A stretch of 64,000 bases of DNA from Halichondria panicea (taxonomy: Eukaryota; Porifera; Demospongiae; Suberitida; Halichondriidae): the NCBI RefSeq assembly GCF_963675165.1, contig NC_087393.1:3725502-3789501 (forward strand). The letters run 5' to 3'. Positions within the stretch are counted from its first letter, which is position 1; every line of letters begins with the position of its first letter. This document shows, one piece after another, positions 1-64,000 of the stretch. Under the pieces are notes generated by a model. That model saw only the letters and a list, made by a program, of their open reading frames with translations, had not been told where the DNA came from and did not search any database. The position numbers and the translations under genes are program-made.

Positions 1-341
1 TTTCATAATGTGGCACAGGCCGGACATAAACAAGATAAAAAGAAGACAACTCATGCACTTGTCGACTGCGACAAACAGGATGCACATCCAACCACGAATC
101 CCCCCAACACAGAAAACTACACAATTTTGCACACTAGCTCATGCAATCAAGTAATTACAGCCCCCTGCAGCCAGGTTAGACTAACCACAGACAGGATGTT
201 AGAGCATAAAATGACTTTGATCACTACAAATGAAATTCATAAAATTATTGCGCAATTACGACATAGCAACCAGCCTTGTATAAAAATAGCTAGTGTAGCA
301 TCAACGCCATCATCAACAATAATTTGTCATTTCTCAAGAAG

Positions 342-2131
342 ATGCAGTTGGCCATGGACAAGACTATAATTACACTGTTGGCTTCAGCATTTGTAATTGG
401 TAAGCGTATGCACATGCATGAGGCATCTTTTTGCTTGCATGGCCCAGATGTTAAATTCATTCATGTTATAATATCTTGAAACGTACTCCCGTTAACTGTG
501 CCCATCCCTAGACTTTCTGGATACCAGTCTCGAGAGTGTTCAATTATTTTTAGTATACAATAACACAATTAATCTCTCACACGCACGCTTGTTTTTTCTA
601 CAGCTGTTTTAGGGGTTCGTTGCTCCAATGCCATTTGCAGTCAACAGTCTTTTCCTTCCACGTTTGACCTCAGGGCATTTCTCCCCTCAGTAGGCCAGCT
701 GCCCCATCCCAGTGATATTCTTGTCACCTCTTACAGGTACGCAGTACAAGAGAGTTGATGTCATATAATAATAATAGTGCCAAATAAGTTGATAATGTGA
801 ATTGTCTTAATAAAAGACTCGGAAATTGTGTTGTTTTAGAAAAAAGCCCACTGAGGGCTAAAAAGTTGTTTGTTGACGTCAAAAAAATAATGGGTAAGTT
901 CATTAATAATTATTTATACTTTCTCAAGCTACGATTCAGCAGTCTCAAGCCCGTCCCCCTACAGGTTCACTTGTGAAGGCACCATCACTCACTGGGAGGC
1001 CTACACTACAGGCACTGGGTCACATCCAATGGAGTTCCAAGTATGGCGGGAAGCTCCTGAGCTGCTAAGATACAATCTAGTCGGTAACAATATTTTCCCT
1101 ACCGCTTCTCCGACCAATGGGATGCTTCGACTGGGCGTCCCTGTAGACCAACAAATCACTGCTATGCCCGGAGATTTTGTGGGGGTGAGAACAATACAAG
1201 GAAACGAAGATGACCCGTTTCAAATTCTTACTATCCTTGGCTACTACCTTAATTATAATCTAACGGACCGTGGTTTCGATAGCACTCCTGCACAGCTGCC
1301 ACTGGGCTCATTGTTTGGCTTAGACTGCTTTACACCTAGCAACAGCCTGCCTACTAACATCAGCATAACTCCATTGATCAATGCAGTGCTTAACAGTGAG
1401 TTCATGGCAGTAGCTAGGTTTCAGTCTGAGAGGTAACAAACACTAAAGGTGTTCAGCATCCTTACTAAGAACTTTGTCCGCAGACAGGGTAATCCAAAAT
1501 GTACTAACATAATTATACATGACTTACAAAAATTGAAGGTTTTCAAGCCTTACTAGTTATATGCACACTAACGTTGTAGTAACAAAACAGTGGGAGTTGT
1601 CTAAGCAACAGACAAGAATGGCTGGTTACACAAATGAGTACATTAAGTCTAAGTATCAATAGAGAGCATACACTAGTGCATGCACTAGCTAACAAATACA
1701 CACACTAAGTTAAGGTGAGTGTTTCCAATACTATGCACTTTTACGATACTACAGGTACCTCTGATGTATGGACCCCTGAACCCTCAAACTCTGACCCCTC
1801 CACCCCTCCGCCAGACGAGCCAGCTACCTCACAAGCACTCCTCATTGCTACAGGAGTATTAGCAGGCCTGCTACTGACTCTATTAATTATCTTGGTTGTC
1901 ACGGTGACTCTGTTTTGCTGCTACATGCAACACAAGAGAGGGGGGAACACTGTCAAGGAGCCAGCAATGACCTCCAACACTGCGTATAATGGTGTGAGGG
2001 GGGGCGAAGTTGAACTGACCTCCAATACTGCGTACAATCATGCAAGAGGGGACGAGGTCGAACTGACTCCCAACGATGCTTACAATGACCAGACAGGGGA
2101 TACTCCATACTACTCCAGGATAGCTACATAG
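342..2131 (+). CDS. Type I membrane protein with unassigned ectodomain, copy A
   Basis: Model: exons 342-399, 604-736, 965-1395 and 1755-2131, about 332 aa, with frame kept across every junction. Exon 1 encodes a signal peptide starting [17 protein letters not shown]. The ectodomain is about 190 residues with few cysteines, a [11 protein letters not shown] start and a FQVWREAPELLRYNLVGNN stretch; I do not recognise the family. A Pro/Ser-rich stalk leads to a transmembrane helix ([18 protein letters not shown]) and a cytoplasmic tail with three repeats of about 18 residues centred on NTAYN, NTAYN and NDAYN, then PYYSRIAT at the end. The third exon uses donor A|GTGAGT at 1395. If that intron is retained, reading continues to a stop at 1436, giving a secreted form without the helix. 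A paralogue lies at 7984-9871. Function unknown; a cell-surface receptor or adhesion role is inferred from architecture only. Confidence 0.75.
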
Positions 2132-3205
2132 GTTACTCTAACATTGAATTGACAAACTACCATAGATTAATTATTAACACGATTAAATTTTAAGAGTTTC
2201 AAGCTGTTTAATAGGAAGCAAACATAGAATCTATTTCTAGAGTCGTACAATCATATGTAATAGCTACTACCTATTGTCAAAAATATTTTGTATGTCTGTA
2301 TTATATACAAGCGAAAATCATTTGCAAAGGAGCCAAATGGGCATAAGTTTTGCAATCTGGCAAGGATTGTGATGTCATCAGGATAATGTACAACCGGGAT
2401 ATCCCCCCTCCCCTAAATTTTGCTTACTAGTTGTATAGTTGTATGACTGAGTATGCAAAGGCAGCCCGGATTCACCTAAGATCACCTAATTAACAATAAA
2501 TTTGTGGGGGGGGGCATGCCCCTGGGTCCCCTTAGCTGGTGAGCGACACACTCTGCGTGCCCTACTACTTCAAAACCCTGTATGACACCCTGGTCATGCA
2601 TGCACAAGTACCGTAGGTCTTTGCTATCCTATTTTTGCAAGGCATTAGCACTCACAAAGTTCCGCATACCATGCAGCGGGTATAACTGCAGCATGCATGC
2701 ATGTGATATTAAATTTGTGGGTATAAAAAATGTTCGCGGTACATGATTAATCAGCAAAAACCGCAAACATTTATACACTCGAATATAGAGGGTATATTTC
2801 GAAACAGTATCGATAACAATTCATTTACCCACTCATAAAATACCTACAGAATATTTTGCTGGTTAAAAACCTTTGCGAATGAGCCAAATCAGCAGAAAAT
2901 TTGACCCTTTGCGATCTAACTATTGCGCTCTGGCAAGGATTGTGTGTATTTACTAGTAATAATTTAAGTTTTGTGGATTTTAATGTTGCGAATTGATCAA
3001 CTATCGCAAAGTTTGCAACTGTTTGATGCTCGCAAACATTCTAGTAATGCAGTAATTAACTTTGTATGAGTAGCTAGTATACACGTGTACACTTACACGT
3101 AGCCTGGAGAACTAAGAATGGTAGGTTTAAGATATTTTGCACGTACAGTGCAGCTTTTAAAAAAGTTTCCTGGAGAGACTAGTGAACCCTCCGTGTGTGC
3201 GGTAC
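2132..3205. other. Intergenic, repeat-rich
   Basis: No convincing gene. It contains a G-run near 2505, and CATGCATGCATG near 2693. A stretch at about 2867-3050 is rich in TTTGCGAA and TCGCAAA words and recurs in degenerate form at 4240-4385. The whole region is duplicated at about 9890-10825. Confidence 0.6.
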
Positions 3206-3946
3206 CTTTGATCTCAATGGTGTCCACTGGAATAAGAGGTTCCGTCATGTGGAAGATGTCCAGACTGTAGCACAGTTGCTATGGTGTGTGCACGCAGACA
3301 AAAATGAGTTCAAGTGCACTATAGTTTAAATGTGAGTTACAGTCAAACTCCCGAGGTCAATTGCACTCGTCATTTTGAGCGGTTACCATAACAACATACA
3401 GTGTAGTGTACATACCTTTCTGCTTTTGTTAAGGAAATGGTCAACTCGAACCGCCAAGAAATCTCCTTGCTTGTGCCAATGCAGCTTGAACTGTGCGAGA
3501 TCAAAAATTGTTACATGCTTTATTGTTGCACTTAGTATAGCTCTTGTGCTGTGTGTGTGTGTGAACCTTAAATATTAGTTCGTCTATTAATCTAGCAACA
3601 AATCTGTCTACGTATACGGGCACTATAAGTCATCCTTCATATTTGGGTCAGGTGACAGTTACATAATACAGGTTGTAACTATAGAGAAGGCTACACACTT
3701 AAAAAACATACACACGTACTCCGGCCCTTTCAAACCTTTTATCTCACTAATTTAATTATAGAGTCATGCATGCATGTACACTACTACATTTGTGTGCGTA
3801 CATGTACCTCAGATACCAAGTGTCGACTCTTAGTGCTGAGCTCATTACGAGAAGGCATCTCCAGGACGATTATCTTGGCAGGGATTTGGCCATGTTCAGG
3901 CACCCAGTAGGCTAGATTGTAGTCACGAGGAGACCACGAGAAGTCA
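3206..3946 (-). pseudogene. Orphan copy of EIF3B exons 9-11
   Basis: Three exons on the minus strand, 3808-3946, 3416-3490 and 3206-3278, match EIF3B exons 9, 10 and 11 (11428-11566, 11036-11110, 10826-10898) with the same splice sites and phases. Reading runs [16 protein letters not shown], then [18 protein letters not shown], then SLDIFHM. Differences are few: one silent change in exon 10, silent changes in exon 9, and one replacement in exon 11 (Met-Arg-Glu becomes Met-Thr-Glu). No upstream or downstream EIF3B exons are seen beside it in the window, so it cannot encode a full subunit here. More EIF3B-like exons could lie to the left of position 1. It is a fragment produced by the segmental duplication. 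Confidence 0.8.
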
Positions 3947-3948
3947 CT

Positions 3949-3952
3949 GTGT

Positions 3953-3983
<31 letters not shown>

Positions 3984-3984
3984 G
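3949..3984. repeat. (GT)n-(G)n simple repeat, copy A
   Basis: A GT dinucleotide run passes into about 18 G residues. On the minus strand this is poly-C then (CA)n ending in the acceptor AG of the orphan exon 9. The same arrangement is at 11569-11606. Repeated units of about 38 bp containing GGTCATTGTGGGTGCA follow to about 4100. Confidence 0.9.
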
Positions 3985-4190
3985 AGTATGAAAAGTCACT
4001 GTGGGTGCATGTGAAGTCACTGTGTGTGAGTGGGTGCAGGTGCACTGGGGGTATGTGGTATGAAAGGTCATTGTGGGTGCACGTGCACTGGGGGGAAAGT
4101 TGAGGTTTATACGGAGGTTTTGCGGAGTCAATGTGTTGTGTGGACACTGTATATGTACATGAATGTGGTACAGAGTGGGGGTTAATTAGG

Positions 4191-4514
4191 ATCATAATAA
4201 ACGTAATCACAAACTACATTGAAAGTCAGCAACTTTTAGTTACCGTATTACTAGCGGGTGAAAAACTTTTGCGGATCTGACAAGGATCGTGTGTATTTAC
4301 TAGTTAAGTTTTGGATTTTGTTGTTGCGAATTGATCAACCATCGCAAGTTCGCAAATGTTTGATGCTCGCAAAACATTCTAATAATATACGATACACTGT
4401 TTATAATTTATCGCTCTAAAGTAATAAATTTCAGTAGCACTGTACAATCTTGTCATAACTAGTAAAGCACTCGCAACAGTTTATTATAGAAAGTGCAAAG
4501 TTAGCTCTAACACT
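4191..4514. other. Spacer beyond the EIF3B 3' end
   Basis: Unique relative to copy B. From 4240 to 4385 it carries a degenerate copy of the TTTGCGAA/TCGCAA-rich repeat also seen at 2867-3050. No gene seen. Confidence 0.55.
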
Positions 4515-7500
4515 CTATTCATTATTGTTCACAGTTTCTTTTGTCTCGTTCACAAGGATATACAAGGTTTCCTCTTCGTAGTCTAACTCTGCCTGCCCCT
4601 CCTCCCCCACGTCCACACCTGTACGACAAGAAGTGACAGTATTAACAGGAGCTGATCCTGGTATTAGGGTGTTTCTTTAGACGTGAAATACGTGAAGAGT
4701 GTATATAGAACTAAGAGAGCATATATAGCTATAAGGTATTCAAAAGGTGTGTAATAATGTGACTCTTGTATAACACACCATCTTCTATCAGCATCTTCTT
4801 TGTCTTTCTCGCCTCCTGCTCCGCCTTACGGCGGTATTCCTTGTACTGTGACATCATCTTCTTTCTCTTCTCAAGAAGTTCCTAGAGGGGAGAGAACAGC
4901 AAGTTAATACACACAGTTTACCCTGACCACAAGTTCAATAGCTCAGACTAGCTACCAAGGACCATTCTACACTGCTCACACTTGAGGCCACTTCTATAGA
5001 AACACTAGTGTACATAAGTTGTTGCTACATCAGCCGGTTCCACTGTACTGTCATGCATAGCTCCAATGTTTAGTAATTGTAAAGATCAGAAATAAAATTT
5101 GAGTGTTCACATTAATGAGTAATGAGTGTCACACTAAGCTTTAGGCCACGTACTGGTGTTCTCTAATAGGGTCATAAATGAACACACACCTTGGATGCTT
5201 TGCTCTTGGAGGTCCTGTCTCTCTGTTCGAACATGTGAGAGTACTTCTTCTGGTCTTTCTTGATCAGCTACATGCATGGAGTTAAAAGTTAGCAATGGAT
5301 AGGAAAAAACCTTTCAAGAGGTGAACTGAACACAATTAGTTAAAGCAAATACAAAAGGAAGTGTATAAATTATAATAACATCAGTTTTGTTGCTACAAGT
5401 AAAGTCACACTTGACACTAAAAGCGAGGCAAACATAAATTTTGCGGAGCTCCTAATTAACTATGTAGTAGATATCAGCAGTACGTACTTTGAGGTGCTCC
5501 TCGGCGAGCAATGTGGGGGGTCTTGGTCGCCACTGGTGTTGACAGAACTTGTCTAAGCTAGGGGGGCTGCGATAGAGTGACCGTCCTTGGAACGACCACA
5601 TGCAGAATCCAGTGTCCATCTATAGTGTATTAATATCAACACACACATCCTTACAGGCTCTGCTATACAGCAACAACGAAAGCCACACTGTAATAACAGA
5701 AGACGTCTAAATGCCAATAGGGCATATAGACATTGCGTGTGTGCGTGCAATTCACCTTCTGCTTCCAGACGCTGACAGAGGTGACAACGTATCTGCCTGA
5801 GGGGTCCCACTCCAGATCAGAGGCCTGCTGGTGCTGGGAAGAGTTCATCAAGGTCATTGACCCCGTGTCCCAGAACTCTAGGTGACCACTCTCAGGGCTA
5901 AGGGAGAAACAGGTGCAGTGAAACTCGCATACAACTGGGCAGACTAACAGTGGGTGTACTAAAGAAGTGGCCTGCTAAACGTAAATTGAAATACAATATG
6001 CTAGAGAGAATTTGGAGATTACAATTATAAGGATGGGTGACCACAATCGACAGCTAGCTTTCACTTTATGCTATCTAAAATGATTTTATGTACACGCAGG
6101 ATAACAACGAGAGATTGAAGGCATTGATGCTATACAAGACTGTAGTGAAGCGCTTGTCACACTTGGTTCACTGAATTAAGTACATGTACCACAACGTATA
6201 CAGGTAATTACACAATCGAACTACAAGATTATAAACGACACAAGTGAATCAAACTGTAGTATATACAATTTGGAGTGGTACCCCAGGATATAGGATACCC
6301 AAAGATGTTAGTCACAACCATTATAGACATGTAGTTAGATAGTTGATAGGCTCATTAACTCTGTAGCTGCCCGCCCACTTACCCCTTTAGGTTGGCCAAC
6401 ACCACGAACTGTCCACTAGGAGACCAGAATATGTTGTTGACAGCTGTGTTCTCCAAAATCTCGAGGGTCTCTATAGCAACAAATATGACTGTTACACTTG
6501 GTGTTAATTTTAAACCAATTTCAAAGATTATGGTTTCCTGAGTTTTACCTCTCTCTAAGACTACACATTCATTGGTATAATGTGCCAATTAACATAACAT
6601 AACAAACACACCCAATTAACATAACAAACACAGTCACGGGGGGGGGGGGGGGCCTTACTGATTTGGGTGGGCTTTCCCCCCTTGTTGATCTGATAGAAGG
6701 TGGTGTGTATTCGTAAGGGGGGCTCCCCATGGATGACTGCCAGCTTTGACCCCTGAGGCTCCAGAGCAAACGCCACAACCGGTTCTGGGGAATACAAGAT
6801 ATCCGATAATTATGTAATGCAAAGCAACAGCTGCATATGTAATTATAGTATGAACGATTTGCATGAGGAGAACAGCTGGGTTTATTGTTACCGGTTATTA
6901 AAGATTAAGTCAGATAGCGTGTATAGGTGGTTCTATTTCTATTTTTAAACCCAAATAAGAGTTACGGCAATAAAAAAAGAGCGATCAGGGCAAATATTGA
7001 TCAACTTGTCATTCTCAAAGCTTCAGAAGTGATGGAATAGTTTTTTATGGCCTCGTTTCTGCTGACTGAGATGGAGGAATCGTGTTAAACTACTACCATA
7101 AAGGGATTCCTTGGGTTTTCACAATGTGACAGGGGCCAGGACATAAACAGGATCAAAATAGGGCAACTCATGCACTTGTCGACTGCGACAAACAGGATGC
7201 ACATCTAACCACGAATCCCAACACAGAAAACTACACAATTTTGCACACTAGCTCATGCAATCATAGATAGAGTAGAAGAGGAATTGGAAACGGAAGTACC
7301 CTCGAAGTACCATCCATGTATCTCCGCGGTTTTAATCGAGGCTTACTTTTTAACATGAGGGCTAAACATGAATAATTCATGAGAATTGTTTTGCTCTCTG
7401 TAAGAAGTCCACGAGCAGTTCTGCTGCTAAGCATCAACTTTCTCTAATACTTGAAGCCATTTGGGACACAGGACACTATTTAGTTACAAAGCCTTAGCTG

Positions 7501-10500
7501 TATCAAAGGTACTATAGGAACACAAGCATGAAAAAGCGCTCTGTGTACCTCTAGCTACTTCACGACAATCGAGATTATATTTTCTTTGTTTCCAATTGAT
7601 ACCTACTATCAGGAGGCATGTGATTCAGTAATGGGGGTAGCTCTGAGATGTATGCTTTGGACACAATAAGTTTCCCGGGCTTTTGCGGGAGTTATGAGGA
7701 GATACACGGATGGTCCCAGAGCCACTACGTAGACTTCATTGTAAAACATCACGTGAATCACTTCCGTTTCCAATCCCTCTTCTACTCTATCTATGATGCA
7801 ATCAAGTAATTACAGCCCCCTGCAGCCAGGTTAGACTAACTACAGACAGGGTGTTATAAAATTAGAGTATAATGACCTTGATCACTAAAAATATAATTAT
7901 TGTGCAATCACGACATAGCAACCAGCCTTGTATAAAAATGGCTAGTGTAGCATCAACGCCATCATCAACAATAATTCAAGAAGATGCAGTTGGCCATGGA
8001 CAAGACTATAATTACACTGTTGGCTTCAGCATTTGTAATTGGTAAGCGTACGTATGCACATGCATTTTGCTTGCATGGCCCAGATGCTAAATTCATGTGT
8101 TACCGTATAGTGCGAAATTTTCGCGGATTAGCAATCCTACACGAAAATTGTTCTTTAATTAGAATTATCTGCTATAACGTGCAAAGATTAAAAGACGTGG
8201 CTTCCAGTAAGCAGTCATTCTGCGAACATTGTGCAGCGAAATGCTTTTAGAGGCCAATCCACGAAATATAAGTGCTTCGAAAATTTCGCGCTATACGGTA
8301 TCTTGAAACATACTTTCGTTACTGTGCCCATCCCTCCCATCCCTAGACTTTTTGGATGATCGAGAGTGTTCAGTACACAATAACACAATCTAATTATAAT
8401 CACACACTCTTGTTTTTTCTACAGCTGTTTTGGAGTTTCATCGCTCCAATGCCATTTGCAGTCAAGAGTCTTTTCCTTCCACGTTTGACCCCGGGGCATT
8501 TCTCCCCTCAGTAGGCCAGCTGCCCCATCCCAGTGATATTCTTGTCATCTCTTACAGGTCCCAGTACAAAGAGAGAGTATGTAACTGTTGAAAAGTAAAA
8601 CCGTCAAATAAGTTAATGTCTTAATAAAAGACGTCCGAAAATTGTTGTTTTAGAGGAAAGCGCTAAAAAGTTGTTTGTTGACACAATGAAGTCTTTAAAA
8701 AATGTCCAAAAATTGACGGGTAAGTTTATCAGTAGTCTCAAACCCCGCCTCCCTACAGGTTCACTTGTGAAGGCACCATCACTCACTGGGAGGCCTACAC
8801 TACAGGCACTGGGTCACATCCAATGGAGTTCCAAGTATGGCGGGAAGCTCAGTTGCTAACATATAATCTAGTCGGTAACAATATATTCTCTACCGCTTCT
8901 CCGTCCAATGGGATGCTTCGACTGGGCGTCCCTGTAGACCAACAAATCACTGTTATGCCCGGAGATTTTGTGGGGGTGAGAACAATACAAGGAAACGAAG
9001 ATGACCCATTTCAAATTCTTACTATCCGCGGCTACTACATTAATTATAATCTAACGAAGCGTGGTTTCGATAGCACTCCTGCACAGCTGCCACTGGGCAT
9101 ATCGTTAGGCTTAAACTGCTTTACACCTCTCAACAGCCTGCCTACTAGAATCAGCATAACTCCATTGATCAATGCAGTGCTTAACAGTGAGTTCATGGCA
9201 GTAGCTAGGTTTCAGTCTGAGAGGTAACAAACATTGAAGGTGTTCAGCATCCTTACTAAGAACTTTGTCCGCAGACAGGGTAATCCAAAATGTACTAACA
9301 TAATTATACATGACTTACAGGTTTTCAAGCCTTACTAGTTATATGCACACTAACGTTGTAGTACAAAACAGTGGGATTTCTCTAAGCAACTGGTTGATTA
9401 CACAAATTAGTACATTAAGTCTTACAAGTGGTACGTATCAATAGAAAGCGTGCACTAGCTAACAAATGCACACTAAGTTAAGGTGATTGTTTTTAATTGC
9501 ACTTTTACGATACTACAGGCAACTCTGATGTCTCGACCCCTGACCCCTCCATCTCTCCGCCAGCTACCTCACAAGCACTCTTCATCGGTACAGGAGTATT
9601 AGCAGGCCTGCTACTGACCCTATTAATTCTCTTTGTCGTCACGGTGACTCTGTTCTGCTGCTACATGCAACACAAGAGAGGGGGGAACACTGTCAAGGGG
9701 CCAGCAATGACCGTCAACACTGCGTACTATGATGTGAGGGGGGGCGAAGTTGAACTGACCTCTAACACTGCGTACAATCATGCAAGAGGGGGCGAGGTCA
9801 AATTGACTCCCAACGATGCTTACAATGACCAGACAGGGGATGCTCCATACTACTCCAGGATAGCTACATAGGTTACTCGAATTGACAAACTACCATAGAT
9901 TAATTATTAACACGATTAAATTTTAAGAGTTTCAAGCTGTTTAATAGAAAGCAAACATAGAATCTATTTCTAGAGTCGTACAATCATATGTAATACTACC
10001 TATTGTCAAAAAATATTTTAATTAATGTATATCTGTATTATATACAAGCGAACATGATCTGCAAAGGAGCCAAATAGGCATAAGCCCGGATTCACCTAAG
10101 ATCACCTAATCAACAATAAATTTGTGGGGGGGGGGGGCATGCCCCTGGGTCCGCCTAGCTGGTGAGCGACACACTCTGCGTGCCCTACTACTTCAAAACC
10201 CTGTATGACACCCTGGTCATGCATGCACAAGTACCGTAGGTCTTTGCTATCCTATTTTTGCAAGGCATTAGCACTCGCAAAGTTCCGCATACCATGCAGC
10301 GGGTATAACAGCAGCATGCATGCATGTGATATTAAATTTGTGGGTATAAAAAATGTTCGCGGTACATGATTAATCAGCAAAAACCGCAAACATTTATACA
10401 CTCGAATATAGAAGGTATATTTCGAAACAGTATCGATAACAATTCATTTACCCACTCATAAAAATACAGAATATTTTGCTGGTTAAAAACCTTTGCGAAT

Positions 10501-11574
10501 GAGCCAAATCAGCAGAAAATTTGATCCTTTGCGATCTAACTATTGCGCTCTGGCAAGGATTGTGTGTATTTACTAGTAATAATTTAAGTTTTGCGGATTT
10601 TAATGTTGCGAATTGATCAACCATCGCAAAGTTTGCAACTGTTTGATGCTCGTAAACATTCTAGTAATACAGTAATTAACTTTGTATGCGTAGCTAGTAT
10701 ACACGTGTACACTTACACGTAGCCTGGAGAACTAAGAATGGTAGGTTTAAGATATTTTGCACGTACAGTGCAGCTTTTAAAAAAGTTTCCTGGAGAGACT
10801 AGTGAACCCTCCGTGTGTGCAGTACCTTTGATCTCAATGGTGTCCACTGGAATAAGAGGTTCCCTCATGTGGAAGATGTCCAGACTGTAGCACAGTTGCT
10901 ATGGTGTGTGCACGCAGACAAAAATGAGTTCAAGTGCACTATAGTTTAAATGTGAGTTACAGTCAAACTCCCGAGGTCAATTGCACTCGTCATTTTGAGC
11001 GGTTACCATAACAACATACAGTGTAGTGTACATACCTTTCTGCTTTTGTTAAGGAAATGGTCAACTCGAACTGCCAAGAAATCTCCTTGCTTGTGCCAAT
11101 GCAGCTTGAACTGTGCGAGACCAAAAATTGTTACATGCTAACATTTGTTGGACTTAGTATAGCTCTTGTGCTGTGTGTGTGTGTGAACCTTAAATATTAG
11201 TTAGTCTATTAATCTAGCAACAAATCTGTCTACGTATACGGGCATCTATAAACCATCCTTCATCCTTGCAGGTGACAGTTATATAATACAGGCTGTAACT
11301 ATAGAGAAGGCTACACACTTAAAAAACATACACACGTACTCCGGCCCTTTCAAACCTTTTATCTCACTAATTTAATTATAGAGTCATGCATGCATGTACA
11401 CTACTACATTTGTGTGTGTACATGTACCTCAGAGACCAAGTGTCGACTCTTAGTGCTGAGCTCATTACGAGAAGGCATCTCCAGGACGATTATCTTGGCA
11501 GGGATTTGGCCATGTTCAGGCACCCAGTAGGCTAGATTGTAGTCACGAGGAGACCATGAGAAGTCACTGTGTGT

Positions 11575-11605
<31 letters not shown>

Positions 11606-14600
11606 GTATGAAAAGTCACTGTGGGTGCATGTGAAGGAGTATGAGAAGTCACTGTGTGTGTGTGAATGGGTGCAGGTGCACTGGGGGTATGTGGTATGAA
11701 AGGTCATTGTGGGTGCACATGCACTGGGGGAAGGTTGTATGAAAGGTCATTGTGGGTGCACGTGCACTGGGGGGAGGTTATGGTTTATACGGAGGTTTTG
11801 CGGAGTAGAGCGCTTTTTCATGCTTGTGTTCCTACGTACAGTACCTTTGACATAGCTAAGGTTGTGCTACTAAATAGTGTCCTGTGTCCCAAATGGCCTC
11901 AAGTATGAGATGAAAGTTGATGTAGCAGCAGAACTGCTCGTGGAGAGCAAAACAATTCTCATGAATTATTCACGTTTAGCCCTCGTGTTAAAAAGTAAGC
12001 CTCGATTAAAACCGCGGAGATAAATGTGTTCGTGTGGACACTGTACGTGTATACATGAATGTGGTACGGAGTGGGGGTTAATTAGGAGGAATTACTGTGT
12101 TTGAATTGGGGTAAAACTGTGGTGTACGAATCTTCTTACCGAATTCCCTTGATGATCATCGACTTCTTATCCAGCAGGCCAAAGGACTGAAAGGAACAAC
12201 AAGACAGTGTGAGCTACTGTACATACAGTACTTACCAGTAAGTTCAACAATTATACACACGACCAATAATATAAGGACATAGAATTCAAGGAATTAATAA
12301 CTGCATGTACAAATTTAGTTAAGTGATAAAAGTGGTGCAACAGAATCCTAGAAACATGTGGACGCATGTACACACTGAACCCTTACAAAAAGGGATGCAA
12401 ACAGTTCCTAGAAAATGTAGGCACTTGTGAACAAACACTATGATGTCACAATGAAGAGGGTGAGGATTAACTGCAATGCACTTACGTCTCTATATTATAT
12501 TACATCATGTGTTCTGACTCACTGGTGTTTCATAGATGCTCAGCAAATTCTCGGTCATCCTACCAAAATATTTCCCATCATGACTCCACCTGCAGTTAAT
12601 ATGTTATATGTAAAAATGTACAAAGCTGACGAGGCCGTGCTGCGGCTAGCGGATATAGTAGTCCGTTGGTTGTTTGTGTGTGACATGTGAGTCTACTCAC
12701 CCGGATGCCATAGCACTGCGTTTACAACATGGATAGCCTCTACAAAAATTTAATGTTAAATGTGACAGACTGTGATGTTAAAGCTTCGTTGTCTAATAAA
12801 AGCAAGCAAAAGCTCGAGGCACTTATGTTTCGTGGAATGCCCTCTAGATGAAAGCATTTCGGTGAGTGGGTTGACTGCTTACTAGAAACATTCCCTGCAT
12901 GGCCACGCCTTTACGTTATAGCAGATATTTCTAATTAAATTTTTAAGCTTAAACTTGCACATTGAGGCTAGCTACTCCGGCCTTTATTCGAGGTACTTAT
13001 TTGCAGCTAAGGTGATCCTGTACCAGGAATAATGGAACAGGGTCACTAAAGTAGAAAGCTAGAGTTATGATTGTGAAAAGGCTCCTTTGCCGACTCTGCG
13101 ATCCTAGCTCATACTTTTAAGACTCCAGGCTTCGTTATTGTGATCCTAGTCCACGTCTCATGTACCGCTAAAACTCTGTTCTCTTTCAGCAACATTGAAA
13201 GCAAGTTCAAACTTCCTTTTTGGGCATCGTCAAGTACATGTAAGTCTGTTTGGTTTAGTTTTATTGCTATGCTAGACAGCTCAGTATATCAATCCTCTGG
13301 TTGTGTCACCAGCCGAGGGTTTGCACTTTTAGTGCTCTAATTATGTTATCGTGAATGTGCATTATAGTTGCATACAGTACGTTGAGCACCAGGAAACAAT
13401 TCATTTGGTTTTGGAATTGGTAAAAAACAAGTTGCACAGTCATGTACCGTATAGCGGGTAATTTTCGTGGGTAAGCTGACCTCCACGCAATTTTCTCCAA
13501 CAAAAACGTGGCTCACCGGAACGCATGCAATGAAGTCAAACGAAATTTTTACCTCATGAAATTACCCGCTATACAGTCTGGACGTACTACTAGTTAGTTA
13601 TACTTGTGCAAGCCATACAGACAGTGCACCAACTCACTTGAGAATGGGCCACTCCTCAGACTTTTCTCGCTTAAACGACCTCTTCCTGGCCCCTGTACGA
13701 GTGTCCCACACAATGATGTTCTGGGGGTCGTTGGGGTCATCCACAGTGTTGCTAAAGGTCACTAGGTACCTGCACAAGGGTCAATATAAGTTTTAAGCAA
13801 AAAATTTGAAGGCAGCAGTCAAGCAGCAGAAGTCAAAGCAAGTGGTGTAAATGTCACGTAATAATATTATTTGCTGTGAAACAAAGTATTATACTGAGGT
13901 GATATGGGTTGCTTTTTTGCAGAAACTGTTTACTTGGTAACTAGCTGACTTTACTTTTCACAAGGGGAGAAATCGATGTACTGCACATTCATCTGCTCAA
14001 ACTTGCCAGTTCTTTCGAAGTTAGGGCCTCCCCACAGTGCCACGCCCCTTTTGTGAAGGGTGGCTAGGTACGAGCCTTGGGGCGACCATCGGAGGTAGGT
14101 CTCAGTCCAGTGCTAGTGTGTGAAAAGTACTTGATGTGCATAAATACTGTGTCTATAATCATAGTTGGCCTGGGGTCACCTGCATTCTACATAAAATTCT
14201 ACCTAGTGTGTACCGATAAAAACACCATCAATCTTTGGCCGAGAATTGTAATTCAATTGCGACCCTAACATGCGAACTGAAGATGAATATCTACAGTGCA
14301 GTACATGTCATGTGTCAATTAAAGTGTTTTAGTGATACTACATAATTATTATGTCCAGTGTATGCAATACACATGTGCATAATGCCTGTATGACGTAAGA
14401 AATCAGAAACCACTTGCATCTCTATAATTGAGGTGACTAGCTATCACAAGCTCACCTCTCTCTCAGTGACGATTTTGATCTCGTGGGGGGTGTTCTGACA
14501 CACTGCCACCGTGCTGCCCTCTTTGTACTGAACAACCGATTGGTCGTAACAGTTCTCATCCAGAAGCCAAGAACGAACGTTGCCCTGGAAACAAAAAAGA

Positions 14601-16154
14601 AGATTATATACAGTACCTACACCTGAATACATGCATGTATACCAATCCCTGGCCATTTGGAACAAACTAAACAGGTAACTTCAATGTACAAATGCACGTT
14701 TTTATGCGTTTTTCAGTCACGACTGTTACGCTTTAGTGCATATATACATACTTGTACCAGATGAAGCACACAATAAACTGAAATTTATTTTCACTCACAA
14801 ATTCCTTAAACTCCGTTTTCTTCGGAGGCTCAAACTTTTTGGGAAGATTCTTGTACTTATCGAAATCGCTAAAAAAGTAGACGGTAAAGATGTGAGACTT
14901 GTCCAACTTGTAGCCGTTGCCCGTCTTCACAGCGTTCACTGCCTCCTCTGGCTTCTTGAACTCAAGGAAAAAGTACCTGCAATGAAATACAACGTCAACA
15001 GTGCAAGTTGTGGCAGGAACCAACACGGACACACAAAGTACAATTAATGTAGGACACATGTAGGAAGGACACATGTATTCGCCAACTCAGAAAGTTAATA
15101 CATACCTATATCGCAGAGAAATAATGTTTTCAAGTACAGCTGCAAACTGAAAATACGCAAGGCATCCTGGTACATGTACAATCAGGGCAACACATCTTTG
15201 ACCCAATTAACATGCACACAAATTAACTTTTACTACAATGGAAATCTGGAGTCTTATCCCTAACACCTGCACACACACACCTGCACACGCACACACACAC
15301 ACACACACACACAGCGAAGCATCCAGCAGCTGCATTGTCAAAGCATTACACTCACCCCTTAAACATGTTTTTCTCGTCGACGGGGTAGTGCTGATAAACG
15401 ATGGTGCCAAATCGTCCAAAAACTTTGTTGAGAACGGTCTTGAGTCTCTCGATTCGCTCGGGACCTACCTTGGGAGCGTTGTCCACTACAATCACGCTTT
15501 CAAAACCCGTCTCAATCATTGGCTTGTCCTTCAGCAGGTCTCCTAGCAACTCTGCAGGGACAGTAGATTAATTGGCTGAGACCAAACAAAGGTTCTATGG
15601 TAGAACTAGACTCACAAGCCGTCACTGTTGCACGGTGAACAGTAGACTGGTCAAACTCCGTGTAGAGACTTGTGCAACATTTGCCACTATATTTGTGGCA
15701 ACTCAAGTGGCTAGACTGCATGATCATTGATAGTGACGTAGCACTAGAAAACTCTAGGTATCACATGCAGACGATGCAGTATACTGACGTCATGAAAACC
15801 GCAGTCACTTAGAGATATGCTGACTGTGCAACACAAGTCTCTACACGGAGTTTGACCTGTCTACTGTTCGCCGTGCAATAGTGACAGCTTGATAGTCTAC
15901 GGTAGAACCGCTGATCTCTACTTTTAGACTGGTACTAGCACCTTACTACAAGTTACGACCTCATCTTTAGTACGTCACACTGCAAACACCATAATTTTAC
16001 CTTCATCAGTGATGTCGTCAACAAAACCTTCCGGATCATCAAACTCTGAGTCCGATTCATCAAATTCAGAGTCTGTACCATCTTCCTCACTACTTGATCC
16101 TTCCTCCTCTAAGCTGTCCTCCTTTTCAGGCTTTTCTTCCTCATGATCTGACAT
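4515..16154 (-). CDS. EIF3B: Eukaryotic translation initiation factor 3 subunit B
   Basis: Exons, 5' to 3' on the minus strand: 16154-16001, 15551-15356, 14976-14799, 14584-14456, 14112-13955, 13769-13638, 12589-12523, 12186-12140, 11566-11428, 11110-11036, 10898-10826, 6784-6659, 6470-6383, 5897-5756, 5619-5488, 5267-5190, 4881-4779, 4618-4515. They total 707 codons with all phases matching. The acidic N-terminus ([14 protein letters not shown]) precedes an RRM ([37 protein letters not shown]), then the beta-propeller with [32 protein letters not shown] and [14 protein letters not shown]. The C-terminal helix region is Lys/Arg/Glu-rich and ends in an acidic tail. EIF3B is the propeller scaffold of the eIF3 complex on the 40S ribosome. 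The 4 kb intron 11 holds a complete receptor-like gene on the opposite strand. The start lies 178 bp from the divergent BAIAP2-like gene. Confidence 0.95.
7261..7796. mobile_element. Non-autonomous TIR transposon with 5-bp target duplication
   Basis: Ends are inverted repeats of about 37 bp, starting TCATAGATAGAGTAGAAGAG on the left and ending with its complement (TCTACTCTATCTATGA) at 7796. The element is flanked by TGCAA at 7256-7260 and 7797-7801. The empty site is visible in copy A, where GCTCATGCAATCAAG (positions 139-153) is uninterrupted. No transposase is visible in its 536 bp. A second member is at 38234-39377 with the same termini and a TTAAA duplication. Part of its interior (7319-7543) is repeated inverted at 11807-12021. 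Confidence 0.85.
7984..9871 (+). CDS. Type I membrane protein with unassigned ectodomain, copy B, nested in EIF3B
   Basis: Paralogue of 342-2131. Exons 7984-8041, 8425-8557, 8759-9186 and 9519-9871, about 323 aa. Signal peptide, ectodomain, transmembrane helix and NTAY-type tail repeats are all conserved. Differences include a one-residue deletion (APELL to AQLL), loss of an Asn-Ser-Asp-Pro-type stalk segment, and NTAYND-like changes in the first tail repeat (NTAYYDV). The exon 2 donor reads GTCCCA here instead of GTACGC in copy A, which may weaken splicing. Intron 1 contains a 196-bp TA-flanked MITE. Retention of intron 3 would stop at 9227 and give a soluble form, as in copy A. The gene lies wholly within EIF3B intron 11 on the other strand. 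Confidence 0.72.
8103..8298. mobile_element. TA-flanked MITE (CCGTATAG termini)
   Basis: Inverted ends CCGTATAGTGCGAAATTTTC and its complement GAAAATTTCGCGCTATACGG, flanked by TA at 8101-8102 and 8299-8300. Copy A lacks it (GTTATAATATCTTGAAAC at 463-480), so the insertion happened in copy B only. TA duplication points to Tc1/mariner-type mobilisation (inferred). A relative without clear ends is at about 12817-12945 in inverse orientation. Confidence 0.85.
11569..11606. repeat. (GT)n-(G)n repeat at the EIF3B exon 9 acceptor
   Basis: On the EIF3B strand this is a C tract followed by (CA)n whose final CAG is the acceptor of exon 9 (exon begins at 11566). The pyrimidine tract of this intron is therefore a hypervariable simple repeat. 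Minisatellite units of about 38 bp follow to 11780, with one more unit than in copy A. Confidence 0.85.
11807..12021. repeat. Insertion homologous, inverted, to the interior of the 7261-7796 element
   Basis: Reading from AGAGCGCTTTTTCATGC to AAAACCGCGGAGATA, this is the reverse complement of 7319-7543 with scattered differences. Copy A passes directly from GCGGAGT to CAATGTG at the equivalent point (about 4128), so it is an insertion in copy B. It lacks the TCATAGATAG termini. It may be a separate small element that is nested in the 7261 transposon. Confidence 0.7.
12632..13395. repeat. Dispersed repeat, about 0.7 kb (EIF3B intron 6)
   Basis: Shares CCATAGCACTGCGTTTACA, GCCTTTATTCGAG, GGGTCACTAAAGTAGAAAGC and the segment ending TTTGCACTTTTAGTGCTC with 26052-26790, in the same order. 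No coding capacity is seen. A MITE fragment (12817-12945) is nested inside this copy only. Confidence 0.7.
13447..13576. mobile_element. MITE, CCGTATAGCGGGTAATTTTC family
   Basis: Left end CCGTATAGCGGGTAATTTTC, right end AAATTACCCGCTATACAG; TA at 13445-13446 is not matched on the right, where TC follows. Same family as 53007-53173. Lies in an EIF3B intron. Confidence 0.75.
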
Positions 16155-16332
16155 ACTGGAGCACTAAAGAATAGCTAGACTTTTTAACACGTGGTCGTAA
16201 AGATGACCTTTGACCTACTGGTTAGGAACAGCAGCTTTGCAGAGAAAGGGGAGGGGCTGCATCGTATTCATTGCTACAGGTGGGTGGGGCACCTTGCTTT
16301 GCTCAAAGCCTGTAAACAGCAAACATCTCAAG
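16155..16332. promoter_or_regulatory. Divergent promoter, EIF3B / BAIAP2-like
   Basis: Only 178 bp separates the two start codons, so both 5' UTRs and core promoters must share this space or overlap. Contains GGGGAGGGGCTGC and GGGTGGGGCACC. No obvious TATA box. Confidence 0.6.
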
Positions 16333-18736
16333 ATGGAGACTAAATCCGAGCAAATGCACAGGCTGGCTGACACTACCTACAGAGTAAGTGTAGGATCTAT
16401 ATCTAGCAAGCCAAATATTTACAAAGCTAGCTAATACTGAGAAAGAGTTTTCAGGTTTAGTATGGATCTAGTAGACCACTATTTACAAAGTAGCTAATAG
16501 AAGGAGTTTCAGATTAAGTATGGTATATAGTTTGCTACATTTTCATCTTCTGGGCTTCTGCAGAACATTGGAGACGTGATTGGAGACCTAAAATCTTTAT
16601 CAGCTGCTGCCAAATCGTACCAAAAAGCCATGGAAGGTAAGAAAAATGCAATGAACTTTATCAGTTTAATTTTCTCACTGAACAGGAATGGTGTCTGCCT
16701 CAAACCACTTTTTCTTTATTTTTGAGTCCATTGGAGCCAAAGCTTCAAAGCTTCCTGGAGCTGTGCATAAGCTAGGTAACTAGATCTAGAATGTTTTTCT
16801 GTCGTACCAAACACTATAATAATTCTACAGGGGACAATATAATGGAAATGGTCAATGCTCATGAAAAGATTAGTAATCATCACCACGACTGGGTACGCTT
16901 GTAGATTCATCTCAGGCAATTGATTTATCATACTTTATGCACAGATACAGTCTCTGGAGACGGATTTCATTGTCCCTCTAGGAGCAAAGCTGGACATGGA
17001 ATCCCATAACATACCTGTAAGAAATTTACTGGCCATAACGATTGATCTACATGCACTTTCACAGGCTCTTCACAAGAGTTACAAGCAGGAACATTCCAAG
17101 CAGGCTTCAGTAAGTTTTGTAATATTGCTACCCATTCCAGATTGATGAGAATTGTGCGATCATGATGGGTATAAATGTGTGTAGGTGGTAGATAAAACGG
17201 GAAGTAAGTTGAAGTCACTGCAAAAGAAAAAATCATCAAGAGAACAAATTGAGAAAGAGGCACAGGTATAAAAAAAAAAGCAATGCATGCTAGAGTTGAA
17301 TGTATTACTCATGCAGTTGAAGCAAGTCCTCTCTGACTACACTGAGGAGCTTCATGCTGCTAGAGCGGAGGGACTGAGAAAGGTAGGGTCATGCATGACA
17401 ATATATACTTGGTCACATCATAAAGAATTCCATGCAGGCTCTGATCGAGGAGAGGAAGTTGTATTGTTTTGTTGTCGAGCATTTCTGTTCTGTCGTTCAC
17501 AACCAGATTGCGTACAATGCACTAGTAAGTATTCCTACAATTTATTGACGTTTCAACCCTAGCGTTGTACACCACTATTCAGTCACATCAAGAGCTCTCT
17601 ACCAAGGTGACTGATTGGTCAACAAATTGTTCCTCACCAAATGAACTTCCTCCAGAGAGCTCCATTCTCCTTGCCGTAAGTAACATGATACTATAGAGCA
17701 CTAATTATCCTTCCTCACGCCAAGTACACAGCTACAGCTTCTAGATCAGGCTGCCGTGAAAGGGTCCATTGCGGCCTATAACGAGGACACACCATAGCTA
17801 TATCTGTAGAAATATACTGTGAATTGCACTGGCCATGCATTATCACGCACTATCTCTCAACTGTGCAGGATCCACAGTCCCCCAGAGCCTACCCTGGGTC
17901 CTCCAACTTGGATTATGATGGGGGTAGTGACACTGTGGGAATTCTCAAACGAACGGGTAATTATCATCTGGCTCAGGGCATGTATTCAGTTGGTTCACTC
18001 TGATATGCATATACTCTTGCTGCAGACTCGAAGAGGAGCAACGGCTCACATGGATCAGGGGGAGGAAAGCCAAGAACTCGAAGAATAAGGTAATTATTAT
18101 GTTGCTCTCACAGACAATCACTTAATTGGTATTATAACACATGTGTCTAATAACAGTTGCAGGGTGAAGGCCCTCTACCCCAATCAAGTGTCCACCAGCG
18201 GACAGTTGGAATTCACACCAGTACGTTGCACGAGTGTGCTCCGTTCCTCAGCTGTTGTTTGTTGTGACAGAATGTGTACATGTGTTTTTTTTGGAGAGTG
18301 TTGCACTGACAAGAATTGTCCATATTCCTCCCTTAGGGTGACCTTATCGATGCCCTGGATGATCCACATGAAGGATGGCAGTATGGAGAGAACACTCGCA
18401 CTGGAGGGTATGTTTAGTATCAGAGTTGGTAATGAATGATCATAGCTGGTAACCTCTGTAGCACTGGATGGTTTCCTGTGCAATTTGTAGACAAGATATG
18501 GCCTACACCTGAGACAGCGTGAGTTGAAAAATTGATTCACAAAAGAATGAGCTTACATGGTTTTTATTGCTCAGTATAATTATATCACTCATTCTTAAAA
18601 ATTTTGCCCATGCAGAAGACGTAAGAAACGAAATGATAGCCTGAGGTCATCATCAGGGCAGCTGACTGGGGGCAATATTCCAGAGCGTGACTATGACAGC
18701 CCCATCTCACAGCGACAAGGCCGTGACTACAGATGA
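16333..18736 (+). CDS. I-BAR (IMD) and SH3 protein, BAIAP2/IRSp53 family
   Basis: Exons 16333-16383, 16564-16636, 16686-16775, 16831-16892, 16945-17016, 17065-17109, 17185-17265, 17317-17382, 17438-17524, 17583-17675, 17732-17755, 17869-17956, 18026-18089, 18163-18220, 18337-18407, 18462-18518, 18616-18736; 400 aa, all phases consistent. Residues 1 to about 240 form the inverse-BAR domain (EEMHRL-like start METKSEQMHRLADTTYR, and ALIEERKLYCFVVEHFCSVV near its end). A Ser/Gly/Arg-rich linker leads to an SH3 (VKALYPNQVSTSGQLEFTP, GDLIDALDDPHEGWQYGEN, GWFPVQFV), then a short Arg/Ser tail. The family senses or induces membrane protrusions and links Rac/Cdc42 signalling to actin. The 24-nt exon 11 is set by a weak GTGAAA donor; reading through it reaches a stop after 14 more codons, a possible short isoform lacking SH3. 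Whether BAIAP2 or BAIAP2L1/L2 is nearest cannot be told by eye. Confidence 0.9.
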
Positions 18737-19040
18737 GGGGGTGGCTTACATGCAGTGTACAATTAAGCATACATAGTTAGATTTATCGAAGTATATAGAT
18801 TGACGTTTAAAATCATAGCTTAGTTACAATTTTGTCATTCGTTTTTTACCAGTAATAATGTACCTTTCAGTAATTGCAGACATGCACATTTGTCATTTGC
18901 TTTTTACAAATAATAATAGTTAATTGCAATAAAAACAGACATGCATCGCCATGCATGTGCAATGGAACAAAAACATATCTATAAAATTATATATCCAGAT
19001 AAATTCTCCCACAGCTAGCTTTTCAATTATGAGTTAAAAG
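18737..19040. other. Convergent 3' spacer
   Basis: About 300 bp, AT-rich, between two converging genes. Holds AATAAA-like words (GCAATAAAAACAG near 18927) that could serve polyadenylation. No gene seen. Confidence 0.5.
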
Positions 19041-22000
19041 TCAGATGCTTGTTATCTGTACAAACTTTTCTAATTGTTCTTTGATGTGCACAAAGGTGGA
19101 TCGAATTCCTAGCTTTAACAGCCCTGAAGAGACAGAAACATTTCTTTAAAATTTGTCCTAGCTACAGTATAATCAGGGTGTCATACAGGATTAAAATAGG
19201 GAGGGGAAATAAGAAAAGTAACCAGACAATTTTGCTAAAAAAAAGGTAAACCGTTATTTCAACACCCTGTTAGTATGTAAAATTGCCAGCTATGGACACT
19301 CAGTCATACAACTAGTACATGAATGCAAATTTTCGGGGGGGGGGGGAATTGGAGCTAGGAGGATATCCCCCCTTTCTCCCCTGTATAACACCCTGATAAC
19401 ATAATACATTTTTGTAATTATGCATTATGCACACACCTGAGTTATAAGCTCCTTTCAGCATTCTGTGTAGAGCTCCATAGAGAGCAATTTGAACAAGAAT
19501 GGTCATCTTTGTATGCACTGCACCACCTAGACGGGAATACACACAATGCATAGTACATTGTACCTAGTATTGTACTGAGTACCCACTTATGAAATACAAT
19601 GTCATGTACCTGGTCCAGGATAGCACTTTAGTATGAGGCCGGATGGCTTGATATTAATTCTTTTTGAGTCCTACAAAATAATGATTTCTGACACATTAGC
19701 ATATTGGAGCTGCTAGAGCACCTACCCTTTCAGGCTGGGTGGCGTCAGGATGGTCCACAGAGAACATTACCATGCCTACACACAAAACATGAATATTCTG
19801 TTACATCAGTTCCGACTGTACAAGCAGCATAATGGTGAAGAGTCAAACACGTATACAGTATGTAATAAAAGCATTCAAATCGAGAGCACTACCAGGTTTT
19901 ATACAGGTGTATGTACTCTTGATTTTAAGAACGATGCTTAATAGGAAAAGCTACTCGTAGGCACACTCTCAACTGCTCCTAGCTCACCTGACGACTCGTC
20001 CTGTGAGAGGTACTGAGGCACCCAGATCTTCATGGCCACAACGTCTCTCTTGGATACCCTCGGGAGGGGCAGTAGGAATTGGTTAAAGATGACTGAGCCA
20101 GCTGGATCGTCTGCGGAGTGTGTGAGAGCACAATTATTATAGTCACTGTACTGTACTGAAATACATTGACACAGAATTAATAGTAATGTTAATGGTGTTT
20201 GAACTGTATTGTATCAAGGTCTTTATACGTAGAATTTAATTCAAACGTACCTTCCAATAAGTGAAGAATTTGTTCATTCCTAAACAGGTAATCCAACTGC
20301 AAAAAATCATAATAACAGTGATACACATGTACAGACTCAGTAGACAGTCATGTGACTCACCTTCCCTCCTTCCCGCGTGCTCAGTTGCATAAACTGATAC
20401 ACAGTGCTAGGGTTCGCCTGTAGAACACCTTCCACTTTAATCACGGCATTACCGCCATTACCCCGTCCAAATTTGCACCTGGAAACGGTGACGCCATCCT
20501 TTGTGTCCACTTTGCTCCATTTCAGGGTGGCCGCAGCATGACAAAGTTTCAGCCAGTGCTGCGGTTGATGTATTCATGAGTGTGGATAGTGTGTGTGAGG
20601 GATACATGTATATAAATGCAGTGGCGGATCCAGGGTCAGTTAATTCGTTGGGTTCGTACGAACCACCCGCCTTCCAGTTAGTTTATACACCACTAGATCT
20701 ATATTAAACTTACTGATTCGAGCAAGCTAGCAAGCTATACTGTCATGACAACACCGTACAAAATTCTCTCTGCATGATAAGAGGGTGGGGCTGGCTACTG
20801 GCTGAGTCAGCTAGTCTAGATCAGCCACATTTGCACCATTGAGCACCATACCCTCTTGGTCTCTCAGATAACCATGAAAGTAATTATGTTACAGTAGCTA
20901 TCAGCACTGGTCTAGCTAACAGGTATTCAATAACCTTTGACCCATTTTGTTTAGTAAAATCTCAGTTACACTTTTAGAACCACCCCTCTTTCACAATTCC
21001 TGAATCCGCCCCTGAAATGTGTATAGGTAGCCTAATTCCCGGTTCAATCTTTTTAGCTGTAAAACACTATGGTTATTAGAGGAAGGAAATTATTTATCCA
21101 TATTACATAGGAAGACTAAGAGAGTAGCAGAACCATACTAACCCAAAGAACTGTTGGAAATAATTTGCACTGTATATATTATACTGTATATATACTGTAC
21201 TAGCTTGTGTACTACACCTGTAAGATCTTACACAAAGACACCAATTTTACCACCAAAGACCTCACCTCTATCCTCCATGAGTTACTGTCATATGCACTCA
21301 GGCGAGCTGCTGGTTTGAGGTCACTGTCTGTAGTACAGTACCTCTTCTTGATCGAGACTGAGGCCCCGTCCACTTCTTCTCCCTCCTCTTCGCTCACCTC
21401 ACCCTCCACACTCTCCCACACCTCGTCATCACTCAGGTCCTCGTGCTGGATCCTACATTGCTAATGGTTCAGGGCTAGTAAATTTTGATTTTGAACGCAT
21501 ACCCTGAATCGACAGTTGCTCCCAGCGAAGACGTTGCTTGGTTAGGCGTGGCTGCACTGGTTGAAAGGTCGAGAGCCCTCTCTTCAATGTCTCCGAGTGA
21601 ATCTGCAGTGCTTAGTGACCGGGACACCACTCTCTGCAGGTATACGTGTGCTTTTAAATGCTATACAATCTATAGGACTCAATCGAGTTGAATTAGGAAC
21701 CCATTTCAAATAAAGATCTATGTAGCTTAATGGAGACTCAGTGTAAAATAAGTACGTGTAACCCTGTCAGAGTGTGATCCTCACCCTTGAGTTATTCCTG
21801 ATGGAGAACTGATGGCTGATGGTTTGCCTCCTCCGCTGAGCCAGCTCTGGAACTCCCTGAATGGCTGCATCAATTACTGTCAGCCACTCTTCCATTGACT
21901 GAAGGGAGGCTGTAAACAACGAAATAATCAATTATGAATAACACGAAATTGAAAATAAAAACTATACATTGAAATGCACCACAAACGTAAACAAAAACAG

Positions 22001-23354
22001 GGATTTCTGAAACAAGTGGGAATTAAAGCAGCATACAGCATACTGGTTATATCAATGTATGAGTCACTGGGGTAGGTGTAGGGAAAAGTTCCACAAGAGA
22101 AACATCAAGGCTGGCCATTTTGTGCATGCAGTAAAGTATTGAGAGGCAATAATATTTCGGTATACCCACCCCCTTGCTTGTCACATCTCCAATGGAACAC
22201 TTACAGGTACTCTGTATATTTGTACTCACAGCAGCTGATGTAGTAAGTTCTGATAGCACCATCATCAACCAGTGGACCCACGGCAAAGCAATTGGACTGT
22301 GACTTCTCGCGGTTCTCTATCTGTCGGGTAGAGTCTGAGAGAGGGGGGCAATCAGAAGAGTGAGTGAAGGGGGAATCAGAGAAGGGGCAATAAAAAGAGT
22401 GAATGGTGAGAACTATATATGGTATACTGTTACAGCACTTACCGTATTATATATATGTGCAGTGCAATGCATGTATACATCATACAATGGTCGTAAAAAT
22501 GGGGCATACAACGTAGAATTAACGGACTCATTGGAAATAATTATGCAGATGCTTGCCAAACACATCGATAAACATACATGTGACGTCCAATCTGACGGAA
22601 CCTGCTGGATTTCTGTCACCACGACTCCTGTAGATGATATCGATGGATAAATCATGTGATTTTCAGTTGCAAAGTGTAATCAGTCTATAGTGTCGCGCAG
22701 ATAAAAAAAAAAGTACAATTCAATTCTTAGTTCATGAAGGATATAAAGCTCCAGCAATATATGAGGTGTGTATATATAATACACAATTGAAAGAAAAGGG
22801 TCATTGTGTTTGCATTGACAACTATAGCATTGATAACACAATCACAAAACACCTTATACAATCTGTGGATTTAATTATGGGATTAGCCTCCTCTGTACCT
22901 AAAAACAGAGGTCCCACTATTTAGAGGTTCAAGTGTGTAGCACTCACTTGAAATATTCGAGAGAGACCGTAGGTCCCCTCTGCACTAGTTTGAACCACCT
23001 CTTCCTCCAGTTGGTCTTTCCCAGGAATGCCGTACCACTCTCCTTGACACACCAGCCCTCATGAAGAATCACCTCCAAAACTGTGTGTCAATGTGTGTGG
23101 GAAGAGGGATACGTGGTATGAGTGTGAGCATGCAGCACATAATCAAACAGAAGACTTACATCTGCAGGTGCAATTGCTTTATCTGGCTTCATGCATAGCT
23201 ATGGATAATTATGATGCCAGCCACATATCTACGTACCATCTAGAATAAGATCTATGCCTATGGCTATGCTCTATGCATATAGACTACCTTGAGGGCCACC
23301 AGGCACTGAAGTAGTTCTCCCAAGTGTCCTGGCCCTTATCTTTTTTGTCGCCAT
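19041..23354 (-). CDS. PH domain plus START-like lipid-transfer domain protein
   Basis: Exons 23354-23288, 23080-22948, 22627-22578, 22334-22230, 21909-21785, 21633-21503, 21452-21266, 20558-20361, 20296-20251, 20110-19988, 19775-19726, 19670-19610, 19526-19437, 19123-19041; 482 aa with continuous phase. Residues about 25-160 read as a PH domain (EGWCVKESGTAFLGKTNWRK, RWFKLVQRGPTVSLEYFK, GSVRLDV, and a final helix SLQSMEEWLTVIDAAIQ). An acidic/Ser-rich linker follows. The C-terminal half looks like a START domain (LKWSKVDTKDGVTVSRCKF, VEGVLQANPSTVYQFM, RVSKRDVVAMKIWVPQY, final helix RSTFVHIKEQLEKFVQ). PH-START proteins such as CERT or plant EDR2-like proteins bind phosphoinositides and move lipids between membranes. 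Which subfamily this is I cannot assign. Divergent from PICK1. Confidence 0.8.
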
Positions 23355-23740
23355 TCTCTCGGTTTTAACATAAAAATTAATATCGCCAGAACGCCCCGTT
23401 TCTGGGCCAAGACCACGCCCACTTAGCTGCCGAGTCAGCAATAATGGGATACATTTTGACCGTACCCAGCAAGCTTCCGTATCGATATCCTCAGTTTTCT
23501 ATGAGGCTGAAGGGCTATTAGGGCTAGGTGGATCAAACTGTATTTGTGAATGAATGCTCCCTGCTTACTTATCTCTACCAAACTATTCAGAGAAATCAGA
23601 CAGTTCCACTTGCAGTGTAAGAGGTATTAATTATTTGTATTTGAGTAGACTATCCTGAATGAACTTAAATATAAATCTTTACATGTGTGTACAAGGTGAT
23701 TGTATTGACACAGTTCTCGGGGTGTAGAGGAAGTGCAGCC
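23355..23740. promoter_or_regulatory. Divergent promoter, PH-START / PICK1
   Basis: 386 bp between start codons. GC-richer near the minus-strand start (GCCCCGTTTCTGGGCCAAG) and AT-rich toward PICK1. No TATA box identified with confidence. Confidence 0.5.
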
Positions 23741-26700
23741 ATGTCTAAGAAGGTGACGTTGGTGAAGGGCAAGAATAACATGATAGGGATCAGCATAGGG
23801 GGAGGGGCCCCCATGTGTCCAGTGCTGTACGTCGTCCAGGTGAGGCCTTTTCCCTAACCACCTGACTATACATATAGTATAATTATGTACATGTATGTAT
23901 GTTTTTGTTCAATTGCCTCTTTGCAAATAGAAAATAAAAAAAGTAGCTCTATGTCTGTATGCTTATACCCGTACTCCGAGCCGTACTCATTTACCCCACA
24001 TCCCTTTCACATAGCTACATTTTCACATAGCTACACACCGTTCTAAGTATGCGCCATTTCAATATAATTTTATGACACCATAATAGTGTGTTGTGTTATA
24101 CATAATTTACACAACATAATTTTTTGCCGTAAATCAAATAATGTACGGTATTCACATTACTCACATCATCCCCATACCCTTATATTATGCCCACCCTTAT
24201 ATTATGCCCACACTTGTACACTATCACAGTCTAATCTACATATATTATCACTCTCTCTATGCCCTCACACCTCCACAGGTGTTTCATCGTACCCCCGCTT
24301 ACGATGATGGCTCCCTGTGTCCAGGTGATGAGCTGGTCTCCGTGAACGGGGTCAGCTTGAAGGGGTTGTCCAGGAAACAAACAGCTGATGTGATTCAGGC
24401 AGAAAAGGTAGTTACATGTACATGTACAGACAGTGGTCGCACTCAATTTCATAGTCAATGATAATGTTACATGTACGCTTAGTTTGTGTAACATTTCTTG
24501 CATTGTTGCAAGAGTTGGTATAGTAATGCTTCCCTTGTAGGGTGAGATCACTATTGTGTTCAACAAGATTGAGCCTCCTAAAGGAAAGAGTATGGACATA
24601 GGTAAACCACATCATTGGCTGCACTGTACACACAGTTAGCTTTGTTTTATGGGCTGTAGCTGTTACAACACAGTCGACACTAATTTGTTCTGCCAACATT
24701 CATTGGTTAGCAAACTTCTAGACAGTATATATATACTTCGTTCATTCAACAGTTAGATAGAGAAGTGCTACATAGATAGTCAAACAATATACCTCGAAGC
24801 GCTACAAACACAAACACACACACACATGTACACACATACACACGCACAGCAATGAAGAAGGTGAAGCATCGGATAGTTGAGAAGATGAATGAAAGTACGG
24901 CTGACTCACTGGGACTGAGCAGAGCTGTCCTTGTCAACGGTTAGCCACACTATACCCACTAATGTGTACTCAATATTGTGAAGTTACTTGAAGGCCAGAA
25001 AAAGATTGCAATCACTTACGTATATACACTGCCCTTGGTATGAAATTCCTGTACAAGTGCATGTCAGTTTGTCAATACTGCCAGCCTATTAAGTATTGAC
25101 CCTTTCTTTATTTTATTTCCCAGACAAGCTTGTGGCTAAGGTGGATGCGCTGGAGAAGAATGCTAAAGTGTACAAAGGTGAGTACAGTGCGTGTCCCAAT
25201 TGAGTGCTGTATAGCTACTGTCTGGTTACACACATGCAGGGATTGCTGAACAGGCCCGCTCATTCCTGATCGGTGTGAAGGAGCTCACAATCACTCATAG
25301 AAGTGAGTAATGGAATTACCTTGGGCATGTGCTTTTTGTGTACACCCTTCCCCCCACACACAGCACACATTACTATAAACACATGCATGCTTGCAATAAT
25401 ATTAATACACCATATGTGTACAGATGTAGCCAGATATTTGCTTTCACTTTTAGTGGACGTAACTCATACTTGATGTTTACATTGTTGAATGTTGTACAAT
25501 ACATGTGACTGTCACGTGACCACCCTGTACAGAGTTTGGGGACGTGTTCAGCAGGGTGGGTGTGTACGAGATACAACAAAGTGCTAGTCTGGCATTCAGC
25601 AAGTTTGGCACTGCTCACAAGACGATGGCTGATGAAGGAATGAAGTTCATCGTCAACGTGGGACCAGTAAGTGAAAAATTGTACGTATAGCATTTACCAT
25701 TGCACAAACAGAATGAATTACGTAATTGCTGTGTGATTACTACCCAATATGAGCCATGCATGTGACTGTACGTTTGTTATAATTATATAGTCTCACGGCT
25801 GTAGCATGATGTATTCTAGCTCCTACAGTGTACCTTTATTTTTAGATACATGTATGGCACTTTAGAGGCTCTTTTCTTTCACTAGATGCTGAGAGAGCTG
25901 TACACCTTTCTGGAGAAGGCAAGCTACATCATACGTTGACTGTGTCTTACACACTCTACCTCACTATAGGCTGTTCCTGACACAAGGCTAACTCTCAAGA
26001 AGTACACCGATGCTAAAGTGGAGTTTCTGGTGAGATATATAATTATTACCCGAGGCGCGTGTGGGCAGCCACGGGTATAGTAGTACTTTAATTGGTTTGT
26101 TTGTCTGTTTGTTTGTGACAGGTGAATCTACTCACCTGGGTGCCATAGCACTGCGTTTACAGCATTAATAGCCTCCACACAGTAAGTAAAAGTGGAAGAT
26201 TTTGATGTTAGAGCAAACTAAAAAGCTTGAACTTGCACGTACGTGTCAGCTAGCTAACTACACGCAGCCTTTATTCGAGACAGATTACGTATTTACGGCT
26301 GAAGTGATCTCGTACCAGAAACAATGGAAAGGGTCACTAAAGTAGAAAGCTAGAATTGTGACTGGTTTGTTGTCTTAGGCTTCTTTGCTGACTCGACTCT
26401 GGATCCTAGCACCAGGACTTCAGGAGCCACACCTCTCTAAGACTCCAGGCTTCTTTGCTATGATCCTACATGTCTCAAATGCCACTAAAACTCTGTTTTC
26501 AAATGTTTCAGAATGCCTCCAGTCTGGTTTAGTTTTATTGCTTCTGAGTTACTGTGCTAGACAGCTCAGTCATACGATACATACTACATGCACTGCATTA
26601 TATCACTCCTCTGGTTCATGTCACCAGCCAGGGTTTGCACTTTAGTGCTCTAGTGATCATTGTACTTGATATAAAACCAAGGCTATTGTGGCTTCTATTT

Positions 26701-27731
26701 ATATGGGTTAATGTTCTGAGAAGGCATATTGAATAATAATTGTTGCAACCTATGAAGTATATTAATGGTGTACATTGTAGGTATACACGTGTATATGCAT
26801 GATGGTATCGCCACATGTGAAATGTGAATGTCTCACTCTCTGCCCTCTCAGGCCTATTGTCTCAAGGTCAAGGAAATGGACGACGAGGAGTACGAAGCAT
26901 CGGTGAGTACAATACAGTACATTTAGAACAAGCACATAAAATAATATTCCTAGTTTCTGATTTTTTTGAGCGAAGGTCACTACATACGGCTTGTGTGACT
27001 TGTAAAGTCGGAGCTTTGTAATGAGATGTGTACACTGTATGCATGCTCTGGATGTTAATGTCGTGACTTAACTTCTGTTTAATTCTCCCTGCAAGAGCTT
27101 TGGGCAGCCTCTGGTTCGAGTGCTGAACGGTAACGAGGTGTATCGAGTGTTCCTGCGTTGTCGTCATGCAGCCAAGCTGAGGTTCATCAAGCTACGCTCT
27201 GACGTGCTGGTCAAACTGCAGCTGCTGGATAACAAGAGAGGTGGGGATGTCAATGCAATTAGTATTATATGTATAGCAAACATGACTTTTATGCTCCGAC
27301 TCACAATGCTGATCTTCAGTAGTTGAGTTATCTCTTTAAAAATGTAGTTTTATAGTGTATAGTAGTCACTGTATATACGTGTATGTCATCACTCCTCCCC
27401 CCATCACATACCTACACACACAGTGCAAGATGTGGCGTTTCAACTGGAGAGACTGGTTGCTGGAATGTACGTTTACTACCGACAGTGTCACAAGATCATG
27501 ACGCCAGCGTGTGTGTTCCCAATTGAAGTCGAGTTGGGTATCAACCTTGATCCATATCGCTATGAGTCACATGACCCACCTCCGGTATCACCTGACATCA
27601 ACAAGCCAGAGGACATCGGTGTTGACGACCTACTCCTTCCATCACTTGCCACGCCCACAGGTGATATGAAGCCACACCCACCCAGCAGTATTGATGAACT
27701 GCTCTCCCTTCCTCAAAGCAGTGAACCATGA
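23741..27731 (+). CDS. PICK1: PICK1, PDZ and BAR domain protein
   Basis: Exons 23741-23839, 24279-24407, 24541-24601, 24850-24939, 25124-25177, 25240-25302, 25533-25666, 25886-25918, 25970-26029, 26852-26902, 27096-27240, 27424-27731; 408 aa, close to the usual length of about 415. The N-terminal PDZ (MIGISIGGGAP, VFHRTPAYDDGSLCPGDELV, VNGVSLKGLSRKQTADVIQ) is followed by the arfaptin-type BAR domain (GIAEQARSFLIGVKELT, EFGDVFSRVGVYEIQQSASL, EEYEAS, AAKLRFIKLRSDVLVKLQLL) and an acidic/Pro-rich tail. PICK1 binds PKC-alpha and receptor C-termini and bends membranes in vesicle traffic. Intron 8 (25919-25969) starts with GC (AAG|GCAAGC), a GC-AG intron. Intron 9 is enlarged by a dispersed repeat. 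Confidence 0.95.
26052..26790. repeat. Dispersed repeat, about 0.7 kb (PICK1 intron 9)
   Basis: Related to 12632-13395 (see there). Starts near GAGGCGCGTGTGGGCAGCC, followed by GTTTGTTTGTCTG-type repeats. No coding capacity seen. Confidence 0.7.
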
Positions 27732-28145
27732 ATGAACTGTGCCAACTATAATTCATGTACGGTACATTTTCTATAGATTCTACTATCACATGAATCAGTC
27801 ATAATTATATACATTTAATTTTCACTGTAAAATCAGATTATTGAAGTCATGATCGGAGACATGTACAATACCGTATAGTCTATAGAGGGTAATTTTCGTG
27901 GGGCAAATATTCGTGTGCCTACCTTTACCTGCAGTACAAGCAGCAACCACGAAAATAATATCCACAAAATGACTAAATACTGTTCAACCACGAATATTAA
28001 TTTTTGTCCCCCGCAAATTAACACCAACTTTGCCTCGATTTCAAGCCGCAAGGAAGCTACGCATGCGCATGCGCAAAAGCCTCGCCTACACATGATGAGA
28101 GCTCAGCAATAATTATTATGCAATTATGTCTTGCTCAAGAAAAGC
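27732..28145. other. Spacer with half a CCGTATAG-type element
   Basis: A left terminus (CCGTATAGTC...GGGTAATTTTCGTGG) begins at 27871 after TA and its body runs to about 28060; no matching right end is seen. A related left half is at 41669. Otherwise no feature recognised. Confidence 0.55.
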
Positions 28146-30016
28146 ATGATGGTAGAAACAAATTCACAGAAGATGAGAGGAAAGGGTGAAAAGTCTACGG
28201 ATTTTACAGAAAGGTCACCTCTGTTGCAAACCCCTATTGCAAGTAGTGTTACTGTAAGCAGTCCCACTTTTGGTCGCTGTAGAGCTAGAGCCTCATGTGC
28301 CAGACGTCCATTGCCCCAAGGAAAAGGATTGCTGTTGTTATTGCTTGTTTACTTTGTTGAGAGTTTTGCCTTTTATTGTGCAACTAAAGGCATTCGGGTG
28401 CTACTCTTTAAAGATGAAAGCAAGCAAGTTTGGGGAAGTTTTATCTACTCACTTGTGTACAACTCTCTTGGTCGTCTCTTTTACCCATTGGCAGGTGTTT
28501 TAGCTGATACTTTTTGGGGAAGATACAATGTTATCAAAATTGGACTGTGGCTAATTGCTTTTGCATTAGGCATCATTTGTATTAACCTTTCAATAATCGA
28601 TAGTGTGACTGAATCAGTTGGCCGGATATTTCTACCAATCATATTCATTTTATTGATTGCTATTGGTTCTGCATGTGTTGAAGTCAATGCTATTTCCTTC
28701 GGGGTTGACCAGTTGCCACAAGGTTGCACATCAGACCAGATAAGCTCTTACTTTTTTTGGTATGATTTCACTCGAAATGCCAGTACATTGTTGGCAGTCA
28801 TTGTATTTTTACTACTACAAGGTTTTTATTATTTCCTTGATCTAGAAGAGGGCCATTATTACTACACATCCCTTCAAGAACTAATGAAATCAATCAACTT
28901 ACATTACAAGACTCTAATCGTTATCTTAATAGCTGCTAGTGCTATTGTTTGTATTCTGCTACTGCACACTTTCAAGCATTATTGGTACTTTAAGAATTCC
29001 CAACGTGAAAACCCTGTCAAGACAATCGTTAACGTCAGTTGGTACAGTTTAACCGTGAAAAGACATCCTCCCGTTTATAGGAGAACATTTCGCTACGGAG
29101 AAGCTAGACAGCCTCGAATTGAACTGGCAAAAAAGGATTTTGATGGCATATTTGAGGCTGAAGAAGTTGAAAATGTTAAGTCCTTCTATCAAATTCTGTT
29201 TCTCATATTATCTCTGGGGGGATTTTTGGCATCTAATAGGGGGGTAAGTCAGCTAGAATATTGTAATGGATAAAATTATCTTGCGTTTCCACAGGCTTCA
29301 TCGATGCTCTCATTACAATTTGAAGCCGAAAATGTATTAGAGCTAGGCGAATCATACCGCATTATAGCTCCTTATCTCAATGATTTGGTCAATATTATTA
29401 CGATTGTTATATTTCTTCCATTCTTCAACCATGTGGTCTTGCCTTTTCTCCGCATGTCCTTAAAACTCAGGTTGGTTATTGGTCTAATTTTTAACCTCAT
29501 AGCAATTCTGATAGCTGTATTCCTCCAAGCAACTGTGCAGATTGACAGCAATGGCTTTGCGATTGAAAGGTTTCTTTGGCTCCTTCTGCCGGCTATTGTA
29601 CTTTCAGTGGCAGAAACTATTACCTTTGTCTCTTGTAAGATTTTAACTTTAATGCACATTCACCATAATAATTATTTGTCTGTCAAATAGGTTTGGAATT
29701 CATTTATGCCCAAGCTCCAGAGCCCATGAAAGGACTTCTAACTGGACTGTTCTATTTCATGTTTGGAGTATTTGGTGGTATTTCCAGCATTGTGTTTTAC
29801 TGCTTCCCTTTTGATAATCAAGAAGAGGACAAAGTCGACTACATTTTATGGTTTTACATTTTGTTTACAATTGTTACTGCTCTAGGATTACTAGTGTATA
29901 TAATTGTTGTGTGGGTGTGGTTTTATCAAAACCGTCACAGACCAGCTGTGGATGAAGAGGATTTGACGCACAGACTATATGCACAAAACGTTTTTTTCCT
30001 CAAAAATCGTGATTGA
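28146..30016 (+). CDS. Divergent POT/PTR2 (SLC15-like) transporter
   Basis: Exons 28146-29243, 29295-29634, 29691-30016; about 587 aa. ATG 28146 is the first in frame; 28149 is equally possible. About 12 hydrophobic segments are visible. Family hallmarks are LADTFWGRYNVIKIGLW (the ADxxxGRY loop of the first MFS half) and EFIYAQAPEPMKGLLTGLF (the EFxYxQAP motif). POT members normally couple di/tripeptide or related solute uptake to protons. Here the ExxER motif of helix 1 is changed: the aligned segment reads YFVESFAFY, keeping the second Glu but with Tyr and Ser where the first Glu and the Arg would be. The NxGS-like region is also altered (WYDFTRNASTL). Substrate and coupling are therefore uncertain. 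Confidence 0.82.
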
Positions 30017-30966
30017 ATTGTACTGTCAATTTGTCTGTTGTACATGTGTATAATTATTGTTAAATTAATGTGTGATCATTAGTTGTGCAGTTTCACTTTG
30101 CATTGTTGCTATAACTGCAATTTGACATTGTGTTTGGGCTTCGGTTGTAGCCTTTGATACTATAATAATTATATTCATGATCAGTGAGACATTACATGCA
30201 TTCGAACCAATATTCTGACTTCTATATGAGAGCATAAAAAATGTATTTTGGTACCCAGATCTTTTATTTATACTAAATTGGACATCCAAGCTATAAATTA
30301 TATCAGCAGACATTTCTTGCTTATACACTACATAAGTGTAAGGATACTATATACACCGGCGTAAAAAAATGGATAGTACATGCCAATAATAAGGTGCCCT
30401 TATCACACAGAATTCTTTCGCAAGAAGTATATATAATTATATAGACCCTGATTGATCGGTACACTTTCAGGGCTTCATACAGGGGGGGGGGGCGCATGCC
30501 TCCCATGGGATTGGGCACACACTGTGTTACGGCCTGTGATACCATTAAGCAAACATCTTGTCAAACAACAATAATTATTACAATGTGAATCACTGGATGA
30601 ATTTTTATACTCTTTCTGTTCCATATAATGTCCACAATTTCCTCTAATTCACTACCTATAATAATTAACTTAATGTATTCCTGCTCAAGTAAAAGAGACG
30701 ATTCCAGAGCGATTTTCATTAAGTTAAGTTCACTCGGACTTGTATATAAATATCCCAGTGCATGAGGTGACACTTTTTTGTAGAGGTCTTTGACCAAATC
30801 ACCATGGCATTGCATGTATACGTGAGAATTTTTAATGATTCAGAATTTATCTTTGTTTACAATGACGTCCATGCAGCGTGCATAAGTACCATTAATGTCA
30901 ATCGGAATAATAACGCTATAATGATATAAGAAACAGTATGCACCATCCTAGTGCTTGAGTCGTGGG
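30017..30966. other. Tail-to-tail spacer, transporter / WIPI2
   Basis: AT-rich. Contains a G-run at 30481-30492 and an 84-codon minus-strand reading frame at 30561-30815 that I cannot relate to any family. No RNA gene seen. Confidence 0.5.
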
Positions 30967-33900
30967 CTAGCTGTGTATTGTTTGTGCACTAGGGGGTTGT
31001 TCATCATCATCTTCTGTGTACGATTGTCTCTGTGGGTCAGGTGATGCCAAATGACTGTCATGTGACACAGATGGGGAGTGGCCTGATTCAGGCTTAGAAA
31101 TTACTGATGCATATGTTTGCTGCTCTGTGGAAGGAACTGATGTGCTCGCAAGACCTGCCGTTGGCTGTGTGTGTGGCATGCGTTCTCACATTAGTTAATT
31201 GCATTTCAACAATATAATAATTGCGCGTGCATTATAATTATACATGATTGTATACCAGCTGTATGTACGCTAATTACATGTGCACTGTCCCAACAAAGGA
31301 ATTGACTGCATGCATGGGTTTGGTTCAACTACAGCAATTGGTTGAACCTACCTCGCCTATACCCAGGAGCCCATAAATGATTATGGCCTACACGTACTGC
31401 CAGGTGTACTCTTGGTACTGTATATACTTACTGTATGTAACATAATTATGAGTTCTGTATGTAAATATGTAGTTCTGACTAAATTTATTTGTTGCTGAAT
31501 GAGCTGAGTGTTCGACCTATTTGTTGTTGTTGTTAATGTAGCTGTAGAGTTTGTTACTATAATAGCATTGTGTGCCTTAAGCCCACAGTTGTCAGTGAGC
31601 ATGTGATGTCAGATACAAACTTTTATAGAGTATGAAGTGATCAAAATGGTTACTCACTACGTCCTCTCCGCCGACAAGTCTGAACTCCCGGTGGTACTTG
31701 CAGTCCCCTCCTTCACGGGGATCAATGTCCCCCATGTGGAGGGACCCATCGGATGTGGCCACTAACACTCTGTGAACACCCTCAATACTGCAGCATGGAG
31801 GGAAGAAGATTGTCACTAGCTATAAATTAAAGATGGCATTATGAGTGTAAAGTACAATTGCATCATGATAAAACAATAAAAATAACAAGTTCTTTCCCTA
31901 TTACATGCCTATTCCAAACATAAAGTTCCAGGGGGTACATTAGCCTCGATCCTAGGCCGCACTTCCTTTGAGAGTGGGCCTGGTATCGACTGCTTGCGCA
32001 AGCACTAATCATTAGCCAGATACTGGCTAACGCAGGATAACAACGTGTATGCTCAGTAAAACAATGACGTTACAACATACATTGCACAACTGTAGGTGGC
32101 AGCCATTGAATGATTAGCCTGTAGGAAGTTAGACACACTCACCTTACAACACTGCACACACTCTTGAGACCTGCAGCAATGGAAGCACACACATCACAAC
32201 AGGGTAAATTAATACTCAATCATTTCCCTACTAATACAATCACAATCACTTTCGGTGGCAGATTCAGGCGGAGATCCAAGGGAGCAAAGAAATCCTCACT
32301 TTGCGCTGATTGATTTTTAGCAATCTACAGTCATTTACAGTTTTGTTTCACCTATTCTACTTATGGAGTGATGTCAATACCTGCGTGTAGTCCACTCTAG
32401 AACAAACAGAAGCTAGATAAAAGCAGTGGCAGTTTCTACACTTCTTTCTACACTGATCGCATTGCAAACTCTGCAATTATTGGTAAAGAGATGGAATTTC
32501 CCACATCCACATGGGCGGATATTGAACCGGAAGTGGGCGTAACCCCTAAAAGTTCGCACTCCGCCGGGGAGAATACTTACCCTACAGGCTCGTTGCCCTT
32601 TAGGAACCACCCTTTTCTAATTTCTGGATTTGCCACTGAAGATATGTACAGAAGCTGACATACACGCACCCAATAAGTTTAAGTATGGGTAGTAACCAAA
32701 TAAGGCTAACCTGATCGTGGTAACTTAAGGTGTGCAAATGCTCTGATTTGAGTGAATGCATCAGTCATTTGGGAGGGCAGAATTGCAGCAGGGGAGAGGG
32801 TCTTGCTCAGGTAGCTGAACCAACCTTGTTGACCCTCTGCTGTTCTGTGTATGTGTGTGTGCATTGCATAAGACACAATACTTACGCTATTTCCCTAACA
32901 CATTATTATTAATAAACTACCACAAAAACACAACTAGCCTAAGCAGTAGGGGACATACTGTACATGTGTACATTTCTAGAGGGTGTCTACAGTACTAGGT
33001 GTGGTATGAACACAGGGGGCATACTTCTCTTGTGGGGGCTCCACTAATCTGAACACGTGCACTGTCTCTGTGCTGCTGGAGGAGGCTAGGTACACATCGT
33101 CAGGGCTGAACGCCAGACAGTTGATATGGATAAACCTGCAGCAAATTGCCAATCATTAGGAGCAACACACACGCACACATTCAAGCTCAATGTACTCAAT
33201 GTCCAGTTTTGGACCTAATAACATACTTACATGTACAACGCATGTGAATCTGACTAAAAAATAAGTGCAGTAAAAGCTTTTACTGCACCTATTTGTACAC
33301 TTCACGTAGACTGAGGTGGGTACCATAATTCTATAATGTCTCTGTAAACCCGGCCTTAGCTCACCTCTTCATACCTCTTCTGAACTCAAACAACCTCTCT
33401 CCTTGTGGAATGCTGAACACACGGATCACAGTACCCTGCACGTGGTGGACATGCACAGTAGTTGTAAACGTTTAGAATTCACATATACAACACAGTGATG
33501 AGGCATGGGCACACACATTGGGGGACAATACTACCATTATTCTTGAATTACAGAGCCACAAAAAAAAATTTACATGATTTTCCAGTGGCGAACAAATCGA
33601 ACAAGGACAAAATTGTACTTCGACACTTTGTGCTGTTTATCCTCCTTCACTGGCCTCCCCCCCCTAAAGAAAAGGCCTGCTACTGACTGCTTGCGCACAC
33701 GCACATACACAGAGTTATATAATAGCTAGCTAGCAAGAGACAGAGCTGTATATCTGCAGCAGCAGTAGTATAGTAGGCTTTTACCAAAGTTAGTATTAGA
33801 TGGGCGTGGCCTGTCCATATAGGCTCTTGTCAGCTTTCACTCCGTTCAGACGATTGTCATCCACACTGTTGCTGGCTGTGAGTCTTTTGTTAACATAGCA

Positions 33901-36013
33901 GGCTAAGGGTAGCTATTAGAATACTATCAGATGGGCTAGAAACCTTCAATCGAACTTTCTATCTACTTCCTTCAATCCACTTCCATTTGTTGTGACGTCA
34001 TTGTTTTACTGAGTATACACGTTGTTATCCTGATTAGCTGGTATCTGGCTAATGGTTAGCGCATGCGCAAGCAGTCGATACCAGGCCCACTTATCGAGGA
34101 AGTGCGGCCTGGGATCGAGGCTAAGTGCCGCTTAGCGATAGAACGTAAAATAATAGTAGTTGTTCCACGAGATTATAACAGACAAAAATTAATCTATATC
34201 AGTGAGCAGTTCTACTATGTATACACCATGACCTGTTTGTTTTGATAGGTCAAGTGGCACTTAGCAACAAGCTATTGACAATGTGTTGTTTGCAACATAA
34301 ATGAGAAAATGTGCATATAATTATAATAGAGACCAGAGATACACTCACTGTTGCTGAGGCTGACGCTAATTTGGTTCCTGTGGAGTTAAAAGTGAGGGCA
34401 GCAAGAGGCGAGTCGTGGGCTGGAATCACAGCCACAGCCTTCAGGTTCACAGCATCAAACACCTGGATCTCACCATTCTACAGGATCACAGACACGTACA
34501 GTACACAATCATCATTGGGACAACCGTTACTTTAGTGAACACATCAACAGAATCAATGCACGCAAATGTTATACGTACTCAGGAGTACATGAACTCCTGA
34601 CGTACAACATGTGTACCAATATGAACAGATTTATTTACAGATAAGATATTAGATAAACGCATGTGTAGCAGAAACTTGCAAGGACTATCGCTATGGCCTT
34701 TGTTAAGGAACACACAGTGACACATGCAGAATTATTGTATCACATTTCTTTCTACTGTGGTTTGCTGGCATGAGCTAACTCACCTGACTGCTTCCAGGAT
34801 ACGCTATAAATCCGTTCTCGTTGTCAGCAGACAGTGCACACAATCCTACATGTACGTATGAGACGCAAAAAATATCACGGTGGAACCTCCAATATATGAG
34901 CAAAGTATAAATACCTCTCTACAGAAGAACAGTGTTTGTCTTACTTTCCTACGAACACAACGTTACCATTGTAGTGTATAAAATATCGGACCAAAGGACA
35001 AGCTCTCTACAAAGGACAAAACATTAATTTATGGCCCCCAAACAGCACACTTCACTCAGTGAGTTCGCGAAGAACATTGTTCCCATTCAACAGACAGCTG
35101 CTGCACTGACCTGATGCATTCTTGGGAGTGTCTCTAATGGTGTGCATGACCTGGTGTGGTATTGAGGGTGTGGTGAGCAATGAAAGCTAATGATTGATAT
35201 CCCACTCACTTTCATATCTCTGATGTTGTGTATGTACAGATTTTGACGAAGGACCACCACCAACCTCTGTGTGCGTGTGTGTACGTGAAAAACTCATATG
35301 AGGAATTGGCTCTTTGCAGTTTTTTAGACAGTGAGTTTTCTAACCTGTCTGCTCAGCTTCACCGAGAGAATCGTATCCGGGTAACTGTATGTGCATATCT
35401 CTGAGTTTTTCTGCAGAGAACAGACAGTGTGTATATACATGTAATATGTCCCACTAGCGGGGCATACCTTAAAGTGACAGACTCTTAGTTTCCTGGGGTT
35501 ACTGAGCTCCACCATGGCAACAAGACTGCTTGAGAATAACCTCTCAATTATACACACTTCATGGCCTCCATCTGAGGAAGAAAGGACACATCACATCAGC
35601 TTCATAGGTAGAGAGGAAACAAGCATACTAAATATATCAGAGGAACAACTTTCATGCACATGTATACAATGGCGGCTACTAGTTTTATAGATATGGATAC
35701 CAATGTTTTCCATAATGGTTCCTTATTCTTACAAGAATGTGATAGACTGAAAAGATTACCTTTCTCAAAGCTGGGCTCAATATGCTCTGTTGAGGTTAGG
35801 GGGTACAGTTTATAACCAGTCCTGACACCCACAGAAATAGATCTGTTTGGATAGTGGGCGTGGTCAATAGTACACACCTTTTATACAAACTGTACACGCA
35901 GTAGCATTCAGCATTCAGGTAGTAATGAATGCATGCACGTACGTTACATCTTGGTTGAAGTTGATGTAGAGAAGTTCGGAAGATAACTCTCCAGCCTCTT
36001 GCGACAGATTCAT
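30967..36013 (-). CDS. WIPI2: WIPI2 / ATG18-type PROPPIN
   Basis: Exons 36013-35943, 35842-35760, 35571-35468, 35410-35345, 35266-35210, 35150-35111, 34845-34784, 34477-34349, 33435-33365, 33135-33025, 32844-32711, 32170-32143, 31787-31658, 31164-30967; 427 aa with matched phases. A seven-bladed beta-propeller is indicated by [56 protein letters not shown] and [20 protein letters not shown]. The PtdIns3P-binding Phe-Arg-Arg-Gly motif is present ([10 protein letters not shown], across the exon 9/10 junction). The C-terminal tail is Ser/Pro-rich and acidic. WIPI2 binds PtdIns3P on the phagophore and recruits ATG16L1 for LC3 lipidation. The e1/e2 junction uses donor GTACGTG after GATGTAAC, giving NQDVTSISVG. 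Confidence 0.95.
31941..32070. repeat. Inverted repeat arm 1 (WIPI2 intron 12)
   Basis: About 130 bp. Reverse complement matches 33995-34123 closely, for example CTTGCGCAAGC, AGTCGATACCAGGCCCAC and GAAGTGCGGCCTRGGATCGAGGC. Confidence 0.8.
33995..34123. repeat. Inverted repeat arm 2 (WIPI2 intron 8)
   Basis: Partner of 31941-32070. The arms bracket WIPI2 exons 9-12 and could pair in the pre-mRNA. Confidence 0.8.
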
Positions 36014-37369
36014 TTCACTTGGTTTTGCTGCTTATAAACTACAATATGATGACACTGTCAGCTACATCTGGTGTCCATACAGTATAGCTAGACAATTAAC
36101 AGTGTTATGCATCAAACTCACCAGCAAATCAGAGATATAGATATAAAGTGTCGAGGTATATACGTATTGTGTTGTTGTACTCTGTACCTAGTAGCTATTT
36201 TATATCTCAGGTGAATTATGGTCATAAACGTCATAAGTCATCACCTGATTAAACAAATTGCATCATAATGATGTCATGATGACTAGACAGTGTCGTACTA
36301 AAAATAGATATAACCACTATAAAGACAAGCTGCGCCGGTGTCAAATTCAGTTCTCAATCAACTCCGAAGCGCAGTCTCCCTCAAACCACTCTCTTCAATA
36401 GCAGAGATGAGGCCAAGAGAGATTGTGTTGGGCGTACCAGTGAAAGATTTCCTCCACTGACGCTTACTTCGCAACCGCTTACTTCGTTTGGGGTGCAGTT
36501 AGGTGTCATGCCTGCTGTTCCCTTTACACCCGCTTCAGAAGCCTGGCACCACAGCGGCCACGCCATCACCCTTGGGTGCTAAGTGGCAGGTGTCAGTGCC
36601 TTCTGAGGCACCCTGGCTGTATTGGTGTGGTCATTCTCTGAGTGGCTGCACTGGTGCAGTTTGGGTAGTAACCTCTTCAGCATCATAGCGGTTGTGAGGA
36701 AGTTGTCAGTGTAGTGGTGAAGTCCTCCACTTGCGTCCAGCGAAATCTCTCTTGACCCCATCTTGTGCAGGACTGTATTATTAAACCATGTCTGTGCAAA
36801 CACCTTTTGCCTCACAATAATATTATAGTATGCACTACCATAAATCCCTACTTTGGTCACATGAATGTTTATCATGTTGTCATGACGACAGCAAATGTTT
36901 GGAGCTTTGTGACCTTTTTTAAATGTATGCTAAAAAGCCACATAAGTATTATTGGTTGCACAAATAATTAGTAGCTGAGGCTAACAGAGTGCTTCGTCAC
37001 AGAGAACCAAATAATTTACTTTGTTTGACAGCAATAAAGACATAATATTGAAGTTAAAAGTGATGATGAATCCGTTACGGAGTGCACGTGATAAAACCGG
37101 ACAGTGGATGACGCGCGTTCAACCTCCTCTGTAGTGATGTCATGACAACTGTTATCGAGGCAAAATAATGGCTAAAGATTCCAATCTGCCACAATTACTA
37201 GTGTTATTTCACTCATTGTCCATCCTGATGAATCAGCACTAGTACCAACGATTCTTATCGATGCAAAACTTTTTAGAGTGTGTTTGTATGATACCGACAA
37301 TATTAGGTATCTCGTTAGCCTAAAAGCCCATGCAATTATTAAACCGTAATTTTACGATGTACATGAGTA

Positions 37370-37407
<38 letters not shown>

Positions 37408-37563
37408 CTTGAATTTGCTAAGAAAATTAATTGTTGTGCTTAGTATTAGATTTTGCTAGCACAAAAAACAGGCAAAAAAAGAAAAAAATGACAACAACAA
37501 CATAGTACATGGAAGTCATTTCAACTAACGAATGTTTCACTTGTGGGAAGCCCGATGATTGCC
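36014..37563. other. Intergenic between WIPI2 and GSPT1
   Basis: From about 36330 to 36800 base composition is less AT-rich and open frames exist on both strands (for example 36579-36875 minus), perhaps a decayed mobile element; I could not assign a family. A (TAA)n microsatellite occupies 37371-37406. No supported gene. Confidence 0.5.
37371..37406. repeat. (TAA)n microsatellite
   Basis: About twelve uninterrupted AAT units. Confidence 0.95.
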
Positions 37564-40500
37564 CTACTCCAGAAGCCTGAGTACTTTACCAATAGCAATC
37601 GTCTTGCCTGCAACAATACAAAACCATACATAGTAAACTGTGTCAACAGCTGAGTCATCACACGTCCAAGAAATTGTTACATTAGACAATGGTGTTGTAC
37701 CAACATGGTACCACGTTGACATGGTGCTACTACATTAGGCTCTGGTGAACTATATAAGTACATAATGTATGATTCAATCATTTTAAGGGACTAAACTGCA
37801 AGATTCAACAACACCGGCCCAGTACAGTAATAAGGAAGGAAGATACATGTGCATGTAAAAATTTCATTGTTCAAGGGCTGAAAAACTTCATGCCAGCTTA
37901 GTCTACAAGTATTACAGCTACCACACTATATACATACCTTCATCTCGTAAGGTAAATCTTGCCATTTGAGGAAATTCTTTGAATGTTTCCAGACAAATAA
38001 CTCCAGCTGTCTCCAATACTGCCAGGACAACCTGGTCTTGTTTCACAAATCTTGGCCTTTGGGATGCTTTTTTCCCTGTCTTTCTGTCAATTAGAGCCTT
38101 AAGTTGCTACAATGAGAGAAATCAGTATAAACATTCTTGTTGTAAACTGTAGGTACAACAAAATTAATAGCAAAGTACGTGCATAATAGGTACAGAGATT
38201 GAGCACAGTAACTGATAAATATCACCCATTAAATCATAGATAGAGTAGTAACAGGGATTGGAAACGAGATCACGTGCGACAATGACTCCAACGTTGCCTC
38301 TTGAAACCATCCGCGTTTCGGTTCAGAGTGCAATAGGCAGTGGGCGTTAACCTGTAGCAACTAAAACCATGCTAAAACTCCTCTTCTCCAGCTTCTAAAG
38401 TTGGGCTGGGCACAACCCAGCCTATAAACCTCTTGTGGTCATCATTTGGAACCACATTAGTTGTGAATTTGTTCAAGTTTGAGTTTCAAGACGATCCTAC
38501 AACACTTTGGTGAGTTTTTATATGCTTTTTCTCCCTAGAACCAGAGTTTAAATAATCTTTAACCTAGAAAAAGTATAATAGTGTTTCCATTAGTGAGCCA
38601 CAATGGTGTTGATTGAAAAACATGTGTTGCTGATTTCAAGTATCAACTATGCTAATTGATTTATGCGTTTATTTGTACCTCTATGCAGAGGTAAAGAGGT
38701 TCTAATTTCACAATTTTTAGTTATAGGCCAAGCATAGGAATAGGTTCATCGTAATGTCTTATTTCTATGCATTCTTGTGAGAAGTTACACCTTGCTCAAT
38801 TCAGTAGGTAAACGTTGAACATGTCGACCGTTTGTGTATGCAGATATGCCTTGAAGACCCAAATTCCAACATCACCAGGCAAATGCAAGAAAGAAACAAC
38901 TTCAGAAAGATTATGGGATGCCTATATAAGTCATAAAGAACACGAGTAGACAAAGAAAAATTTGTTCGTAGTTTTTGTAAATTTTCCATATAAGCTTCAA
39001 TTCAGTTTATAATGTCATAAATATCACAATAATAATGGCCAACAGACAGTTGATATTTCCAAATGGCCAACAGGCATAATAATATATAATTCTGCCTTTA
39101 TAGAGCCTATAGTGTCTCCAAAGGAGGGTTTTGCTCAATCTGGCTGATGCTACAAGCTCTCCCCTACAGCAGGTATACAGGAACGATCGCATTTGCTGCT
39201 CATCAGTCCTGTCTTCTGTCTTCTTGCTACTCATAGCCAGCCACCCTCGGTATAGCCTCGATTCAAGCCTGGTAGCCTGGTTTCAAGGCTTGATCATATA
39301 CATGACGTCAACCGAAACACGGATGGTTTCATCCTGTTCTATTGCGTTTCCAATCCCTCTTCCTCCTCTATCTATGATTAAATAGGCCTTTTTACTCAAC
39401 TAACCACCCACCCACACTTACAATGAGATGAACCTCCTCTACCACTGAGTGTATGTGCATTATAGCACTGTAGCCGGCGCAGATGATGGACTTGTGCTCC
39501 AGGACTGCAATCTGGGCCTCAAACTTGTTGCCAACATGACACGGGGAGGAGGGGTCACACAGGACGAAACCGGGAGAGATGTCCTAGTGGTAGTACAAGA
39601 ACAAACGTTGTGCATGAAAAGCCGTGATCGTCTAGAGGTTAGGACATTACGTTGTAGCCGTAATAACCCAGGTCACGTCTTTTTTTTACAACAACAAAGC
39701 TACAAGAATATTCAGCAGAACAGATCTTAGACAAGAAGTGATGTGTATACTCACCTCTTCCTCGATTCCTTTTAACCGCAGTTTAATGTTGTCCCCAGAG
39801 TAAGCAGTTGGTACCTCCTCCTCTACTCTTAACACACTTAGCACTTCCACAGACACCTGTACACCAGCATACACTCATAACACAATTCACCACAATGGAC
39901 AAGTGTATACACAATAGCACAACACAAACAAAGCTGAAAATTACATACACACTGTGATGCACACTCCACTTACTCTATTTGGCATGAGCAGTAGGATAGA
40001 CCCCTTGGCCACGCCCCCCGACTCCACCTTCCCCATCACCACTGTGCCCATGTCCTGTACAGGTAGAGCATTGGGTTATGAGCACTGTAATCACATGAGC
40101 ATGCTCAATACACAAAATACACATGCACTTATAAGCCAACCAAATATACAAGTACATTTTTGATCCCCAGTCTATACATCTGTATACCGATAAGGCTTTT
40201 TGTGCATGCAATCTCTACACCACATTATCCGACATTGATACTTAATTCCTACCTTGTACTTGTCTGCTATGGGCATTCTAAACGGTCCCGTATCTTCCCT
40301 TGAGATAAGCGGCAGGTCGTTAAGGTAAGTGATGAACGGAGGACCGCTGCATACAAAGAATGACAAAATGTTAAGTAGAAAAAACAATTGGTACACAGTA
40401 TCCCTGAAGAGAACCGTTTCTATTTCAGTGTTACCAGCTCACCTGTACCAAGGGCATGTCTCATCAGAGATGGGGTCCTTGAGATTTGCACCGGTTAAAC

Positions 40501-43500
40501 CCGACACAGGAAGGTAGTAGATATCTGGTGCAGAGAAAATTAAGGACATTTATGTACTGTACTGTGCATTGGCAATACACACCCTAACACTAACAATTTT
40601 CTGAGATCGACTCACCAGTTTTTGGGAAGCCAACCTTCTTGAGGAAAGGCGTCAGTTTGTTCTTACACTCTTCATACCTGGAATGGAAGGTTATTAATGT
40701 ACAAGCTAGTCTGAGGGCCAGACCTAATAGCTCGGGGACAAATCAAGTAGAGCTAGGATTAGGTCTGGAGACTCTTGCAGCATTTCCGTGTGCTCTAGCG
40801 GAATGTGGACAGAGCCAATGAAATGCATATCCTATGTCATGTGATTTTTAACCCAATGAAATACAAATAATTATTGCATCTGTGGAATTTGGATACAGGT
40901 AATGAAATGAGAGTATTGCTACATCTACTCCTTCTTTATAACCTCCAATATCACAGTCTCCGCCCTATTGACAATCCAAGAGCACATGGAAGTGCTGCAA
41001 GAGTCTCCAGACCTTTTCTCTTCCCCCTCCCCCCTCTGAGAAAAGGTCTGGCCCTCAAACTATGTTACAAGCTAGCACAAGTCATTATTATGAGTACAAG
41101 GAACACATCAACATGTATAAGAGAGGAGAACTTAAGTATGGTCTACAGTACTTTGCTTTTGTATATGTAACACTTACTTCACACTGGCATAACACATAGA
41201 ACACTCATTATAATAATGGATGACATGCCACACCCACCTTTCCTCTGACCACTCGACTGTGGGGTCGTCCATCTTGTTAATGAGTACCACGAGATGTTTC
41301 ACACCAGCTGTCTTCGCTAACATGGCATGCTCTCTACAGAAATAGAGGGCATTGCATTAAATAAGCCAAACAGCAGAAAAATGTAATGTTTCAATCCCTA
41401 AAGAGACTGGAATTGACAGATAATTCAGTATAGATGCACCCACATGAATGTACAATGTACACGAGATTTGTACTAGCTACATGCACTGTTCCAGTAGTTT
41501 ACAGCCTGTTTGCAGGGAGGGTGCCACAAGCAGGTGAAAAGCTACCGAAAAGTTTCTCTGCCCCTCTTCCAAAACTCAGAGTCACAACCACACGCAATAA
41601 TAGTACATGAATGTGATCGACAGTGAGCATAACATGAGGGGACACACCCACAATAATTATTATCAATACCGTATAGCGGGGAATTTTCAGGAAGGGGGGT
41701 CAAACATTTGTAGTTGTAATTTTAGAGTATATATTTTGTGGTTGCTTGCACTGCAGGTAAAGGTGGTCAATGATTGCTTCATTCGTGGGTAAAATACTTG
41801 AGCTCAGAGATTCAACAACGCAACTTTGTTTGTGATTCATTGAATGTTGCGAATAAATCTAAACCTACACCATAGATACTGTACACTCCGGAGTGTACAG
41901 TATCTATGCCTACACAGACTAAAATAACTTGCTTCAACAACATAGTGACAATTTAACAACAGTGACTTTAATTGCAGCTCCCAAGCTCCAAACAATATTT
42001 ACACATTATCTCCAACCGTACCTGGTTTGACCCTTCCTTTCGAACCCTGTCTCAAACTCTCCCTTTCTTGCTGATATCACAAGTACCCCGATGTCAGCCT
42101 GGGCTGCTCCACTGATCATGTTTGGCACAAAGCCGGCGTGACCCGGAGCATCTAAGATAGTGAATCGCTTCTGTTCTGTTTCAAAAGACGCTCGGCCAAC
42201 CTCAACAGTCTTGCCCTGCACAGTGTGAGAGAGTGATAATCACCTAAAATTATGTCATTACACAATGATGCATGAATACTACACAGAAGTGGAAAACGTA
42301 TCACTCACAATTGGGGAATGCGAGTATAATTACTTGAACGATAGAGATTTACTGTATGCAAAGGCACGTTGTTTTTGTCCAAAACACTGACACCGCGCAA
42401 TTAATAGTCACAATGAACTCTTTGAACCCACTAGCTAATGTAACAGTATATTATATGTAGATGCACTGTTCCAGTAGTTTACAGCCTGTTTGTAGGGAGG
42501 GTGCCACAAGCAGGTGAAAAGCTACCAGTAAGTTTCTCTGCCCCTCTTCCAAAACTCAGAGTCACAACCACACGCAATAGTACATGAATGTGATCGACAG
42601 TGAGCATAACATGAGGGGACACCACAATCATGCTAAGCCTTGATTTATGATTCTGTATTTGCAATAAGATACAGCTACAGGGATTTTCAGAGTTCTTGCA
42701 TTTGCAATGTCTAGAGCAGAACTGTCCGCCCTGATATTTTTGCGACATTTTCAAGTGATCTACATTGAATTTGTTGCTGATCACGTGCAAGTCATGCAAT
42801 AAGACAGGTATTTTCGCTCAGAAGCAAGAACTCAGAAATTTGATACTAACCACCTCTAATTAAAATAACCACAACTTAGGTCTAGTTTTTACCACACGAA
42901 ATACGGCAATTCAGGATTGCACCACTCTGATGCTACCACAGCTACCCACCGGGCCCTATGTTGGCACCACAAGGCCTATCCACCCACGGATGCACCTCGC
43001 ACCTTGTCCCTTTCCTCTTGGTTGGTATCGAGGGCCCAGGAGAGGTACCAAGTCTCTCTGTTTTTCTCTTTGGCTTCTCGCTCGTACTTTTCCAAAGTCC
43101 TCTTGTCCACTTGTCCAGTCAGGTACCTGGATAATAAAAGCAGTGCTCACAAGGCGAACTAACCAGTACACGTACTGCATGCGTACGTTCCAGTTAAGAG
43201 AGGCACCCCAAAAATCAATAAGTTCAGAATGACCTTTTTTTGTGTGACACAGCTTTAGAGGTTAGAGGTAATTACATGAATTCTCACGTACATTAGATGA
43301 CCTCCAATGGTAGACTTGCCAGCATCAACGTGACCAATGAAGATTATGTTCACATTCTCTTTCTCATCTACAGCCCTGGGTGCCACTTGCATGGACAAAG
43401 ACTTTGCAGAGTCCACTTTAACCCCTTTGGGCTTGCTACCGTTCGTTGCTTTCGGTCTTACTTCCTCAATCGATTCATCTTTTGCTGCCTCCGATGTTCT

Positions 43501-44504
43501 TTTTTTGTCCGAGTCAGAGGTGACCTCTCCTACTGAAGTAGCTACTGCTGTGGTTTTTGGTGATTCAGATGGCGAGTCATCTTCAGCTATATCCTCCCAT
43601 GAGTCGACCGGTTTGGGTTCAGGCGGAGAAATGGTGGGTGTGGTCTGAACAATAGTGGGTTTCGTCACAGTGTGTCGAGGGGGTTCATTAAATGGTTTCT
43701 GAGGTGACTGATCAGATACACCTGCACTAGATGCTGGGGTAAGGAAACAGACCGTAATGTCATACAGGTGTATAAGGAACAATGTATGTCTACACAACAC
43801 ATGTAAAGGAACTGTTCACTTCGTTCAGCAACACATCTAGAAGACTTTATTGTGATCTCTACCAAGATACCCTTACCTGGGAACGGCTCTTGGTTAGGGT
43901 GTGAGTGTTGGGGTCCCTGCTGACTGCTTCCATGCATGGCAGCTTGATGCTGCATCATGTATCCACCTCCTGGATAGACCGGACAAAGGTCAAATCATGT
44001 ATTCAATTGCACAACACCACTGCAATACATACAAACTAATTGACACTTTAGGAAAGAATGAAAGTTTGACCCTGTGCATTCTAATACTTGGCAAGCTTGG
44101 CCTTGAGGAAATTAACGACGTTAGACAATTAACCTACAATGCAAACCTACGTGGAGGTATCATGTTAGGTTGCATGTACATTCCAGGGGGGCCTCCATAC
44201 ATTTGTGGGTGATGACCTAAGGAAAATAGAGATCATACAATTACTCAATTGAACACTGAATGTGTACGTATGAAACGTGAAAACTTTACATTTACATACT
44301 GAATTGTGAGAACGTACCACCATGTACAGGGTATCCACCGGCGTACTGAGGAGAGTAGCCAGGGGGCATGCCATGGCCGCCGGGAACGAATGTTGGAGCC
44401 TGGACATTGGGTACGAAGGAGTTGGCGTTAATGTTCATCCTTCCAAACTGTGCATTATAGTCGAATGGCATTCTGCCCGGTCCTCCAGCCTGATCATTGG
44501 ACAT
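37564..44504 (-). CDS. GSPT1: Peptide chain release factor eRF3 (GTP-binding)
   Basis: Exons 44504-44318, 44216-44151, 43969-43877, 43733-43292, 43126-43003, 42215-42022, 41333-41238, 40677-40616, 40524-40443, 40346-40253, 40054-39974, 39856-39755, 39583-39422, 38106-37938, 37607-37564; 665 aa, phases consistent. The disordered N-terminus holds overlapping PAM2-type PABP-binding motifs ([20 protein letters not shown]) and Gln/Pro/Gly-rich sequence. The G domain has GHVDAGKST (G1), DAPGH (G3), NKMD (G4) and SGLTGAN (G5). The two beta-barrels follow, ending [14 protein letters not shown]. eRF3 is the GTPase partner of eRF1 in translation termination. Residues after the G3 His read Ala-Gly-Phe where I recall Lys-Ser-Phe in vertebrates. 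Intron 13 holds a 1.1-kb transposon, and exon 6 is bracketed by direct repeats. Confidence 0.95.
38234..39377. mobile_element. TIR transposon, second member of the TCATAGATAG family
   Basis: Ends TCATAGATAGAGTAGTAACA and CCTCCTCTATCTATGA with imperfect inverted similarity running about 100 bp inward (both sides contain GGGATTGGAAACG and GAAACCATCCG). Flanked by TTAAA at 38229-38233 and 39378-39382. At 1144 bp it is larger than 7261-7796, but no transposase motif is seen. Lies in GSPT1 intron 13. Confidence 0.85.
41481..41655. repeat. Direct repeat downstream of GSPT1 exon 6
   Basis: About 170 bp, almost identical to 42461-42629 (ATGCACTGTTCCAGTAGTTT through ACATGAGGGGACAC). Only a few substitutions and small indels. 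Confidence 0.9.
41669..41860. mobile_element. Half of a CCGTATAGCGGG-type element
   Basis: The left terminus after TA resembles 27871; the body has similar TTGTGGTTGCTTGCACTGCAG words in related order. No right end found. Confidence 0.45.
41871..41908. repeat. Perfect 38-bp palindrome
   Basis: The first 19 bases (CATAGATACTGTACACTCC) are followed immediately by their exact reverse complement, with no loop. Lies in GSPT1 intron 6. Confidence 0.95.
42461..42629. repeat. Direct repeat upstream of GSPT1 exon 6
   Basis: Partner of 41481-41655, same orientation, 980 bp apart, in the adjacent intron. Confidence 0.9.
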
Positions 44505-45109
44505 GGTGACTTCGAGGGACAGGAAACAGTTCACTTGGGTAGATCTATACCAAGCTTCTTGATGTATTGATGTCTATGTTAACAACTGTCCTGAGTCAGT
44601 AGATCAAAGGCAGATCAGCTAGCTAACTTCAATTAAAAGCTAGAGACGCTTCAGGAGATTGCTAGACGTACCTGCGCCATAGCAAAAGAGACGGCCACAT
44701 GTTTCGCTCGCAGTCACGTGGCTTGGTTTTGCGTCGGCGATCCTTGACATTCTTGACATCATCTTACGTAACAGATTATCTGCCAATTTAATATCGAGAG
44801 TTAAATTTAAAGCAGAGAAAACAACTCTGCAGTTTTAGCTTGAGTAAGAGACAGTGTGTGACTTCCCTCTCATCGGCCCTGAGTTTTTAGAAGTAGGTAA
44901 TCGGCAACTCCTAGATCAGAACAGACATAGATATAGAGTCTTAGAGATAGATCTAGCTATGTGCATCATTTAGAAAACTCATTGTTTATTTTGATAGACA
45001 GTCCTTTAGTGAAGGTATACTGTATGTAAGTCTGACTGATTGTAGTGCCTAGCTCTGTATGTTATAAAGTTTGAAGAAACTCTATTTATTTCTCAGGTAA
45101 GAAACCAAA
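44505..45109. promoter_or_regulatory. Divergent promoter region, GSPT1 / HAPSTR1
   Basis: 605 bp between start codons. Contains GTCACGTGGC (an E-box, CACGTG) near 44715, next to a GC-richer patch with GCGTCGGCGATCC. Either 5' UTR may contain an intron. Confidence 0.5.
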
Positions 45110-46454
45110 ATGGCCGAAGGTCGTGGTGATCCCCCGGCCATTTTCACCCCTCAAGAGGAGGAATACATTCGCGAATATGAGGAAAATGGGGACATTGATC
45201 AACAGCTCCTGAGGGACAAAGACGTTGCCTCTCAGAAACTATGGATGTCCTTCCAAGACTCAGCCACTGCTGTGGCTCATCTTTTCAGAGGTAATTCTTT
45301 CACTTTGTTTAACAGATTTTTGAATAGGCACTGACAGTGTACAAATAATTATTTATGTATGTTGTGGAGCATCGTTATTTATAATACACACACACGCACT
45401 CAGTAGCGAAGTGCTGAATGGTATAGTGTATTAACAGATAGTTGTGCGCCTTATGTTCATTTTGTGTGATCACCGTCAGCTTGTTATTTATGTGTGTGAT
45501 GGTCATGCCCAATTACGTGACACGTGTTCATTATCCACAAGATCTCTTCGATGGTGCCCAATCTTATTTGATCACTTATTGGCATTCCTGTCCATGCAGA
45601 TTGTCAGTACCAAGCTGGAGTAAAAGCTTGGGTGCCTTTCCATGAGAGTGCTAGTGCTGTAACTCATCTATATAAAGGTACAGACTATAATAGAAGCTTA
45701 AAACGGTCTACTCTAAAAAGTTGGTTACCCTCTATGATTCAATTTATACAAGTTGTAGCAAGTCACCTCTGTGCTACAGCCACTGTTGGTCTACCCAAAA
45801 AGTGTGTCGTCTATAAACAGGTTTAACCAAGAGTTCATAAGTTTCACTGTAACATTTTTGTAGGTGTTTCCTTTTTATGTGTATTTCAGCTTCTGTAAGC
45901 TATAATTATTTTGTATGTGCACTAGCTCCTTATCTGCTCTTAGCCTCTGTGGTTTGGCGGTGCTTTGTAGTTAGACTTGTATTGTAGTTGTTGCTCGTGT
46001 ATTATTCTGACGTACAAGCTGTACTCCCTCTTTAGACTCCGTGGATGTGTGTCGGCAATGCTGTGATTCAGGAATAAAGTATGGACAACGAAAAAGAACT
46101 AAAGAAATTGTATCGTGGGTTAAAAGAAAACGCAAACATATCAAGAGAGAAGAACTGCTAGCCTTTCTCCTGGATAAGCCGTATTCAGAGTCCTCTAAAC
46201 ACGAAGATTTTGAGCCATCTGTTGGGCACCAATTAAGTGGGTTGTCACTGGGTCACATGTGTCCATCTGGAATAAACCATTACCAATCCCCGTCGTATCC
46301 GTCCCCGAGTGTGTCTCCAAGGAGAAGACTGTGCAGAGAAGACAGTGACGGAGAGACTGTGGTCAATTCTAGCGGACGGAAACGATCAGCAAACAGCAGT
46401 AGTCTCGATGTGGAGTCTGGGTTTAGCCCAATTGCTAAACGTATAAGACTGTGA
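45110..46454 (+). CDS. HAPSTR1: HAPSTR1 (C16orf72 / UPF0472) homologue
   Basis: Exons 45110-45290, 45600-45677, 46036-46454; 225 aa. The core carries the two SATAVAxLYK-like repeats: KLWMSFQDSATAVAHLFRD, then AWVPFHESASAVTHLYKDSV. The basic segment QRKRTKEIVSWVKRKRKHIK precedes REELLAFL. The C-terminal half is Ser-rich with basic clusters (SPRRRLC, RKRSANS, AKRIRL) that could be nuclear signals. The vertebrate protein is a nuclear HUWE1 partner in stress signalling. Start ATG 45110 sits in AAAATGG. Confidence 0.93.
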
Positions 46455-46864
46455 TTGTGTTATTTATTGTTACTATAGCTATTATGGCATCACATGAATT
46501 TTGTTGTTCAGTCATTTACCCTCGATCATGATATAGATCTGCTGATTCAAAAATACTACCCCGGTATGATCAGTTTTTGAAGTATGGCCCCGCGATATAA
46601 AATTATGGTGTTAATTTCTGTTGAAGTCATAAAAGCTGTGTGGTCTAGGGGCGTGACCAACTATGGTTTTCAGTAAACAAAAATAATGGGTGGGGCTCGT
46701 TTGCACTTTTTGAGGTTTTGCCAGAATCTCTAAAACAGCAGCTCTAACCTTCTGCTATTTCTGTAAGAGCTCACAGCAAAGATATCTAAGACAGTTAGGT
46801 GTATGTAGAGAGTGTAGGTTAGATACACAGCAGGTGATCAAGCTATACTACAAAAGTGGTTCCA
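46455..46864. other. Short spacer, HAPSTR1 / USH1G-like
   Basis: 410 bp between tandem plus-strand genes. No other feature seen; it must hold the HAPSTR1 polyadenylation signal and the promoter of the next gene. Confidence 0.5.
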
Positions 46865-48216
46865 ATGTCAGACACGCCCACATTGTTTGCTCCTCATCAA
46901 GCTGCGAAAGAGGGTAACCATCCTCTTCTCAAGAAAGCCAGCAGGAAGGATGTTAATAGAGGGGATCAAGATGGATGGACGGCTATGCACTGGGCAGCCT
47001 GGAATGGGAATCCAGAATCACTCAAAATACTTATTTCGAAGGGGTAAGTCGACATGTACGTAGCTCATCTCTTTTAACAGTGCAGTAGACTACTACACTA
47101 GCTATTAAACAAGATGCCATGATAGCTAGATCTACTGCATAATTATGTACTATTATTGGGACTAGCATTAAAAATACAAACATACCATGTTACTAGCTAG
47201 AGCTGACACACATGTTGAATATCTAGTACACTATAAAATCCACCTACAGAGGAGAGGTTGACAATCCTGATAACAAAGGAAGTACTCCACTTCACATTGC
47301 AGCAACATATGGCCATGAACAAGCACTGGAACTGTTAATCGGCAAGAATGCAAATCTGTTTGCACTGGATAATAATGGCAGGACAGCTGCCAAAGTGGCT
47401 GCTTCCCACCAAAAAGTTGATTGCTGTCGATTCCTCGATACTCTGGGTGTCCGATGGGAAGTACAAAACCATGAGCTTGTAACAAAGCTTAAAAAGAAGG
47501 CAATGAAGGATCTTCAAAAACGAACAAAGAAGGTTGGTGAGTCAAGTGGCACACGAACACCAGCTTCATACGACTATTCAACTGCTCCTTCTGGTCTCTC
47601 TGGAAGCCCTCGAAAGGCTGCAAGACCTCCGCGTCCATCTTCCGGTGGCCCTACCGGAGGAAAGGGTGCCAAACTATCTCTGCAAGACGCGCTTCGTCAA
47701 AACTTTGAGCTTCGTACAACAGACTCCACGGAGAACATAGGCGATGGTGGACTAGGAGCAAGTAATAGTGCAACCGAGCTAAATTATCCAGGCTCAGGCA
47801 GCAGTACATTTCGAACAGTACGTCGACCAAACCAAGGGCCTCTCATTAATGCTCTCTCTGGACTACCACTTAAAATTGAAGCTGACGATGCAAAAAATGT
47901 ACCCGGGGCTATAGTGGCAGGTTCAAACTCAAATGGACACCGATTACCAAGTATGCAATTAATTGGATCCCAAGCTACTTCCTTCAAAAACGACTCCCCA
48001 CTCTCAACCTTCCTGCATTCATTGGACCTCGTTGATTACGTCGAGAACTTGCACAAAGAGAAGCTGGATCTAGAAGCACTTGCAATGTGCAGAGAGGAGG
48101 ATTTGACTAGCATTGGACTTCCTCTAGGCCCGCGAAAGAAGATTTTAAATGCTATTCTTAAAAGACGTCGAATTATCGCTAGTCCAAGCAAGAAAATGAC
48201 TGAGTCAGAATTCTAG
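46865..48216 (+). CDS. Ankyrin-SAM scaffold, USH1G (Sans) / ANKS4B family
   Basis: Exons 46865-47043 and 47250-48216; 381 aa. Three ankyrin repeats (DGWTAMHWAAWNGNPESLKI, KGSTPLHIAATYGHEQALEL, NGRTAAKVAASHQKVDCCRF) precede a Lys-rich segment and a Ser/Gly/Pro-rich middle. The SAM domain at about 315-365 reads SPLSTFLHSLDLVDYVENLH, then KLDLEALAMCREEDLTSIGL, then PLGPRKKIL. The C-terminus, Thr-Glu-Ser-Glu-Phe, has the form of a PDZ ligand with Phe last. Vertebrate USH1G and ANKS4B organise Usher/brush-border complexes with myosin VII and harmonin at actin protrusions. A single ancestral gene serving both roles is plausible here. It is shorter than USH1G (about 460). Confidence 0.9.
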
Positions 48217-48544
48217 ACATGCATCACTTAAAATAATAGAGAAAAAGGAACTCATCTGTTTTGTAACCTATAGTTAATTCTACTTGCTATTAAATTATAT
48301 TATGTGTATACTGTACTAGCTACATGTTTAATGTCTTTTTTTAATACTGAGATTTAGTTATGTGTGGACAACATGGTTTTACAATTAATGCACAGAGTGA
48401 AATAAGTGACCAAAAGTTGAGCATTGTCTTGATACGACACAGCAGAGTTATGATGGCACACATGTGTATACTACATGTATTATACAAAAAGTAAGAGCCA
48501 AACTTAATACCTGAAAGATGTAATTGGCATGACATGTATTAAAG
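48217..48544. other. Convergent 3' spacer
   Basis: 328 bp, AT-rich, between the USH1G-like stop and the USP7 stop. No gene seen. Confidence 0.5.
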
Positions 48545-59821
<11,277 letters not shown>

Positions 59822-60290
59822 CGTCTTCCTCCAGTCTTGCTTGTGTTCTCTCTTTTGCTTGCCTGCTTCCAGTGGAAATACTTTAATTGACTTCTTAGCT
59901 AGCTTGAGACGAGACAGTAACCCGTGGCTATTTGTCTTTCCCCGAGAGCTCTTTGAGGGAGCTAAGTTTCCTGTGACTTTAGAGCCGAAAGAAATCGTAG
60001 TCACAGGATCTTTGCTGATCTTTACACCGATTTTGCTTTACTAGTACTCGAAGCAAAAAAAAAAAACAAGATTTATCTTGGCGCTTGGTCTTGAACATGT
60101 GCCACTAGCAGTATGGTAGTAATCGTCAAAATAATAAATCCTAAATGAACAGTAACATGTACACTTAGCCTCGAATTCAGACCGATTAAAAATTAATCAG
60201 CCTGGATTCGGCCTGGATTCGAGGCTAATGTACACTGTGCATGTATGCCAGTAATATAAAGTTTTTGCCTGCCACTGTTGTGCATAGTAC
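59822..60290. promoter_or_regulatory. Divergent promoter, USP7 / METTL22
   Basis: 469 bp between start codons. An A-rich tract lies at 60055-60067. The sequence GATTCGGCCTGGATTCGAGGC is partly palindromic around 60180-60222. No TATA box ass­igned. Confidence 0.5.
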
Positions 60291-62174
60291 ATGGCATCCT
60301 CAGTAGGTGATACTTTCCTTTCCGACGTACACGTTGGAACGTTTGGATCATTATCAAATCAAGTTAGTCATTAATTTATGTATATTCGACTCGTACTATA
60401 AATAATTTCTCTCTATATACAGGGCACCCTTATTACACGATTTATTTTCCATCTGCAAAATAATTCTTCATTAGACTTCTTTTCTGACGATCAACCTACT
60501 GAAGACGTGGATGGAGACATTGAAGTCGCTAGAAGATCATCTCTGTTTGAGAACGGAGTACTGAGCATTGGTAAACAGCTCTGTGGCAACTCATTGCTTT
60601 GGGGGCCCAGCATAGAACATTGTTTTGAGAAAGAAACCCCTTGGTGCAGTTTAAACGTTACAGCAACTTGGTTAGGACTTAATTGAAACACCTATCTGAG
60701 TACTGGCTTTCTAATTGGCACAGGCTAATGGTTGATTCTCGCTTGTTGTAGTGGGAAGCCTGTATAGATAACCTACTCCAATCTCTTGTAAGTATATCTA
60801 CCATGAGCCCTCAGCTTTAATGGTACGTCTTCACAACTCACACATGTACATACGTTATGCAAGGTGAGATGATTTCCATCCTCATACCCCCCTCCCGTGC
60901 ACAGAGCATGCCATGTCAACCACACTTCCCAATGTGGGACTGCAAGTGTGGAGAGGAGCACTACTAATGAGTGATTACCTACTGGCTCACTCGGAAAGTG
61001 TAGAAGGAGCCATTGTGCTGGAGCTGGGGGCTGGCACTGGGCTGGTTAGTCTAGTTGCAGCCATAGCCGCCGCACAGGTGTTCTGTACAGGTCAGTAATA
61101 ATTGTCACAAGTATATCTTATACATTTCTTCTTACATTAACTGATGACTGTACTGTGTCTGTACTTTTCTGCATTTTGATGCAGACACTGGTAAAGAAGT
61201 GATGGAAGTATGCCAGCGAAATGTTATTAGGAATTCTAATGAAGTAACTGGAAATGTGTTGGTGAGGGAAATCAATTGGACACAGCCATTTGTCAGTTCC
61301 TTATCTGGTATGTCGCTTTCAAGACTGTCATGTTGTTGTGGACGTTTACTTCGTGAGAAATTGATTAGCTATAGGCGATTATCGCCTAATTAATATTGCA
61401 TCATGTGTTACACACAACATATACAGATTGCACAATTCCTGAAAATGACTTGAGACAACTTTCTATGGCTGATTACATTATCGCCTAATTTGCATCATGT
61501 GTTACACACAACACAACATATAATTACTCAGTGTGCAAAACATTCTATATGCTGGGAATACAGATAGCACAATTCCTGGGTGGACAGAAAATGACTTGAG
61601 ACAACTTTCTATGGCTGATTACATTGTTGCCACTGATGGTACATACATACATGTACATGAAGATTATTACATACATGTATCTATCTGGCTGCATGTATAT
61701 AATATTATACTCTACCTATACACACACATACATCTGTTGGCAGTGATATACAGCGACAAATTGACCGATGCTTTCCTGTCTTGCTTGGCCCAACTTCATT
61801 TTAAACTGAACAAAACTCCTACTATATTGCTCGCATTTGAAAGAAGGTATATATGGCCCTTGCATATATAATTACAGCGTAGGAAATTTAGATCATAGGC
61901 ACCGTGCAGGCGTAACTGCAATTATTATGTCACATGTGTTTGTAATGAATACACCCTATGTAGAATAAACTTCACAATAGAGGACTTAGCACCTGTGGCT
62001 CCAGCATACAATCATTTTATGAGTTGCTTGGAAACCATGTACTCGACTGGCAATAATGGAGTGGCTGTATCGTTCAAAGCAGAGCAACTCTCAACAGAAT
62101 TTGAGCAATATTTCGAATACAAACGTGTTAAAGAATTGGTGAGTGCTATAATAATTATCGCAACAACTATATAG
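60291..62174 (+). CDS. METTL22: METTL22-like protein methyltransferase
   Basis: Exons 60291-60362, 60423-60570, 60905-61090, 61185-61307, 61564-61638, 61744-61846 and 61964 onward. The N-terminus (FLSDVHVGTFG) and acidic DVDGDIEVARRSS match the family. The Rossmann methyltransferase fold shows EHAMSTTLPNVGLQVWRGA, SAM motif I LELGAGTGLVSLVA, then VMEVCQRNVIRNSN and YSDKLTDAFLSCL. Family members methylate lysine in KIN17. The end is uncertain: at 62138 a good donor (TTG|GTGAGT) follows VKEL, but no clear downstream exon was found; reading through gives a stop at 62174 and 305 aa. A decayed copy of exon 5 precedes the real one. Confidence 0.85.
61427..61488 (+). pseudogene. Decayed duplicate of METTL22 exon 5
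   Basis: After an acceptor CAG at 61424-61426, sequence nearly identical to exon 5 (TTGCACAATTCC, GAAAATGACTTGAGACAACT) lacks the GGGTGGACA segment and meets a TAA at 61486-61488 without a donor. Its flanks (GCATCATGTGTTACACACAACA) are repeated too, showing a local tandem duplication of about 100 bp. Confidence 0.8.
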
Positions 62175-63259
62175 GCCCCTTCTTTATAAACCATAATAGC
62201 TCTCTATAAATCTCAACGGATGTGCTCCAGCCAAGTTATAATTATTATTGTACATTGACAGTGAGTTTTTAAAAACTCAGGAGCATAATTTCTTATTGAG
62301 GCGGGGATCCGTTTACAATTGTAATACTCATAACAATTAATACTGATGCAAGTGCCTCAATTTTTCTGTACGCAATTAGTTCAGGGCCGTAGATAGTTCA
62401 AGTTTGCAGGGGTGGCAAAATTATAGCTGTACAATCAGTTTTACTAAAAAAAGTAAACTGTTATTTTTTTGTTCATGGCGACTTGTAACTTGCTGTAGCA
62501 CCAACTTAGCTGTAGCACCAACTTAGCTGTTTATGGAGCAACTAAGGAAAAGTAGCTTGAACTAACAAGGTACTCTAGGATTTCAGAAAGAGCAGGACAA
62601 AATAATAGGGCGCTGAATTTTCAAAAAAGGTCATCGCCGTTTCACACTGCATGCAATGAGCATGCACATTAAAATAGCCCTGCCCACACATCAATTGCGA
62701 TAAAGTGTGCAGATAAAATTTATTATTAATTATTGTGGCTAAAACTAGATCTAGAATGCGGCCCTGTAGTTAGACACTGTTTTGGAGGTATCTATGGATT
62801 TAGAAGCCCAATGCACTGATTTAGTATCCCGAGCATAGCGAGGGTACTGCAAGTGGCTGAGAGCTTCTAAATCACGTGGACACCGAAAAAACAGTGTCTA
62901 ACTCAATACTAGTTGCGCATGCGCAAACCGATCACTTGGCAATGGGATATTAGGTATACTAAGTAAGTGGCAAGTATACTAAGTCCCGTAGTATACCTCC
63001 TCTGACGCACTTTTCCCATGCATGTACTTCCGATGTAGATCTTATCAACTAGTGTCTAATGATTGCTATGCATGATCTTTCATGAAAAGTATATACACGT
63101 GCTTGCATGAAACCTAATTGTTTATCTCTAGGGTCCGTCAATTTACTTTCAGTGTTTGTTTTGAATAGATAAATGCACTTCTTGTGAATTAGCTTATAGT
63201 TGTGCTTTAAAATCAGTCTCATTGCTGTAGCTCATTTTACCATTCGATCAAGACTTACT
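62175..63259. other. Intergenic, METTL22 to the terminal gene
   Basis: AT-rich. Holds a tandem AGCTGTAGCACCAACTT repeat near 62493-62533 and a short inverted-repeat element at 62769-62902. No gene seen. Confidence 0.55.
62769..62902. mobile_element. Short inverted-repeat element
   Basis: Ends GTTAGACACTGTTTT and AAAACAGTGTCTAAC, 134 bp. The interior includes the partly palindromic CCCGAGCATAGCGAGGGTAC. No clear target duplication. Confidence 0.7.
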
Positions 63260-64000
63260 ATGAATCAGTTCATAAGTATATTTTTGCTGCTTCTGTTTCT
63301 GTACATCAATTTAGTACCCGTTTTTACTAAGTCAGTATTATGTGTCAGCGAAAGTAGTAACTGTAGTAAGTATACTGAGTGCAAAGATTGTCACCCTCTT
63401 CAATGGTATATGAAAAATGAATCATTCAAGTCAAATTCCACATTTTTCTTTCTTCCTGAACGGCACAAGCTGTGCAACAGCATGAACATAAGAAATGTAT
63501 CACGTTTGACATTAGAGGGAAGCAAACAGTCTACGAAAAGGAGTGAGATTGCTTGCTGCTTTAACAAAACTGGAGGAGGTGTGTCTTTTTTAGACGTAAC
63601 TAATGTAAACTTGACAAATATCACGTTCACAAAGTGTGGAATCGATAACAATTACACATCGGATAATTTTACCGTTCATGCAACTGTCTCTTTCCGTTAC
63701 TCATCCAACATTACTCTATCTGGTGTTGTGATCGACGGTAGCACTGGTTTTGGCTTACATGTTGATAGAGTGTACGGTTTCATCAGAGTCCAAGACTCCG
63801 TATTTAAATATAGTACTAACGTCAGTCACAATTGCAGTCACAATTGGACTTACAAGTACACAGGAAACGCAAGGTTCTATTACGGAAATGACTCTAAGAA
63901 AGGTTCGTCGTTAGTTATTAAAAACTCTAGTTTCCTATATGGACATGGTTACAGGTATAACGGTAGAAGACCTGACAGCACTGGACTTCTCATTCTTATT
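63260..64000 (+). CDS. Secreted or membrane glycoprotein, beta-helix-like, 5' part
   Basis: From ATG 63260 the frame is open for 247 codons to the window end with no intron. A signal peptide is clear (MNQFISIFLLLLFLYIN, then LVPVFT). The mature part begins Cys-rich (CVSESSNCSKYTECKDC) and has about fifteen Asn-x-Ser/Thr sites. Segments such as SNITLSGVVIDGSTGFGLHV and RVYGFIRVQDSVFKYS have the rhythm of right-handed parallel beta-helix (pectin-lyase-like) repeats. The 3' part is outside the window, so a membrane anchor cannot be judged. The lack of introns contrasts with every full gene here and suggests a retrogene-derived or lineage-expanded family (inferred). Confidence 0.75.
   Translation, partial: MNQFISIFLLLLFLYINLVPVFTKSVLCVSESSNCSKYTECKDCHPLQWYMKNESFKSNSTFFFLPERHKLCNSMNIRNVSRLTLEGSKQSTKRSEIACCFNKTGGGVSFLDVTNVNLTNITFTKCGIDNNYTSDNFTVHATVSFRYSSNITLSGVVIDGSTGFGLHVDRVYGFIRVQDSVFKYSTNVSHNCSHNWTYKYTGNARFYYGNDSKKGSSLVIKNSSFLYGHGYRYNGRRPDSTGLLILI

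Follow-up and report, generated by a model that had tools for sequence, protein, structure and literature searches.

Known Conserved Gene Neighbourhoods

In the BCnS ancestral linkage groups (ALGs), the genes of one sponge chromosome are found on a few chromosomes elsewhere irrespective of their order; demosponge chromosomes carry these groups, and heavy rearrangement is reported for a glass sponge (PMC10232365). The locus analysed here is similar in this respect and differs in being tight, with five genes in 24.6 kb, a property on which the ALGs are silent. In the PDI-RhoGDI pair, unrelated and interacting housekeeping genes have been neighbours over deep animal time, as USP7 and HAPSTR1 may have been; the human PDI-RhoGDI pairs are located at 17q25.3, 16p13.3, and 12p12.3 (PMC5722932). 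That pair is reported as unlinked in sponges and was tested for co-regulation (PMC5722932), whereas USP7 and HAPSTR1 are linked in the present sponge. The ancient metazoan microsynteny blocks are likewise local neighbourhoods, common to several animal phyla, and cis-regulatory constraint has been described for the Wnt5-7 animal gene neighbourhood (PMC8851819); in contrast to these blocks, the present cluster is known from one invertebrate. Human screens published in 2022-2024 connected USP7 with HAPSTR1 (PMC9225015, PMC11148184, PMC10921065). Among the papers searched, none was found to describe linkage of USP7 with HAPSTR1, or of all five genes, in an invertebrate; an earlier description is quite possible.

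Structure and Gene Content of the Cluster

The window, i.e., the whole analysed stretch of 64,000 nucleotides of the Halichondria panicea genome, contains a 24.6 kb cluster in the order GSPT1 (-), HAPSTR1 (+), a USH1G/ANKS4B-type gene (+), USP7 (-), and METTL22 (+). The gaps between coding ends are 605 bp (GSPT1-HAPSTR1), 410 bp (HAPSTR1 to the ankyrin-SAM gene), about 330 bp (the ankyrin-SAM gene to USP7), and 469 bp (USP7-METTL22). Gene models were obtained with a gene finder trained on conserved exons, which missed METTL22 and split USP7. The five gene names proposed in the initial annotation were confirmed, nearly at the coordinates given there.

The GSPT1 (eRF3a) gene (37564..44504, minus strand) was modelled as a spliced gene of about 14 coding exons, in which the start codon position and an exon that had been skipped were set right by eye. 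Its product scored 731 bits to PDB eRF3a versus 352 bits to HBS1L and contained the Pfam GTP_EFTU domain (1.4e-48); the best NCBIfam models among 25 of the 30 families listed were EF-1-alpha types, below cut-off. The HAPSTR1 (C16orf72/TAPR1) gene (45110..46454, plus strand) comprises three exons, with one tandem half-repeat encoded in exon 1 and the other in exon 2, and its product has the Pfam TAPR1-like domain (1.8e-37) expected of an orthologue. Both genome-wide matches to this family (2/2) fall within the gene, which is thus single-locus. No PDB relative of HAPSTR1 was found by sequence at E 0.01. Residues F90, A93, A94, L100, Y101, and G119 are reported as perfectly conserved (PMC9834230); five of the six are kept in the sponge protein and A93 is replaced by serine, as placed by eye on an alignment to a provisional human sequence.

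The USH1G/ANKS4B-type gene (46865..48216, plus strand) has two exons and encodes 381 aa with Pfam Ank repeats and a SAM domain. A full-protein PDB search was swamped by the ankyrin repeats; the SAM part searched alone scored 64 bits to USH1G, 58 bits to ANKS4B, and 22 bits to the next entry.

The USP7 gene (48545..59821, minus strand) was modelled exon by exon with 39 coding exons, AG/GT at the internal borders, and a re-chosen acceptor of the last exon. The predicted protein of 1105 aa has the MATH-UCH-ICP0_bdg-USP7_C2 architecture of an orthologue and scored 1193 bits to PDB USP7 over residues 65-1105, the next family, USP47, reaching 174 bits; in this score comparison, USP7 stands above the other USPs. 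Both genome-wide matches to PF12436 (2/2) are inside this gene, so USP7 is also single-locus. Residues D164-W165 and D762/D764, which we take to be docking sites, are the same as in the aligned PDB USP7.

The METTL22 gene (60291..62174, plus strand) was read from the sequence with the exons joined by hand; the methyltransferase core exons (60908-62139) are secure, and the N-terminal exons and the 3' end are uncertain. The product matched Pfam Methyltransf_16 (lysine methyltransferase, 5.5e-21) and showed 38% identity over 226 aa (157 bits) to a provisional sequence of human METTL22. Its best match in the PDB, which contains only METTL21-type and other relatives, was METTL21C (54 bits). On these scores, which come from different programs and in one case from the provisional human sequence, METTL22 appears to be a nearer relative of the gene than the METTL21-type enzymes are.

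Thirteen proteins of the window were scanned, 10 at first and then a further 3 together with one repeat; two proteins had no family over its cut-off in either scan. Neither a developmental transcription factor nor a signalling target was recognised in this set, in which models are incomplete.

Comparison with Human Chromosome 16p

A published gene list of human 16p, covering a region of about 5 Mb, includes METTL22 (C16orf68), ABAT, TMEM186, PMM2, CARHSP1, USP7, C16orf72 (HAPSTR1), and GRIN2A, with PMM2 placed between METTL22 and USP7. Thus, METTL22, USP7, and HAPSTR1 are close in two distant lineages, within 24.6 kb in the sponge and within this region in human, where USP7 is directly adjacent to HAPSTR1, as the initial annotation had stated and as is in print (PMC11148184). 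The gene order of the sponge cluster is unlike that of the published human list. Human GSPT1 and ANKS4B are presumably located at 16p13.13 and 16p12.2, respectively, and USH1G, to which the sponge ankyrin-SAM gene is about as close as to ANKS4B, presumably at 17q25. Accordingly, the proposed shared 16p linkage holds from print for METTL22, USP7, and HAPSTR1, and presumably extends to GSPT1 and ANKS4B.

The orientation of the sponge genes also differs from the presumed human strands, USP7 and HAPSTR1 being, as we assume, head-to-head in human. A shared bidirectional promoter of the two genes is not supported, as the sponge arrangement HAPSTR1 (+), ankyrin-SAM gene (+), USP7 (-) has the tail sides facing each other.

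Chromosomal Context of the Cluster

The contig carrying the cluster (C17) accounts for 4.4% of the genome. Four of six gene families, hand-picked by their presumed human positions, were counted as probes, ABAT (PF00202) and RRN3 (PF05327) being left out. The CLEC16A-family FPL domain was found on C17 at 5.29 Mb, 1.5 Mb from the cluster (2/2 genome matches), and NUBP1, identified by inspection of its translation, at 4.29 Mb, 0.5 Mb from the cluster (the top one of 14 matches spread over 4 contigs). A SUN-domain gene, accounting for 2 of 4 matches, was also located on C17, at 2.79 Mb. The PMM family is represented by a sole, single-exon gene on C2, not on C17. The chance of at least three of four probe families lying on C17 is about 0.002, with several loci per family allowed for. 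Unrelated orthologues therefore share this chromosome above the size expectation, in a small hand-picked sample.

Human NUBP1 and CLEC16A are taken to be at 16p13. Since both NUBP1 and the CLEC16A-family gene are on C17, the linkage is likely to be older than the split between sponges and bilaterians, and the suggestion that it predates the separation of sponges from other animals can be regarded as likely. Contig C17 and human 16p probably go back to the same ancestral chromosome, of which the cluster would be a remnant; further human descendants of that chromosome are presumably 7p22, 17q25, and 22q13.

Origin of the Linkage

The linkage is far above the whole-genome random expectation, the probability under this null being about 2e-6 with 9,000 families assumed. 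A rough in-chromosome null gave uncorrected P values of 0.00005-0.05 per window, over the assumed ALG and region sizes, and about 2,000 such windows exist; tightness beyond shared chromosome ancestry is therefore suggestive only. Given such ancestry, 0.2-0.7 adjacent pairs per window are expected by chance.

We consider, with good confidence, that the cluster has survived as a local piece of a single chromosome of the animal ancestor. This view draws, among other things, on published gene lists of human and chicken, whereas the PMM gene on C2 and the rearrangement reported for a glass sponge weigh against it. This chromosome would persist in the sponge as contig C17, and its human descendants would include 16p. 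Genes would seldom leave it, yet would shuffle slowly inside; therefore, some neighbours would stay close by neutral inertia. The shared linkage would then be due to descent rather than re-assembly, and the local tightness would need no selection. Of the two causes of conservation offered initially, chance survival, set inside a conserved chromosome, thus leads, and shared regulatory DNA is not supported: the order differs from the published human list, the strands differ from those presumed for human, and no developmental regulator was recognised among the scanned proteins. The neutral reading, if true, would make the cluster a clear case of genes shuffling slowly within an ancestral chromosome.

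It is rather unlikely, but conceivable, that selection for matched dosage has held USP7 and HAPSTR1 close together, whatever their orientation, from a time preceding the sponge split, the linkage matching copy number or expression of one dosage-sensitive module. The genes had been described as having no obvious shared function, which is wrong for this pair: in human cells, USP7, a deubiquitinase, ranks second strongest in HAPSTR1 co-essentiality, interacts with HAPSTR1, and promotes its stability (PMC10921065, PMC11148184, PMC9225015), and HAPSTR1 allows the ubiquitin ligase HUWE1 to localise to the nucleus. The adjacent human genes are, moreover, amplified together in as many as 7.6% of cancers (PMC11148184). 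Against this reading, USP7 is reported to affect the steady-state level of HAPSTR1 in human cells only slightly, though its stability strongly (PMC10921065). In the sponge, the ankyrin-SAM gene intervenes between the two genes, and docking-type motifs in HAPSTR1 showed no excess over shuffled expectation (5 vs 5.4 and 1 vs 0.9). The unchanged USP7 residues D164-W165 and D762/D764, with their presumed docking role, and a DUF913 domain, presumably HUWE1-type, on contig C13 favour selection, whereas the orientation differing from that presumed for human, the adjacent pairs expected by chance, and a comparison covering one non-vertebrate genome only weigh against it. If selection is true, deep gene order can reveal functional modules, the sponge order already hinting at USP7-HAPSTR1, and tumour co-amplification of the two genes reflects a very old arrangement. 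With at least 11 chromosomal sponge assemblies published, the choice between selection and neutrality is directly testable.

Independent gathering of the genes in the sponge and human lineages is improbable: under the in-chromosome null with its numerous windows, such tightness in any one window is no more than modestly unlikely, but the whole-genome null speaks against coincidence, and descent is favoured by the presence of NUBP1 and a CLEC16A-family gene on C17. A regulatory block, in which enhancers of one gene sit in its neighbours and forbid rearrangement, is the least probable reading, since, despite the old-looking local clustering and the precedent of the Wnt5-7 neighbourhood (PMC8851819), the gaps among the five genes are 330-605 bp, no developmental target was recognised among the scanned proteins, and the order is unlike the published human list and the strands unlike those presumed for human.

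Other Genes of the Window

An EIF3B-like gene, named by eye, is represented by two partial models (4515..16154, minus strand) with an RRM (4.9e-7) and an eIF2A/eIF3B-type propeller family match (1.5e-12). A WIPI-family (PROPPIN) gene (32005..36013, minus strand; PROPPIN 1.1e-73) was assigned to WIPI2 by eye. A BAIAP2-like gene with IMD and SH3 domains (16203..18736, plus strand) was assigned tentatively from an imperfect model; its Pfam SH3 (8e-5) and IMD (9e-4) matches are both below the Pfam cut-off, and the PDB BAIAP2 IMD was matched at 9e-6 with 247 of 317 aa searched. The PICK1 gene (23813..27731, plus strand), the 5' end of which is uncertain, encodes Arfaptin/BAR (Pfam Arfaptin, 4.6e-27) and PDZ (2e-7) domains, with a match to the PDB PICK1 PDZ at 2.8e-15. 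The BAIAP2-like gene and PICK1 form a second vertebrate-linked pair within the window. EIF3B and WIPI2 are presumably a human 7p22 pair, and the presence of both pairs in the window is compatible with mixing inside one chromosome.

Gene Content of the Block

In total, the window yielded 13 gene models from a small gene finder whose training set consisted of conserved exons; for USP7, HAPSTR1, and METTL22, the exons were spliced one at a time. Five predicted genes proposed in the initial annotation, GSPT1, HAPSTR1 (C16orf72/TAPR1), a USH1G/ANKS4B-type ankyrin-SAM gene, USP7, and METTL22, are borne out by the spliced models together with Pfam and PDB matches; they occupy 24.6 kb (window 37564-62174). 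The USP7 model contains MATH, UCH, ICP0-binding, and USP7_C2 domains (Pfam) and matched PDB USP7 with 1193 bits across 1041 residues, far above USP47 (174 bits). USP7 is single-locus, both genome-wide matches to the ICP0-binding family falling within this gene. In the PDB search, the GSPT1 model scored 731 bits against eRF3a, and its assignment to HBS1L (352 bits) or EF1A (342 bits) was rejected. HAPSTR1 matched the TAPR1-like family (Pfam, 1.8e-37) and was the sole locus of this family found in the genome (2/2 matches). Its tandem half-repeats, KLW..FQ.SATAVA.L (45110-45290) and AWVPF..SASAVT.LY (45600-45677), occupy one exon apiece. The SAM domain of the ankyrin-SAM gene scored 64 bits against USH1G and 58 bits against ANKS4B (next match, 22 bits), a near equidistance expected if the gene predates the USH1G/ANKS4B split. 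The encoded protein terminates in SEF (window 48205-48216), which is compatible with a class I PDZ-binding tail like that of USH1G. The METTL22 model matched its Pfam family (5.5e-21) and human METTL22 (38% over 226 aa, with a provisional human sequence); the name rests on these two comparisons because the best PDB matches were METTL21-type enzymes. One METTL22 intron (window 61385-61560) apparently holds, as judged by eye, a degenerate copy of the exon that follows it (61564-61639).

Block Layout and Comparison with Vertebrates

GSPT1 (-) and HAPSTR1 (+) form a head-to-head pair whose start codons lie 605 bp apart; USP7 (-) and METTL22 (+) form a second such pair, with a gap of 469 bp. HAPSTR1 and USP7 have their tail sides toward each other, with the ankyrin-SAM gene (+) in the middle. 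The initial annotation had noted a corresponding linkage on human 16p. The linkage is indeed common to both, METTL22, USP7, and HAPSTR1 being present in a printed human gene list and GSPT1 and ANKS4B being placed by us at 16p13.13 and 16p12.2; the exact gene order differs, and gene orientation would differ too if the human strands are as assumed here. The list for about 5 Mb of human 16p includes A2BP1, C16orf68 (METTL22), ABAT, TMEM186, PMM2, CARHSP1, USP7, C16orf72 (HAPSTR1), and GRIN2A (PMC3084265), and human USP7 is described as "directly adjacent" to HAPSTR1 (PMC11148184). A 1.05 Mb region of chicken chromosome 14 is reported with METTL22, C16orf72, USP7, and NUBP1, among others (PMC11050503).

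Chromosome-Level Linkage

The window occupies positions 3725502-3789501 of contig C17, which comprises 5.74 Mb, or 4.4% of the 131.5 Mb genome in 39 contigs. Six Pfam families that we place at human 16p13 or paralogous arms were picked as probes; four (FPL, ParA, SUN, and PMM) entered the count, with RRN3 and ABAT outside it. C17 was the best-match contig for three of the four, namely, FPL (CLEC16A family) at 5.29 Mb, ParA at 4.29 Mb (the best among 14 matches on C17, C10, C13, and C9), and SUN at 2.79 Mb (further matches on C12 and C15). For these hand-picked probes, the chance of at least three of the four falling on C17 is about 0.002 in a calculation that takes multiple loci per family into account. 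The ParA match on C17 was taken to be NUBP1 on the basis of its translation. The distances from the block to NUBP1 and the CLEC16A-family gene are 0.5 and 1.5 Mb, respectively; thus, the human 16p13 set is dispersed along C17 and clustered only in part. PMM was assigned to C2, not C17, its sole match being one open frame of 263 aa (G000:C2:1395562-1396221), which would fit a retroposed copy, possibly replacing the original. About 2 kb separate NUBP1 from the exons of a further USP-family gene (G000:C17:4287980-4296494), and a USP31/USP43-like gene was seen by eye at G000:C17:774809-780084. USP31 lies on human 16p12, which fits the same ancestral chromosome.

The window also contains a BAIAP2-like gene (16203-18736), a weak assignment with SH3 and IMD below the Pfam cut-off and PDB BAIAP2 at 9e-6, and PICK1 (23813-27731; Pfam and PDB), separated by one unnamed gene with a sub-threshold START match only. 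EIF3B and WIPI2, recognised by eye and family, are present as well; we take both to lie at human 7p22. PICK1, SLC16A8, BAIAP2L2, and PLA2G6 are reported to adjoin on cattle chromosome 5 (PMC12071107), and BAIAP2L2 and PICK1 are listed within 1 Mb at the human chromosome 22 SLC16A8 locus (PMC6994629). With these two pairs, the window resembles a sample of a single ancestral chromosome, whose vertebrate copies look like 16p, 22q, 7p, and 17q.

Origin of the Block

The best-supported reading, which we consider probable, is that the block is a surviving piece of an ancestral animal chromosome within which gene order has shuffled slowly. Under a whole-genome null with 9,000 families assumed, the cluster has a probability of about 2e-6. 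The in-chromosome null, in which all sizes were assumed (an ancestral chromosome of 150-600 genes, 12-20 in the human stretch), gave P values from 0.00005 to 0.05 for at least 4 of 11 window genes, one of the 11 being without a confident name, and 0.2-0.7 expected adjacent human pairs per window. Since a striking window was selected from about 2,000 of such size, tightness beyond chromosome-level ancestry is at most suggestive.

The most interesting alternative, though an improbable one, is that selection maintains the USP7-HAPSTR1 pair. USP7 here retains D164-W165 and D762/D764 in the alignment, which we assume to be docking positions, and a DUF913 domain, presumably HUWE1-type, was found on C13. 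HAPSTR1 docking motifs occurred at chance level only, so the physical link between the two proteins in Halichondria panicea is a candidate only. Aligned by eye to a provisional human sequence, HAPSTR1 appears to retain five of six residues that are reported as perfectly conserved (PMC9834230), with serine in place of A93. The earlier statement that the block genes have no obvious function in common does not hold for this pair, which is described as co-essential and interacting: among the co-essential genes of HAPSTR1, USP7 ranks second in strength, and it binds HAPSTR1 and promotes its stability against HUWE1 and TRIP12, with a small effect on steady-state HAPSTR1 (PMC10921065, PMC11148184, PMC9225015). 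For a precedent pair, PDI-RhoGDI, the authors place the origin in the cnidarian-bilaterian ancestor and report no linkage in sponges (PMC5722932); a sponge-linked pair would therefore be older. A regulatory block is very unlikely; no target gene for one was recognised among the window proteins scanned. A promoter common to USP7 and HAPSTR1 is excluded by the orientation of the pair here.

Other Genes in the Window and Flanks

A POT-family (SLC15-type) transporter was annotated at window 28173-30016 (PTR2, 1.8e-21). Two closely similar tandem genes (891-2131 and 8736-9868) apparently encode a membrane protein; the first had no Pfam family above the cut-off. To the left of the window, at a distance of about 28-58 kb, lies an array of similar genes with a zinc-finger-like start (CVICLAV...HGEC), TRAF/RING-like by eye. 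Long ORFs start at the window end (63200-64000), and farther along the right flank are four ORFs, each about 1,330 codons long, with an identical start sequence.
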